From a virus, in IMG/VR virus record IMGVR_UViG_3300009618_000002, positions 1 to 43,678 of that record: a stretch of 43,678 bases of DNA, one strand, 5' to 3'. The notes beneath the pieces were generated by a model. It made no database searches. It worked only from the letters and a program-made list of their open reading frames with translations, and had not been told where the DNA came from. Below are positions 1 to 43,678 of this stretch, in pieces. A program made the position numbers and the translations under genes. Positions within the stretch are counted from its first letter, which is position 1. Every line of letters starts with the position of its first letter.

Positions 1-123
1 CATCTCCCATGCGCACTGCGGAATGTAGTCTTCTGGAATTAAGCCTTCTTCCCAGTAAAGCAGGTGCTTTTCCGTGCTCGGGTTCTTGATCTCCAGCACA
101 CCATCAGAACCTATCAGGCCGTC
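1..123. repeat. Terminal direct repeat, left copy (contig closure)
   Basis: Bases 1-123 are identical to 43556-43678, the last 123 bases of the window. An exact repeat at both ends of an assembled contig normally marks a circular or circularly permuted molecule. The repeat lies inside one continuous exonuclease reading frame, which argues for an assembly overlap rather than a biological terminal repeat. The unique genome length is then 43,555 bp. Confidence 0.93.
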
Positions 124-471
124 TGCGGATGCTCCGGTCCACGGGAATTCAGGATGGACCACGAAGCTAACCGGCACGACCATCTGCCGCGTGACGCTCT
201 CGTAGAACATCCGCGCCGGTTCTTCCTCTTGCTCCCCGCGCGCCATGTACTCCGAGTACCAATGGTTGGCAAGCTGGCCAGTCAGCCTCTCGCCCAGGCA
301 AGCCCTCCAGTAGAGTTTGCGCTTGGAGCCGTGGAGTACAGCCTTGTCTCCCCGCGCTGCGCTGCCCTTGAAAACGAAGTCGCACACATCAGCCAGCTTC
401 GAGCCGGTAACACGTCCACAGCGAGCGCGGAGCCAGGCATCTGAATTTTGAGGACCCATGATCTCAAGCAT
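1..471 (-). CDS. YqaJ/lambda-type recombination exonuclease, N-terminal part (continues at 43678-43184)
   Basis: This is the first part of a 280-residue exonuclease that crosses the contig join. The start is the ATG at 471, with a GGGGG-type ribosome site 7 bases upstream and an 8-base overlap with the ERF gene. The N-terminus has the YqaJ signature (AWLRARCGRVTGSK, residues 12-25). The active site matches the lambda exonuclease order: RGEQEEEPAR (residues 78-87, Glu83), GASADG (Asp117) and LEIK (Glu127, Lys129). The family degrades one strand from DNA ends to leave 3' tails for annealing. The partner ERF gene is directly upstream. The frame is unbroken through the join into 43184-43678. Function is assigned from motifs, with high certainty for the family. 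Confidence 0.9.
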   Translation of the reverse strand, partial: MLEIMGPQNSDAWLRARCGRVTGSKLADVCDFVFKGSAARGDKAVLHGSKRKLYWRACLGERLTGQLANHWYSEYMARGEQEEEPARMFYESVTRQMVVPVSFVVHPEFPWTGASADGLIGSDGVLEIKNPSTEKHLLYWEEGLIPEDYIPQCAWEM

Positions 472-1225
472 GGACTGCCCCCTTATGCAGCTTACGGTAG
501 ACCTTGTTTTTCGCCTCGGCAAACCCCTTCTCCGCCTGCGTGTCTCCAGCGGCCTTTGCCGCATCGCGGGCCGCAAAATAGTTGCGCTGCAAATCGTCCA
601 CGTTCGCGCTGCCCTCGATCAACGATTGAAAGTCGGCAGCGGCTCCCTGGTCCATCTGCTGCTCATTCTGTTCGGGAGGCACAAGTTCTGGGTCAGAGCC
701 ATATACATGCATTCCTACGGACGCCAGGAGCGTGTACTTTTCAAGGTAGGAAGTCGTTGATCCCACAGCTTTAAGAGGGTCTTTCCCCCCCGCCGTATCA
801 GGCGGAGCCGCCAGCGTTGCCCCCTCTTCCTCGTAAGCCGTTCCCTGCAAACCCAATATGCAGGTCACGCGGATTCTGCTATCTGGAAGATCGGAACTCT
901 TGTAGCGATAGGTGATCCCGAGTTTGACGAGCGCCTTCATGACCGGATCGGCAACGTCCTCCAGGGCGACCACCTTGTACTTTTCGGCTCCCTGCTTATC
1001 GACAATCGGGCGCGTCCGGATGATCTTCGGCATGTCCTCCTTAAACCGGGTCATGGCGTTCCGAAATGCGATTTTGTCATCGCGGTCCGTGAATTCCATT
1101 TGCAGTTTGGCAAGGCGCTCGATCACGTCGATGCTGCCCTCGCGCTCAATCGCAAGCTGCAGCAGATCCATTGGCGTCTTCGCGCTGATGCCGGTTGGGG
1201 CGCGTTGTATGAGCGAGTCTGTCAT
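464..1225 (-). CDS. erf: ERF-family single-strand annealing protein
   Basis: This 253-residue protein resembles the ERF (essential recombination function) family, which binds single-stranded DNA and anneals complementary strands during phage recombination and genome circularisation. The visible signature is the central GSTTSYLEKYTLLASVGM block (about residues 157-174), the counterpart of the ERF 'GSaxTYarRYaL' motif, preceded by the AKLQMEF and AFRNAMTRFKEDMP helices. The C-terminal third is charged and Gln/Ala-rich, as is usual. It starts by ATGA overlap with the 66-residue gene upstream and overlaps the exonuclease start by 8 bases, so the annealing protein and nuclease are translationally coupled. 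A Red-beta or RecT type is less likely given the signature. Confidence 0.88.
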   Translation of the reverse strand: MTDSLIQRAPTGISAKTPMDLLQLAIEREGSIDVIERLAKLQMEFTDRDDKIAFRNAMTRFKEDMPKIIRTRPIVDKQGAEKYKVVALEDVADPVMKALVKLGITYRYKSSDLPDSRIRVTCILGLQGTAYEEEGATLAAPPDTAGGKDPLKAVGSTTSYLEKYTLLASVGMHVYGSDPELVPPEQNEQQMDQGAAADFQSLIEGSANVDDLQRNYFAARDAAKAAGDTQAEKGFAEAKNKVYRKLHKGAVHA

Positions 1226-1422
1226 GATTGCTCCTTGATTATCTCTAGCGCGCGCTCCAACTGACGAGTCGTCAATCGGAAGGAATTGGATGACTCCCTA
1301 CCCTTTTCAGCGGCAATAAACATCTCTATCCCGCTGGTAGTGACGTAATACCACGCTTCGCCGTGGCCACTGACGTGACGCGGTTTTCTTGGCTTGAGCA
1401 TCTCTTTTGGTATATCGCTCAT
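1222..1422 (-). CDS. Small conserved-looking protein, unknown function
   Basis: A 66-residue protein beginning MSDIPKEMLKPRKPRHVSG. I chose the ATG at 1422 because it overlaps the stop of the upstream gene as ATGA; longer in-frame starts would run through that gene. The protein has a basic, proline-containing N-terminus, then a segment around WYYVTTSGIEMFI that could be a small beta sheet, and a C-terminal helix (RQLERALEIIKEQS). It overlaps the ERF start by 4 bases. I do not recognise a family. Its position directly before ERF suggests a recombination accessory role, which is only inference. Confidence 0.7.
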   Translation of the reverse strand: MSDIPKEMLKPRKPRHVSGHGEAWYYVTTSGIEMFIAAEKGRESSNSFRLTTRQLERALEIIKEQS

Positions 1423-1892
1423 TGCGCCTCCTCCAGCTCTGCCTCTGGCTTGGGCGCGTTTTTGTGAGCAGTGAGAGCGGGGCAACGCCATTCGTAAATT
1501 GGCACCTCCCTGGCCGGAATGATCTTTTCTTCTTGGGCTGGTACCGCTGGCAGCACATGCTCCGGTTCGAGTTTCACGCCTACTTGGACGCGGGCGCAAA
1601 CAGCATCTCTCTGAAAGTACCCTCTAACCCAAAAGCCTTCACGTTTGGCTATCAGTTCAAAGCTGTCGTCTGATCCCTCTTTATCAAGGCGGCCTCCTAC
1701 ATGCTTCGCAAAATACAGAGCGCCATCGGGAGATTGAAACTCTGGAGTATCCTCGCGTCCTCCGAATGCGCTGTAATAGCCAAACTGAATCTCGGGATAA
1801 CAGAATCCCTCGTAAGGCAATCCGAGTTCCGGTCTTGCCTCAAAGAAGTCTGCGGCGTTCCGCAAGCCTTGCACAAATTTTGCATGAGTCAT
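1419..1892 (-). CDS. Hypothetical protein, recombination operon
   Basis: A 157-residue soluble protein. The start at 1892 follows an AAAGGA ribosome site. The N-terminus (FVQGLRNAADFFEARPELGLP) resembles a short helical segment common in phage and actinobacterial hypothetical proteins that begins with 'GLR..ADFLE.HP.LP.P'. The remainder is mixed beta and alpha with many aromatic residues, ending in an Ala/Glu/Lys-rich tail. There is no signal peptide, membrane span or catalytic motif. It sits in the same minus-strand operon as ERF and the exonuclease. Function is not known. Confidence 0.75.
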   Translation of the reverse strand: MTHAKFVQGLRNAADFFEARPELGLPYEGFCYPEIQFGYYSAFGGREDTPEFQSPDGALYFAKHVGGRLDKEGSDDSFELIAKREGFWVRGYFQRDAVCARVQVGVKLEPEHVLPAVPAQEEKIIPAREVPIYEWRCPALTAHKNAPKPEAELEEAQ

Positions 1893-1938
1893 CGATTTAA
1901 TCCTTTCTGCGTGAGCGGCCCGAGGACCGCCCCGCGGG

Positions 1939-3090
1939 TTAGTACTGAATTGATATGTGCGAAACCAACCCCTTGGCGATAGCCTTGATAACTTCTTCGG
2001 CGTTCTCGGCTGTCAGGTTCGTGTGGTTGAGCAAGCAGGCTTTCGCCTCATTGTTGATCTTGGCTGAATGCGCCCGATTCGCCGCACGTTTGCGCTCTGC
2101 CTCTTCCTCCGCTTTGCGCTCACGCTCGGCCCGTTCCTGCTCGGCACGAATCGCCGCCTTCTTGTCCTCCTCCGCCTTTTTCGCAGCAGCCTCGGCATCC
2201 CGCTTCGCCTTAGCCTCTGCCTCGACCCGCTGCCGTTCGGCCTGCTCTGCACGATCTTGCGCAGCTTTGCGCTCACGCTCAATTGCCGCTTCCCTCTCGG
2301 CGGCTTCCCGTGCGGCTTTGGCTTCCCGCTCCCTGGCTTCGCGCTCGATGCGCTCCTGCTCTTGCTTCGCTACACGTTCCGCCTCAATCGCGGCGAGACG
2401 GGCTCTCTCTTCGGCCTCAGCCTTTGCCTTGGCAGCAGCCGCTTCTTCCCGTTCTTTCTGCGCACGCTCGGCAGCCTCCTTCCGGAGACGCGCCAACTCA
2501 ATCTGCTCAGCGTCGTAGGTCTCCCGCCTTTGAATAGCTTCCGTGATCTTCGCTGTAGCGGTTCTGACCGCCAGCGCCCCACGTGAACCAAACTCCTGCC
2601 AGTCATGCGTAGGGGGAAAGTCTTTAGCGATCTCCTGCAACCGCTCCTTCATCGCGTCAATCGGGAGCGTCCGCCACTCGTTAGCCGTCTGCGTACCAGC
2701 AGCGTCGAGTTCGAGAATCGCCGTCTCGTGCTTGGCGATGCGCTCCTTGTCGCGGTTCTCCCATTCAGTGAGCGGTTGGCGCACTTCCTTTTGAAGCACC
2801 TCAAGTTCGTCCCAGATGCGCGCACCCTCAGAGTCAATCGCCTTGAGTTCCTTCTTGCGGTCGGCAACCAACTCTAGGCGCATTTTGTGTGTAGCCGTCT
2901 TCGTGCGGGCGATCTTGTAGGCCAGAGCCGCAAGAGCTTCCCTGTTTTCTTTGGTTGAAATGTCCAGCTTCGCCGCCTCCGCGCGGGCCTTCTCCTTGAT
3001 CTCGGCCAGCACTTCATCTGCTTTGCCGGGAGCAAAGAGAATAACCCCTGTCATTTCCGGAGAAATTACCATCAAACTTGTCCCTGCCAT
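1939..3090 (-). CDS. Long coiled-coil protein, first gene of the recombination operon
   Basis: A 383-residue protein. After an N-terminal region of about 190 residues with mixed structure, residues about 195-340 are almost entirely Glu, Ala, Lys and Arg in heptad-like order (EERARLAAIEAERVAKQEQE and similar), a very long single or coiled helix of TolA-like character. A small C-terminal domain (about 345-383) follows. The start at 3090 has AAGGAG 5-6 bases upstream, and a sigma-70-like promoter lies at 3114-3142. Phage proteins with this layout often precede ERF or RecT genes; DNA-end or nuclease-scaffold roles have been suggested for such neighbours, but nothing here proves it. The low-complexity helix makes homology hits unreliable. 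Confidence 0.82.
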   Translation of the reverse strand: MAGTSLMVISPEMTGVILFAPGKADEVLAEIKEKARAEAAKLDISTKENREALAALAYKIARTKTATHKMRLELVADRKKELKAIDSEGARIWDELEVLQKEVRQPLTEWENRDKERIAKHETAILELDAAGTQTANEWRTLPIDAMKERLQEIAKDFPPTHDWQEFGSRGALAVRTATAKITEAIQRRETYDAEQIELARLRKEAAERAQKEREEAAAAKAKAEAEERARLAAIEAERVAKQEQERIEREAREREAKAAREAAEREAAIERERKAAQDRAEQAERQRVEAEAKAKRDAEAAAKKAEEDKKAAIRAEQERAERERKAEEEAERKRAANRAHSAKINNEAKACLLNHTNLTAENAEEVIKAIAKGLVSHISIQY

Positions 3091-3113
3091 GCTGCTCCTT
3101 TCGATGTGAGTCT

Positions 3114-3142
3114 AGATTACACGCAGAATTCCGCCGTGTCAA
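3114..3142 (-). promoter_or_regulatory. Sigma-70-like promoter for the recombination operon
   Basis: On the minus strand a perfect -35 TTGACA (plus 3137-3142) is followed, after 17 bases, by TAATCT (3114-3119). A shifted reading gives TGTAAT (3116-3121) with a 15-base gap. It lies about 25 bases upstream of the 1939-3090 gene and drives leftward transcription toward ERF and the exonuclease. This is prediction from consensus only. Confidence 0.65.
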
Positions 3143-3219
3143 CTATTTTTTCGTTGTCACTACGATTATTTGGTTGCAATGCATGGAGACTTGTGGTAAA
3201 CCATAAATGGAGGCCTTAA

Positions 3220-3378
3220 ATGGGCGCTTTGAAGAGCTACAAATGCAGCAAAGGGCATATTCTCAAGGGGGGCAATCTCTATATTCGAATCAACGGATCG
3301 AGGGAATGTAGGAAATGCTCTTTAGAAAGGAATCGAAAATGGCGGAAACAACAGAAAGAGCTACAGTTTCCACGCTGA
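3220..3378 (+). CDS. Mini zinc-binding protein, isolated plus-strand gene
   Basis: A 52-residue protein beginning MGALKSYKCSKGHIL, with GGAGG six bases before the ATG. It carries a Cys-x3-His ... Cys-x2-Cys arrangement (C9, H13, C31, C34) followed by a basic tail (RNRKWRKQQK). This is the small zinc-knuckle fold often seen beside HNH enzymes, but the catalytic half is absent. It is the only plus-strand gene in this region, placed between two minus-strand operons. It is a likely paralogue of 34374-34532, which has the same length, the same MGA start and a similar Cys/His pattern. DNA or RNA binding is inferred. Confidence 0.72.
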   Translation: MGALKSYKCSKGHILKGGNLYIRINGSRECRKCSLERNRKWRKQQKELQFPR

Positions 3379-3381
3379 GCA

Positions 3382-3404
3382 GAAAAGCGGCCCCGAAAGG
3401 CCGC
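3382..3404 (-). terminator. Intrinsic terminator of the late operon
   Basis: A GCGGCC/GGCCGC stem (3387-3392 with 3399-3404) and a 6-base loop is followed on the minus strand by a TTTT run (plus AAAA at 3383-3386). It lies 48 bases past the endolysin stop and faces the end of the convergent mini-gene at 3378. Confidence 0.75.
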
Positions 3405-3451
3405 CTTCCTGGCTCTGGCGACTGCCAGCGACCATGCTCACCTGCCTTTCC

Positions 3452-3919
3452 TCATGAGTTGAACAGCGATACTTCCGCCTGCCGCCGCGCAACGAGACCA
3501 GCTATTTTGACCTCTACGCCGTTGACCTTTCCCCATACCCAAAGCATCATCTCCTGCGGAACTAGCGCCCAGCCGTGGTGCAGCATGGTTGCGCAGTTGG
3601 CCGAGCCGTCGTTGTAAGCAAAATCTGCTAAAGAATCCCATTGATTCTGCGATACACCGGCGGGAATCAACCCTTGCGCTTGGAGACGGTTGAGCGCGGG
3701 ATCGTAGATCGTCGCCAAGTCTCGTTGGAGAATGTAGTCCGCCTGTGCAGGGGTAATGCCAGCGCTGATGTCGATTCCGTAGACTAGGAGCGTTGCCTGT
3801 TCTGGGCCGGTCAAATCGTGGCCGTGGCCTATTTGCGGCCCGGTATTGTCTGACTTTTCGTTCAAGCAATCGCCCTCGTTCTTGGCGATAAACGCAATTC
3901 CTGCTTCGCTGGTTTGCAT
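3452..3919 (-). CDS. Endolysin, GH24 lysozyme family
   Basis: A 155-residue cytoplasmic lysozyme that cleaves the glycan chains of peptidoglycan. The ATG at 3919 is chosen over the ATG at 3940 because AAAGGA sits 7 bases before it. The active-site region reads IAKNEGDCLNEKSDNTGP then QIGHGHDL. The catalytic Glu and the Asp nine residues later match T4 lysozyme Glu11 and Asp20, and the GHGH segment matches GIGH. The third family residue, Thr26, appears to be Gln. The C-terminal LVARRQAEVSLF is the usual 'RR..E..LF' end of the family. There is no signal peptide or SAR helix, so a holin is needed for release. It is the last gene of the late operon. Confidence 0.9.
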   Translation of the reverse strand: MQTSEAGIAFIAKNEGDCLNEKSDNTGPQIGHGHDLTGPEQATLLVYGIDISAGITPAQADYILQRDLATIYDPALNRLQAQGLIPAGVSQNQWDSLADFAYNDGSANCATMLHHGWALVPQEMMLWVWGKVNGVEVKIAGLVARRQAEVSLFNS

Positions 3920-3936
3920 GTGTGAATCCTTTCCCA

Positions 3937-4590
3937 TCATGGCGTGTGCCTTGCAACCGCCGCCGTCACGTCGAAGGCGTCCAGGGCCACATGCCCAATT
4001 TTACCCCAGGGTGTCCGCGCCTTGAGGTAATCGGCGGTCATCTTGTCTGTCACCTGCTTGCCATCGGCCGTGATTCCGGCCATGCTGCCGGTCAGAGAGT
4101 CCACGTTGGTCAGCGTCTCGTGTATGGCCTTGTCTTTGAGCAGGGCGTCCAGATCGGTTGCATCCTGCGTAAACGCCGCCAGGACGGGCTGGGCGGCTGC
4201 GATGGTGGTCTTGGCCTCCTGAGCGTCCCCCGTGAGCGCTACGGTCAAGCCTGTGGCGGCGCTGAGCGTTCCCTTGGCTTCGTCGAGCACCGGGGTGACG
4301 TGCGGCGGGATGGTGGCGAGAGCGTCCATGGTTGCGTTCACTTTGGCCGTGCTGGAGCGCTCCGTTAGCTGCGTCTGGACAATCGCATCCCCGGCCTTAA
4401 CCACGGTTTTGCCCACTTCCGCCAGTGTCCCCGTACCGGGGTCGTTCACCTTATCGAGCGCCTGATTCACTTTCGCCATGGTAGGCGCGAAGTCGGGCGC
4501 TGCCTTGCCCCACTGCCAGAACGCCCACCCAATCACGCAGACGGCCATGATTGAGACGGCAAGCAGGGCGGCGGTGAGCCATTTCGTCAT
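3937..4590 (-). CDS. Membrane-anchored helical protein of the lysis region
   Basis: A 217-residue protein with one N-terminal membrane span (WLTAALLAVSIMAVCVIGWA) and then about 180 residues of Ala/Thr/Asp-rich helix without charge clusters. The start at 4590 places the ATG just before the membrane helix; an open frame continues to 4758, but that part would read through a strong terminator hairpin and into the gene upstream. The layout (inner-membrane anchor plus a long periplasmic helix next to the endolysin) resembles an inner-membrane spanin or an MCE-like helical protein. No lipoprotein partner was identified, so a spanin role is only possible. Confidence 0.7.
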   Translation of the reverse strand: MTKWLTAALLAVSIMAVCVIGWAFWQWGKAAPDFAPTMAKVNQALDKVNDPGTGTLAEVGKTVVKAGDAIVQTQLTERSSTAKVNATMDALATIPPHVTPVLDEAKGTLSAATGLTVALTGDAQEAKTTIAAAQPVLAAFTQDATDLDALLKDKAIHETLTNVDSLTGSMAGITADGKQVTDKMTADYLKARTPWGKIGHVALDAFDVTAAVARHTP

Positions 4591-4597
4591 AACGGCG

Positions 4598-4642
4598 AAA
4601 AAGGGCGGGGCTCCTGAGTTTCCCCCCACAGGAGCGCCCGCC
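4598..4642 (-). terminator. Strong intrinsic terminator inside the lysis region
   Basis: On the minus strand a 13-base-pair stem with one bulged C (plus 4629-4642 pairing with 4604-4616), a 12-base loop and a TTTTT run (plus 4598-4602). It lies 68 bases past the stop of the 4710-5195 gene and ends only 8 bases before the ATG at 4590, so transcription of the last two late genes would need read-through. Confidence 0.82.
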
Positions 4643-4709
4643 GGGGTTAAGTGTTCAAGGGGAGGGCCAGGCGATGAACCAGAGGAAGCGACGCATACCG
4701 TGCCAGTCT

Positions 4710-5195
4710 TTAGCTGGCTGTTGGAGGGTTTGCCTTGGCAGCCAACTGCGCGACCCATGACTCAACGGCTGGCAGCAGCACCTTGGCCTCGTTGACCACC
4801 AGATTGACCAGCGTAGTCACCTTGGTCTGCAGGGCTGCGTTCTTTACGTCGATGCCGCTGAGCAGGTTCGGCACGGTGGCGGCGAAGTTCTGGAGGCAGG
4901 CAAGCAGCGAGTTTCCGCTCACAGCCGCCGTAGCCGCCGCGTCGATTGCCGCAAGGCCGGTTTCGATGGTGCCGAGCACGGCCACCACGGGAGCCTCAGC
5001 GATTGGGTCTGCCAGCGTCACAGCCGCCTCAATGACGGGTGCCACTTCGCCAACGAAGTTTTGCACCATCTGGAGGGCGGCGGGCGCCTTCCTGAAAATC
5101 TTCACAAAGGCGCTGGCAAACTTGCCGGCGTCGGTGTCTACTGTGGCGAAGAACGTCTTTACGTCCGTCTCGATTGTTGCGAGTGCTGATGCCAT
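4710..5195 (-). CDS. Ala/Val-rich helical protein, unknown
   Basis: A 161-residue protein starting at 5195 with GGAGA upstream. The composition is dominated by Ala, Val, Thr and Leu, arranged as amphipathic helices (for example VQNFVGEVAPVIEAAVTLAD and TKVTTLVNLVVNEAKVLLP). There is no convincing signal peptide or membrane span, but several segments are hydrophobic enough to associate with a membrane. It lies between the holin candidate and the spanin-like gene and is followed by a strong terminator. It could be a lysis accessory protein or an unrelated small virion protein. I do not recognise a family. Confidence 0.7.
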   Translation of the reverse strand: MASALATIETDVKTFFATVDTDAGKFASAFVKIFRKAPAALQMVQNFVGEVAPVIEAAVTLADPIAEAPVVAVLGTIETGLAAIDAAATAAVSGNSLLACLQNFAATVPNLLSGIDVKNAALQTKVTTLVNLVVNEAKVLLPAVESWVAQLAAKANPPTAS

Positions 5196-5206
5196 GTCTG
5201 TCTCCG

Positions 5207-5509
5207 TTACTTCTGAGGTTGCGCCGGGATCTCCGGCTGGGCTAAAGGGAGCGGGCCAACCTTGACTGTCGATGTGTCAGTGGTCGTAGTATTGGGCGGG
5301 AAGTCGGAAGGATCATGCGGCTTCGTCAAATCCTTCCCGGTCAGGATGGTGGATGCAATCGCGGCCAGCGAGGCGACAAGCCCTGTGCCCGCCACCAAGG
5401 CCGCGATACGAAGACTGGGATCGCCCCGAGACTCGCCGAAAAGGTAAACCATCAGCGCAATCGCGCCTGCAAGGCAAAATAGAGCAATCAAATTGCTGCT
5501 GATTTTCAT
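5207..5509 (-). CDS. Holin candidate with two membrane spans
   Basis: A 100-residue protein beginning MKISSNLIALFCLAG. It has two membrane segments (about residues 6-25 and 34-57) joined by a short polar loop (GESRGDPSLR), then a polar Pro/Thr-rich tail of about 40 residues. AAAGGGG lies just before the ATG at 5509. Size, topology and position in front of the endolysin suit a class II holin, which would form the membrane lesion that frees the lysozyme. The tail is longer and less basic than usual for a holin, so a different membrane role remains possible. Confidence 0.6.
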   Translation of the reverse strand: MKISSNLIALFCLAGAIALMVYLFGESRGDPSLRIAALVAGTGLVASLAAIASTILTGKDLTKPHDPSDFPPNTTTTDTSTVKVGPLPLAQPEIPAQPQK

Positions 5510-5519
5510 TTTTCCCCTT

Positions 5520-5621
5520 TCACTTACTGCGTTTGTCGGCGAGCCAAAAGCACACCCAGACGAGCACGGCGATTGCCAGTGTCGCCCGGAGCGCGTACCA
5601 AAGTCCAGTGGTTTCAGTCAT
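5520..5621 (-). CDS. 33-residue single-span membrane peptide
   Basis: A 33-residue peptide starting at 5621. A short polar N-terminus (MTETTGLWYALR) leads into one hydrophobic helix (ATLAIAVLVWVCFWLA) and a basic end (DKRSK), which predicts N-out or loosely inserted topology with a positive cytoplasmic tail. It lies between two other membrane-protein genes. The stop is 10 bases before the holin candidate start. Candidate roles are an antiholin, a pinholin-like helper or a spanin fragment; none can be chosen from sequence. Confidence 0.6.
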   Translation of the reverse strand: MTETTGLWYALRATLAIAVLVWVCFWLADKRSK

Positions 5622-5624
5622 GCG

Positions 5625-5957
5625 CTATTCCGTTTCCGGCTCCGGTGTTGTTTGCTGGCTATACGATAGCACTGGAGCGCTGGGCGCGTACAAGGATTTT
5701 TCGTGCATTTCCGAGCCCGGGTGGTGCAGGTAATAGTCGAGCATGAGGGCTTTCACGGCAGGCGCCATCTCGTGAAGTGCATAGCCCATCGCGGCCAAGA
5801 TGACGCTGAGGATGACGCTCCACGCCCACGCCGCACCGTGAACGAAGGCCATTTTGCTCTTCATGTCGAGTTGAAAAGTACGGAAATTGTTGACCCCATC
5901 CTCCACGTTACTCATGCGCGTCTCCAGTCTTACCAGCCGCTCCGGTACTGTAGTCAT
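5625..5957 (-). CDS. Membrane protein with N-terminal coiled coil (XhlA-like layout)
   Basis: A 110-residue protein. The ATG at 5957 is preferred because AGGTGG stands before it. Residues 1-35 (ERLVRLETRMSNVEDGVNNF) form a coiled coil, followed by one membrane helix around AAWAWSVILSVILAAMGYAL and then a polar Pro/Tyr/Ser-rich tail. Coiled coil plus one span is the layout of haemolysin XhlA and some phage holin partners. In this cluster of four membrane genes it probably takes part in lysis. No catalytic motif is present. Confidence 0.65.
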   Translation of the reverse strand: MTTVPERLVRLETRMSNVEDGVNNFRTFQLDMKSKMAFVHGAAWAWSVILSVILAAMGYALHEMAPAVKALMLDYYLHHPGSEMHEKSLYAPSAPVLSYSQQTTPEPETE

Positions 5958-6020
5958 GTTTTCCACCTTAGCACCGAAATCTATCAACCCCGGTCCCAAC
6001 CTACTGGAGTTTGCCGGGTC

Positions 6021-6623
6021 CTACTTGCTCCACCCGCTCACCGCTCCCGCTGCATGTACCCCTACGCCCTCCAGCGGAAGCGCCCACCATCCCCGATGCT
6101 TGCGCACCAGCCAGCTTGCGCCCGCGCTCAGTCCCTCAATCGAGAATCCTACCCCATACGCCCCGCCCCGGCTCGACGGCATCAAAGGATTACCTTCGAC
6201 ACAAGTATGTGCCTTGAGGCAGTGCTGCGTTCCTTCCACATCAGCTACTAGCGCCCCTGCTTGCAAGCCGTTCAGCACCAGCCACGCTACTGGAACGTGG
6301 TGCCTCTCCGGCGCAGTCTCTTTGCCTCCTATAAGGACACCTATCGGTATGCCTGTTTTCTTCGATACCTTCCGCGCATTGGCCTTGCAGGGATCACGAA
6401 ATTCATAGCGCAGTTTTGTTCCGAAAGATGAAGCCGCCCATGTCCATTCACAATTGATAAAAGAAAGACGATAGGTTGCGAGAGCAAGCGTTCCGGTTGT
6501 GACCTGAGTCCGCTGGACCGCTGGGTCAGACGAAGGCTTGTCCGTTACGCGCTGAGATGGCGTCTGCTCCCATGCGCACCGCGCCACAAGCATCAGAACC
6601 GTTAAGAAGATAATGCATTTCAC
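6021..6623 (-). CDS. Secreted or membrane-associated hypothetical protein
   Basis: A 200-residue protein that begins at a GTG (6623) with a GGGAGG ribosome site 5 bases before it. The N-terminus (MKCIIFLTVLMLVARC) is a signal-like hydrophobic stretch. The Cys is not in a good lipobox, since Arg precedes it. The C-terminal half (about residues 110-190) has two weakly hydrophobic helices around AWLVLNGLQAGALVADVEGT and VGFSIEGLSAGASWLV, with HCLKAHTCVEGNPLM between them. A similar 'TQHCL...C.EGNPL' pattern occurs in bacterial membrane proteins of unknown function. It lies between fibre-like genes and the lysis group. Confidence 0.72.
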   Translation of the reverse strand: MKCIIFLTVLMLVARCAWEQTPSQRVTDKPSSDPAVQRTQVTTGTLALATYRLSFINCEWTWAASSFGTKLRYEFRDPCKANARKVSKKTGIPIGVLIGGKETAPERHHVPVAWLVLNGLQAGALVADVEGTQHCLKAHTCVEGNPLMPSSRGGAYGVGFSIEGLSAGASWLVRKHRGWWALPLEGVGVHAAGAVSGWSK

Positions 6624-6641
6624 TTGTGCCTCCCTCAGCTG

Positions 6642-8123
6642 CTATTTCCCCCTTGCGTTCCAGTCGCAATTGATCGGCGATTGGTTATTGGGGTGAATTG
6701 TGAATCCACTCACTGTCTTTGAGCCTGCAACCACGGTACAGTATCCCGTGTCTCCGCTTGGCATCACGGCTGTCATTTGAATGTTGATCGTTCCAACTGT
6801 TGTGAATACAACCGGGAAAGTCACCGCCGTGTCTCCGGTCACCGTAAAGCTATTCTGCCACTGCACAATGAACCCCTGTTCATCCTGTTCCCAATAACCA
6901 TTTGCATTGGAGCCGTTCGTGCCTACTGAGGGAATCGCCGTACTGCAATTCAGTAGCGTTCCCGATGCGGCGTAGGTACACATATCTCCGTCCGTGAGCG
7001 TGCCTTTAACAAGAGATAGATTTACCTGCGCGCCTACTGAATGATAGTCAATTGTCACCGCGGCGGAGCCGTTGAAGGTGCCGCTCGGTGCAGCGCCGCC
7101 GCTGGTGGCAAAGGTGAGCGCATTGGTTGTAGTGCCACCACCGTCGCCGCCGCAACCTGTGCCATTTGCTAAGCATATTTCTACTGCTCCGATATAAGCA
7201 GTAGTTACATCCGCATCCCCGATAGTTGCAGTATTTGAACCATGTCCTGTAGCTGCTGAGCCGATTACTATTTCATTAGAATCACTTGCACTAAGATCAG
7301 CATCGTAACCAATAGCAACTGTATGGTTAAGACCATCTCTCTTACCCGCAACAGTTCCAATAGCTACATTATCTGAACCTGTAACATTAGTTTGAGCCGC
7401 AGCAACTCCAATAGCTACATTATCTGAACCTGTAGTATTTTCCTGCAAAGAACCTGGCCCAATAGCAATATTTTCAGAACCACCAGTATTAGCCTGCAAA
7501 GCACTAATATCAATAGCTACATTATAAGCGCCAGAAGTATTACTTTCTAATGTAGCATAGCCAATATCTATATTACTAAATCCTGTAGTATCAAGAGGAA
7601 GTGCTCCACCAAAGTTCAAGTTTAAATCACCTGCCCAAACTAAAGCACTATCAATAACAGTAGGTGCAGGAATAGTAAATTGTCCTGCTGTAGTAACTCC
7701 ATAGTCTATTGTTCCATTCCCAATTGTCTGCGCCCCCGTAGCGATGGGGTACACGCCCGAAGTCAGGCCGGGACTGCTGACTGTGCCGTTGGTCGTAGAC
7801 TGCGGCACCTGATCCTGATAGGTCAGCGTTCCGGTATACTGCGAGTAGTAAACAACGGTATAGCATCCAGATGCCATGTATGCGTAGGCGTGTCCGAAAC
7901 CATCCGTTGAAAGCGGCTGAGAAAGCGATGTGCCTGTTGCGGTGGAGTAAAGCGTAGCCAGTGTTCCCGATGACGCCGCGCCGCACGCAGCTTGTGTGTA
8001 AACGTTCACGGTGGCACCCGCAATCGCCTGTCCCTGCGCGTTCTGCAGCGAGAAATCCATCCTGGCGTAAGTAGTCGCGTGTGCCAGCGTAGCGGAAAGA
8101 GCGAATATGAGAAAGAATCGCAT
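6642..8123 (-). CDS. Tail-fibre-like protein with signal peptide and YadA-like repeats
   Basis: A 493-residue protein. Residues 1-16 (MRFFLIFALSATLAHA) look like a Sec signal peptide with an AHA cleavage site. Residues about 20-110 form a beta domain (DFSLQNAQGQAIAGATVNVY), a common base for phage fibres. Residues about 180-300 hold repeats of the type 'GSDNVAIGVAAAQTNVT', matching the left-handed beta-roll head of trimeric autotransporters such as YadA. The C-terminus (about 405-493, NGYWEQDEQGFIVQW through VTFPVVF) matches the gp53-like end domain of tail fibres. The stop-start TAATG couples it to the gene upstream. The DNA encoding the repeat part is AT-rich relative to its surroundings. 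Receptor binding is the most likely job; the signal peptide is unexpected. Confidence 0.82.
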   Translation of the reverse strand: MRFFLIFALSATLAHATTYARMDFSLQNAQGQAIAGATVNVYTQAACGAASSGTLATLYSTATGTSLSQPLSTDGFGHAYAYMASGCYTVVYYSQYTGTLTYQDQVPQSTTNGTVSSPGLTSGVYPIATGAQTIGNGTIDYGVTTAGQFTIPAPTVIDSALVWAGDLNLNFGGALPLDTTGFSNIDIGYATLESNTSGAYNVAIDISALQANTGGSENIAIGPGSLQENTTGSDNVAIGVAAAQTNVTGSDNVAIGTVAGKRDGLNHTVAIGYDADLSASDSNEIVIGSAATGHGSNTATIGDADVTTAYIGAVEICLANGTGCGGDGGGTTTNALTFATSGGAAPSGTFNGSAAVTIDYHSVGAQVNLSLVKGTLTDGDMCTYAASGTLLNCSTAIPSVGTNGSNANGYWEQDEQGFIVQWQNSFTVTGDTAVTFPVVFTTVGTINIQMTAVMPSGDTGYCTVVAGSKTVSGFTIHPNNQSPINCDWNARGK

Positions 8124-8515
8124 TAGGATGCCTTTGTCTTGACTGTAGAGGGCGGAGCCGGTAACCCAGTCACACTAGTAAAGTCTGCCGAGAAGGTGGA
8201 CCCCGCTGCCAGTTTGTACTTGCGGCACATCCAGCCTTCGCGTTTAGTCAGAGCCGTCTGCCGCTGCGTTACGGTAGCTTGCCATTGAGCCAACACCTTG
8301 GTCAATACCGCTACCTGCGGAGCCTGATTCTTGGCTTGCGCGGCGGCGAGATACTTCTGCTCGTTGGCTACTGTAGCCTGAGCCTGCTGAATGCTGGCAT
8401 TGGTTTGGACCAGCATTGCTGTTTCCTTCGCGGTCAGCGTCACGGTAGTCGGAGTCTGAGCCGCCGCCAAAATGCTGCCAAGGACAAGGGTGAGAATTGC
8501 GAGTGTCTGCTTCAT
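8123..8515 (-). CDS. Small secreted coiled-coil protein
   Basis: A 130-residue protein with a clear Sec signal peptide (MKQTLAILTLVLGSILAAAQ), then a helical Gln/Ala-rich stretch (about residues 30-85, TNASIQQAQATVANEQKYL and following) likely to form a coiled coil, and a polar tail. AGGAG precedes the ATG at 8515. It sits between two fibre-like genes that also start with signal peptides and overlaps the start of the next by one base. It could be a chaperone or a trimerisation partner for the fibres. I do not recognise a family. Confidence 0.75.
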   Translation of the reverse strand: MKQTLAILTLVLGSILAAAQTPTTVTLTAKETAMLVQTNASIQQAQATVANEQKYLAAAQAKNQAPQVAVLTKVLAQWQATVTQRQTALTKREGWMCRKYKLAAGSTFSADFTSVTGLPAPPSTVKTKAS

Positions 8516-8524
8516 ATAAGTCTC

Positions 8525-9829
8525 CTACTGTAACGAAATCACGGTGTATGGGACGGTGAGAACAACAGAGCCGTTGCCCTGAGTGATGGAGGTGATGTTG
8601 ATTGAAAGTCCCTTCCCACCACCTGGCGGTTGCGTATTAAGATTATCGGGATTGGCTGCAAGAAAGTTCGTTCCACAAAGACCGGGAGTATCAATTGCAA
8701 TGGCAGTTACAATGCCGTTGGCGTTGGTGGTGACTACGTGCCCATCTACAGGATTACCGGTTACGTTACAATATGAATCCTGCCACGTATCGCCATTTCG
8801 ATATCCCGCTCCGATTGTGAGTACATCCAGTTCCAGCGTCCCATCTCCGCCGCCCGTGGTGGCTTGCCCCGTGCCTGTGGTGCAGCCGGTGCCGAGGCCC
8901 GTCTCGTGGTAGGTAAGCACAGCGCCCGTCACCGAATCTACTGAGTCTACATAGAAGGTCGCGCCACAAGCCAGGGCCGGAGTATCGCCAACGTTGTAAG
9001 TAAGCCCCGCATTCCCGCTGGTGATCTGCGAGGTGTTTACTCCGTCCGTCTGGCCGCCAGAGGCGATAGTGAAGGTAGCAAGGGCACCCTGGTTAATGGT
9101 ATATTGGTTAAAAACAGAGAGAGGAGCATTGATGAAAGCAGAAGACTCTGCACTACCACTACCAAGGCTAAGGGGATAGGAAACTCCGAATTGATTCGTA
9201 CTTAAAGATGTACCAGCCTCCACGCCCCAGTATAAAGTGTCGTTAGAAACCGGCAGACTTACAAAGAAAGCGTTGTCGCTAAACGGTTGGCTCCCTGCAA
9301 TGTAATTGGCGGTAGCCGAGAGAGAAACTATTGCCTTCCCCGCTCCCGGCGTGCCGATTATCGATATCGCCGTCGAGGTAGTTCCATCGAACTGAAGCAA
9401 GTCAGCCGTTGTCAGCGTGAAGACACAGACAGCGTTCGCCAGTTGCGGGACCGTGGAGGCGTCGCAGGTCTGGAGGGGGCCGCTGCTACCGCCGTAGCAC
9501 GGATTCGGCGTCCCGCCCGTGGTGTAGGTCACTAGCTGCCCGTTGGTCGGAGAATAGCCGGTGCAGAACGGTACGCCGAGGATCGCGCCCGCGCTGATGT
9601 TGCCGTTGGCATCACATGCGATTGGGTAATAACTACCGGAATTTACGCCTACGATACCAATCAACGGCGGTTGCTGTCCGAGGGCGGTTCCGTTGATCCC
9701 CGTGGCTACCGGAACCCAGTAGCCGCCGGTCGAATACCAACAGGACAACGCGCGCAACGGCGGTGCTTGCCCCAACTGCGCCATCGCTGGAAGCGCAACC
9801 AGAAGAAGCAACCAAACAAACTTTTTCAT
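8525..9829 (-). CDS. Beta-rich fibre-like protein with signal peptide
   Basis: A 434-residue protein beginning with a textbook Sec signal (MKKFVWLLLLVALPAMA, cleavage before QLGQ). The rest is Gly/Thr/Ser-rich beta sequence with few Lys residues. Several paired cysteines (CDASTVPQLANAVC, ALACGATFYVDS and others) would favour disulfides in an oxidising compartment. Residues about 280-400 contain 'GGGDGTLELDVLTIGAGYRNGDTW', a short beta-repeat found in phage appendage proteins. AAGGAG precedes the start. It is likely a virion appendage or secreted adhesin, judged from neighbours and composition rather than a named domain. Confidence 0.75.
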   Translation of the reverse strand: MKKFVWLLLLVALPAMAQLGQAPPLRALSCWYSTGGYWVPVATGINGTALGQQPPLIGIVGVNSGSYYPIACDANGNISAGAILGVPFCTGYSPTNGQLVTYTTGGTPNPCYGGSSGPLQTCDASTVPQLANAVCVFTLTTADLLQFDGTTSTAISIIGTPGAGKAIVSLSATANYIAGSQPFSDNAFFVSLPVSNDTLYWGVEAGTSLSTNQFGVSYPLSLGSGSAESSAFINAPLSVFNQYTINQGALATFTIASGGQTDGVNTSQITSGNAGLTYNVGDTPALACGATFYVDSVDSVTGAVLTYHETGLGTGCTTGTGQATTGGGDGTLELDVLTIGAGYRNGDTWQDSYCNVTGNPVDGHVVTTNANGIVTAIAIDTPGLCGTNFLAANPDNLNTQPPGGGKGLSINITSITQGNGSVVLTVPYTVISLQ

Positions 9830-9838
9830 ACTGCTCCT

Positions 9839-10600
9839 TTACGCGAAGATTGTAACCACAAGTGCTGTAGTCGCATCCCCGCCCGTCATGGAAAGCACTT
9901 TGGCCCGCAGGAATTTCCCCATAATCCAGTTGAATTCTGCACCGTTTTGTGCGACTTGGCTTCCGCTAATGCTAGCGAGCACATTCGTACCGCCCGCATT
10001 AAGCAGCGTTACATAACGAGCATCCTGATCGACATTCGCAGCCTGTAGAACAACGACGGCGGCACTTGGCATTGTTCCAGACCAGACCGCATCGCAAAAC
10101 AGGCACCGGGCATTGTCCGAATCATCCGGCGTGAATGTCTGAGCAATCGGGGCAGACGCAGAACCGCTGGACACGAGATCGGGATACTCATATGGCCAAA
10201 CTACCAGTTCGCCTGCATCTGCGGTGGCACTGAGGGACGTTGCGTTGGCGTAGGTAATTGTCCCTGCGCCGGCGGAATTGAGCGTCACCGTGCCCACCGT
10301 GGTCGGATCGGTGTTAAAGCCAGTATGCGTGAGCCCACGCACGCCCATCACCGCTCCGGCGACAGGAATCGGGCTTGGCACTTCCGTACCCTGTCGACCG
10401 CCGACACCGCCCCCGCCGCCGATGAACTGCACAGTTGCCGTAGCCGTTCCGGTAGCGCCCGCAATCTGCGAGATGGTAAAGCGGAACGGCTGTGTGTGCG
10501 CATCGCAGCGCCCAAACAGGTAGAGCGGCGTCACGCCGGTTTGCATCCGCACAATCTGCTTGTACGGGGGACCAAAGGCGCTCTGATTATAGATCGACAT
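9839..10600 (-). CDS. Structural protein candidate, beta-rich
   Basis: A 253-residue protein starting at 10600 (AGGAG upstream), with no signal peptide. It begins SIYNQSAFGPPYKQIVRMQTG and continues as beta-rich sequence with a glycine loop (FIGGGGGVGG, about residues 59-68), two cysteine sites (GRCDAH and ARCLFCDAVW) and a C-terminal domain ending KVLSMTGGDATTALVVTIFA. Composition matches phage decoration or appendage proteins. It lies between the internal-virion-like gene and the signal-peptide fibre genes. A minor virion protein is the best guess; no named family is recognised. Confidence 0.65.
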   Translation of the reverse strand: MSIYNQSAFGPPYKQIVRMQTGVTPLYLFGRCDAHTQPFRFTISQIAGATGTATATVQFIGGGGGVGGRQGTEVPSPIPVAGAVMGVRGLTHTGFNTDPTTVGTVTLNSAGAGTITYANATSLSATADAGELVVWPYEYPDLVSSGSASAPIAQTFTPDDSDNARCLFCDAVWSGTMPSAAVVVLQAANVDQDARYVTLLNAGGTNVLASISGSQVAQNGAEFNWIMGKFLRAKVLSMTGGDATTALVVTIFA

Positions 10601-10620
10601 GTTTTTTCTCCTTTTCTCCT

Positions 10621-11604
10621 TTACTTGCTCGGTATCAAATCCCTCAGATAGTGTGCGCCAATACCAGTTCCGACGGCGGTAGGTATGCCGTATTTCGCTG
10701 CGTTGATGACCGCATTCCGCATCTTCATCGCCTGCGCGTACTCCTTGACCGCACTGGCATAATCTTCGCCGCGGCCAATCGTTGAAGCGGCGTTCGTGAG
10801 GTCTCCGTGCATCGCTTGCCGCACAGCTCCCATTTGCCGTCGCATAATCGGATTCAGACGGCTCATGTCCTCAGAGGATTGAGAACTAATGTTTGAATAA
10901 AAGTCGCGGGCCTCTGGGAAATTGAACGGCCCCGCATTCGGATCGCGAACAATGTTTGTCAGTCTGCGATTGATCTGCGTAATCGGCTTCGAGGACGCGC
11001 CGCCACGCTGCGTGAGTTCCTTGAAACGCTCAATCTCCGGCCATGCCTGCTGCGGATAGGCGGGAACATCCTGAGCCGCGCCGCGAATGTCCTGCAGAAT
11101 CTGACCGGCATGAGCGCGGCTCGGAATCGCGCTGATTGCAGCATCCGCCGCTTCGGGAGCCAAGAACATAGAGGGCAAAGTCATTGCTTTCAAGCCCGCG
11201 CCTAACAAATTGCCAGTCCCCGAGATTGGATGACCTTCTCGGATTTGCGATTCGCCTTTGCCAGCTTGTGCGATAGCCAGTGGTACACTGCCCATTAACT
11301 GCGCGGTTTCCGGCGTCGTCCCAGCCTCAAGCCCGCTGTATCCCTTATCAACACGCCCCTGCAAATGACCCAAGCCGCGCCCAACAATCGTCCGGCCGCC
11401 GCCATGCAAAAGATCGTTTTGCACATCCTCCCACCAATTAGTTTCAGTTTGCGGGCGCGCAACGAGTTCACCGGGAGGCAACATGGGTTCTTGCGGAAGG
11501 GGCGCTTTCGTGCTAACAACCTCACCCGTTTGAGGATCGATCTGCAGGGGCGCGGTCGTTTGTACCACTTCGCCGGTTTTGGGGTCGATCTGCGGAGTTG
11601 CCAT
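10621..11604 (-). CDS. Internal-virion-like protein with N-terminal decapeptide repeat
   Basis: A 327-residue protein. The ATG at 11604 shares a base with the upstream stop (TAATG), which decides the start over one at 11622. Residues 4-32 hold two copies of an IDPxTGEVV-type repeat (QIDPKTGEVVQTTAPL, then QIDPQTGEVVSTKAPL). The middle is Gly/Ala-rich with possible membrane-active segments (LLGAGLKAMTLPSMFLAPEA), and the C-terminal 100 residues are helical with a hydrophobic end. Order and composition fit ejection or internal core proteins of short-tailed phages that sit between portal and tail and enter the cell with DNA. No enzyme motif is seen. Confidence 0.65.
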   Translation of the reverse strand: MATPQIDPKTGEVVQTTAPLQIDPQTGEVVSTKAPLPQEPMLPPGELVARPQTETNWWEDVQNDLLHGGGRTIVGRGLGHLQGRVDKGYSGLEAGTTPETAQLMGSVPLAIAQAGKGESQIREGHPISGTGNLLGAGLKAMTLPSMFLAPEAADAAISAIPSRAHAGQILQDIRGAAQDVPAYPQQAWPEIERFKELTQRGGASSKPITQINRRLTNIVRDPNAGPFNFPEARDFYSNISSQSSEDMSRLNPIMRRQMGAVRQAMHGDLTNAASTIGRGEDYASAVKEYAQAMKMRNAVINAAKYGIPTAVGTGIGAHYLRDLIPSK

Positions 11605-13304
11605 TATTGCGCTGCCACCCACTTTCCGCCGGTAAATTTGACCTTAATTCCTGCGGCATTCGTCTTCGTCGAACCTTCTACTGGTGTTGCGCCCGCGGGC
11701 GGTGCGTTGCCGCCGCCCTTTGCTGGCGTCGGAGGAGCGCTACCTCGTGCCACGCCCTGATTGAATCCCGGTTCTGCCATGCTTGCCATATCTTCCATCC
11801 ACGGCTGAACGGCTCGTAGCACAGCAATAAGGTTCTCTGGCGTCTGATGCGGCGAGTTAATCGCATCGTCAAATTCTTGCCGCAAATTTTCAGGGAGTCT
11901 GCCAATCGCATGAGCCATTGCGACGGACGTAGCCGCCATCATCATTTGCTGATGAAGATGCGCAAATGTCGGATTATCCAGACCAATCTTGCCTTGATAG
12001 AAGTCGTTCCAGCGGCCCATGATGGGGCCGAATTGGTCAGGATTCGTTTGCAATTCATTGACGATATTAGGAATTTCCTTGAGCGCAATCTGTGCTCTGC
12101 CCGCCGCAGTTTTCTCTTGTCCTGTCGGCTGATAAAGACTATTCACGCCACTCATCGAAAGCGATCCAGCAGGAATTGTCTGTCCCGGCTGGATTTCCTG
12201 CGCTGTGTAGTTTCCTTGTCCATCGGGAATAGCCCAAAGATTCCGTTGCAATGTAGGCGCAACCTGCGCATAACTCGGTGGGGCAATTCCACGATCAATG
12301 CTGTACTGTTTTGTCTGCGGGTCACGCTCCATGATGTGCGGTTGGCCGTTAAGCATCGCGGTGATATGCGGCTGTGTTTTATTCAGCGCATTCATGTCAG
12401 CCACTTTTTCGCGGCTCTGATTCGTTGCGGTTGTCGTATCAACTTTCGTTGTGTTTACGCCCGCCTGCTTGATGATCTGCTCCCACGATTTCGGGTCCAT
12501 GGCGCTTCCGGCAAGCCCCGGCATGTTCATGGCTGCCGCTTCATCTGGCGTCACAATATGCGGTTCCAAAGATTGTGCATGCGCGCCATAGTATCCCGCC
12601 TGGGCATTCTGCAATCCGCTCTCGTTCGCCTGCTTCTGCTGCGCGAGTTGTTGCTCTTGCAAACCCGCAAGTTCCTTCTCGCGCTGCCCTTCCTGAGCGC
12701 GCCGAGCAACCATCGTGCCGGAATTTTGCACCAATCCGGTTTGCGCAAGCGCGTGGCCGAGCTTGCCCCAGAACCCCTGTGCGGGCTGCGGATTGTCGTA
12801 TTGGGAGACCTTCTGCTGCAACTGCTGACGCAACTGATCCTGCGGGTTCGTCACGATGGGCTTGAGACCGCTGGTAGGAAGTGGAGGCAAGCCACCCATC
12901 GAACCCATCGACATCGGAGGAGGTTCGGGACCGAGCGGCTTTTGCATCGGAATCACGCTGGTCGGAATCTTGGGGACAATCAACTCAGGCCCATTCTCTC
13001 CGACAAGAGCGGGCTTGTTGGGGTCTGGATCGCCCCCATTTTGAAACGCTGCAATCGCTTTTGCTCCAGACGCAATATCGGCACCGCCAGCCGCTGCTGC
13101 TGGACCACCCTGAAAACTGCTGATAAGTTGCGGGATTGTGCCTTGACTCCATCCACCCTGCGGCTTTCCCATCGAATTTTGCCCAGGTTGATTTTGAGCG
13201 GTTTGATTCTGGCTCGACGCTATATCAGGCACACCGCCGCGGAAGGGATCGGCGTTAATCCAGCGATTTGAGTCCCATGGTTCAACTATCGGACTAAGTG
13301 CCAT
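11604..13304 (-). CDS. Large internal virion protein with tape-measure-like VGENGPELIVP motif
   Basis: A 566-residue protein. The ATG at 13304 has GGAGGGG just before it. The first 150 residues are disordered and rich in Gln, Pro and Gly (for example TAQNQPGQNSMGKPQGG). Residues about 112-122 read LVGENGPELIVP, a motif typical of phage tape measure proteins. A Gln-rich helix follows (about 205-235), then a mainly helical domain (about 330-510, LQRNLWAIPDGQG through ENLIAVLRAV) and a disordered tail with a small KVKFTGGKW end. The protein is probably an ejected core protein of a short-tailed virion. A lytic transglycosylase domain was looked for and not found. Confidence 0.72.
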   Translation of the reverse strand: MALSPIVEPWDSNRWINADPFRGGVPDIASSQNQTAQNQPGQNSMGKPQGGWSQGTIPQLISSFQGGPAAAAGGADIASGAKAIAAFQNGGDPDPNKPALVGENGPELIVPKIPTSVIPMQKPLGPEPPPMSMGSMGGLPPLPTSGLKPIVTNPQDQLRQQLQQKVSQYDNPQPAQGFWGKLGHALAQTGLVQNSGTMVARRAQEGQREKELAGLQEQQLAQQKQANESGLQNAQAGYYGAHAQSLEPHIVTPDEAAAMNMPGLAGSAMDPKSWEQIIKQAGVNTTKVDTTTATNQSREKVADMNALNKTQPHITAMLNGQPHIMERDPQTKQYSIDRGIAPPSYAQVAPTLQRNLWAIPDGQGNYTAQEIQPGQTIPAGSLSMSGVNSLYQPTGQEKTAAGRAQIALKEIPNIVNELQTNPDQFGPIMGRWNDFYQGKIGLDNPTFAHLHQQMMMAATSVAMAHAIGRLPENLRQEFDDAINSPHQTPENLIAVLRAVQPWMEDMASMAEPGFNQGVARGSAPPTPAKGGGNAPPAGATPVEGSTKTNAAGIKVKFTGGKWVAAQ

Positions 13305-13312
13305 CGCCCCTC

Positions 13313-13852
13313 CTACGCCAGTGCCGCGATTGAAGCAGCATCCTTTGTAAGTTCTGGAATCTGCTGCATCCATCCATACTTGGCAGCATTCATCTGCGCA
13401 TTGATGTCCGGCGCAACCTGTCCCTGACTCTCAATCTGCCCGCGCACATCCATGCCATACAGCCCGCTCAGGCCCTGCCCGGCTTCCTGCTGCTGTTTCA
13501 TCTTCACGTCGGCATTATTCGCGGCAATGCGCTCGCCAACCCCCGCAGCGCCCTTATCGCGCTCGCGGGCTGCAGCATCCAAAGCAGAGCTAAATCCCAT
13601 CGGATTGCGCGTATTCGCGGCCATCTTGCCTGCCGCGCCTGTCAGTCCAGATGTAGCGCCGCCCGTGCCTGCAAGGGCGGACGTAAGCTGTGCCCCCACG
13701 TCGCGCTGGCTGTAGCCTTGGGGATTGGTCATCTGGCGAGTATAGAAAGGAACAAGATTCGCGCCGATTCCGCCGGCCTGATTCCCGTAACTCCCCGCTG
13801 TCGTTGCTGCGGTTCCTGCCGCTTGCGCGGCGGCTGCCTGAGCGTCCCTCAT
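13313..13852 (-). CDS. Ala/Gly-rich internal virion protein candidate
   Basis: A 179-residue protein. The ATG at 13852 overlaps the upstream stop as ATGA and has GAGGG in front, so it is preferred to the start at 13900. The sequence is rich in Ala, Gly and Gln (AAAAQAAGTAATTAGSYGNQ), predicted as low-complexity helix with turns, ending IPELTKDAASIAALA. Phages with portal-hub-ejection gene order often carry such a small Ala-rich protein beside the large ejection protein. It could help pack or release the core. There is no signal or membrane span. Confidence 0.65.
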   Translation of the reverse strand: MRDAQAAAAQAAGTAATTAGSYGNQAGGIGANLVPFYTRQMTNPQGYSQRDVGAQLTSALAGTGGATSGLTGAAGKMAANTRNPMGFSSALDAAARERDKGAAGVGERIAANNADVKMKQQQEAGQGLSGLYGMDVRGQIESQGQVAPDINAQMNAAKYGWMQQIPELTKDAASIAALA

Positions 13853-14244
13853 TGCGTTGCCCTCGACCAAGCAAACCAGCCGGGACGGTTGCGAGACCAT
13901 CCTAGTTGAGTCAGCCGTTTACGGAAGCGCCGCTCTACGGTCTCTGGTATGCGCGCTTCAATGTCGTCAAGTCCTTGCGCCCAGGCCGCTGCCAACACGG
14001 CTGGTTGCAATTCATTCATCGTTTCAACTTTAGCACGAGCCGTCAATTTCGGGTCCAACCACAAGTACGTTTCTGCCGTGAGGCGCAAAAAGCAGGCTGC
14101 CGTGACCCCGTCTTCCTCCGCGGCCACCTTGCGCACAAGAAATAGCGGATGCGCTAGATTCGGCAACCGATAGTCCAGACCCATCTTGCCATGAATCTGC
14201 TCGATAGTGGGAAAATCTTCCGGGTTGGCGTCTCTAACCTTCAT
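13849..14244 (-). CDS. GNAT-like acetyltransferase-fold protein
   Basis: A 131-residue protein beginning MKVRDANPEDFPTIEQIHGKMG, the usual first strand and helices of a GNAT N-acetyltransferase. A central strand pair around FLVRKVAAEEDGVTAACFLRL and a later helix (TMNELQPAVLAAAWAQGL) fit the fold. The final segment (RFRKRLTQLGWSRNRPGWFAW) matches the GNAT C-terminal 'f..~lGF~' strand pair. The Gln/Arg-x2-Gly-x-Gly/Ala acetyl-CoA loop is not clear, so catalysis is uncertain. The start at 14244 makes ATGA overlap with the gene upstream. Similar proteins occur next to ejection proteins in other short-tailed phages; the substrate is unknown. Confidence 0.7.
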   Translation of the reverse strand: MKVRDANPEDFPTIEQIHGKMGLDYRLPNLAHPLFLVRKVAAEEDGVTAACFLRLTAETYLWLDPKLTARAKVETMNELQPAVLAAAWAQGLDDIEARIPETVERRFRKRLTQLGWSRNRPGWFAWSRATQ

Positions 14245-15467
14245 AGAATCAATTCTTTTGACACGCAATTACGCGGATTGGCGGGCCATGAAATAGCCCC
14301 CTCCGAGTATGCCCCACCGCTGATCGCGCCCTCTGAAAATGCCCCTCCACTCGCCGCCGGGACTCCGGCGGGCCAGGAGATTGCACCCTCAGTAAATGCT
14401 CCTCCTGAAATCGCTCCTTCCGTGAACGCGCCACCTGAGATCGCCCCCTCAGAAAACGCTCCTCCGCTTGCTACTGGGACGCTGCTCGCTCCAGTCGGCC
14501 AAGAAATCGCCCCGTTGGTAAACGAGCCGCCGCTTGCGGTCGGAACATTCGTCGGCGCAGTCGGCCATGCAATCGTTGGCTGCGTGGAAAGCGTGCTGCT
14601 CGTCGTGCCAGATACAAGGGTCACGGCATCTAGGGTACTCGGAGCATAGAATGACCCACTGCTGGCTACGGTTGACCGCGTTGTTACCATCGAGAAAGCC
14701 GCTCCCGATGCAGTCGGAACCTTCGTAGGCCACGCAATTGTCGGCTGCGTAAAGGTTCCCGCCGCGATGGTAGGCACGGGCGTAGGCCATGCCACTGTCG
14801 GCTGCGTAAAGGTTCCCGCCGCGATGGTAGGTTGAGTAAATGTCCCGGCTGCTATAGTTGGTTGAGTAAAACTGCCTGCCGCGATGCTGGGCACTCCCCC
14901 CGGCCACGCGATTGTAGGCTGCGTGAAACTACCGGCAGCGATTGTCGGTTGCGTGAATGACCCTGCCGCAATCGTGGGAACATTAAGTGGATAAGAAATG
15001 GTTTGTGCCGCTGCCGTAAGCGAACTGACCGTCTGCGCCGCTGCCGTCAAAGAATTCGGCGTTTCAGCCGGAACCGTGGTCGAGGCACCGGTAAACGTCT
15101 GAGCAGCAGCGGTGAGCGAATTGACCGTTTCAGCGGGTACGGTAGTGCTTGCGCCGGTGAACGTTTGCGCTGCAGCAGTCAAGGATTGAGCCGCATGATT
15201 GCCTACATTGCCTGATGCCGATGTGACGACTACGACATTGTAGCCAGCAAGCGAATCGTTCTCGGTCCATCCACTTGGGCATGTGCCGGTGGCAATGAAC
15301 ATAATCATGCCGCTTGGAATCGTCGTTCCCGTATTGACACAGGTATTGCTGGAAGGTGCATAAACTGTCCCGGCGCCGCATGAAGGCCAGCGGATATCGG
15401 TTGCCGGATTGATGGATTGCGCGGCCAACGGTGCAGCCAAAAAGAAACTAAGCAGCGTAAATTTCAT
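14241..15467 (-). CDS. Repeat fibre with signal peptide and collar-like N-terminal domain
   Basis: A 408-residue protein with a Sec signal (MKFTLLSFFLAAPLAA). Residues about 50-75 (GMIMFIATGTCPSGWTEND) match the phage tail-collar motif, seen at fibre tips and bases. Three tandem families follow: SLTAAAQTFTGASTTVPAET repeats, then alternating TIAAGSFTQP and TIAWPTKVP units, then ISGGAFTEGA units to the end. Such 9-10 residue units suggest a beta-solenoid or other elongated shaft. GGGAGA precedes the ATG at 15467, which overlaps the upstream gene by 20 bases. Lys and Arg are nearly absent. It is likely an exposed or secreted adhesin. Confidence 0.78.
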   Translation of the reverse strand: MKFTLLSFFLAAPLAAQSINPATDIRWPSCGAGTVYAPSSNTCVNTGTTIPSGMIMFIATGTCPSGWTENDSLAGYNVVVVTSASGNVGNHAAQSLTAAAQTFTGASTTVPAETVNSLTAAAQTFTGASTTVPAETPNSLTAAAQTVSSLTAAAQTISYPLNVPTIAAGSFTQPTIAAGSFTQPTIAWPGGVPSIAAGSFTQPTIAAGTFTQPTIAAGTFTQPTVAWPTPVPTIAAGTFTQPTIAWPTKVPTASGAAFSMVTTRSTVASSGSFYAPSTLDAVTLVSGTTSSTLSTQPTIAWPTAPTNVPTASGGSFTNGAISWPTGASSVPVASGGAFSEGAISGGAFTEGAISGGAFTEGAISWPAGVPAASGGAFSEGAISGGAYSEGAISWPANPRNCVSKELIL

Positions 15468-15807
15468 GCGAGTCTCCCGTCTGCGGCGGTGTGGCCGCGA
15501 GTTCCGTCAGAGTATTGCCGCTGATTGAGTAATAGACACCATATATCCGCTTGATTCCATTCACAAAATAAAATGAGCCGGTGGGGTGCGCCGGAGTAAT
15601 CGGAAGCGTGTAAGTTGTTCCGCCATTTGGGGCTGCGATAGTCAGCGGCGATGTAGTAAATGGGGCATCGCTCGATGCCGGGACGTAGGCTGAAATGTTT
15701 CGAGTTGTGCCGACAGGACCCGGCTCGTCGGACTGCCAGATAACATTGACGTATCCGACTGGCGCCGCCGGTTCCGTGTTGCTGAAGTTTTGCTTCTGAC
15801 TCGGCAT
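15448..15807 (-). CDS. Small beta protein next to hub and fibre genes
   Basis: A 119-residue protein starting at an ATG that shares one base with the upstream stop (TAATG at 15807). It begins MPSQKQNFSNTEPAAPVGYVN and is predicted mostly beta, with repeated aromatic-Gly turns and a segment GSFYFVNGIKRIYGVYYSISGNTL near the end. N-terminal NTEPAAP-type sequences recur in phage appendage proteins. It could connect the fibre to the hub. There is no signal peptide, unlike the next gene. No family is recognised. Confidence 0.65.
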   Translation of the reverse strand: MPSQKQNFSNTEPAAPVGYVNVIWQSDEPGPVGTTRNISAYVPASSDAPFTTSPLTIAAPNGGTTYTLPITPAHPTGSFYFVNGIKRIYGVYYSISGNTLTELAATPPQTGDSHEIYAA

Positions 15808-16454
15808 TAGACTCCATTGACTGTCCACTCAACCCCGGCGCTGCCCACCCCACTGCTTGCCGGTCCCGGTTTCGATATTTGCTTGCTGGTCTGAAACTTC
15901 CCCAATCCCTGCCCCGCACTCTGCCCATTATTTGGTGCTGTTCCGCTTCCCTGCGAGGGTAACAGCGTCATCGCGGAACTGCCGCCCATTTGAAACGCTG
16001 TTGGACTTCCCAAACCACCCACAACCGTTACATCAGAAGGCGGCGAACCCGGATACTGCGCATAAGAGCGCACATAGTAATTCGCCTTCGTCACTCCATC
16101 ATCAAGATAAGTTGGCAACATAATTGGATGCGATGTGCGTGAGGTTCCGTGGTCGATGACAAGCGGCTGCGTAAAACTTGGCGTATTTGCTATCTCAGTG
16201 AAATAACGAATGTTGCGCTGTAATTGCCCGGAATGATTGATGGCAATGTGCATCATTTCGCCGCTGGTCTTTACGGAAACCGAATCCGGCGCTTTTGGTG
16301 CCGTAATCTCGCCGGTGGGCGAACCGCCCGTAGACGCCGCCACCCGGTTGATAGCATCGGCCAGGGCCTCGTGAACCTGGGCATGGCGCGGATCTTTGGA
16401 CGAGACTTCCGCCTGCAGTCCGCCAAGATCGAGTTGCCCGCTAGGATTCGCCAT
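15807..16454 (-). CDS. Hypothetical structural protein
   Basis: A 215-residue protein. The ATG at 16454 overlaps the stop of the giant hub gene by one base (TGATG). The N-terminal 60 residues are helical (HAQVHEALADAINRVAASTGG), the middle holds a beta domain (about 70-160), and the last 60 residues are Gly/Ser/Gln-rich and probably disordered. The small N-terminal helix plus beta domain resembles connector or base proteins that link fibres to a hub. Its place between the hub and fibre genes supports a tail role. Confidence 0.65.
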   Translation of the reverse strand: MANPSGQLDLGGLQAEVSSKDPRHAQVHEALADAINRVAASTGGSPTGEITAPKAPDSVSVKTSGEMMHIAINHSGQLQRNIRYFTEIANTPSFTQPLVIDHGTSRTSHPIMLPTYLDDGVTKANYYVRSYAQYPGSPPSDVTVVGGLGSPTAFQMGGSSAMTLLPSQGSGTAPNNGQSAGQGLGKFQTSKQISKPGPASSGVGSAGVEWTVNGV

Positions 16455-19400
16455 CAAAAGCCTCGTAATGGATTCCACACATCAGCAGCAGCTACGAGCG
16501 TTGCGCGAGAAAGATTGAAATAGCACCCAGCCCCGTAGGTTGACACTTCGATAAACATGCGCTGGCCGAGTTCATCGAGCGGGCCTTCAATGTCGTTCGC
16601 TGCTGGATCAGAGAGCGTGATGCCGCCCGGAACAATAAAAGGATATGGGGCCTGCAGGACGTTCTGGTAAAACGTCACTGCCAGCGTGCCATCATTGATT
16701 GAACCGTTGCCGGAGAGCAGCAAATCATAGTAGACGTAGCGTTTGTTGTGATTTCCGAAGGCCGGAAGTTGGCCTGCTTTGTCCTGATTCACAAAGGGAT
16801 AGGTGCAATAGCTCGAAATGAACGGAACAGAATCGTCTGCTCCAGCAGTGTAGGAACCAAGCGTATAAATCTTGCTTGATCCGATCCCGTTGCAAAACAT
16901 CACTTCGGAGAAAAGTTCACTGCGCTTGCAGATGCCCATGTACGGTGTCTGAATCGACCACAGCGACCACTTGCGCCGCAGATCGTGAATCGCCAACCGC
17001 CCCATCATGGTAACGTGCATTGGCATCGATGCCATCAGTTCCTCAATCGATCCGATGCCGTCATAGTTCAAGAAGATCACCACGTTCGGGCTCGTCGGAT
17101 TCTCGTTCTCCTCAAAGTTTGGGCACCAGGCGTTAGGCGTCGGCATCGGAACGGCCAGAAAGATACGATTGTGCGCGGTGTCGTTGCGCACGCAGATAGT
17201 ATTTCCGTACTGCCAATTGATCGCATCCCACCAGTCCGGCACTTCAAGCTGAATCGGTATCGGTTCGCCGCCGTTGAAGAGGAATAGCCCGTTCTGGCAA
17301 GCCATGATTGCCCACTTCTTGCCCACATCGTAAGCATTGATTCCCGCGGCTCCAGCGACGTTCGATACCTCTTTGTACGGATTCCAGTTTGCCGGCTCCT
17401 GATTCGGCGTGTCCGCGATGTAGCCGAGCGAGCTTTCCTTGACGATGTAGAGATTCCCATTCATCTCGAAAGCGCCGTTTGCAGGCTGGGCATTAACGGT
17501 CGTAGTGTCTGTGCCGCCCGTATCCAAGTCAAAGGAATCGAGATCGTTCTTGTAGCTGATAGAAAGTGCGGTGTAGTTCGTCGGAGCCAGAGTCGGATAG
17601 ACTTCTATGCGGTCAATCTCGATGTCGGCATTGTCGGCAAAACCAGAGCACCAGACGCGCAAATAAAGATCGGTAGGGATCGTCAGCGTGTTCGTGGTCA
17701 GCAGCGTCCCGCTGTATGTGACCATGTTCGAGGTCATGGCAGACAGCGCAAGCGTGTAACTGCCAAACGTTTGTCCGTAGCCCGAGCCGGAATTGTAGGT
17801 TGTCAGATCAATCACTAGAGAGCCGACCGTAGCGCTCCCTGGAGTTCGGCATGTCACGCGCACGCTGTACGGAGTTTGATTCTGCAAGATCGCAACGCTG
17901 TTCCAGTCCTGATAGGCGCTCTGGGTAATCATGCCGAGAGACGCTTTTGTGCTGCCTGTCGTGTTTTTCAGATAATACGAATTTCCGTAGACGGGCGAAA
18001 CGAGAAGCGTGGGCAGTGCCGCGCTGTTGTTGCTCGCGTCGAGACCCCACCCAAGGGGAGCGAGCGCCCCACCGGGATTCGGATTGTAGCCGCCGTCAAA
18101 TGATAGATTCAGAAAGTTTTGAATCTTGTTGCGCACGCGGCCATAAACAGAACGCCCGGCGTATTGCGTACACCATGCCGCATCGCCAAGCTCGCCAAGA
18201 GAAAACAGATCCTTTCCCTGAATATCTATCTCTTCTGCCTCTAGAAGAACCGTGTCGGGGAACGTGAATTTCGCTGTGGTCGTGACGTTATCGTTGATGA
18301 TGAGAGCAGACGAAAGATAGGTCACGCCATTGTAGACAAACTGCACAGGTGCGGGAATGGTATAGTAGCTTGCTCCCGGCTGGCCTTCCTGCCCTGCTTC
18401 AGTGAATGCAATCCCGCGCGCAACCACTTCCGGCGGCCCAATAGGAATGTTTGAAACCAAAATATAATTTGTGTTTTCCGCCGTGGTGAACTGCACTGGA
18501 GGAGCGGGCGCTGTCCAGAACCCATTTCTTGTGATGAAAAACACAGTTCCCTTGCGGGTTCCTGTGCCGACGATCACAGATGAGGAGCCGACAAGCGTAA
18601 TATAGCCGCCGCCGGAATTTCCGTAAATCGGATCAACGGCGGCATTGCCGAGAGCAAGAGGACCGGGATCGATCTGAAATGCTGTCCCGCTGGTGGTTGC
18701 TTGCGCTACCTCCGCCTGCGTCGAATAGTTGAGATTGTAGGCAAATCCCGCAACGGTAAACGTGCCGCTTGTCGTACCGGTCACGGTAGCAATCACCGCA
18801 TCCGTCACATTAAAAATGCCATTTCCATTAAGAGTGCCCGTGATGGTCACGAGTTGCCCGGAAACTGGTGGTGTGCTTGTTGCGCCGGAAAGCGCCCAAT
18901 CATACGTTGCCACGCCGTTGACCATTGAAGTCTGCGAAATGGAATAGGAGCCAGAGTTGAGTGCGTTGACAATCTGCCACGTCTGATCCCATGCCGTCAC
19001 ATTCGCGCCGGAAATCGTTACGTCATCCCCCGTTTGCACGCCGGGAAGCGGTAGCGTCGTAGTCAGTGTGGCGACAGTAAGTTGATACTGACCGGGGCAA
19101 GCATTATTTCCCCCACCCGGATTCGATTCATAATAGTCTGTCGATGCTACATTGAACGTAAAATAATAACGTCCATATTCATGTCCGCTGCCAGGATTTG
19201 CTATGCCCGCTCCTGTGACTAGATGTGTACCGTTTGCAACAGCTACATTCGTTCCAGACACGTGGACATATACCGGGAAAAGTGCTTGATTAATCGCAGT
19301 AATTAAGTTTTTGTCCGCCGAGTTCTGATAAGTATACGCATCAAGATAATAGATCGTGATCACGTTGCCAGCACTGGTTGAACCCGGCCCAGCACTCCAG

Positions 19401-21016
19401 ATAATGTCGTCAAGTTGCGTCTGGTAGTACGGTGAACCTTGCGTACCTGTTCCATTCGGTCCCGCCCAGTTCCAGAACGGATATTGAGTGATGCCATTCG
19501 GCGATGCAACGATGGGATAGGTATATTGCGGAACTGCCGTTGCCGTGGTGCTGCCGCTGCCCGTGATAGCTACGGTTGTGATCTCAAACTGGCTTGTTGA
19601 AAGCCCGGTGCCTAGCACGTTGAAGGCAAGCCCATTCAGCGGGTAAAGAGCATCGCTAGAACCAGCAGATATTGTGACCACTTCGCCTGCCGTTAGGCTG
19701 TTTGTGGCCGTCAGCGTAAGCACGGAGCCGCTTGCGGAGTAAGCCGTAATCGAAACGACGCCGCCGACAGTAAGTGTTCCCTGAAAGTTCGGAGCCGCAC
19801 CGGGGCCAACCTGCGATACGCGGTCATTCCAGCCCGTCTGTGCGGGCGTAGTGCCGACGATTTGCTGCGGCGGATAATTCCCTTCAAGCAGATCGGAAAA
19901 AGTCATGTATTGGCGCGAATTCGCGGTGAATGAGGAGGCAAAGGTGCCCGCTGGAGGACCGCCAAACAACGGCGTAAGGACGCCGGGAGCCGTCGAGGTA
20001 TATTCGATCCACACTTCGCCGGAACTATCTTGCGCGACGTTGTAGATGTTGCCAAAATCATCCTCGTAGGTGGTGATGTAATTGAAGTTTTTCTGCGTCG
20101 GAAGAAAATAATCCGTAACTGTCACGTAGCCAACGAAGATATTGGCTCCGCTGCTTGCAGTTGCGGTGATACGAACGCCAAAGCCAGTATTGTTAAGGTC
20201 CGAATACAGCCATGATGCACCAAAGAGATCGTTGATCCCGCCAAAACGGAGCATCGTAACGCTGCCCACGTTCAATGCAAATGATTCAATGTTGCCGATG
20301 GGACTTCCGGCTTTAAGCATCTGCACGTTGAGATTCGCCGGGGCATCGGCATAAGCCTTGATCGAAACAATAAATCCCTGCGGAGAAGAACTGCTGGAAA
20401 TCGAAAAACCAAACTCGGTGATATCAAGCCCGTCGGTTGCAAAAACATCAGTCCCTATTAAGGCGTGTCCCGTATCTGACGCAGGACCATACGGAGCAGG
20501 ACCGACGCCCTGGAAAGTGGCGGTGTTGCCGCCGGTATCAAACGGAATTCCGCTATATCCATTCAGTGCCGCATAGTTTGTCAGTCCAGAAAACGTATAG
20601 ATTTCATTTGCGGGCGCAGGCCCGCTGAAAGTCACCGTCGTATAAGAGAATTGCCCGTGCGGACCCGCAGTGACGGCGACAATCGACACAATATCAAGCG
20701 TGATTGGATTGGAATAAGGAAGCGTCGCCGTCGCATAAACGCCCGTATTCAGCAGCGTGTTGCCGGGATTCGACCAGACAGCCCCATCCAGCGACGTATC
20801 GACGGCAGCGCCGCCGGGATCAGGGCCAACGCTGCCGTTTTGATACGTGAACGGATTTTCAAGTCCCTGCCGCGTAAACACGCTGCCGACAGAGAAATCT
20901 GAATTAACGGTCCTTGGGCTCCCTCCCTCTGGTAAATCATGCGGCTGCGCGAGAGTGACAGCACCAGAGAACGTCTCTAAAACCGCTGATTGGCGGCCCT
21001 TGAGATCATGTCCCAT
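16454..21016 (-). CDS. Giant tail-hub-like structural protein (tail tubular protein B-like)
   Basis: A 1520-residue protein, the largest in the genome. The start at 21016 has GGGAGG upstream. Residues 27-50 (DLPEGGSPRTVNSDF and following) resemble the N-terminus of short-tail hub proteins. Residues about 418-482, 645-695 and 708-760 are three versions of a beta domain with a 'VTISG...LNG' core. Residues 1150-1350 (ANGAFEMNGNLYIVKESSLG, then LFLFNGGEPIPIQL and WWDAINWQYGN) look like the beta-propeller part of a T7 gp12-type nozzle. The C-terminus (1410-1520) returns to beta sheet. It is about twice the length of T7 gp12, the extra length being inserted beta domains. Role: tail tube or nozzle, probably with sugar or host binding. 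Confidence 0.7.
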   Translation of the reverse strand: MGHDLKGRQSAVLETFSGAVTLAQPHDLPEGGSPRTVNSDFSVGSVFTRQGLENPFTYQNGSVGPDPGGAAVDTSLDGAVWSNPGNTLLNTGVYATATLPYSNPITLDIVSIVAVTAGPHGQFSYTTVTFSGPAPANEIYTFSGLTNYAALNGYSGIPFDTGGNTATFQGVGPAPYGPASDTGHALIGTDVFATDGLDITEFGFSISSSSSPQGFIVSIKAYADAPANLNVQMLKAGSPIGNIESFALNVGSVTMLRFGGINDLFGASWLYSDLNNTGFGVRITATASSGANIFVGYVTVTDYFLPTQKNFNYITTYEDDFGNIYNVAQDSSGEVWIEYTSTAPGVLTPLFGGPPAGTFASSFTANSRQYMTFSDLLEGNYPPQQIVGTTPAQTGWNDRVSQVGPGAAPNFQGTLTVGGVVSITAYSASGSVLTLTATNSLTAGEVVTISAGSSDALYPLNGLAFNVLGTGLSTSQFEITTVAITGSGSTTATAVPQYTYPIVASPNGITQYPFWNWAGPNGTGTQGSPYYQTQLDDIIWSAGPGSTSAGNVITIYYLDAYTYQNSADKNLITAINQALFPVYVHVSGTNVAVANGTHLVTGAGIANPGSGHEYGRYYFTFNVASTDYYESNPGGGNNACPGQYQLTVATLTTTLPLPGVQTGDDVTISGANVTAWDQTWQIVNALNSGSYSISQTSMVNGVATYDWALSGATSTPPVSGQLVTITGTLNGNGIFNVTDAVIATVTGTTSGTFTVAGFAYNLNYSTQAEVAQATTSGTAFQIDPGPLALGNAAVDPIYGNSGGGYITLVGSSSVIVGTGTRKGTVFFITRNGFWTAPAPPVQFTTAENTNYILVSNIPIGPPEVVARGIAFTEAGQEGQPGASYYTIPAPVQFVYNGVTYLSSALIINDNVTTTAKFTFPDTVLLEAEEIDIQGKDLFSLGELGDAAWCTQYAGRSVYGRVRNKIQNFLNLSFDGGYNPNPGGALAPLGWGLDASNNSAALPTLLVSPVYGNSYYLKNTTGSTKASLGMITQSAYQDWNSVAILQNQTPYSVRVTCRTPGSATVGSLVIDLTTYNSGSGYGQTFGSYTLALSAMTSNMVTYSGTLLTTNTLTIPTDLYLRVWCSGFADNADIEIDRIEVYPTLAPTNYTALSISYKNDLDSFDLDTGGTDTTTVNAQPANGAFEMNGNLYIVKESSLGYIADTPNQEPANWNPYKEVSNVAGAAGINAYDVGKKWAIMACQNGLFLFNGGEPIPIQLEVPDWWDAINWQYGNTICVRNDTAHNRIFLAVPMPTPNAWCPNFEENENPTSPNVVIFLNYDGIGSIEELMASMPMHVTMMGRLAIHDLRRKWSLWSIQTPYMGICKRSELFSEVMFCNGIGSSKIYTLGSYTAGADDSVPFISSYCTYPFVNQDKAGQLPAFGNHNKRYVYYDLLLSGNGSINDGTLAVTFYQNVLQAPYPFIVPGGITLSDPAANDIEGPLDELGQRMFIEVSTYGAGCYFNLSRATLVAAADVWNPLRGF

Positions 21017-21037
21017 GGGAAGCCTCCCATTTTAGCA

Positions 21038-21697
21038 CTAGTTGCGAACCCATGTCGCCACGAAATGCACGGTATCGCCGTAAACGCCGGACGGAATCGA
21101 ACTGCCCGACTCCTGCAACGGCTCTACCGCACTCAGTGAGGCGGCAGCCGGCACTTCAAACACCTGCACCGTCGCATTCGCCTTGTTGTACTGGTAGATG
21201 TAGCCGCTGCCAGCCACGGAATGAATCTCCATGTCGTCGGGGCCGATCACGATAGCGAACTGTCCGGTATCTGCGGTTTCGCCCTGCGTCGCAACACTGC
21301 TGGCAACCGTGAACGATACACCCGCGTTTACCGTCAAAACCAAAAGTGTCTGCCCATTGAGCGCCGTCGCCGTAGTCAGACCGGAAAACGTGACGTACTG
21401 CCCGGCTGCAGGGGTGTTGACGGTATAGATCGTGGTCGTAGTGCCGGAGCTTACGGACGTAACCGCCGTAATCACACCGACTGTCGGCTGGGTATACTGA
21501 CCGATCAGCACGTTCTGGCCCGAAGCATCCTGCAACTGAGCCAGAACGCCCCCGCTAGCAAGATTCGGCAGCAGACCGCCCGCGATGTAGGTAGCGCCCT
21601 GAAGAAACGCGAACTTGCCACGCAGCCAGATGCGCGAGCCGCTGAGATCGATCCCGTAGGGTGCGTTGAAAACTGTTTGTGTCAATGCAGTGGACAT
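21038..21697 (-). CDS. Small tail or adaptor-associated protein with shared beta domain
   Basis: A 219-residue protein with TGAGGAG before the ATG at 21697. It starts MSTALTQTVFNAPYGIDLSG. Residues about 73-140 (ITAVTSVSSGTTTTIYTVN, then YVTFSGLTTATALNGQ) form the same 'VTFSGL..A..LNG' beta domain seen three times in the neighbouring 1520-residue protein. The C-terminus (PSGVYGDTVHFVATWV) is beta. It is a minor tail protein or hub cofactor by location, between the adaptor candidate and the hub. Confidence 0.68.
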   Translation of the reverse strand: MSTALTQTVFNAPYGIDLSGSRIWLRGKFAFLQGATYIAGGLLPNLASGGVLAQLQDASGQNVLIGQYTQPTVGVITAVTSVSSGTTTTIYTVNTPAAGQYVTFSGLTTATALNGQTLLVLTVNAGVSFTVASSVATQGETADTGQFAIVIGPDDMEIHSVAGSGYIYQYNKANATVQVFEVPAAASLSAVEPLQESGSSIPSGVYGDTVHFVATWVRN

Positions 21698-21706
21698 GGT
21701 TTCTCC

Positions 21707-22534
21707 TCAGTACAGAATTTGCGCGGGGTCGCCCGCTCGTTCAGCCTTAGCCGCTCCAAATGGAGGACGGGTATAGTCGATCATCTGTCGGTCTCGCGTG
21801 ATTTGCTGCCGCAACTTGAAAATGGACATTTTCGCATCATTGCGCGCTTCGGCCAATGCGGCACCGCCAAGTCGCGCACAATACAACACCGCAATCTTGT
21901 CCGCAATCGCTTCCTGCGAATCCAAAATTGGAACAAAGGTAGTCGTCCAGTTGATGCTCGACGATGCCAAATCGGCAAAGGTGAAAATGTAGCGCAATCG
22001 AATATCGCGGTATTGTGTAGCGCCATTCATCCAGATCCCATCCTGACGCCATTCCCAAGTGCCAAGAATCTGCGCTTGTTGCCGCGGCTGAAGAGCGCCG
22101 GTCGATTCTTTCATCGGCGCAAATCCCAACTGACTACCAGCCTGCCGCTCCCACATTTCCAACGGATAGAGCAAGCCATTGGGAAGCGTGAAATTAGGCC
22201 ACATCAGCAAGCCATCGAAGTATCCAACGAACTGCAGTGACACCTGGACGGCGGGATTCGCCACGCCTATGCCCAATGGCGAATTGACTGGAGGCAGATT
22301 ATAGAGCACGTAATTGTCTCCAATCAGCGTAGGCTGCCCCATAATCCTGATGTCGCGGTAGGTGTCGCGGACGGCAGAGTTCATGAAGTTCTGCAGGGTG
22401 ACGGAAGAGTTGGTAAGAATCTGACCTTCGCCCGGAGTGCCCGTGGCCCCAGCTTTGTCGTCGTTCACCTTTGAGCGCGCAAGGTTGGCAATGGTATTGA
22501 GACTCGGATAGGCCGAATTACCGCCAATGGGCAT
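21707..22534 (-). CDS. Head-tail adaptor or tail tubular A-like protein
   Basis: A 275-residue protein (ATG at 22534, AAGGAG before it). Helices in the first 60 residues (PSLNTIANLARSKVNDD, FMNSAVRDTYRDIR) precede a beta core, and the C-terminal 100 residues are helical with an Arg-rich stretch (IFKLRQQITRDRQMIDYT). N-terminal helix bundle, beta middle and a position between capsid and hub genes match gp11-type adaptors or gatekeepers of short-tailed phages. The assignment is from gene order and layout, since no diagnostic motif exists. Confidence 0.6.
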   Translation of the reverse strand: MPIGGNSAYPSLNTIANLARSKVNDDKAGATGTPGEGQILTNSSVTLQNFMNSAVRDTYRDIRIMGQPTLIGDNYVLYNLPPVNSPLGIGVANPAVQVSLQFVGYFDGLLMWPNFTLPNGLLYPLEMWERQAGSQLGFAPMKESTGALQPRQQAQILGTWEWRQDGIWMNGATQYRDIRLRYIFTFADLASSSINWTTTFVPILDSQEAIADKIAVLYCARLGGAALAEARNDAKMSIFKLRQQITRDRQMIDYTRPPFGAAKAERAGDPAQILY

Positions 22535-22554
22535 CTTCTACTCCTTGCATCCAT

Positions 22555-22570
22555 GGGCTTTGCAAAGCCC
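22555..22570. repeat. Perfect 16-base palindrome between tail genes
   Basis: GGGCTTTGCAAAGCCC reads the same on both strands. It lies in the 98-base gap between the 22633-23436 and 21707-22534 genes, one of the few gaps in the late operon. There is no following T run on either strand, so it is not a standard terminator. It could be a protein-binding site or an RNA-processing hairpin. Confidence 0.5.
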
Positions 22571-22632
22571 GGAAATCGCCGGAGACCGACCAACTATTCC
22601 GCCCGTAACTGACCCGCTCGGCCCATGGAAGA

Positions 22633-23436
22633 TCATGCCGCGGCCTCATTCGGTGGGCGTCCCGGCCCGCGACGGAAACGATCAGGAAACAGCTTTCGGG
22701 CTTTCTCCTCGTCAAGCACGGCATCACAATGCCGACAAACTGCAGCCGTAGCCGCAATCTTTTCCGCGCAGTTGGGGCAATCAATCTGTCCTGCCGGTGA
22801 TGCAGACGGCACAAGATCACTGCGGTGCCATGAAAATGAGCGCCCGTAATAGGCAGCCGCCGCGTGCGCTGTCTTGGTCGCCACGTTACGCGCTTCGTCC
22901 GGGCTGCGCGCTTCGATGGCAACCATCTTTTCCAGTTCCGCACGATAAGTTTTTTCCACCCGCGCCCGCGCTGCTTTGAGTTCCTGGCCAAGGGGCGGAT
23001 TGTGAATCGACCAGAATATACCGTAACGGTTTAGGTTGCCGCCCACATTGAGCGGGCTGCCATCATCAAAATCCTGATCCGTACCGGGATTCTGCGGGTT
23101 GAGCATCTTCGTGGCTTCGCGGTAGCCGTCCGTATAACGAAAGCCCTTGTTAAAATTTGCGTCCTCCGTCATTTCACGGAAGGGATGCGTGATCTGGCCG
23201 ACCAGCAAATACTCCTGTCCCGGCGGACAAGCACGAATGAGCAAACGCGGGTGATTCGGAGGCCGCGACTCGTTGAACTCCTGAGTGGAGATGTTGTAAA
23301 CGTAAATCGGAATTTCCGTGATGCCGAAATTCTCAGGAATGTTCACGAGGCGATCCTCTTGAACGCTGTCAGCGATTTTCTGATCGCCGCTCAATTGGGC
23401 AAATTCCTTCGCCCCCATCAGTTGTACGTCAGGCAT
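22633..23436 (-). CDS. Virion-region protein with C-terminal zinc ribbon
   Basis: A 267-residue protein. The ATG at 23436 has AGGAG five bases before it and is preferred to 23532. The first 150 residues are mixed alpha and beta (ITEIPIYVYNISTQEFNESR), followed by a helical segment (ELKAARARVEKTYRAELEKM). Residues about 220-245 hold a zinc ribbon CPNC ... CRHC, and the tail is basic and ends FRRGPGRPPNEAAA, an AT-hook-like GRP pattern. This suggests nucleic-acid contact. It lies between the capsid and adaptor genes. No defined family is recognised. Confidence 0.7.
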   Translation of the reverse strand: MPDVQLMGAKEFAQLSGDQKIADSVQEDRLVNIPENFGITEIPIYVYNISTQEFNESRPPNHPRLLIRACPPGQEYLLVGQITHPFREMTEDANFNKGFRYTDGYREATKMLNPQNPGTDQDFDDGSPLNVGGNLNRYGIFWSIHNPPLGQELKAARARVEKTYRAELEKMVAIEARSPDEARNVATKTAHAAAAYYGRSFSWHRSDLVPSASPAGQIDCPNCAEKIAATAAVCRHCDAVLDEEKARKLFPDRFRRGPGRPPNEAAA

Positions 23437-24145
23437 TGGGTCTCCTGTCTGCAATAAAGTGCCGATTGCGCGCCAGCATGGTAATGAACGCAGCGTTTGC
23501 GTGTTTCTCGATGCTGCGCTGTTTGTCCTCAAGCCATGCGGTAGAGGCCAGCGTGGGCTTGCGCTTTACGCTCTGGTAAATGTCCTCAACCGTCTTGGCG
23601 TAGTTGTCGTCATCGCGCTCCTCTTCGTCTTTGAGAAAGCGCAGTTTGGCTTCTACAGAAAGCAGCATGGATGCCTTAATGATCGGCACCATCATTTCAA
23701 TGATTTCCGTTGAAAGGGGAAAAGCATGTAAAAAAAGTTGTCCCTTTTCCGCCCACTTTGCGATCAACTGCAAAGCAATCTGATAGCTGCCGTGATAGGG
23801 ATATTGCCCCAAAAGTTGCAAGCCGGTTTTCGTACATTTGTTGGCAGCATAGAATGCAACATCCGATTCCGGGGGAATGTGCGGCATCTCCACACATTTC
23901 CCTGCATCGCACCACTGCAGCAGCATCCAGTGCGGGAGACCGTCGCCTAAAAGAATGTCGCGGTATCCCCTGAACCAATCACCTTCAGCTTCCCACTCGC
24001 CGCCCTGCCGCACGGTTTCCGTTTGCGCCCAGGCTAGGCGAAAGTTTGGCTGGCCGTAGCGATTGACGCCGCCAACTTCCGTAAGCCGCGCCTGAAATTC
24101 CGGCGGACATTGCAACCGTTCCGGATTGTCAGCCGCCGATGGCAT
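23429..24145 (-). CDS. Hypothetical protein between GroES-like and zinc-ribbon genes
   Basis: A 238-residue soluble protein. The start at 24145 lies inside the end of the GroES-like gene (17-base overlap), and the stop overlaps the next start by 8 bases. The N-terminal half is beta-rich with many Trp residues (FRLAWAQTETVRQGGEWEAEGDW is one stretch); the C-terminal half is helical (FPLSTEIIEMMVPIIKASML and ELR-like helices). Three Cys in the middle (CDAGKC, NKCTK) could bind metal. No family is recognised. Placement suggests a head-completion or capsid-associated protein. Confidence 0.65.
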   Translation of the reverse strand: MPSAADNPERLQCPPEFQARLTEVGGVNRYGQPNFRLAWAQTETVRQGGEWEAEGDWFRGYRDILLGDGLPHWMLLQWCDAGKCVEMPHIPPESDVAFYAANKCTKTGLQLLGQYPYHGSYQIALQLIAKWAEKGQLFLHAFPLSTEIIEMMVPIIKASMLLSVEAKLRFLKDEEERDDDNYAKTVEDIYQSVKRKPTLASTAWLEDKQRSIEKHANAAFITMLARNRHFIADRRPNA

Positions 24146-24536
24146 AGGTCACGCTTTCAATGAGTTTTACATCGTAGAAGCGCACAAGTTGATAATCCTC
24201 GCCATCCACGCTGATCGGCTCGGCATTGAACTTGCCAAAGGTCACGACATCGCCCGGTTTCACCAGAGGTTTCTCGCCTTCAAGTTCCGGCCCTACTGCG
24301 ACCACAACGCCCTTATTCGGCGATTGCTGCACTGATTCGGGAATCACAAAATGCGTTCCGGCGTAAGTCGTCTCTTTCGCGTTCTGCCGCACCAGAAGAT
24401 AATCCCTGATCGGTTTCGGCTCGGAGAAAACGCGGTCCACTTCGGCGAGCGTGTACGGCGGATCTTCTACGCCGACTGTACTGGTGCGCCGATCCACAAT
24501 CTCTGTTACAGGTTGTCCTATGCATTCGTTTTCCAT
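24129..24536 (-). CDS. GroES/Cpn10-like co-chaperonin
   Basis: A 135-residue protein with AAGGAG four bases before the ATG at 24536. After about 38 leader residues, the segment KPIRDYLLVRQNAKETTYAG, the IPESVQQSPNKGVVVAVGPE part, then VKPGDVVTFGKF and the closing VRFYDVKLIESV align in order with GroES (IRPLHDRVIVKR, then the mobile loop and KGEVLAVG, then VKVGDIVIF and end IMSESDILAIV). GroES caps the GroEL cage; phage versions such as T4 gp31 change the cage to fold the capsid protein. This gene follows the capsid gene directly. The leader is longer than in bacterial GroES and the mobile loop differs. The family call is strong; the role with capsid is inferred. Confidence 0.86.
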   Translation of the reverse strand: MENECIGQPVTEIVDRRTSTVGVEDPPYTLAEVDRVFSEPKPIRDYLLVRQNAKETTYAGTHFVIPESVQQSPNKGVVVAVGPELEGEKPLVKPGDVVTFGKFNAEPISVDGEDYQLVRFYDVKLIESVTYAIGG

Positions 24537-24600
24537 CGGTCTCCTTGTGCGTAGAGGCCGCACCAATTAGCGCGGCCCCTACATTCTTCGAGTTACATCG

Positions 24601-25956
24601 TCAAATTGTTGGGACCGAGGCATCGTACACGTACAGTTGATGCCGCGGAGCACTACAGGCCAAGTTAAAACTGACCTCGTAGGTGAACTGTGTCGCGGTC
24701 AACCAGCCGCCCGTTGATGTTCCGGCGGGGACTGGCATGACAGTATTCCCACCGCCGTAGTCGTAAAGCTGCAGCGGGACCAACTCGCCCATGTACCAAT
24801 CCGAGGAGAGCAGCATGTCGATGCGCCCCAGTGGTTGCACATAGGAGAGATGGACTTCACGGCCGCCATACGTCCCCTGAAAATACTTGCGGCTGGTGTC
24901 GGGGACTTTGCCGGACGGTCCGGGGGTGTCCGAGTTCTGGGTGATCTGCTTGTTGTAGTAGTTGGTTTGCGCGACAGCAAGCGCCTGATCTTCGCCGAAG
25001 ATGTAGAAGCCGCTGTCCTTGGTCTTGTTGTCGCCGCCCATCGCACGCCCCAGTAACGCCTCAATGCGCTGCGAAAGCGAAGCTGTGACCGAGCCGCCGT
25101 TCAAATAGATGGACGAGCTGGAAATGCGCGACGGGTAGGTGGCACGATTGATGCCAGCGATGGTGCCGCTGGTTGCTGAGTTGATCCAGCCGGTCGTGCC
25201 GATGATGCCGTTGCCGCCGGTTGCCTGACCATTGGCGCCGTACACCATCATGTAATCCCCCGCTGCAACGTCTGCCGAAAGGCTGGTGCCATTCGTTAGC
25301 GTACTGCTATTGTTTGCCAGCCCGCCATAGAAGTACAGCGTGGAGGTCACTGGATCGTTGACTTGGACCGTCGCATAACCCTTGCTCGTTGTCGCTTCCG
25401 AGGCAAAGAACGCAACGATCTGGTTATCGGTGAACGCCATCGCGCGCACTCCGACAATCGAACCAGGGCCAGTCTTGTTGATGGTTGCCGTGGTCGGAAT
25501 CTGCGAGATCGCGCCCGAACCATCGCCGTACATCAGCCCTTCAATACCAGCCATGGTCGAGTCGAGCGAGTTTTTCAGTTCTTCGGCCTTGAGCGAAATC
25601 AGACCGCGCTTCTTACCGTTCGTGGCAAGCTGGGCCAGATGGGTCATCTGGTTTACAGCGAAATTCCAGACCGGCGACAGGCAGAAATCCTGCCACACGG
25701 ACATATTGCCGAGACCCAGAGCATTGCCGTCTCCGGTGCCTTGCTGGATGGCGGCGCCACCCTGCACGCGGAACGGAACACGGAACGACGGACGGCTTGC
25801 GCCGTTCGCATAGGTTGCGTAGCTGACGGGGACGGAGGTAAAGCGGTCCTTTGCCAGCGAGTAAAGGGTTTTGCTCATGGGAATGAGCGAAGGAATTTCC
25901 GTCGAAAAGGCTTCAATTTCAACGGCTTCTACTGCGGATTCTACACCGGCTGCCAT
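24601..25956 (-). CDS. Major capsid protein candidate (HK97-type)
   Basis: A 451-residue protein. The start at 25956 has a GGAG site, and a 148-base gap separates it from the scaffold gene, one of the longest gaps in the operon. Residues about 120-140 (SLKAEELKNSLDSTMAGIEG) resemble the long spine helix of HK97-fold capsids, followed by a beta-rich P/A-domain region and a C-terminal beta end. Position after portal and scaffold, size near 450 residues and a hydrophobic, low-Cys composition fit a major capsid. A cement or decoration protein is less likely. Highest expression is expected here. Confidence 0.8.
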   Translation of the reverse strand: MAAGVESAVEAVEIEAFSTEIPSLIPMSKTLYSLAKDRFTSVPVSYATYANGASRPSFRVPFRVQGGAAIQQGTGDGNALGLGNMSVWQDFCLSPVWNFAVNQMTHLAQLATNGKKRGLISLKAEELKNSLDSTMAGIEGLMYGDGSGAISQIPTTATINKTGPGSIVGVRAMAFTDNQIVAFFASEATTSKGYATVQVNDPVTSTLYFYGGLANNSSTLTNGTSLSADVAAGDYMMVYGANGQATGGNGIIGTTGWINSATSGTIAGINRATYPSRISSSSIYLNGGSVTASLSQRIEALLGRAMGGDNKTKDSGFYIFGEDQALAVAQTNYYNKQITQNSDTPGPSGKVPDTSRKYFQGTYGGREVHLSYVQPLGRIDMLLSSDWYMGELVPLQLYDYGGGNTVMPVPAGTSTGGWLTATQFTYEVSFNLACSAPRHQLYVYDASVPTI

Positions 25957-26104
25957 GGCGATTTCTCCATAGACGGACTAAAGGCGTCCATCAGTTGACG
26001 GAGCAAGGTCTCTACGTCTGGAGAACTTTCAGCCACTACGCAGTTAACGAGGTGCGGCTCTTTGCGGCGTCAGTTCACTACTACGGAAAATCATACACCC
26101 TTTG

Positions 26105-27388
26105 TCAAGCGGGCTGCCGCCGCCACGTCACAAAGCGCCCATCCTTCAAGTAGCCCTGCCCCTTGATAAGCAGCAGATCAGCATCAGGGCGGTTCAGGTC
26201 CAGTTGTGAGTTCGGAGGCCGCGCCGAGATAAGCAGCGGACCGCCTCCCGCCGCCGTCTGTGGCGTGGTTGGCTTGACGACACCCGTTCCTGCCGGTTGC
26301 ACTGCGCCGCCGCGGGGAGCGCCGTAGATCGACTTGGCGACCTCAAACGCCTTTTCCTTGGCGCGGCGCGTAAACTCCCCGGCAACGAACGAGGCCACGC
26401 TATCCACGCTGCGCTTCTTGTTCGCCCGTCGCAAATTGGCCTGCTGCTTGTAATTCTCATCCGCGTTCATGTCCTTGATGATGGTCTGCACAAGGGTTTC
26501 GCGGTAATGCGCTTTTTGCGCATCGTTCAATTTGTACTGCTTGGCGTACTGATCGACCAGGGCCGTAAGTGGGCTGGCAACATCGGCGTTCACCTTGGCA
26601 GTTACGCCATCGGAAAATATCTGTTCGCGCTCTTGATTCAGCGCCTCCTGCTGTTTCTTGATCTGCTCAGCCTGAGGATTCTGCGCCGTCGCTCCCATCT
26701 GGCGGGTCTGCTGTGCATTCTGGCGCTGCCCCTTGAACCATTCAGAAAGCATTTGCAGGCCGGTTTTCACCCGCGCCGGGTCGGTTTCAGCGAGAAGCAT
26801 TTCGAGGTGGCTTCCGAGACCAGCCTGTGTCAGCAAGTCCACGGCATACGGGCCGACTGCGCTTGCCAGAGCCGCTGGATTGGTCTTTTCCAGACGTGCA
26901 AGGTAGTGCGGGGCTAACTGCGCGGCTCCTTGCGGATAATCCTCAAAAAAGCTATCCAGCACTGCGGGATCACCAGATTCAAGCCCGGTTTCCTGCGCAT
27001 CATAGCCCGCAAGCCGCTGCTGCGCCTGTGCGATGGCTTCCGCACCGCCGGCGGCTTCGATCAATTGCTTGGCCTCAAGAGCCTTTTGCGGAGCGTCAAA
27101 AGCACCTTTCCAACCCTGGGTCTCGCGGAAAAACGCATCGGCCATCTGCTTGAGGACCGCTTTTTGCTCAGGATGCGCTTCAGCTAACGTCCGTACTGCG
27201 TCACGAATGGCTTTTCCGGTCACTTGCTGCGGTATTTCGAGCTGTTGTGCTTCCTGCTGTTGACTTTCTTGATTCCCTCCCACATTTTCGACGCTTGACA
27301 CTACACCAGCATCGGATTCGACGGAGGTTTCGGTAGATTGGCCTGGTTCCGCGCCTAAAGAGGCGACATCGATCACATCAGTTGCCAT
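26105..27388 (-). CDS. Scaffold protein candidate
   Basis: A 427-residue protein. The ATG at 27388 has AGGAG before it. The first 60 residues are acidic and Gln/Ser-rich (SVENVGGNQESQQQEAQQLE). The middle (about 65-300) is helical and Gln/Ala-rich, and the C-terminal 100 residues are basic with KKRSVDSVASFVAGEFTRRAKE, the kind of basic end that binds capsid subunits. Acidic start, helical centre, basic end and placement directly before the capsid gene match scaffold proteins of tailed phages. No protease domain is seen, so scaffold removal by a fused protease is unlikely. Confidence 0.72.
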   Translation of the reverse strand: MATDVIDVASLGAEPGQSTETSVESDAGVVSSVENVGGNQESQQQEAQQLEIPQQVTGKAIRDAVRTLAEAHPEQKAVLKQMADAFFRETQGWKGAFDAPQKALEAKQLIEAAGGAEAIAQAQQRLAGYDAQETGLESGDPAVLDSFFEDYPQGAAQLAPHYLARLEKTNPAALASAVGPYAVDLLTQAGLGSHLEMLLAETDPARVKTGLQMLSEWFKGQRQNAQQTRQMGATAQNPQAEQIKKQQEALNQEREQIFSDGVTAKVNADVASPLTALVDQYAKQYKLNDAQKAHYRETLVQTIIKDMNADENYKQQANLRRANKKRSVDSVASFVAGEFTRRAKEKAFEVAKSIYGAPRGGAVQPAGTGVVKPTTPQTAAGGGPLLISARPPNSQLDLNRPDADLLLIKGQGYLKDGRFVTWRRQPA

Positions 27389-27403
27389 TTTGGTCTCCTG
27401 TGG

Positions 27404-27538
27404 TTATTTTCCGTGAAATTTGACCTTGATTGCTTTCACCGCGCCTGCATTCGGCACCTTCAACTCAATTTTGCCCTTGCTCGTGCCCTTCTTGAGCGCG
27501 AAAACGCTTTTGTGCGACTTTTCCGCATCGTTTTTCAT
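27404..27538 (-). CDS. 44-residue basic protein
   Basis: A 44-residue basic peptide starting MKNDAEKSHKSVFALKKG and ending VKAIKVKFHGK. The ATG at 27538 overlaps the upstream stop by one base (TGATG), and the stop is 15 bases before the scaffold start. It looks like a compact all-beta or beta-hairpin protein with high Lys content. I do not recognise it. Its place between the zinc-finger gene and scaffold suggests a head-assembly helper or a regulator of the operon, but neither is shown. Confidence 0.6.
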   Translation of the reverse strand: MKNDAEKSHKSVFALKKGTSKGKIELKVPNAGAVKAIKVKFHGK

Positions 27539-27726
27539 CATCCCTCCGAATAATCCTCGTGTTTAGGACGTTCGGCACCATTTCTTTCAAGGGCGTTGTG
27601 CCAAACCATATGTAAAGAGCGCCGTTCATCGTCTACAAGGGCACCGCAGCGGCTGCAAATTGAGTATTGCTGACCAGAAAAAAACATTTTGTCGGGAGCA
27701 ATGAAAAATTCGCCAAGAGTAGGCAT
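27538..27726 (-). CDS. Small C2H2-type zinc-finger protein
   Basis: A 62-residue protein beginning MPTLGEFFIAPDKMFFSG. CSRCGALVDDERRSLHMVWH gives Cys-x2-Cys-x11-His-x3-His, a zinc-finger arrangement. The ATG at 27726 shares a base with the stop of the histidine phosphatase gene. Nearby phage genomes often place such finger proteins in the head module. DNA or protein binding is inferred. Confidence 0.65.
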   Translation of the reverse strand: MPTLGEFFIAPDKMFFSGQQYSICSRCGALVDDERRSLHMVWHNALERNGAERPKHEDYSEG

Positions 27727-28346
27727 CAGGAGCCCCCGAATTGAGCTGTTTCTGCCGTTCCATAGACGGGTTTTACAAAATGCGTTTTACCATCCCAATA
27801 AATCTCAGCTACGCCCCCAGGCTTCACATTTTCTCCGGCAATAGCTTCAACTTGGCGGGCTCCCAGCGTGAGGTTTACAAGTGCTGTCACGACCGAATTA
27901 TGACAAACAAACAAGATCATTCCTCGATCTCGTGACATTTTAAGGCTTGCCGACCAAAAACTGAACTGACGCGCCTCAAAGTTCTCTAAACTTTCTCCCT
28001 CCGGTATAGAAATTCCAGGGTTTTCGACAAATAGGTGTAATGCGTCTTGATTCTCTTTTCGTGCGAGTCCAGAAAATATTCCGAGCCGCCAAGGAAAAAG
28101 GCCGCGATGCTGAAAGACCCGTAGACCCATTTTTGCGGCCGCAATATCCGCTGTAACAAAAGCCCGTAGAAGAGGAGACGAAATGATTTCTGTAACCGGG
28201 TAATTCTGGATGAAATCTGCGGCGAGGTGTGCCTGCGCAACCCCTCTTTCGGTCAACGGTACATCTCGCCATGAGCGAAAAATTCCTTGAGCGTTGTCTG
28301 ATGCCTCTCCGTGTCGGAGAACAAGCGCAATCGGTCTCTCCGCCAT
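27726..28346 (-). CDS. Histidine phosphatase (phosphoglycerate-mutase-like)
   Basis: A 206-residue protein. The ATG at 28346 overlaps the portal stop by one base (TGATG); the TTG at 28349 is rejected. The family core is intact: RHG at residues 11-13 (phospho-acceptor His12), SSPLLRA with Arg61, PEGES with Glu118, and CHN with His149. The superfamily moves or removes phosphate on small molecules or proteins through a phosphohistidine. It sits between portal and scaffold, an unexpected place for an enzyme. The substrate is unknown; a sugar phosphate, nucleotide or protein phosphate is possible. Confidence 0.86.
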   Translation of the reverse strand: MAERPIALVLRHGEASDNAQGIFRSWRDVPLTERGVAQAHLAADFIQNYPVTEIISSPLLRAFVTADIAAAKMGLRVFQHRGLFPWRLGIFSGLARKENQDALHLFVENPGISIPEGESLENFEARQFSFWSASLKMSRDRGMILFVCHNSVVTALVNLTLGARQVEAIAGENVKPGGVAEIYWDGKTHFVKPVYGTAETAQFGGS

Positions 28347-30832
28347 CAAAGTCTCCGCTTTGTCCTTTGCTTCACTTCCATAAAAGGCGTTCTGTTGATC
28401 GTTTCGGTTTCCTGCTCGTTCGGCGCCGTCAGGCTGGCGGGATCGGTCTGAATACCAGCCTGTAGCTGCAAAATTTGCGCCTGCTGTGCAGGATCGAGTT
28501 TGCCGGTCAGCGAAACCTTCGGCGGCGGCGCCACAGCCTGCTTCAACTTCTGTGCCATATCGTCATGCGCTTTCCAGAACAGATAGACGTTTGTCCACTT
28601 CTTCCAGTTTGGCCCCTGTCCCGGCGGTTCCTTCTCTGCTTTCCGCCTGAGACTGCGCCCGTCCGACTCGCCCATCCAACTCAAAAGCGTGGCCGCAATC
28701 GTGGTGTGATCCTCACTCTTGTCTTGAGCTACTGGAACCGACGGCAGGTATTGGGGAGTCTGTTGCAACTGTTGCTGGAGTTGATTGACTTGTTGCTCCA
28801 TCTGCGCGCCCTGCTGGATTTCTTCGGGCGCAAGCTGAATACCGGACTGCACGGCTGTCGCAGCCAAAGTTTTGGCCTGCTCGTGAGTTTCATTCAGAGT
28901 CGTCAGCGCGTCATTCAGCTTGGCCCAGGCGGGATTCAATGCCGGTTCCGAGTCCAACAGCCGCTCAATATCTTCGAGTGCGCCATCTTCCCAGTTCGCT
29001 TCATCCACCGTGATAACGTCATCCAGACCGAGACCCTTGACAATCTCGCGCGTGTTCGATGGGCGAGCAACCACGGCGGCAACTTCCTGGTTCTGCATCG
29101 CCATATCGAGAACCTGTAAAATCTTTGCCTCACGTTGCGCTCCGCTCTCTGGAATGGCATTGATGGTTTCAGGCCGGCACCGGGCATTACCTTTCATGTT
29201 TTCGGGGTTCACCGTCACATCGCCGTATCCCGGCACGTTGTCCGCAATCTCTTCTGCACCGTTTTCCGCGCAGCATTTTGCTGCCTGACCAACGGCCGAT
29301 GCAAACATGCAGTTCGCGACGATCCATGCCGTTCCAATGCGCTCCAATGCCTGCTGCAACCTGATCTGCGTGGCACCAACGGTATTATCCTCGCCCTCCC
29401 CGGAACCGAAGAGAGCGGGAGTCGCCCCATCAATCGACTGCATCAGCGGGCCGACATACCACTGGAACATCTCGGCCATGCCGGGAATTGGCGTAGGAGC
29501 CGCCGTTTGTGTCACCAAATCGGCCATCGGGCGGCCTTCTTGCACGGCCACCTGGATAAACCGCGAGGGCGTGTTCTCCAGTTTCGCGTAAGCCTCGGCA
29601 TTAAACGCCTGATCGTCCAGCACCGTTACCGGAATGGCCGTTCTTACGAACTTGTCCCACAGATCAGCCCAGATGTTGATGCGCTTCTGAATCGGAATGT
29701 CGCTCGATCCCAGCGCCCGCCGGTTTTGCCCGAATCCGCGGCAGAACATGCCCAGCGCCAGGTGTTCATCCATCGACTCGTTCCATCCACAGGTAAATTC
29801 CTTGCCGTGCATGATGACGAACAGGCCATCGGGGAATTCCTGGAGCAACCAGTTTCTCTGCGTGGCTGAGATTCTATCGTCAAAGTAGAGCCCCGGACGA
29901 TACCATTGATAGCTAACCGTGGCCTCGCGTATACCGCTTGTTCCCGTAATGTACTTGCCAACAATGCCGATGCGAGTGTTGATTCTGGCAATGCGCTCAA
30001 ACTCAAGTTCTCCGGCAGTCCCCCACGAAGGTTTGATCTTATCGCCCATCCATGGATATTTAGCTCTTTCGAGAGCATAATCTGCCTCCTCGTAGATATG
30101 CGCGTAGCCGCACTCGGCAAGCGTGTCCACCATCATCGGGAGCTTTGTCTCCAGCACTCCATGCAGGCTGGTAATCTCGCGGCGGCGAATCTCGCCGGAA
30201 TCCTCCGTCCCGAACTTCTTATCCGCCATGGTGCGCGTCCAAAACAACCCGCGCGGATCGGTCCACGCCAATCCCATGACGCCGCGCTGTAGCTGAATCG
30301 AGTCGTTGACCTCGCACCAGAGATGCTTGTACTTGTTCGACTCATCAGCGCAGGCCACATCGGGCGGGTTTTTCGAATTATTAGGAGTGAAATTGACCTT
30401 GATCTTGCCGCGGCACAGGGCGCTCGTCAGAATATCGCCTTGAGCGCTGTAAATATTTGTTGCGTATAGGTTTGCATCGTTATTTTCAGCTAAACCGTTT
30501 TGATTCCGTCCCGCCGTCCCACCCACAATCTGCCAGCCGCCAGCAGTTCCGCTCTCAAGATACTGGTAGCCGCGGTCCATGTGGCGCTCTTCCCAGACCT
30601 GCAGCACGGAAAACCGTCTTGCGGCCTCATCCGCCTGCGAACATTGCTCAGAAAGCGTGGTAAAGACTCCGATCAGGGCTTTATCGACCTTCTCCACATC
30701 CTCCGGCTTCCAGACCTTCTGGCTGGTGATGATCGACGGCGCTAACTCCCCCGGCGCGTATTCTTCGGCCACTTCCGCCTTTTGCGCTTCGTCGGGGTTC
30801 AGATCGGCAGACTGCGAAACCTGGTCAGGCAT
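28346..30832 (-). CDS. Portal protein
   Basis: An 828-residue protein with the ATG at 30832 coupled to the upstream stop (TAATG). It lies just after the terminase group and before scaffold and capsid, the standard portal position. Residues about 60-150 (TTLSEQCSQADEAARRFSVL and the RHMDRGYQYLE part) and 430-560 (GPLMQSIDGATPALFGSGEG, then VGATQIRLQQALERIGTAW) fit the clip-wing-stem layout of large portals in P22-like short-tailed phages. The last 200 residues are Gln-rich helices (QMEQQVNQLQQQLQQ), a likely barrel. The portal is the ring at the DNA entry vertex and docks the terminase. Large size and gene order support the call. Confidence 0.84.
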   Translation of the reverse strand: MPDQVSQSADLNPDEAQKAEVAEEYAPGELAPSIITSQKVWKPEDVEKVDKALIGVFTTLSEQCSQADEAARRFSVLQVWEERHMDRGYQYLESGTAGGWQIVGGTAGRNQNGLAENNDANLYATNIYSAQGDILTSALCRGKIKVNFTPNNSKNPPDVACADESNKYKHLWCEVNDSIQLQRGVMGLAWTDPRGLFWTRTMADKKFGTEDSGEIRRREITSLHGVLETKLPMMVDTLAECGYAHIYEEADYALERAKYPWMGDKIKPSWGTAGELEFERIARINTRIGIVGKYITGTSGIREATVSYQWYRPGLYFDDRISATQRNWLLQEFPDGLFVIMHGKEFTCGWNESMDEHLALGMFCRGFGQNRRALGSSDIPIQKRINIWADLWDKFVRTAIPVTVLDDQAFNAEAYAKLENTPSRFIQVAVQEGRPMADLVTQTAAPTPIPGMAEMFQWYVGPLMQSIDGATPALFGSGEGEDNTVGATQIRLQQALERIGTAWIVANCMFASAVGQAAKCCAENGAEEIADNVPGYGDVTVNPENMKGNARCRPETINAIPESGAQREAKILQVLDMAMQNQEVAAVVARPSNTREIVKGLGLDDVITVDEANWEDGALEDIERLLDSEPALNPAWAKLNDALTTLNETHEQAKTLAATAVQSGIQLAPEEIQQGAQMEQQVNQLQQQLQQTPQYLPSVPVAQDKSEDHTTIAATLLSWMGESDGRSLRRKAEKEPPGQGPNWKKWTNVYLFWKAHDDMAQKLKQAVAPPPKVSLTGKLDPAQQAQILQLQAGIQTDPASLTAPNEQETETINRTPFMEVKQRTKRRL

Positions 30833-31023
30833 TACTGCACCCTCGTAAACCGCCCCACAAAGTCATCCACCGTTCGGCACAGGCGGTCAATCTTCTTGCC
30901 CATCGCCGTCCATTCAAGCGACAAGCGCGTGTTTTCGGTCTGCACATCGCCCAGCATTTGACGCAGCACGTTGTTATCGTGCTCCAGATCGTCAAGACGC
31001 TGGTTTACTGTTCTGGTCTCCAC
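30832..31023 (-). CDS. Small coiled-coil protein
   Basis: A 63-residue protein starting at a GTG (31023) with AAGGAG seven bases before it. It is a single coiled coil (RLDDLEHDNNVLRQMLGDV, then ENTRLSLEWTAMGKKIDRL). The end is coupled to the portal start. It overlaps the 37-residue gene 30992-31105 by 32 bases. It is likely a head-assembly helper or portal partner. Confidence 0.65.
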   Translation of the reverse strand: METRTVNQRLDDLEHDNNVLRQMLGDVQTENTRLSLEWTAMGKKIDRLCRTVDDFVGRFTRVQ

Positions 31024-31105
31024 TCTTCGACTCCTTGGGACGAAACACGCGCTCCCACGCTCGCCGATACTGCTCCGTTACCGGCTTTTGCTTCTCGAAG
31101 TCCAT
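30992..31105 (-). CDS. 37-residue basic peptide
   Basis: A 37-residue peptide beginning MDFEKQKPVTEQYRRAWERV. The ATG at 31105 overlaps the upstream stop (TGATG). It fills the gap between the 88-residue gene and the coiled-coil gene, whose ribosome site lies inside this frame. The middle is an amphipathic basic helix. It may exist mainly to couple translation. No family is recognised. Confidence 0.5.
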   Translation of the reverse strand: MDFEKQKPVTEQYRRAWERVFRPKESKSGDQNSKPAS

Positions 31106-31371
31106 CAGGCACCCGGTATCTGCAGCGGCGCGGCCTTCGTCGCCTCGGCATCCTGATCCATCGGCTGCTCACCTTCCATTGCCTGCGCGACATCATCGCC
31201 CGTGTACCCGAGCGCCTTCAACTGATTCACGAGCCCCATCGCCTTCGGATCGTCCTGAATCGACTTCGGTTGCTGATTCGCCGGCTGCACCGTTCCGGCC
31301 GCCAGTCGAGCGTTGTGGTGCGTCGACGCCATGCCGCTCGAAAATTGCGTTCCATCATTCGCCTGTGGCAT
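31105..31371 (-). CDS. 88-residue hypothetical protein, terminase-portal interval
   Basis: An 88-residue protein with the ATG at 31371, overlapping the preceding 90-residue gene by 17 bases. The first 50 residues are polar and Gln/Asn-rich (NARLAAGTVQPANQQPKSIQ), followed by a small helix pair (MGLVNQLKALGYTGDDVAQAM) with the look of a UBA-like two-helix motif (LGYTGDDV), and an acidic end. It could recruit another protein. No family is recognised. Confidence 0.6.
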   Translation of the reverse strand: MPQANDGTQFSSGMASTHHNARLAAGTVQPANQQPKSIQDDPKAMGLVNQLKALGYTGDDVAQAMEGEQPMDQDAEATKAAPLQIPGA

Positions 31372-31627
31372 TCTCTTTTTCCTCCGTCTCTGGATTGGCG
31401 CGTCTCCACGCCCGGTACTCGTCCCAGCCCCGCGGCTGCACCGGCGTCAGCTTCCCGTCCGGTTCCTGCTTGTACTGTATTTTCATCGCAGGGCGCTTCG
31501 CAGACTCGATCAGCGCCTCCTGCAACTCATCCACGCGCCGCTGTTTCTGCGCCAGTTGCTCCTTGAGCCAGACAATCTCCCGCTCAAGATGCGCGCGATA
31601 CGGGAAAATCAAGGCTATCAAGTTCAT
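31355..31627 (-). CDS. 90-residue coiled-coil protein after the large terminase
   Basis: A 90-residue protein starting at an ATG (31627) that overlaps the terminase stop as ATGA. A short hydrophobic start (MNLIALIFPY) leads into a coiled coil (HLEREIVWLKEQLAQKQRRV), and the C-terminal part is polar with Trp (PRGWDEYRAWRRANPETEE). The N-terminal segment may sit at the membrane or pack on another helix. It is a probable packaging or head accessory. Confidence 0.62.
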   Translation of the reverse strand: MNLIALIFPYRAHLEREIVWLKEQLAQKQRRVDELQEALIESAKRPAMKIQYKQEPDGKLTPVQPRGWDEYRAWRRANPETEEKENATGE

Positions 31628-33237
31628 CGCAAGTTCGATCTCCAGCTTGGCGGCATGATGGCGCGCTTCTTCTTCGCCCGCTCCTGCTCGTGCCTATACA
31701 AAAGCATCATACGCCCGCTTTGGTCCGTTGCCGCCATCTTTTCCTGAAACTTCGTCTCTTCCGACTTCGCCCGCGGCGCCAGCATGCTCTTTACCAGATA
31801 CCGCGCCGCATCCCCGCAATCCTGCTCGATCTTCGCCGTGCTCAAGTCCGTTTTCAGCACATCATCCAGGTTCTTCGGGTCACGCAGCAGCGCCGGAATG
31901 CTATTCAGCAACTCCGGGCATTCGCTCGAAATCAGCAGCGCATCATCGTACTGGAACCTTACTCCATCCTTGTCTATGCCCCAGCCCTTGCCCTTTGCCG
32001 CCTTGAAGAGCGAGCCCATCAAAGCCCATCCGCCCTTGCGATCATTGTCGGCCTTCACCGCCCCAGGCATCCCGTTTGCTCTTAACCGCTTTGATTCCTG
32101 TGAACCGATACTGTTAGGATCGTCCGTAACTTCCTCTGGCGAAAGGAAATACGCCTTCATCAGCGCACGCTCACGCTCCGGTGTAGAATCCACCATATCC
32201 TGTGCCACATCTACCGCTTCCCGCTCGTTCACGATCATCTCGCGGTAAACCACGGTGATGTTAATAGGCTTCTCCAGCGTCCATCCCAGCAAAGCCTGCG
32301 CCTCACTCGGCTTGAACGTAACCCGGAACGCCCAATACGTCACGCAGAAGTGCGCTTTGCCCCAGTCCTGCGCCAGCCAGTGCACCGACCAGACCTTCCG
32401 CAACTCCTCCGCCTGGCTCGGCGCTATCCGAACGCTCTCCAGATCAAAGGAATTGGCGAAATACGAGCCTTCGAGCGAGTTCCAATCGCCCTCCCAATCC
32501 GCCTGACGAATCACCTCGTCATCTGTCGCCAATTGCCGCGTGTACGGTCCGCGCTTGGCCGCGTATGCCTTTCTCTGCTCGTCCGTCCAGCGGTAATAGT
32601 CCTCTACCGTGTAGCCGTCCGCGAGCAGCGCCGCACGCACCCACTCCACGTTATCCCAGGGGTTCATCCGCAACCCGACATAATCCGCAGGGTCTTCGTC
32701 CTTGTTTACCTCATGCAAATAGAACCATTTACGCAACTCCTGAATGCTGGCCCCGCGCATGTTAAACACAAGCACGACCTTGGCGACCTTGCCGCCTGCA
32801 GACCGGCACGCCTTGCGCATCTCGCGGATCTCGCGGCCTGTGAACTGCTCCGCCTGGTCGATCACGATTAGATCGTAGTTTGCCGACCGGAACGCCTCAG
32901 TTACCGAGTCGTAGTTCTCTGCGTACTTGAAATCGAGCCTAGACTTGCCGATTCGCAGCATGGCCGGCGGGCTTGACTTGACCTGGGACGCCAACCAAGG
33001 GTAATCTCGCCGGATCGCCTCTAAGTGCATCGGCACGAGCTGTTTAACCCATGTGCGCATTACCAGGCAAGCTGTAAGCCCGCGCTGCTCGTACATCAGC
33101 GTGATAAGGCATCGGTCAGCGCCGGATGACTTCGCTGATCCGCGACCACCGTAGACACCGATGACAGGCGCATTACTGCGCGTCAGCAGCCGATAAAGCT
33201 CGGACTGCTTTGGCTGCATGACAATCTCGGCTTTCAT
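31624..33237 (-). CDS. terL: Terminase large subunit
   Basis: A 537-residue DNA-packaging motor. The ATG at 33237 is taken over a GTG at 33252 for lack of a ribosome site before the latter. Walker A is GGRGSAKS (residues 30-37). Walker B is LIVIDQAEQF (D127), with Gln128 where the catalytic Glu usually stands and Glu130 two residues later. The nuclease part begins near AQDWGKAHF (the motif-I Asp) and closes with the DCGDAARYL segment (a motif-III-like Asp). The ATPase pumps DNA through the portal and the nuclease cuts concatemers. The small terminase is three genes upstream. Confidence 0.9.
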   Translation of the reverse strand: MKAEIVMQPKQSELYRLLTRSNAPVIGVYGGRGSAKSSGADRCLITLMYEQRGLTACLVMRTWVKQLVPMHLEAIRRDYPWLASQVKSSPPAMLRIGKSRLDFKYAENYDSVTEAFRSANYDLIVIDQAEQFTGREIREMRKACRSAGGKVAKVVLVFNMRGASIQELRKWFYLHEVNKDEDPADYVGLRMNPWDNVEWVRAALLADGYTVEDYYRWTDEQRKAYAAKRGPYTRQLATDDEVIRQADWEGDWNSLEGSYFANSFDLESVRIAPSQAEELRKVWSVHWLAQDWGKAHFCVTYWAFRVTFKPSEAQALLGWTLEKPINITVVYREMIVNEREAVDVAQDMVDSTPERERALMKAYFLSPEEVTDDPNSIGSQESKRLRANGMPGAVKADNDRKGGWALMGSLFKAAKGKGWGIDKDGVRFQYDDALLISSECPELLNSIPALLRDPKNLDDVLKTDLSTAKIEQDCGDAARYLVKSMLAPRAKSEETKFQEKMAATDQSGRMMLLYRHEQERAKKKRAIMPPSWRSNLR

Positions 33238-33258
33238 AGATAAATCCGCCACTTCTGG

Positions 33259-33540
33259 TTAACTAGCAGCCGCCGTTGTGGCCTCGGCAGATAAAGCTGT
33301 TTTGGTAACCGTGTCGGCACTTTGATGTTGGCGACCAGCCCTCGCCACCCGGGGGTCTCTGCTTAAGTAATTCGGAAGGTGCATCTCCTCGTCCAGCCAG
33401 TTTATCCCGCAGGGATTGCACCGGACGTAGTCGCTTCGCTGGACTCTTGGCTTCCGGCAAAACGGGCATGGGCTCAGGGTTCCCACTTCGTTTAGCCTGT
33501 CCTGTCGGTTCGCTTCCTGCTCCTCGTACGTCAGCATCAT
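33259..33540 (-). CDS. Zinc-ribbon protein before the large terminase
   Basis: A 93-residue protein with a strong GGAGG four bases before the ATG at 33540. Residues about 25-45 hold CPFC ... RCNPC with INWLDEE after it, a zinc ribbon. The tail is Ala/Thr-rich (TKTALSAEATTAAAS). It lies within another open frame (33263-33646) that also starts with a zinc ribbon. Codon choice and the ribosome site favour this one as the main product of the region. A role with terminase is inferred from position. Confidence 0.68.
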   Translation of the reverse strand: MMLTYEEQEANRQDRLNEVGTLSPCPFCRKPRVQRSDYVRCNPCGINWLDEEMHLPNYLSRDPRVARAGRQHQSADTVTKTALSAEATTAAAS

Positions 33541-33646
33541 TCCACCTCCGAGAACGGCACTTTGCGCAGTGTGACGGTTGCACACGCCCCTTAAGCCAGA
33601 TATGTGCACATTGGGCACACTTCCAAGCCTGTACCGTTATCTCCAT
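33263..33646 (-). CDS. Zinc-ribbon protein, overlapping frame, possible leaderless start
   Basis: A 127-residue frame starting at 33646. Residues 9-33 (KCAQCAHIWL ... SHCAKCRSRRWN) are a classic two-CxxC zinc ribbon followed by WN, as in many small DNA-binding proteins. From about residue 38 onward it shares DNA with the 33259-33540 gene in another frame. There is no clear ribosome site, but the -10 of the promoter at 33653-33681 ends 6 bases before the ATG, so a leaderless message fits. The last 90 residues may be meaningless, or the frame may end earlier in relatives. Confidence 0.5.
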   Translation of the reverse strand: MEITVQAWKCAQCAHIWLKGRVQPSHCAKCRSRRWNDADVRGAGSEPTGQAKRSGNPEPMPVLPEAKSPAKRLRPVQSLRDKLAGRGDAPSELLKQRPPGGEGWSPTSKCRHGYQNSFICRGHNGGC

Positions 33647-33682
33647 GTGCCTATTGTAAACAGGAACGTGCCTATTGTAAAC
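33647..33682. repeat. Two tandem 15-base repeats at the start of the terminase operon
   Basis: GTGCCTATTGTAAAC is present at 33647-33661 and 33668-33682, a period of 21 bases (two helical turns). The copies double as the -35 and -10 of a promoter. They may also be operators. Confidence 0.75.
33653..33681 (-). promoter_or_regulatory. Late promoter built from tandem repeats
   Basis: On the minus strand TTTACA (plus 33676-33681) and TACAAT (33653-33658) are 17 bases apart, each 5 of 6 to consensus. They fall at equivalent sites in the two 15-base repeats. It would drive the terminase, portal and head genes. The -10 ends 6 bases before the ATG at 33646. Confidence 0.6.
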
Positions 33683-33684
33683 AA

Positions 33685-33849
33685 CTAGCCGCGTTTAGCC
33701 GCGAAGACGTGTGGGCGCTTGTGCTTGCGTTCCGGGAGCTTCTTACCTTTTGTGCCAGCATTCCACTCCTTCACGCCAGCTTCGCCCAGTGCAGCGCGAC
33801 CAGCCGACGAGTTAACCCAACGATTCTGCGCCTTAGAGACAGCCGGCAT
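33685..33849 (-). CDS. 54-residue basic protein starting MPAVSKAQ
   Basis: A 54-residue basic protein with AAAGGAG five bases before the ATG at 33849. The MPAVSKAQNRW start matches a widespread small phage and bacterial protein group (DUF3008-like, 'MPAVSKxQQR'). Ala/Gly middle and a Lys/Arg-rich end (KKLPERKHKRPH) suggest nucleic-acid contact. The stop overlaps none, and the promoter for the terminase operon begins right after it. Confidence 0.65.
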   Translation of the reverse strand: MPAVSKAQNRWVNSSAGRAALGEAGVKEWNAGTKGKKLPERKHKRPHVFAAKRG

Positions 33850-33851
33850 GT

Positions 33852-34304
33852 TTACTCCTTTATTTCCGCCGCGATGTGCTTCACAACCAGATCTAGCGGT
33901 GCGTCAGGATCACCAGCGTGCGTGATCTTGTCGCCGAATATGCGCGGGGCGAGCTTTGCGCACAGCCATTTACGCGAGTCGATCCTGATACGCGCCCGGT
34001 CGATGACTTCTCGATTGACCTGGGTCGCAGTCACGCCCTCAGTGATCTCGACTTCGATCTCATCATTCGAGCTATCGTCTGAAATATCAATGATTTGCTC
34101 TGCCAGAGTAAGACATTGGATAGCCTTTGCACGCGCGTACATGCCGCGGAATTCATCCGACTTGTGCAACCAGCGCCTTACCGTCTCATGGTGGGGAAAA
34201 TCATTATGAGCCGCGCAAATAACCTCCAGACTCTTCGGGGTAACCGCTATCGCATCACATATTTGTGAAGCAATCTCCGCGTCATAGCTGGTCGGTCGTC
34301 CCAT
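33852..34304 (-). CDS. terS: Terminase small subunit
   Basis: A 150-residue DNA-recognition subunit. It opens MGRPTSYDAEIASQICDAI and continues with a helix-turn-helix-like part (HETVRRWLHKSDEFRGMYA). The final third contains RARIRIDSRKWLCAKLAPRIFGDK, the highly typical end of small terminases (R.RvD.RKWlaskl.PKkYGDk). It marks viral DNA for packaging and feeds the large subunit. The start at 34304 is taken over 34316 because the perfect TATAAT at 34315-34320 leaves only a 10-base gap before it. It lies at the head of the late operon. Confidence 0.84.
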   Translation of the reverse strand: MGRPTSYDAEIASQICDAIAVTPKSLEVICAAHNDFPHHETVRRWLHKSDEFRGMYARAKAIQCLTLAEQIIDISDDSSNDEIEVEITEGVTATQVNREVIDRARIRIDSRKWLCAKLAPRIFGDKITHAGDPDAPLDLVVKHIAAEIKE

Positions 34305-34314
34305 AATGCTGCTC

Positions 34315-34320
34315 ATTATA
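34315..34320 (-). promoter_or_regulatory. Perfect -10 box before the small terminase
   Basis: TATAAT on the minus strand lies 10 bases before the ATG at 34304. The -35 position overlaps the divergent plus-strand TTGACA and is poor on this strand, so activation or competition between the two promoters is likely. Confidence 0.4.
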
Positions 34321-34337
34321 GCCCAGCTCGATACTTG

Positions 34338-34366
34338 TTGACACTCACACGCAATATGTATATGAT
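34338..34366 (+). promoter_or_regulatory. Strong early promoter, plus strand
   Basis: TTGACA (34338-34343), a 17-base gap and TATGAT (34361-34366) form a near-consensus sigma-70 promoter. The ATG of the first early gene is at 34374, about where transcription should begin. It would drive the whole plus-strand operon. Confidence 0.75.
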
Positions 34367-34373
34367 AGAGAGC

Positions 34374-34532
34374 ATGGGAGCAATCCGGTCAAAACGCTGC
34401 AAACTCAACCATCCGTTTACGATACGCGGTAATCGCCAGGTGTGCCTCATCTGTGAGCGCGCACGCAGCCGCAAAGCCTACGCCAAGCGCACCAAAAATA
34501 AATCCTCGGTTATCTCACAATCTGGTACATAG
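34374..34532 (+). CDS. First early mini zinc-binding protein, probably leaderless
   Basis: A 52-residue basic protein beginning MGAIRSKRCKLNHPF, with Cys9, His13 and a later CLIC (Cys25, Cys28) in a Cys-x3-His ... CxxC pattern. It has the same length and metal pattern as 3220-3378. The tail is basic (SRKAYAKRTKNK). No ribosome site stands before the ATG; the -10 ends 7 bases upstream. It is the first product of infection expected from this promoter, so host takeover or regulation is plausible. Confidence 0.7.
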   Translation: MGAIRSKRCKLNHPFTIRGNRQVCLICERARSRKAYAKRTKNKSSVISQSGT

Positions 34533-34540
34533 CTATTGAT

Positions 34541-34553
34541 ACGCATAATGCGT
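34541..34553. repeat. Palindrome ACGCATAATGCGT between early genes
   Basis: A 13-base inverted repeat (ACGCAT, A, ATGCGT) sits between the first and second early genes. It is a possible operator or weak RNA hairpin. Confidence 0.4.
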
Positions 34554-34588
34554 GTGATCTACTCTGTATTTGTAAGTGAGAGGCAACC

Positions 34589-34807
34589 ATGACCTACCTC
34601 GAAGCACTCTCGAACGTTCGCAAAGCATCCGCCGAGTTCCGCCAGGTCACCGCTGATTATCGCGCCTTGAAGATCGGTGAGGCCGAGTACCTGAAAGCAC
34701 GTGCTGCAATGAAAGCCGTTGAAGCTGAGTACGATGCAGCCTATATCGCTGCAAGAAATTCAAGGTTCTTAACAGTTCATGCGGGAGCCGCGCCGTCTCC
34801 ACGGTAA
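34589..34807 (+). CDS. 72-residue helical protein, early operon
   Basis: A 72-residue protein that is mainly two helices (EALSNVRKASAEFRQVTADY, then KARAAMKAVEAEYDAAYIAA) with a short tail. GAGAGG precedes the ATG. Similar 'YRAxKIGxxEYLxARAAxxxAExEYDxAY' proteins occur in many phages and are probably small helical hairpins. Function is unknown. Confidence 0.7.
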   Translation: MTYLEALSNVRKASAEFRQVTADYRALKIGEAEYLKARAAMKAVEAEYDAAYIAARNSRFLTVHAGAAPSPR

Positions 34808-34843
34808 GCGGGTGCAATATCGCACTTGAGGAGAAAAGAGAAC

Positions 34844-35188
34844 ATGAAAATCGACGATCTGACTATCGGCGAAGCACGCCAATTGGCCGCAATGTTTGCA
34901 AACCAAACCGCCATCCCTGCGGACGTGACCGGCCCCTGGGAGATCGGGAAGAATTACCTCATTCGCACCGTGACCATGATCGACACGGGCAAGCTGGTAG
35001 CCGTAGGACCGCAGGAGCTTGTACTCGAATCGGCTGCGTGGATCGCGGACACCGGACGTTTCACTGGCGCACTCCAAACCGTTACGTTTTCCGAAGTGGA
35101 ACCTTTCCCCGAGGGTCGCTTAATCCTTGGTCGCGGCTCCGTCATCGACGCTATCCAAATCTCCAAGCTCCCTCGTGAGCAGAAGTAG
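34844..35188 (+). CDS. 114-residue conserved phage protein
   Basis: A 114-residue protein. The ATG at 34844 has GAGGAG upstream. It begins MKIDDLTIGEARQLAAMF and contains GPWEIGKNYLIRTVTMIDTG, VAVGPQELVLESAAWIADTGRF and VEPFPEGRLILGRGSVIDA, segments found almost unchanged in hypothetical proteins of many phages. An alpha then beta layout suggests a small binding protein. There are no catalytic residues. Function is not known. Confidence 0.75.
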   Translation: MKIDDLTIGEARQLAAMFANQTAIPADVTGPWEIGKNYLIRTVTMIDTGKLVAVGPQELVLESAAWIADTGRFTGALQTVTFSEVEPFPEGRLILGRGSVIDAIQISKLPREQK

Positions 35189-35194
35189 GACGCG

Positions 35195-35323
35195 ATGAAT
35201 CAGGCAATCCTAAGAACTGGGTCAGATATGTCGTGGTCGTGGTCGCGGTCGTGGTCGCGGTCGCGGTCGCGGTCGCGGTCGGGGTCGGGGTCGCGGTCGT
35301 GGTCGCGGTCGGGGTCGCAATAA
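35195..35323 (+). CDS. Ser-Trp/Arg/Gly dipeptide-repeat protein
   Basis: A 42-residue peptide. After MNQAILRTGSDM, every second residue is Ser, and the others are Trp, Arg or Gly in the order W,W,R,W,R,R,R,R,G,G,R,W,R,G before the final SQ. AGGA precedes the ATG at 35195. The repeat comes from 14 copies of a six-base unit TCGNGG, where only the fourth base varies. The peptide should be basic, disordered and able to bind nucleic acid or membrane. Short dipeptide-repeat peptides of this kind are known from other phage genomes, without a settled role. Frame-shifted readings would give poly-Val/Ala or Gly-Arg peptides. Confidence 0.65.
   Translation: MNQAILRTGSDMSWSWSRSWSRSRSRSRSGSGSRSWSRSGSQ
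35231..35317. repeat. 14 tandem TCGNGG hexamers
   Basis: The unit TCGNGG repeats 14 times plus TCG. N is T, C or G and never A, so the codons are UGG, CGG and GGG. The repeat lies inside the 42-residue gene and is GC-rich. Confidence 0.9.
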
Positions 35324-35334
35324 GAAAGGACGCA

Positions 35335-35469
35335 ATGGATCAATCCGTCAAAGTCCACAGGATGCCCATTACGCTCTGGAGGCGCGCAAAGTCACTAGCT
35401 GCGCTCGCCGGGCTCACCATCAGCGAGTACGTCATCAACGCTCTACGAGAAGCTGTAGAGAAGAAGTAA
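35335..35469 (+). CDS. Ribbon-helix-helix (Arc/CopG-like) protein
   Basis: A 44-residue protein starting MDQSVKVHRMPITLWRRAKS. Strand (SVKVHRMP), helix (ITLWRRAKSLAALAG), turn (LTI) and helix (SEYVINALREAVEK) form an Arc/CopG ribbon-helix-helix. AAAGGA stands before the ATG at 35335. Such dimers bind operators and repress early promoters or toxin operons. There is no toxin partner nearby. A regulator of early to late switch is plausible. Confidence 0.75.
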   Translation: MDQSVKVHRMPITLWRRAKSLAALAGLTISEYVINALREAVEKK

Positions 35470-35491
35470 ACACCTGAAAGGAGTTAGGAGC

Positions 35492-35680
35492 ATGAAGGGA
35501 TTTATCAAGCCAATCGTTACCAAAGAGGAAATGAACGCAACTTGGGCCAACACCGACAAGACACCCCGCGTGGATGCGCCCCGCCTCAAGGCCACGCCAA
35601 AGAAGGTCGCTAAGCCCTACGTAAATCACATCGCTCGGTACAAGAAGCTGCGTCGCGCTGTTGTAGAGAAAAAGGGCTGA
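35492..35680 (+). CDS. 62-residue basic protein
   Basis: A 62-residue Lys-rich protein (MKGFIKPIVTKEEMNATWAN, later ATPKKVAKPYVNHIARYKK). A GGAG site precedes the ATG. It is mostly extended and basic with a helical end (YKKLRRAVVEKKG). It may bind nucleic acid. No family is recognised. Confidence 0.62.
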   Translation: MKGFIKPIVTKEEMNATWANTDKTPRVDAPRLKATPKKVAKPYVNHIARYKKLRRAVVEKKG

Positions 35681-35714
35681 GGCCCACTAACTAGCACAGA
35701 GAGGGGAAATTGGA

Positions 35715-36089
35715 ATGAGATCGGTAAAAGTAAGACGCTACCTTTGCGAATTTTGCAATAAAGGATTCTGGCGTCCGAAAACTGCCATAAAGCATGAGGG
35801 CAGATGCGCGATGAACCCCAAGCGAAAATGCGATCTGTGCGCTGAATACAACTTAAAGCAATTCTCAACTATTCGTGCGGTAGTTCGCTTGAGCCGTGGC
35901 TATTGGGGATTGGATGATCTCAAAACCAATACGAATGGATGCCCCTTTTGTATGCTTGCTGCTGTCCTTCAATCCAACAAGGTGATGGGTTGGGATTCGA
36001 GAGATGAAGACGGATGGTATTTCGATTTCAAGGAACAAAGAAACTCCTTTGAAAAATCCCATAACGGCATTCAAAATGAGGTTTTTTAA
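35715..36089 (+). CDS. Zinc-finger protein with three metal sites
   Basis: A 124-residue protein with GGGG-type ribosome site. Residues 11-33 (CEFCNKGFWRPKTAIKHEGRC) form a C2HC finger, then CDLC (about 39-42) and CPFC (about 76-79) suggest a second metal site. The C-terminal 45 residues are polar and helical. C2HC-type 'YxCExCxKxF...AxxKHExxC' proteins are common in phage early regions. Its role is likely DNA or protein binding. Its ribosome site is part of a 16-base sequence that recurs before 36121. Confidence 0.72.
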   Translation: MRSVKVRRYLCEFCNKGFWRPKTAIKHEGRCAMNPKRKCDLCAEYNLKQFSTIRAVVRLSRGYWGLDDLKTNTNGCPFCMLAAVLQSNKVMGWDSRDEDGWYFDFKEQRNSFEKSHNGIQNEVF

Positions 36090-36120
36090 TGATTGATTTA
36101 GCACAGAGAGGGGATGGGAA

Positions 36121-36288
36121 ATGAAAGCAAAGCCTTTAAAGCAATACAGATACAAATACATGGTCAAGGCGCATGGAGGTTATGTCCTTGATTGTCTCGC
36201 CAAGCCTGGGAAGCGGCAGCTATCGCACTCGGACTCGTCGAGCCTTAGCTTTCCCCCGCAGCATCAACCCGCAACATCTGGGAGATGA
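36121..36288 (+). CDS. 55-residue basic protein
   Basis: A 55-residue protein starting MKAKPLKQYRYKYMVKAHGG. The first 27 residues are aromatic and basic; the last 25 are Ser/Pro/Gln-rich and may be disordered. Its TGA overlaps an ATGA that begins an alternative start of the DUF551 gene. It could be the N-terminal remnant of a longer protein truncated by frameshift, since the composition changes sharply near residue 30. No family is recognised. Confidence 0.5.
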   Translation: MKAKPLKQYRYKYMVKAHGGYVLDCLAKPGKRQLSHSDSSSLSFPPQHQPATSGR

Positions 36289-36293
36289 ATGAG

Positions 36294-36530
36294 ATGGAAT
36301 GGATTAGCGTCAAAGAGAAGTTGCCGCCGTGTATGCTTACGGTAATCACCACCAACGGTCGAAAAGTCACGCCAGCCTATCGCACCTCCAACGATGCGAG
36401 CGCGTTCTCAGCCTGGCCTCCGAACCAGGTCACCCACTGGATGCCGCTCCCCGAGCCGCCCGTAGCGCACCAAACACATCTCCAAACGGTGAATGAAGCC
36501 GGGAAGAAGGAGCCCCATGGAACCAGTTAA
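36294..36530 (+). CDS. DUF551 protein, copy 1
   Basis: A 78-residue protein. It starts MEWISVKEKLP and ends its domain with VTHWMPLPEPP, both DUF551 signatures. The ATG at 36294 is chosen over 36285 because the paralogue at 36991 has the same start context. The last 20 residues after PEPP are extra and probably disordered. DUF551 is a small phage-borne domain of unknown role. It overlaps the next gene by 14 bases. Confidence 0.78.
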   Translation: MEWISVKEKLPPCMLTVITTNGRKVTPAYRTSNDASAFSAWPPNQVTHWMPLPEPPVAHQTHLQTVNEAGKKEPHGTS

Positions 36531-36843
36531 ACGCGGCGAGTATCGCATCATCAAGGTCGATGGGACTGAAACCCTGATCGAAGAGAAGCCAACCCTCAGG
36601 GCCGTTCAGAGAGCCATCGGAGCCGATACCCTCGACACCGTCTGCTTGGACAAGAAAACGCGCACCCAGATCATGCTCGTTGACGACACCGGCATGATCG
36701 ATGGCTTGCCAGTCAACCCAAAGGCGACCGAACTCTACCACTCCATCTGCAGGCCCGGAAACCCGTACAGTATTCATGGCGACGTCGTGATCTGCAACGA
36801 CCTCGACCTGGATTATCGAGACCAAGCGGCCTACCGAGAATGA
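36517..36843 (+). CDS. DUF3846-like protein
   Basis: A 108-residue protein with AAGGAG four bases before the ATG at 36517. The segment LPVNPKATELYHSI and the later YSIHGDVVICNDLD match the 'VNPxAxxLYxxxxPGxPxxIxGDVVI' core of DUF3846, a domain found in phage and plasmid small proteins (related to ArdA-adjacent genes). It is probably a binding module. Function is not established. Confidence 0.75.
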   Translation: MEPVKRGEYRIIKVDGTETLIEEKPTLRAVQRAIGADTLDTVCLDKKTRTQIMLVDDTGMIDGLPVNPKATELYHSICRPGNPYSIHGDVVICNDLDLDYRDQAAYRE

Positions 36844-36990
36844 GAACGGCTGGGCAGCAATTCCTGGTCGCTCATTCCGCCACCAAAAGAGCGCGGATGC
36901 CTGGGTCACGATGGGAACGCTCTCGGTTTTGGGTTTACCGGGCAGTTCAATATGTTCGTAGTGTCACCAGCCCGCAGAAAGGAAATGAGC

Positions 36991-37197
36991 ATGGAATGGA
37001 TTAGCGTCAAGGAATCATTGCCAAACGAGGAGCAAATCGTGCTAATTGCCCCTAAAAATGCGCGAGCTTCTCATCCACGCAAAACTCTTATAGGATACCG
37101 CGACCATGGCGATTTGTGGATACAACTCCCTAACTATTGGATCATCAAGGAGACCGTAACCCACTGGATGCCGCTCCCCGAGCCGCCGAAAGAGTAG
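36991..37197 (+). CDS. DUF551 protein, copy 2
   Basis: A 68-residue paralogue of 36294-36530. Both begin MEWISVKE and close with THWMPLPEPP, with about 30 identical bases at the closing end. The inner part differs. AAAGGA stands 7 bases before the ATG at 36991. The copy lacks the extra tail of copy 1. The 147 bases upstream hold no convincing gene. Confidence 0.78.
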   Translation: MEWISVKESLPNEEQIVLIAPKNARASHPRKTLIGYRDHGDLWIQLPNYWIIKETVTHWMPLPEPPKE

Positions 37198-37227
37198 CGC
37201 ATCACCAACCAGCAGAAAGGAAATGAG

Positions 37228-37524
37228 ATGACTGAAACTGAGCGTATCACTAACGAAGTATACGACCGCTACGCGATCGATGAAGAACTGGAGCAAGCGC
37301 TGTCGCGCATTGGGCTCCATAAGTGCCGCACGAAAGGTTGCGTGAAAATAGTCGTCGACGAAGGGTTCTGCCCGCGTTGCTGCGAGGAATTGTACGGCCA
37401 GCCTTACCCGCTCGCCAACGTTTTCAAGGAGAATCCGCTCCTTACGGTTGCTTGGCTGCTATTTGCGGCCTGCGCAGGTGGGCTAGTCGTTTGGCTGGCC
37501 GTTTGGATTGGGGGCAAGCTATGA
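37228..37524 (+). CDS. Zinc-binding protein with C-terminal membrane span
   Basis: A 98-residue protein with AAAGGA before the ATG. Residues 32-53 contain CRTKGCVKIVVDEGFCPRCC, a zinc-ribbon-like site, and residues 70-95 are one membrane helix (LLTVAWLLFAACAGGLVVWL). The zinc part should face the cytoplasm. This tail-anchored layout could place a regulator or anti-host factor at the membrane. It overlaps the next gene as ATGA. Confidence 0.7.
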   Translation: MTETERITNEVYDRYAIDEELEQALSRIGLHKCRTKGCVKIVVDEGFCPRCCEELYGQPYPLANVFKENPLLTVAWLLFAACAGGLVVWLAVWIGGKL

Positions 37525-37739
37525 ACTGTGACCAGATCAAACGCGCTACATTCCTGCGCCGTCCTAGCGACTACGACCCTGCCGACATCGGCGAGCCGTA
37601 TCCGTTCGCCAACATCTCACCGCACTCTCAGCGCCCCGCCCCATGGCCGCGCTGGGCCGTAACCGCAATCAGAATCACAACCTGGGCGCTAGCGGCGTTC
37701 CTGTTGTGGGCGGCTTGGATCGCCTGGGTGACGCAATGA
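37521..37739 (+). CDS. 72-residue protein with C-terminal membrane span
   Basis: A 72-residue protein coupled by ATGA to the previous gene. The N-terminal 45 residues are polar (RRPSDYDPADIGEPYPFANI). The last 25 residues are a membrane helix (TAIRITTWALAAFLLWAAWI). GEPYPFANISPH resembles PYPLANVFK in the previous gene, so the two may share an ancestor segment. Function is unknown. Confidence 0.62.
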   Translation: MNCDQIKRATFLRRPSDYDPADIGEPYPFANISPHSQRPAPWPRWAVTAIRITTWALAAFLLWAAWIAWVTQ

Positions 37740-37840
37740 CGCACATTCTGAACGCTTTACTCGATTTCATCGTCTACGCGCCCGCCGCGCTGGTCGTGGC
37801 CGGCTGCATCTTCAAGGTAGCAACTGCACGCACGGAATAG
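37736..37840 (+). CDS. 34-residue membrane peptide
   Basis: A 34-residue peptide coupled by ATGA to the previous gene. It is almost entirely one hydrophobic helix (LLDFIVYAPAALVVAGCIF) with a short basic end. It is the third membrane protein in a row. Possible roles include superinfection exclusion or membrane sensing. Confidence 0.55.
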   Translation: MTHILNALLDFIVYAPAALVVAGCIFKVATARTE

Positions 37841-37851
37841 CGGAGGATCAC

Positions 37852-38052
37852 ATGACGGAAGCAAAGCAATATGGGGAGCGACGCATCGCTGAAATCTCTC
37901 CCTTTCTGTTCGCCGACGAGATAGGGCTGTTATCCATTTCACGCGATCTGCTCCGCGACTACTTGACACTGGCCTTCATCGAGGGCGAGCAATCGGGTAT
38001 CAAAAAGGCGTCGGCCACGGCTGACCGCGTGATCAAGGCGATGGTCTCATGA
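37852..38052 (+). CDS. 66-residue helical protein
   Basis: A 66-residue acidic and helical protein with GGAGG five bases before the ATG. It has three helices (AKQYGERRIAEI, LSISRDLLRDYLTLAFIEGE, ASATADRVIKAM). It resembles small phage proteins of the type 'LAFxEGxxxG' that end in a helix. No function is known. It is coupled to the next gene. Confidence 0.65.
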   Translation: MTEAKQYGERRIAEISPFLFADEIGLLSISRDLLRDYLTLAFIEGEQSGIKKASATADRVIKAMVS

Positions 38053-38225
38053 GCAGACCTGACCAATGCCCTCTTTGTGGGAGCCTCAACTACACCGCGC
38101 TGAATGCTGATGGCTCCCTCTTTAACCTGCTCATTCAGCCTGGTTTGTGGGACAAATGCCGATGCGACGAATGCCAACACGAGTGGCCGTTCCGCACCGT
38201 TGAGATTGTGGAGGTGAAGCAATGA
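38049..38225 (+). CDS. 58-residue zinc-ribbon protein
   Basis: A 58-residue protein starting MSRPDQCPLCGSLN, with CPLC near residues 7-10 and CRCDEC near 38-43, then EWPFRT as in small zinc ribbons. It is joined to neighbours on both sides by ATGA overlaps. Likely an RNA-polymerase- or DNA-binding mini protein; the target is unknown. Confidence 0.7.
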   Translation: MSRPDQCPLCGSLNYTALNADGSLFNLLIQPGLWDKCRCDECQHEWPFRTVEIVEVKQ

Positions 38226-38443
38226 AAGAAATGATCTACGAGGTAATCAATAAGGAAATCGAAGGGCTGTTAAAAGACGTTGGAAATGGACTCAAAGAGC
38301 GTATGCCTGATGGGTGGGGCTTTAGTCTGCTCATTTTCTCTTACGGCGACGGTGGAAGCATGTTCTATCTCTCCTCCGCTCAACGTGCCGACATGATTAA
38401 AGCCATGCGTGAGTTCATCGAGAAATTCGAGGTGCGCCAATGA
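38222..38443 (+). CDS. 73-residue conserved phage protein
   Basis: A 73-residue protein. The helix IYEVINKEIEGLLKDVGN precedes a beta pair around PDGWGFSLLIFSYGDGGSMFY and a final helix (ADMIKAMREFIEKFE). The pattern 'GFxLLxFxfGxxGxxxYxSxAxRxDMIxAMxE' recurs in phage hypothetical proteins. It is coupled by ATGA to both neighbours. Function is unknown. Confidence 0.7.
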   Translation: MKEMIYEVINKEIEGLLKDVGNGLKERMPDGWGFSLLIFSYGDGGSMFYLSSAQRADMIKAMREFIEKFEVRQ

Positions 38444-38682
38444 CCAGTTGGCCTCACATAATGGTTGATGTCGACGACGACCGCCCAGCCCGCGATGAAG
38501 AGGTGGAGTATTGCGCACACTGTAGCGCGGCAGTGTTGGAAGGGGAGTTGCAACGGCACCTGGGCGAGCTGCGGTGCGATGAGTGCCGTCCGCTCTGCTG
38601 CGAGTGTCACGACTGCCCTGTAAGCGAGCCCGGGGAGTTTTGCCCCATTTGCTCTCTAGCGGCGCTGGGAGTCGAGGTATAG
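38440..38682 (+). CDS. Cysteine-rich zinc protein
   Basis: An 80-residue protein with eleven Cys residues, in CAHC (about 25-28), CDEC then CCECHDC, and CPIC near the end. This predicts two or three zinc sites. The N-terminus is acidic. It is coupled by ATGA to the gene before. Likely a protein- or nucleic-acid-binding module. Confidence 0.7.
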   Translation: MTSWPHIMVDVDDDRPARDEEVEYCAHCSAAVLEGELQRHLGELRCDECRPLCCECHDCPVSEPGEFCPICSLAALGVEV

Positions 38683-38721
38683 CCGCGCCTACCCGATGGT
38701 AGGAAGAAAGAAGGAATCACC

Positions 38722-38829
38722 ATGCAAGCACTTGCTCTGCTCTGTATCGTGCCCCTGATCGGCATCATCATCATGGGCGTGATTCTCAATCGGGAAACGT
38801 GGATTAGCGGGAGGGAGTGGAAGCCTTAG
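38722..38829 (+). CDS. 35-residue membrane peptide
   Basis: A 35-residue peptide with AAGGA before the ATG at 38722. It is one hydrophobic helix (LALLCIVPLIGIIIMGVIL) followed by a basic, Trp-containing end (NRETWISGREWKP). A terminator hairpin follows directly. Function is unknown. Confidence 0.6.
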   Translation: MQALALLCIVPLIGIIIMGVILNRETWISGREWKP

Positions 38830-38855
38830 ACTCCCGCCATCGCCCTCTGTGGGCA

Positions 38856-38892
38856 AACGGCTCTCGGCTCAAACTGGGAGCCGTTCTGTTTT
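38856..38892 (+). terminator. Intrinsic terminator in the early operon
   Basis: An AACGGCTC/GAGCCGTT stem (38856-38863 with 38878-38885) and a 14-base loop is followed by CTGTTTT. It separates the main early genes from the membrane gene at 38944. Confidence 0.7.
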
Positions 38893-38943
38893 GAACAGAC
38901 TTGGCCGCTAAGAGGAGCATCCAATGGAGCAGAGGTGCCTCAA

Positions 38944-39138
38944 ATGCTTTCTCTGCTGATTACGATTCTGGTCGTCTGCATCATCTTCGCTCTGATTTGG
39001 TGGATTCTAACGCAAATCCCACTGCCAGCGCCCTTCGCGCAAATCGTGCGCGTGGTCGTGGTTGTAATCTTCTGCATCTGGCTGATTTATGAACTACTTC
39101 CGATGGCTGGAGGGTTGAGTCATCCGCTTATAAGGTAA
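38944..39138 (+). CDS. Small two-span membrane protein (Thivi_2564-like)
   Basis: A 64-residue protein with two membrane helices (SLLITILVVCIIFALIWWIL and IVRVVVVVIFCIWLIYELLP), separated by TQIPLPAPFA. The pattern matches the small bacterial and phage membrane family named after Thivi_2564. AGAGG stands 8 bases before the ATG at 38944. An 11-codon frame (38924-38959, with its own GGAG site) overlaps the start and may couple translation. Holin activity is possible but the gene lies away from the lysis group. Confidence 0.7.
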   Translation: MLSLLITILVVCIIFALIWWILTQIPLPAPFAQIVRVVVVVIFCIWLIYELLPMAGGLSHPLIR

Positions 39139-39165
39139 AGCCCCCGAATCCGAGGGCTTCTGTTT
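39138..39165. terminator. Terminator between convergent operons
   Basis: AAGCCC/GGGCTT stem (39138-39143 with 39154-39159) followed on the plus strand by CTGTTT; on the minus strand it is followed by TTTAC. It can serve both the plus early operon and the minus replication operon, which meet here. Confidence 0.65.
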
Positions 39166-39172
39166 GGCGGGG

Positions 39173-39529
39173 TTACTGAGGAGGGGTGCTGCGGAGAAAC
39201 GCTTTCACGGTGTCGATAGCCTCTGCGCTCTTCACCATGGCCGTGCTGAAGCGCAGTACCTTGATTCCAGCCATTGCAGCGGCATTATACTTACGGGCAT
39301 CTTCCTCGAACCCATTGCCGCGAGAATGGCGGCTCTTGCCAAACTTGGTTCCCCCCTCGATTTCTACCGCTAGGTCCTTCTCCCTAAAATAGAAGTCGAA
39401 GCGCCACTTTCGGCCGGGTATCAGCTCTGCCTCACGAATCGCCTCAAAGCCCTCAGTCTGGCAGTGCAGGGCAAATGTTTCCTCGCCTTCGCTGAGAGGT
39501 GCCGGCACGGGCGTCTGTTTACGCTTCAT
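39173..39529 (-). CDS. DUF559/Vsr-like PD-(D/E)xK endonuclease
   Basis: A 118-residue nuclease candidate. RKWRFDFYFREKDLAVEIEG gives the Asp-x(n)-Glu-x-Glu core of the PD-(D/E)xK fold, followed by GKSRHSRGNGFEEDARKYNA and AGIKVLRFS, all typical of the DUF559/Vsr-like nuclease group often found in phages. The start at 39529 overlaps the previous gene as ATGA. It may act as a resolvase or nick-directed nuclease in recombination. It is the last gene of the minus operon. Confidence 0.78.
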   Translation of the reverse strand: MKRKQTPVPAPLSEGEETFALHCQTEGFEAIREAELIPGRKWRFDFYFREKDLAVEIEGGTKFGKSRHSRGNGFEEDARKYNAAAMAGIKVLRFSTAMVKSAEAIDTVKAFLRSTPPQ

Positions 39530-39705
39530 GCTTGCTCCCTCATCGCCTGGTGATTCTCGTGTGCTTCAATTGCCTCGGATTCTTTCACAAAGTAGGGAGA
39601 TATCCAACCACATTCACAAACTGAGGCCACTCCGCCCATAAATACTTTTGCGTCAAACGTCCTGCGTAAAATGCTTTCTTCAAATTCGACAAGATCGTGG
39701 TTCAT
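39526..39705 (-). CDS. 59-residue zinc-finger-like protein
   Basis: A 59-residue protein with CECGWISPYFVKE and EAHENH, a Cys-x-Cys ... His-x3-His pattern for one zinc. It starts by ATGA overlap with the gene before (39705) and ends by ATGA with the nuclease gene. The rest is acidic. Likely a small metal-binding adapter. Confidence 0.65.
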   Translation of the reverse strand: MNHDLVEFEESILRRTFDAKVFMGGVASVCECGWISPYFVKESEAIEAHENHQAMREQA

Positions 39706-39902
39706 TCGCTTTCCTTCCTCCGCCGCTTTGTCGCTTTAAGTTGAGCACACAGCGACACCCACTTCATCGCGTCAAAATGCGACATCAGATGGGCCGCCGA
39801 GTCGTCGTAGCAATCCCTCGGAACCGAATAGCGACGAGCAAGTGTATCGAGCCTCGCCGCGACCTCATCCTCCGAAAGTAGGCTACGCTTCACAGTGATC
39901 AT
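39702..39902 (-). CDS. 66-residue helical protein
   Basis: A 66-residue protein of helices (LLSEDEVAARLDTLARRYSV, and SAAHLMSHFDAMKWVSLCAQL) with a very basic end (KATKRRRKESE). It starts at 39902 and is joined by ATGA to the next gene. It is a possible DNA-binding helper. No family is recognised. Confidence 0.62.
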   Translation of the reverse strand: MITVKRSLLSEDEVAARLDTLARRYSVPRDCYDDSAAHLMSHFDAMKWVSLCAQLKATKRRRKESE

Positions 39903-39903
39903 G

Positions 39904-40161
39904 TCAGATACTCTCGCTTTCTCTCATCGCCTGCACGTCCGCAACTATGCGCGCTTGATTTCGTAGCTGCTCCAGCGTCTCGCCCTTGTGGATCACCCGG
40001 AGCAGCCTGTCGCGTTCCCGGCTCCTGATGCGCTTCGGCTTCCTGCCCTTGCGCGGGTGCTGGGCTTCCCAATGGGCGACTCGACAGTGATCGGAGCAGA
40101 ACCGCTGGCCCTTGATTCGCGCTTCCCGCACAGCCTTGCAGTGCTCACAGGTTATCGTCAT
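39904..40161 (-). CDS. 85-residue zinc-binding protein
   Basis: An 85-residue protein. The ATG at 40161 has AAAGGA and overlaps the upstream stop (ATGA). CEHC near residues 5-8 and FCSDHCRVAHW (about 21-31) form a Cys4 or Cys3His site, as in small 'FCSxxCRxxxW' zinc proteins. The rest is basic helix (GRKPKRIRSRERDRLLRVI). It probably binds nucleic acid. Confidence 0.7.
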   Translation of the reverse strand: MTITCEHCKAVREARIKGQRFCSDHCRVAHWEAQHPRKGRKPKRIRSRERDRLLRVIHKGETLEQLRNQARIVADVQAMRESESI

Positions 40162-40547
40162 GGCTTCCTTTCTGCCGTTGCAACGACTCCCCGGCAGTTG
40201 GCAATCCGAACGGCCAAGGGCAGCTCCAGGTAACGCTCTAGGCTCATCGAGCCCTTTTCCATGTTCCCCAAGTAGCACGCGATCCTGATGGCCTCTACCC
40301 GGTCATCCCGCTTGCTGCCGCCCATCCCACGGCCTCCTGGGTGCTCTGTGGTAGCCATAGACAGCGGAATGAATCGCCCGCACAGGCAGCAGATGCCGTT
40401 ATCGAGCAGCCACCGTTCGGCCCGGCGGCGCTTGTACTCCTCGCGCCCGGCGGCCGTCAGAGAGCATATTTCCCTTCCGCCGACGATCCGCACGGCCTCT
40501 TTTGAGCGGCGCTTGGCGCTGGGCTTGGTTTTGCGGGTTACTCTCAT
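40158..40547 (-). CDS. HNH-like endonuclease
   Basis: A 129-residue basic protein. NGICCLCGRFIPL (the first metal pair), then TTEHPGGRGMGGSKRDDR and a final CYLGNMEKGS correspond to the HNH layout CxxC ... (D/E)H ... N ... CN..KGS. The usual second CxxC is degenerate here: CYLGN stands for the 'LCN' part. The start at 40547 overlaps the previous gene as ATGA. HNH proteins in phages nick DNA or help packaging; activity is uncertain given the altered end. Confidence 0.7.
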   Translation of the reverse strand: MRVTRKTKPSAKRRSKEAVRIVGGREICSLTAAGREEYKRRRAERWLLDNGICCLCGRFIPLSMATTEHPGGRGMGGSKRDDRVEAIRIACYLGNMEKGSMSLERYLELPLAVRIANCRGVVATAERKP

Positions 40548-40711
40548 TTGCTAGTCCCCAGTATCAGCCGCCTGCACTCATCGGATCTGCAGCGGCCAAG
40601 CTGTTCAAGGCGAGCTGCGCTCAGCCAAAGAATATGCTTCCGGGTGCGAGGAATGCCGAATCGCAGCACGTATGCCTCCCGAACAGGACAGGTTTTAGGG
40701 CCTGGTTTCAT
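40544..40711 (-). CDS. 55-residue basic protein
   Basis: A 55-residue protein starting MKPGPKTCPVREAYVLRFGI, with four Cys residues and a basic end. It overlaps the HNH gene as ATGA. The four Cys (in TCP, and RCRSDEC) could bind zinc. No family is recognised. Confidence 0.58.
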   Translation of the reverse strand: MKPGPKTCPVREAYVLRFGIPRTRKHILWLSAARLEQLGRCRSDECRRLILGTSK

Positions 40712-40737
40712 TTGCCCGTACCTTTCTTGATACCCTT

Positions 40738-40965
40738 TCAGCGCACCTTCTTAGACAGGCCCATCAAACGCTCGATTTTTGCCGTATGCCCTGTTTGGGC
40801 CGGTTGTGGCCGATGGTAATGCTCCCGCGCCCGATTCCGGCGCGCTATAAGGCAATCTGTGCAGAGTGTGCGCCCTTCTTGCGGAGCGTTCTCGGCGCAA
40901 TTCTGGCAGAGTCCCAGGGTTTTCAGGTCGGCGCGCCTGCGGCGGGTATATTCGGTTTTGGTCAT
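40738..40965 (-). CDS. 75-residue zinc-finger protein
   Basis: A 75-residue protein. The ATG at 40965 has GAGGGG before it. A longer start at 41007 would overlap the upstream stop (ATGA) and is also possible. CQNC near residue 20 and CTDC near 35 form one zinc site in a pattern common to small proteins ('LGLCxxCxxxxxxGRTxCxxC'), followed by a basic helix (RRNRAREHYHRP). Probable nucleic-acid binding. Confidence 0.68.
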   Translation of the reverse strand: MTKTEYTRRRRADLKTLGLCQNCAENAPQEGRTLCTDCLIARRNRAREHYHRPQPAQTGHTAKIERLMGLSKKVR

Positions 40966-41003
40966 TATCCCCTCGCGTAGATGTGGCTGGGCAGCTTCGC
41001 CGG

Positions 41004-41459
41004 TCATGCCGCGCGCTCTCGGTGTACCTCGTTCATGATCGCCCCGCAAATGCCAGATCCTTCGCGCGGAATGCCCTTGCAGGCCCTCGGTTCACGATCC
41101 AGCGGTGAGATGAAACCGCTCATGTGAATGCCGCACTCAGGGCAATGCCAGCGCACTAGGTCTTTGCGGATTCCCATTTGCTCCCTGTTGTGACGGGAGA
41201 CGGCGCATACCCCAACCATGCCGAGAATGGCCCCGACCTCCGGAAAGGCCAAATCCCCCTCTTCGCGCGGCAAATCCTGAAGAGTGCGGAGAGCCGCTAG
41301 TACGTCCTCAAGGTTTTCTTGAACTAGGCGCTTCGAGTAGAATGCGAGTGTCACCGTGTCCACTTTCGCGCCACGAAAGCAGGCCATCTCCGTCAAAGCC
41401 ATCTTGATCTGATCGGAGGGCTTCAGCGAGAGCTGCAAGGTTGCTTTCCCCTTTTCCAT
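41004..41459 (-). CDS. Replication accessory candidate with C-terminal zinc site
   Basis: A 151-residue protein. The ATG at 41459 has GGAGG five bases upstream. The N-terminal 90 residues (KMALTEMACFRGAKVDTVTL, FYSKRLVQENLEDVLAALRT, LAFPEVGAILGMVG) match the helical layout common to phage helicase-loader or replisome accessory proteins ('Y...L.....EDV..AL..L.......FP..G.I'). CPEC and later Cys pairs form a metal site. It overlaps the replication-organiser gene by 152 bases in another frame. A helicase loader is inferred from pattern and place. Confidence 0.6.
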   Translation of the reverse strand: MEKGKATLQLSLKPSDQIKMALTEMACFRGAKVDTVTLAFYSKRLVQENLEDVLAALRTLQDLPREEGDLAFPEVGAILGMVGVCAVSRHNREQMGIRKDLVRWHCPECGIHMSGFISPLDREPRACKGIPREGSGICGAIMNEVHRERAA

Positions 41460-42297
41460 TACCACCTCCATTTACGACCGTGTTCTTAAACTCGTTAGTT
41501 GGGCCCGGCCCATAGCTGGTCAGGTCTCCTATCCACCGCGATGGACGCTCGCCGTGATTAACCTTCGATCTGAACCGGTTGTAGAGTAACTTTCGGACTC
41601 GCTCAGCATCCATTTTCGGGTCCGCCTCCAAGAGCATCCCAAGCGCCCTGCCCTCCCACCCATTCCAGGGCGGGTCGCGTCCATCGTTCTTGCTGCGATA
41701 GTAGGCAAATATCATTTCCTTGCAGGCAATATGTCTCGGATCGGACGAGTGCTTCATTCCGTCCTCCGAGACGCGCTTCTTGCGCGGCTTCGGAGAAGGT
41801 TTTTGTTCTTTTGCTTCTGTATCTGCTTCTGCTTCTGTATGTGCTGACATTGCTGACAATGATTGACTGTCAATGACATGTTGTTTTGACGCCTTTGTTT
41901 TCTTTCTCCTAGCTCTTGACTCAGCCTGCTTCTGGCGGTTGTATTCTCGCCGGTCATCTTCGTTCCTAATCGCTCGATATAGGGCATGACTAACAACGTG
42001 GTACTGAAAAGCGTTCTCGTGAACCAGGCGGCATCCGTCGCAGTCTTTGTTTCTACTGAAGGGATCGGGGCGACAAAGAAACGTTATGGCTGACTCGACC
42101 TTTTCAGGGGAGGAGCCGATAACCGCAGCTAGCATGACGGGATTAAGCTCTACCAAGGAATTAACTGTGTTGGCGATCACATATCCCCACACGGCGAACA
42201 CTTCTGGCCCGGCGCCAAACATTGATCCAGTGAAGGTGGAGGCGAAAAACTTTCCGTACACTATGCAGCCTCCATTCTTTTTCGGCAATGAGGACAT
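41308..42297 (-). CDS. Phage replication-organiser protein
   Basis: A 329-residue protein with GAGGG before the ATG at 42297. The N-terminal 130 residues (YGKFFASTFTGSMFGAG, VFAVWGYVIANTV, ELNPVMLAAVIGSSPEKVES, LCRPDPFSRNKDCDGCRLV) match the winged-helix domain of phage replication initiators. A basic, Ser/Lys linker (about 130-185) follows, then a helical domain around ACKEMIFAYYRSKNDGRDPP and ADPKMDAERVRKLLYNRF. Its role is likely origin binding and helicase recruitment. The C-terminal 50 residues overlap the next gene. Confidence 0.78.
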   Translation of the reverse strand: MSSLPKKNGGCIVYGKFFASTFTGSMFGAGPEVFAVWGYVIANTVNSLVELNPVMLAAVIGSSPEKVESAITFLCRPDPFSRNKDCDGCRLVHENAFQYHVVSHALYRAIRNEDDRREYNRQKQAESRARRKKTKASKQHVIDSQSLSAMSAHTEAEADTEAKEQKPSPKPRKKRVSEDGMKHSSDPRHIACKEMIFAYYRSKNDGRDPPWNGWEGRALGMLLEADPKMDAERVRKLLYNRFRSKVNHGERPSRWIGDLTSYGPGPTNEFKNTVVNGGGNGKGESNLAALAEALRSDQDGFDGDGLLSWRESGHGDTRILLEAPSSRKP

Positions 42298-42479
42298 TCG
42301 ATCACCCTCGGGACCGCATTATTTCCAGTGTCGAAAATGAGGGAGGAGCCTACTTGTGCAATAGCAAGCCCGGAGACTACTAACTCAGCATCTTTGCCGC
42401 AGGATCGGCAATTGAACTCAATGGTTCTGGACTTTTCCGGCTCCAGGTCGCCATACTCAAGAATGCGCCACTTTCTCAT
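42261..42479 (-). CDS. 72-residue zinc protein
   Basis: A 72-residue protein with CRSC (24-27) and CPHC (62-65), a zinc ribbon with a long insert. It starts at 42479, one base from a TTGACA palindrome, and has no clear ribosome site. It overlaps the start of the replication gene by 37 bases. Possible DNA-binding regulator of that gene. Confidence 0.68.
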   Translation of the reverse strand: MRKWRILEYGDLEPEKSRTIEFNCRSCGKDAELVVSGLAIAQVGSSLIFDTGNNAVPRVIECPHCRKRMEAA

Positions 42480-42480
42480 T

Positions 42481-42513
42481 TGTCAATCTTGACACAGGTT
42501 TGACGTATTGACA
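42481..42513. promoter_or_regulatory. Cluster of TTGAC/GTCAA boxes before the zinc and replication genes
   Basis: A 14-base inverted repeat (TGTCAA, TC, TTGACA; 42481-42494) is followed by two more TTGAC boxes in direct order near 42500 and 42508. It sits next to the ATG at 42479 and upstream of the replication-organiser gene. A repressor operator or an iteron-like site is possible. Confidence 0.4.
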
Positions 42514-42522
42514 AGAGGGGAT

Positions 42523-42684
42523 TTACGCCGCCTTTTTGCGAAGCACGATTCCTCTCGCAATCTTCCTCCGCCAGCCCAGGCACATGTGCATGGACCCGGC
42601 GGCGTAGAACAGCCGGGCGCCTGTAGGGGTACGCTTGCGGGTGAGGCCCTCGGTCTTGCAGTAGCGGCATCGCATCCCGTACAT
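42523..42684 (-). CDS. 53-residue basic protein
   Basis: A 53-residue protein starting MYGMRCRYCKTEGLTRKRTP. The ATG at 42684 is shared with the upstream stop (TAATG). It has one CxxC and a very basic C-terminus (CLGWRRKIARGIVLRKKAA). Other Cys and His residues in the middle may complete a metal site. Probable nucleic-acid binding. Confidence 0.58.
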   Translation of the reverse strand: MYGMRCRYCKTEGLTRKRTPTGARLFYAAGSMHMCLGWRRKIARGIVLRKKAA

Positions 42685-42932
42685 TATGAAACAGCTTTTG
42701 CCTCTTCGGGTAGCCTGCGAAAATTCTTGAGGATTTTTTTCGATGGCTTCGCCCCAACCTTGCCCCATAAGAGTAGTAGCCACCTCTTAGGGTCATCAAC
42801 CCTAGACCTGCATTTTTCCGAGCATGTCTTTAGGACGGGAAGGCCATCTTCTTGAATCGAAATTGACCCATACCACTCCCATCCTGAGTCCCATTCGGCA
42901 CATTTCTGGCACACATTGCAGGTGTGTTTCAT
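42684..42932 (-). CDS. 82-residue zinc-binding protein
   Basis: An 82-residue protein with CNVCQKC near the N-terminus and CSEKC near residue 37, plus WDSGWEWYGS between. This fits a treble-clef-like zinc site with a Trp-rich face. The C-terminal half is basic helix (KPSKKILKNFRRLPEEAK). A GGGG site precedes the ATG. Function is unknown. Confidence 0.68.
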   Translation of the reverse strand: MKHTCNVCQKCAEWDSGWEWYGSISIQEDGLPVLKTCSEKCRSRVDDPKRWLLLLWGKVGAKPSKKILKNFRRLPEEAKAVS

Positions 42933-42972
42933 CTCGCATCCCCTACATTATGCAATGGTTTTGGATGTTCCA

Positions 42973-43155
42973 TCAGTTCTCCGTTATCTTTGCTACCAGT
43001 TCGCGCAGAATGTAAAGTTGAGCTTTCCCGTGTGAGGAATGAGGATTTCGACTCGCTTCTAGCTCGTCGATAGCGTTGAGCATTTCATCGACAACGATTT
43101 CTTGACCTTTCCGAAACACTGCTTTTTCGCTATCGCTGAGACTATCGAAGTCCAT
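42973..43155 (-). CDS. 60-residue acidic helical protein
   Basis: A 60-residue acidic protein (MDFDSLSDSEKAVFRKGQEI, then EMLNAIDELEASRNPHSS) with AAAGG before the ATG at 43155. It is mostly helix. It lies 28 bases after the exonuclease stop in the same operon. A DNA-mimic or nuclease cofactor is possible but not shown. Confidence 0.6.
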   Translation of the reverse strand: MDFDSLSDSEKAVFRKGQEIVVDEMLNAIDELEASRNPHSSHGKAQLYILRELVAKITEN

Positions 43156-43183
43156 CGGCTCACCTTTACCATCTGGATACTAT

Positions 43184-43678
43184 TTACGGTGCATCCACCG
43201 CGCCATCCAAAAAACTGTAGTCTTGCTGGTCGAAGTCCTTTGAGGTATCGTACCCAGGATCGGATTCCTTTTCCTCTTGGAACTCCACCGGGAAGGGCGC
43301 AATCGGCTTCGCGTTGTGCTCCGCCAGAAACGCCTCGATTTCGGCATTGAAGGCCACAGCTTGCTCTGTGAAGTAGTCGATCACCGCCTCGCCAGTGAGC
43401 TTGCGGTACTCGCCTTTTCCATCAACCAAAACGGGAACGTTCCACTCAAGCTCATCCCGCCCGGTGCGCTTCAAAAAATAGCACAGGTTCGGGTCTTGGA
43501 TGCGCCGGTCGAAGCTGAGAAAATCGGCAAATCTACGCTCTTTACCTGCCGACGCCATCTCCCATGCGCACTGCGGAATGTAGTCTTCTGGAATTAAGCC
43601 TTCTTCCCAGTAAAGCAGGTGCTTTTCCGTGCTCGGGTTCTTGATCTCCAGCACACCATCAGAACCTATCAGGCCGTC
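43184..43678 (-). CDS. YqaJ/lambda-type recombination exonuclease, C-terminal part
   Basis: This is the second part of the gene that starts at 471 and crosses the join. It carries the end of the active site (LEIK, followed by NPSTEKHLLYWEE), then the YqaJ-type 'IPEDYIPQCAWEM' helix, common to lambda exonuclease (the 'H..Q.q..m' region), and a beta pair (FADFLSFDRRIQD). The tail (after about residue 250) is acidic and disordered. The complete protein has 280 residues. No start is needed in this half: the GTG at 43654 is an internal Val codon. Confidence 0.9.
   Translation of the reverse strand, partial: DGLIGSDGVLEIKNPSTEKHLLYWEEGLIPEDYIPQCAWEMASAGKERRFADFLSFDRRIQDPNLCYFLKRTGRDELEWNVPVLVDGKGEYRKLTGEAVIDYFTEQAVAFNAEIEAFLAEHNAKPIAPFPVEFQEEKESDPGYDTSKDFDQQDYSFLDGAVDAP
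43556..43678. repeat. Terminal direct repeat, right copy
   Basis: This 123-base block equals bases 1-123 exactly. It lets the exonuclease gene be read through the join without a frame change. Confidence 0.93.

Follow-up and report, generated by a model that had tools for sequence, protein, structure and literature searches.

Predicted Sec signals and paired cysteines on the tail spike and fibre proteins of a podovirus-like phage and its relatives

The tailspikes of podophages, exemplified by that of the cyanopodophage Pan3 (9VYG) and more remotely by gp9 of P22, have an N-terminal domain that docks on the virion, a variable receptor-binding body and a late gene position. They lack a signal peptide and assemble within the cytoplasm, and in the textbook view the assembly of tailed phages is a cytoplasmic process. 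Virion proteins with Sec signals are found in the filamentous phages. In M13 both pIII and pVIII are made with such signals, and pIII contains disulfides, but these phages are assembled at the inner membrane and extruded. The YadA-type trimeric autotransporters likewise combine a Sec signal with segments of YadA-like repeats. Here we analyze a 43.7 kb IMG/VR virus record (43,678 nucleotides, hereafter the window), a tailed, podovirus-like dsDNA phage whose genes for terminase, portal, tail and lysis are on the minus strand. Its predicted spike shares the three features of the podophage tailspikes given above, yet the docking domain lies behind a cleavable-type signal and the cysteines are paired.

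The spike or fibre, of 493 aa, is encoded at 6642-8123; all the features between 6021 and 21016 given here are on the minus strand. It is predicted to comprise a Sec signal MRFFLIFALSATLAHA (8076-8123, from the scorer described below), a tailspike-type N-terminal, virion-docking domain (the N-domain; 7794-8075) that contains Cys47 and Cys87, a YadA-like repeat region at about residues 158-318 (7170-7652; PHROG 6002, 23837 and 4636) and a variable tip. An earlier note on this DNA had read YadA-like repeats with a gp53-like end in one of its fibre-like proteins. The repeats in 6642-8123 are matched by virion structural and tail spike families of PHROG (E 2e-17 to 2e-15) and, by tblastn, by tail fibre genes of marine phages, but no Pfam or PHROG match was found to the gp53-like end, or to the collar motif that the note had also claimed. 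A single-sequence model of the receptor-binding tip is of low confidence, with a pLDDT of 42.5. In contrast to the YadA-type adhesins, the protein has no Pfam match to a C-terminal YadA membrane anchor, and it is encoded in a phage late operon and has a virion-docking domain.

Three further genes begin with predicted signals. That at 8123-8515 encodes a small, helix-rich protein of 130 aa, a candidate periplasmic partner or chaperone. A predicted fibre of 434 aa is encoded at 8525-9829, with the signal MKKFVWLLLLVALPAMA (9779-9829); cleavage between ALPAMA and Q is likelier here than at position 22, where the scorer places it. A homologue of this gene in the relative G018 is likewise signal bearing. 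The third, at 14241-15467, encodes a repeat-rich, fibre-like protein of 408 aa with a borderline signal MKFTLLSFFLAAPLAA (15420-15467). Upstream of it lies a small adaptor-like protein with no export signal (15448-15828), which shares a motif with the tail fibre gp18 of the cultured phage Tunturi_3 (46% over 37 aa, E 9e-5). Two further tail genes are non-exported: the conserved ‘YLFG’ gene (9839-10600), which in the relatives lies ahead of the exported fibres, and that of the large tail protein of 1520 aa (16454-21016).

Signals were scored with a home-made Sec-signal scorer (not SignalP), which combines a matrix derived from 24 known signals of E. coli with rules for the n-, h- and c-regions: a positive n-region, a hydrophobic h-region and small residues at −3 and −1. 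In calibration on 39 proteins of an annotated stretch of E. coli, 6/6 exported proteins passed at ≥4.9, and the sole other protein to do so was the anchored TolA. The earlier note had assigned Sec signals to four genes of the window and a signal-like start to a fifth, and had judged such signals unexpected on fibre-like proteins, rightly in our view. All five ORFs are present. The four signals are recovered, with scores of 16.2 (8525-9829), 12.3 (8123-8515), 10.9 (6642-8123) and a borderline 5.0 (14241-15467), but the fifth gene, at 6021-6623, falls below threshold at 3.3; its Cys16 lies outside any lipobox, and we have dropped it as an exported protein. This gene, of 200 aa, lies directly ahead of the lysis genes and has a weak similarity to DUF5658 (E 0.14). 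None of the remaining 32 genes of the window passes the scorer, as against 3/98 spurious ORFs of the opposite strand.

When the four signal-bearing N-termini are shuffled, 9–25% still pass. Composition alone is thus no proof, and we do not base the case on the scorer; the stronger evidence for export is the conservation of the predicted signals across relatives and the pairing of cysteines. The passing of shuffled sequences of the same composition also speaks for another possibility, that these hydrophobic N-termini have nothing to do with export and are membrane-active or anchoring virion segments, or decayed host sequence. We return to this reading with the cysteines.

Relatives were found using the terminase, the large tail protein, the N-domain of 6642-8123 and the YLFG gene. 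In sixteen phages the sequence beyond the YLFG gene is readable (the window, G002/G005, G006, G009, G014, G015, G016, G017, G018, L078, L079, L081, L084, L086, L087 and L089), and in 16/16 it is followed by a large signal-bearing fibre gene; the remaining virion genes of these phages almost never pass the scorer. Two arrangements are found. In type A (the window, G002, G006, G009, G014, G015, L078 and L081) the signal leads directly into the N-domain, which is fused to the fibre. The called start of L081 is located so far upstream that the scorer misses the signal, which was identified by eye instead. In type B (G016, G017, G018, L079, L084, L087 and L089) the N-domain is a separate, signal-less gene, followed by a signal-bearing fibre gene. 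G004 is also of type B in its N-domain, its fibre region being cut off, and L079 has an additional N-domain gene of 415 aa with neither signal nor cysteine. Compared with that of the window, the terminases of the relatives give two weak matches, and two records have no match. Since the terminases are barely alike, the exported-fibre arrangement is probably old, as judged from these comparisons. Among 50,697 phage records, tblastn found no match to the exported N-domain or to 8525-9829.

Two other features of the relatives may be mentioned here. Small, helix-rich, signal-bearing proteins like that at 8123-8515 recur near fibre, lysis or capsid genes (L028 6185-6487 in G009, L034 12356-12637 in G010 and L081 14869-15153), and could be periplasmic fibre chaperones. 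The exported fibre ORF is of unequal length in the near-identical contigs of G005 and G002, at least 1795 aa (L025 12752-18138) against 1282 aa, which suggests recent recombination of the fibre.

A similar gene cluster occurs in a cultured phage. Tunturi_1 is an infectious podophage of Tunturiibacter X5P2, of the Acidobacteriota (PMC11924767). It has five signal-bearing genes in one block, gp12, gp13, gp14 (annotated as tail spike), gp16 and gp17, and Tunturi_2 has the same block (PP887698, PP885685). Like the window clade, these podoviruses of Acidobacteriota have signal-bearing, even-cysteine, low-lysine fibre or spike genes in a block, but the fibre bodies share short segments only with those of the window clade, which has from one to four such genes rather than five. 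The gp12–gp17 proteins are not described as exported in PMC11924767. The fibres of Tunturi_3 and Tunturi_4 have no signals; those of Tunturi_3 contain 0.40% Cys, compared with 2.07% in Tunturi_1. Tunturi_3 infects the same host strain as Tunturi_1 with no exported fibres, and so export is not a requirement of the host. A search with gp31 found no Tunturi_1-like phages. The similarity of the lysis genes and of an internal protein to those of Tunturi makes it likely that the host of the window phage also belongs to the Acidobacteriota.

The recurrence of the arrangement in the 16 phages, and in GenBank's own annotations of the Tunturi genomes, counts against the suggestion that the start sites are misplaced and the signals are never translated. 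The start codons are as called, and in one homologue the start is TTG, yet Shine-Dalgarno-like sequences lie ahead of most of the starts, for example cgtaaaggagcagt ATG, and we find this suggestion hardly credible.

A low lysine content and paired cysteines, which the earlier note had seen in one protein, are borne out in three of the window, with 8, 10 and 4 cysteines after removal of the signal in 6642-8123, 8525-9829 and 14241-15467, respectively. The mature signal-bearing fibres contain 1.98% Cys and 0.91% Lys, compared with 0.62 and 3.64% in the other virion genes. Once the predicted signal is removed, the cysteine count is even in 32/33 signal-bearing proteins, compared with 55/86 genes lacking a signal (Fisher p 8e-5). 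The count is even in 17/17 proteins of the discovery set (p 8e-6), in 4/4 of Tunturi_1 and in 11/12 (p 0.003) of a held-out set, which comprises proteins of phages fetched after the parity rule had been noticed; these p-values overstate independence, the sequences being related, although most of the 4–32 cysteines belong to fibre bodies that vary from one phage to another. In ten proteins the signal itself contains an odd number of cysteines, and in 9/10 of these the count is even only with the signal removed. An even number of cysteines is a known mark of exported, oxidized proteins (PMC7678975), and its emergence on removal of the signal is thus independent support for real export. The one odd count is that of L081 12525-13118 (197 aa), in the held-out set, with three cysteines after the signal. 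Its signal contains a lipobox-like LIAC, and it may be a lipoprotein.

The same division is seen within the N-domain. Its exported copies contain a pair of cysteines (the window, G002, G009, G014 and L078) or a tetrad (G006, G015 and L081), whereas the non-exported copies contain none or one. Moreover, the signals of G014 and of 6642-8123 no longer align (the BLAST match begins at residue 18), although identity over the 88 residues that follow is 70%. Such divergence of the signal, the parity that emerges only on its removal and the lack of paired cysteines in signal-less copies all argue against N-termini that serve some purpose other than export, and we consider that reading very unlikely. 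Sec export of the fibre proteins of the window and its relatives is, on the pattern of signals and cysteines, well supported. Cultured phages with the same YadA-like repeats have no signals and are mostly low in cysteine. The exceptions are gp41 of Roseobacter phage CRP-1, which scores 4.97 and by eye is a false positive of low hydrophobicity, and gp48 of HTVC112P, with 1.85% Cys and no signal.

What the exported proteins do is indicated by the N-domain. Its AlphaFold2 model has a pLDDT of 90.9, and in a profile comparison its match is the N-terminal part of the Pan3 tail spike, as seen in the tail complex 9VYG (E 0.0013). With Foldseek it matches the N-termini of phage pectate-lyase tailspikes (E down to 1.5e-6, TM 0.83–0.85), while the fold search of the PDB is weak (9VYG, E 0.04; P22 tailspike, E 0.25). 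The domain is present in 6642-8123 and in seven signal-bearing homologues. Since it corresponds to the part of tailspikes that forms the junction with the virion, modelling and profile together make proteins of the 6642-8123 type look like virion spikes and not free decoys. An N-domain of phage tailspike type also weighs against the proposal that these are secreted host adhesins which the phage has acquired and expresses to bring about lysogenic conversion. Signals, low lysine and paired cysteines are indeed typical of secreted host proteins, but the genes are flanked by tail and lysis genes in the late operon, even in relatives with barely similar terminases, and the sole match in genome_contigs is to a contig of 4 kb whose genes are in phage order. 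We therefore regard this proposal as highly improbable. That contig, L052, is assigned to a Spartobacteria MAG and looks like a mis-binned phage contig.

The earlier note had offered two readings, that the proteins are secreted as a coat, decoy or biofilm factor, or that virions are finished outside the cytoplasm. In the first, the exported proteins would be non-virion products made from fibre domains, acting as secreted decoys, as receptor blockers in superinfection exclusion or as matrix proteins. Export itself is well supported, exported receptor blockers of phages, such as Llp of T5, are known, and no docking domain was detected with Pfam or PHROG in two of the three large proteins of the window, 8525-9829 and 14241-15467, which could have some other exported role. 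Yet the tailspike docking domain is found on 6642-8123 and its seven homologues, the genes lie within the late virion operon with one kept in every relative, and neither the window nor Tunturi_1 has another evident large candidate for receptor binding. On this evidence we judge a non-virion role for the proteins to be unlikely, and favour the completion of virions outside the cytoplasm.

The explanation we prefer, and think probable, is that the spikes are exported by the Sec pathway, reach their folded, disulfide-bonded state in the periplasm and attach to virions at lysis. In the window phage and its relatives, the fibre and spike proteins would be made as Sec precursors, and passage across the inner membrane would be followed by loss of the signal and by the formation of intramolecular disulfides on the periplasmic side. 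The exported proteins would be the receptor-binding parts of the virion, one of them with the docking domain of a tail spike; an exported protein with such a domain implies that docking follows export. Attachment of the spikes to the virion would then take place outside the cytoplasm, most likely when the cell is opened by holin and endolysin. Some relatives would differ in keeping the docking domain in the cytoplasm as a separate protein and exporting the fibre alone. Possible benefits are fibres hardened by disulfides, or kept from targets in the cytoplasm until lysis. What can be read from sequence is the Sec-type signals and their restriction to fibre genes, the predicted signal loss, the potential for disulfide pairing and the docking domain on exported proteins; from these we infer translocation, cleavage, presence in the virion, docking at lysis with its timing, and an advantage. 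Heads of P22 that lack spikes are completed in vitro by purified tailspikes, and by analogy late docking of exported spikes is plausible. Against the explanation, docking after lysis must beat dilution.

The chances are somewhat better than even that this is a lineage of tailed phages that finishes its virions outside the cytoplasm, with Sec-exported, periplasm-oxidized spikes docked at lysis on otherwise complete particles. We know of no description of such an assembly route for tailed phages, and in the open-licence papers searched we found no description of exported tail fibres. If true, export and oxidation of fibres throughout the clade would divide virion assembly between two compartments, and would explain the disulfide-rich fibres of soil phages. 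The finding of a phage family from soil and peat whose spike and fibre genes have secretion signals and paired cysteines is also relevant to the prediction of receptor-binding proteins. The absence of a signal peptide has served as an argument for phage origin (PMC6199706), and signal-bearing fibres are thus at risk of being discarded as host genes. Tunturi_1 and Tunturiibacter X5P2 are a cultured pair in which export and docking are testable, and Tunturi_3, which infects the same host, supplies the control.

Exported virion proteins may occur in a second, different form in G012, an unrelated AT-rich phage (L036 13237-13776, 17280-18947 and 18911-19813; L068). Strong signals are found there on a stabilization-protein-like tail gene, on tail genes and on a gene near the putative capsid; the cysteine counts include odd values (1 and 9), and G012 is excluded from the parity claim. 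In the window, the late operon contains a GroES-like co-chaperonin gene (24129-24566; phrog_3188, E 2.5e-13) just after the gene in the capsid position (24601-25956). A gene of the histidine phosphatase superfamily (27726-28349; PF00300, E 7e-33) adjoins the portal gene in the same operon. Proteins with ‘RHGE’ that resemble it are found at the matching place in G001, G006, G009 and G014, making it an odd but conserved resident of the virion module. Lastly, the two ends of the record, 1-576 and 43184-43678, encode the same peptide (DGLIGSDGVLEIKNPSTEKHLLYWEEGLIPEDYIPQCAWEM), and form a terminal repeat that splits a single YqaJ-like exonuclease gene.

Follow-up and report, generated by a model that had tools for sequence, protein, structure and literature searches.

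What could be the role of two identical, closely spaced elements that fill nearly the whole gap in front of a small gene, in the midst of the packaging genes of a virus? The locus belongs to a virus record of 43,678 bases with a 123-base identical end repeat, and this whole stretch of DNA is called the window here. Its packaging genes follow one another on the minus strand in the order terS, an ORF of 54 amino acids, the repeat pair, ORF A, the overlapping ORF B and terL. The features concerned are listed below.

33852..34304, minus strand: terS, Sf6-type small terminase (PF20901, E 4e-32)
33685..33849, minus strand: ORF of 54 amino acids between terS and the repeats
33668..33683, minus strand: repeat copy 1, putative distal operator, with the -35-like TTTACA at 33676-33681 (sequence, repeat test)
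33647..33662, minus strand: repeat copy 2, putative proximal operator, with the -10 box TACAAT at 33653-33658 (sequence, repeat test)
33646, minus strand: predicted transcription start at the A of the ATG, leaderless (geometry and the TANNNT rule, PMC3160421)
33263..33646, minus strand: ORF A, 127 amino acids, zinc ribbon and variable tail with a VQSLRDKLAG motif, proposed regulator (homologues, alignment, model, dN/dS)
33259..33540, minus strand: ORF B, 93 amino acids, in an overlapping frame with GGAGG upstream, Lar-like zinc finger (PF14354, E 0.0013, below the cut-off)
31624..33252, minus strand: terL, the downstream gene
35335-35469: 44-residue ribbon-helix-helix (RHH) protein, with a weak Arc-like match (E 0.0012)

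ORF A and ORF B share about 280 bases (within 33259-33646), which they read in different frames, and would be co-transcribed; terL, in turn, may be served by the same promoter. On the other side, terS has a TATAAT (34315-34320) that ends 10 bases before its ATG. Elsewhere in the window, a palindromic ACGCATAATGCGT of 13 bases (34541-34553), a candidate operator, is located upstream of rightward ORFs and near a TTGACA-17-TATGAT match (34338-34366), and a tandem array with a 12-base period (GTCGYGGTCGYG-like, 35218-35330) is found just upstream of the 44-residue RHH gene.

Read on the minus strand, the 38 bases between the stop of the 54-codon ORF (TAG, 33687-33685) and the ATG of ORF A are T-TGTTTACAATAGGCAC-GTTCC-TGTTTACAATAGGCAC, i.e., two 16-base copies separated by 5 bases and preceded by a single spare base. 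The sequence-only reading from which this work departed had described two 15-base repeats placed 21 bases apart; the start-to-start distance is indeed 21 bases, but the identical unit is one of 16 (identity 16/16). The elements are ordered TTTACA, a spacer of 17, TACAAT, AGGCAC and ATG, and the promoter pair matches 10/12; both the 17-base spacing and the end of the -10 box six bases before the ATG, with the first T of TACAAT at -12, agree with that reading. So does its statement that the ATG has no ribosome site, since a Shine-Dalgarno motif was not found upstream of it, either in the window or in L001, the window's copy in the set of relatives (a match 99.98% identical). No further copy of the repeat, up to 3 mismatches, was detected in the 43,678 bases, and none of 3000 dinucleotide-shuffled versions of the 90-base start region of L001 reached its repeat score, p=0.0003 being the floor of the test. 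Taken alone, the promoter-like pattern is weak evidence, with 6 sites in 5.5 kb and 3.0 expected; the relatives were examined for this reason, and it is on them that the weight rests.

In leaderless (TA-led) genes, the published rule puts a TANNNT about 12 bases upstream of the start codon, counted from its first T (PMC3160421). The position of the box in the window and the lack of a Shine-Dalgarno motif found upstream together support a leaderless promoter, as had been proposed, and the relatives bear this out. Indeed, TANNNT stands at gap 6 before the first ATG in 17 of 381 deduplicated ORFs of at least 100 amino acids (the window, the phage loci and the MAG locus L087 included), against a mean of 4.1 at gaps 12-35 (Poisson 1.6e-6), a peak that matches the signature reported for leaderless genes (PMC3160421). 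For the ORF A-type gene, 14 of 17 distinct loci, window included, have the box at a gap of 5-7 bases; the gap is six bases in L001, L027, L018, L024 and L006 and five in L019, and no TANNNT was found at gaps 5-7 in L021, L052 and L109. Among Acidobacteria, TA-led genes average 13.3% of genes and occur in 3/3 genomes (Zheng et al. 2011, PMC3160421).

The relatives come from a TerL alignment in IMG/VR, of which 80 of 164 were kept; the scans before terL used 77 of these 80 loci, L005, L040 and L068 being dropped as duplicates or matches at a contig start. In 10 of the 77, the 1.8 kb before terL contain a zinc-ribbon ORF; among these ten, L020 and L021 are copies of one another. The repeat test took the best ungapped tandem match found within 90 bases surrounding a start, compared it with dinucleotide shuffles, and was applied to 17 loci. 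Eight were known before the test was set (window, L027, L018, L024, L006, L019, L052, whose start codon is ambiguous, and L021); L049 entered through the repeat scan; the remaining eight, recognised by protein similarity once the test had been defined, form the out-of-sample set (L100, L101 and L109, read by eye ahead of testing, and L146, L142, L145, L029 and L013). The set leaves out same-contig copies (among them L020, L099, L104, L105, L108, L110, L112-L114, L116, L118, L119, L138-L141, L143 and L144), as well as L026, whose zinc ribbon is far from terL, and L067, a tail gene whose contig starts 52 bases upstream.

Tandem repeats with p<0.05 surround the start in 12 of the 17 loci (Fisher 7e-19; 8e-17 without the window), and in 5 of the 8 out-of-sample loci (Fisher 2e-6), the same five falling below 0.05 with the shift range first used, 15-30, and with the range of 12-36 to which it was widened. 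No significant repeat was found in L100, L101, L018, L021 or L013. As controls, repeats were detected at 1 of 22 terS starts and in 0 of 8 homologues without a leaderless box, seven of which have a Shine-Dalgarno-like motif and one, L106, neither motif. These 22 terS starts were tested out of 34, duplicates and cut-off or doubtful starts being dropped (L086, L045, L044, L036, L043, L017, L031, L035, L011, L025, L010 and L030).

Ten of the 12 significant loci have their repeats spaced by 19-24 bases (p 3e-5, for a range chosen after the loci had been seen); L052 and L145, the two exceptions, have a spacing of 13. Their sequences vary, with TTGGTGCAATGCGCCA in L019, AGCGTACTATTAGTGCA in L024 and GTCCACACTGTGTCCA in L109. 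Because a spacing of 19-24 bases recurs with changed sequence, the earlier suggestion of two operators in helical phase finds support, and the repeats are probably operators. Moreover, the proximal copy of the significant upstream pairs with this spacing starts between -17 and -14. The repeat is as exclusive to this site in the record of L027 as it is in the window, and that of L019 has three copies here, the third with 3 mismatches, and a single 3-mismatch match elsewhere.

Since the two window copies are identical, a recent slippage duplication without function might be thought of. It is contradicted by the relatives: L027, at 64% TerL identity, retains both copies and the 21-base spacing with the copies different from each other, and different repeats recur at the same place in other loci, so that such an origin appears very improbable. 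The duplicated element could also act as a promoter only, supplying the -35 and -10 boxes without any regulator. This would account for TTTACA-17-TACAAT in the window and L027 and for TTGACA-17-TACATT in L047, where three copies close to the window's element precede the first gene after a terS-like ORF. The claim that one element gives both boxes holds in these three, the only loci where the repeat clearly supplies a -35, but fails as a general rule: in L024, L006 and L142 the second copy starts downstream of the first base of the start codon, and sites on either side of the start would fit a blocking of the polymerase better than the supply of a -35 box. Furthermore, 9 of the 22 terS starts carry a TANNNT at gaps 5-7, yet only one of the 22 has tandem repeats. 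A promoter devoid of regulator is thus a poor candidate, if a better one than slippage. Dyad symmetry within the repeats was rejected as a rule (Fisher 0.30 in the first set and 0.98 in the new one; below 0.05 in L006 alone among leaderless loci), and a general excess of tandem repeats upstream of terL (52 listed versus 19 from block shuffles) was not useful.

The phages L018, L019 and L021 offer the closest comparison. They share a TerS identical at 150-151 of 154 residues, and the first 600 bases of their terL are 85-89% identical. In 60-column blocks, identity falls to 20-67% right behind the terS stop and stays in this range across operator, N-terminal domain and linker, before returning to 87-93% in the tail. 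In phages that are otherwise nearly identical, the repeat thus diverges together with the N-terminal domain encoded next to it, which could be the trace of an exchange of the DNA-reading domain along with its operator, in a region that is more widely mosaic. A second diverged stretch separates the regulator gene from terL; exchange is therefore not confined to one cassette, and the reading as a single cassette is weakened. It also speaks against the exchange that gapped pairwise alignments of the short operator stretches still give 59-78% identity over 37-39 columns.

The same trio bears on whether the repeats might be a packaging (pac) site for TerS, as their placement between terS and terL and a TerS of Sf6 type would invite one to think. 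A nearly identical TerS next to different repeats argues against TerS as their reader, a Sf6-type pac site being contradicted by a recognition sequence that is not conserved with TerS; besides, the proximal copy is in register with a start codon. We consider a pac site scarcely credible.

Which protein, then, would read the repeats? At about an even chance, perhaps very slightly better, we favor a leaderless promoter of sigma-70 type whose repeats serve as operators and which is autorepressed by the N-terminal domain of its own gene product. The promoter between terS and terL would drive ORF A, and its transcript may extend through the overlapping ORF B and on to terL. The proximal copy would extend over the -10 box as far as the start point, with the distal one two helical turns away, so that a regulator bound to both copies from the same side of the helix would keep RNA polymerase out; in the window, the repeat also happens to spell -35 and -10 boxes. 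The most likely regulator would be the ORF A product itself, and the DNA-reading domain and the operator would change together. The odds stay near even because operator and zinc-ribbon similarity are uncorrelated overall (Mantel, n=13, rho 0.07, p 0.30; partial Mantel on TerL, n=10, p 0.22; neither significant).

This lack of significant correlation also speaks for operators of another protein that would repress or activate the promoter; the 44-residue RHH protein, a different repressor of the phage or a factor of the host could play this part. An Arc-like RHH protein is encoded in the window, and similar repeats are present in phages with distant terL (window, L047), as a shared outside regulator would give. 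Nevertheless, the 44-residue protein, put forward by the sequence-only reading as the binder, fares badly: its Arc-like score is weak, and a search of 8 related records, the repeat-sharing L027 and L047 among them, brought up a single weak match to it (E 0.01, record of L013). Moreover, no repeat copies with up to 3 mismatches were detected elsewhere in the window, and in L018, L019 and L021 the repeat and the neighboring N-terminal domain diverge together. Another regulator is accordingly unlikely, though to be taken seriously, and the N-terminal domain of ORF A would be a better candidate than the RHH protein.

The zinc ribbon of ORF A spans residues 1-38 (about 33533-33646) and behaves as coding between L027 and L100 (dN 0.14, dS 0.79); the codon use of ORF A in the window, which is atypical, counts against the favored reading. 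Alignment and model give a zinc ribbon and no beta-alpha-alpha domain in the window's ORF A. None of the fold searches reached E<=0.001; the ORF A model matches best, from E 0.28 upward, to a set that includes zinc-ribbon proteins. Zinc ribbons are also able to bind RNA or protein, a further point against the favored reading. Against phage GenBank records, ORF A had one protein match only, at chance level. RHH-like domains are present in L029, L049, L142, L145 and, weakly, L013, and these assignments are weak in score (in L142, PF01402 at E 0.0032, below the cut-off; in L029, a beta-alpha-alpha model with pLDDT about 65; no significant match in the fold search). The RHH-like versions of the gene have a leaderless box in 5/5 (gaps 6-7) and repeats in 4/5.

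The ORF A-type gene is modular: one and the same tail, ICGK-WWEDG-YECLMDKGHR, comes behind the N-terminal domain whether this domain is a zinc ribbon (L018, L019, L021 and L146) or RHH-like (L029, L049, L142 and L145). In L013, an RHH-like domain is joined to a tail like that of the window within the region of ORF B overlap, a similarity that may be owed to ORF B. Homologues of both ORFs occur in L027 and L052, ORF B being the better conserved in the latter (78% vs 40%), and ORF B is also found in L013. By similarity, the gene is placed behind terS in L001, L018, L019, L021, L029, L049, L013, L024, L052, L100 and L101, and no TerS match was found in the available stretch of L142, L145, L146, L109, L027 and L006.

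Inside the ORF, behind the DNA-binding domain, several relatives carry tRNA genes in frame and free of stops (ARAGORN, Rfam), the first of which begins at residue 39-40 in L021, L102 and L145:

L021:1272-1346: tRNA gene (Met)
L102:1678-1753: tRNA gene (Ile)
L145:1165-1240: tRNA gene (Met)
L145:1243-1318: tRNA gene (Arg)
L142:1222-1324: tmRNA match below the gathering score, in frame, behind the DNA-binding domain

As separate observations on neighboring genes, a large terminase-like ORF (L101:1814-4426) seems, from its translation, to carry after its GPGK motif an insertion that we take to be intein-like, and in L019 a small RHH-like ORF located between ORF A and terL contains GTTATAC several times over (L019:2835-2920).

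A broader proposal, which we advance tentatively and hold to be doubtful, is that of a specificity cassette behind terS, in phages that may infect Acidobacteriota. The operator, the leaderless start and the N-terminal DNA-binding domain, be this a zinc ribbon or RHH, would travel as one block next to a constant Cys-containing tail, and would amount to an immunity system in miniature, set among packaging genes. A tRNA gene read in frame as a protein linker would form the joint in some phages (L021, L102, two in L145, tmRNA-like in L142), and may be a recombination point. As for the host, it is only suggested by a single TerL-related genome, a Bryobacterales MAG (31% identity), the one hit of the genome scan with TerL; the scan with TerS found nothing, and across 396 genomes of the MAG's phylum TerL finds, at E<=1e-20, no genome but this one. 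The MAG has the same gap-6 peak as the phages: TANNNT stands there in 6 of 111 ORFs, with a mean of 0.71 at gaps 12-35 and 4 at gap 9.

The window has no DNA match in phage GenBank records, and none of the open-access PMC titles among the matches listed describes the promoter or gene of ORF A. Leaderless -10 boxes, tandem operators and small zinc-ribbon or RHH proteins are each known already; in this place they are combined, with an operator and a putative DNA-reading domain diverging together next to a nearly identical TerS. That related phages keep the layout with other sequences points to a built-in control switch. They would provide a natural series of putative protein-operator pairs from a poorly described phage group, and raise the testable questions of how a zinc ribbon and an RHH domain can replace each other and of whether the packaging genes are under the control of a specificity cassette.

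Compared with known systems, the window resembles TA-led bacterial genes in its TANNNT about 12 bases before the start codon and differs from them in having the -10 box within a repeated element and in a phage (PMC3160421). The -10 boxes adjacent to ORFs in Deinococcus-Thermus likewise yield leaderless messages; the genes there are cellular, and tandem operators are not mentioned in the part of that account used here (PMC12340547). Phage lambda is named for its leaderless message (PMC3160421). The likeness lies in a leaderless phage regulator gene, as is proposed for ORF A. In lambda that gene is cI, which is autoregulated, and protein fold, genome position and operator type differ from those of ORF A. 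Arc, CopG and ParD are autoregulated RHH repressors, small DNA-binding proteins acting on repeated sites over their own promoter; RHH-like versions of the ORF A-type gene exist in the relatives, whereas that of the window has a zinc ribbon and lies between terS and terL. Finally, lambdoid phages that are otherwise similar differ, in their immunity regions, jointly in operator and DNA-binding specificity, whereas here only an N-terminal domain and a short operator would do so, among packaging genes.
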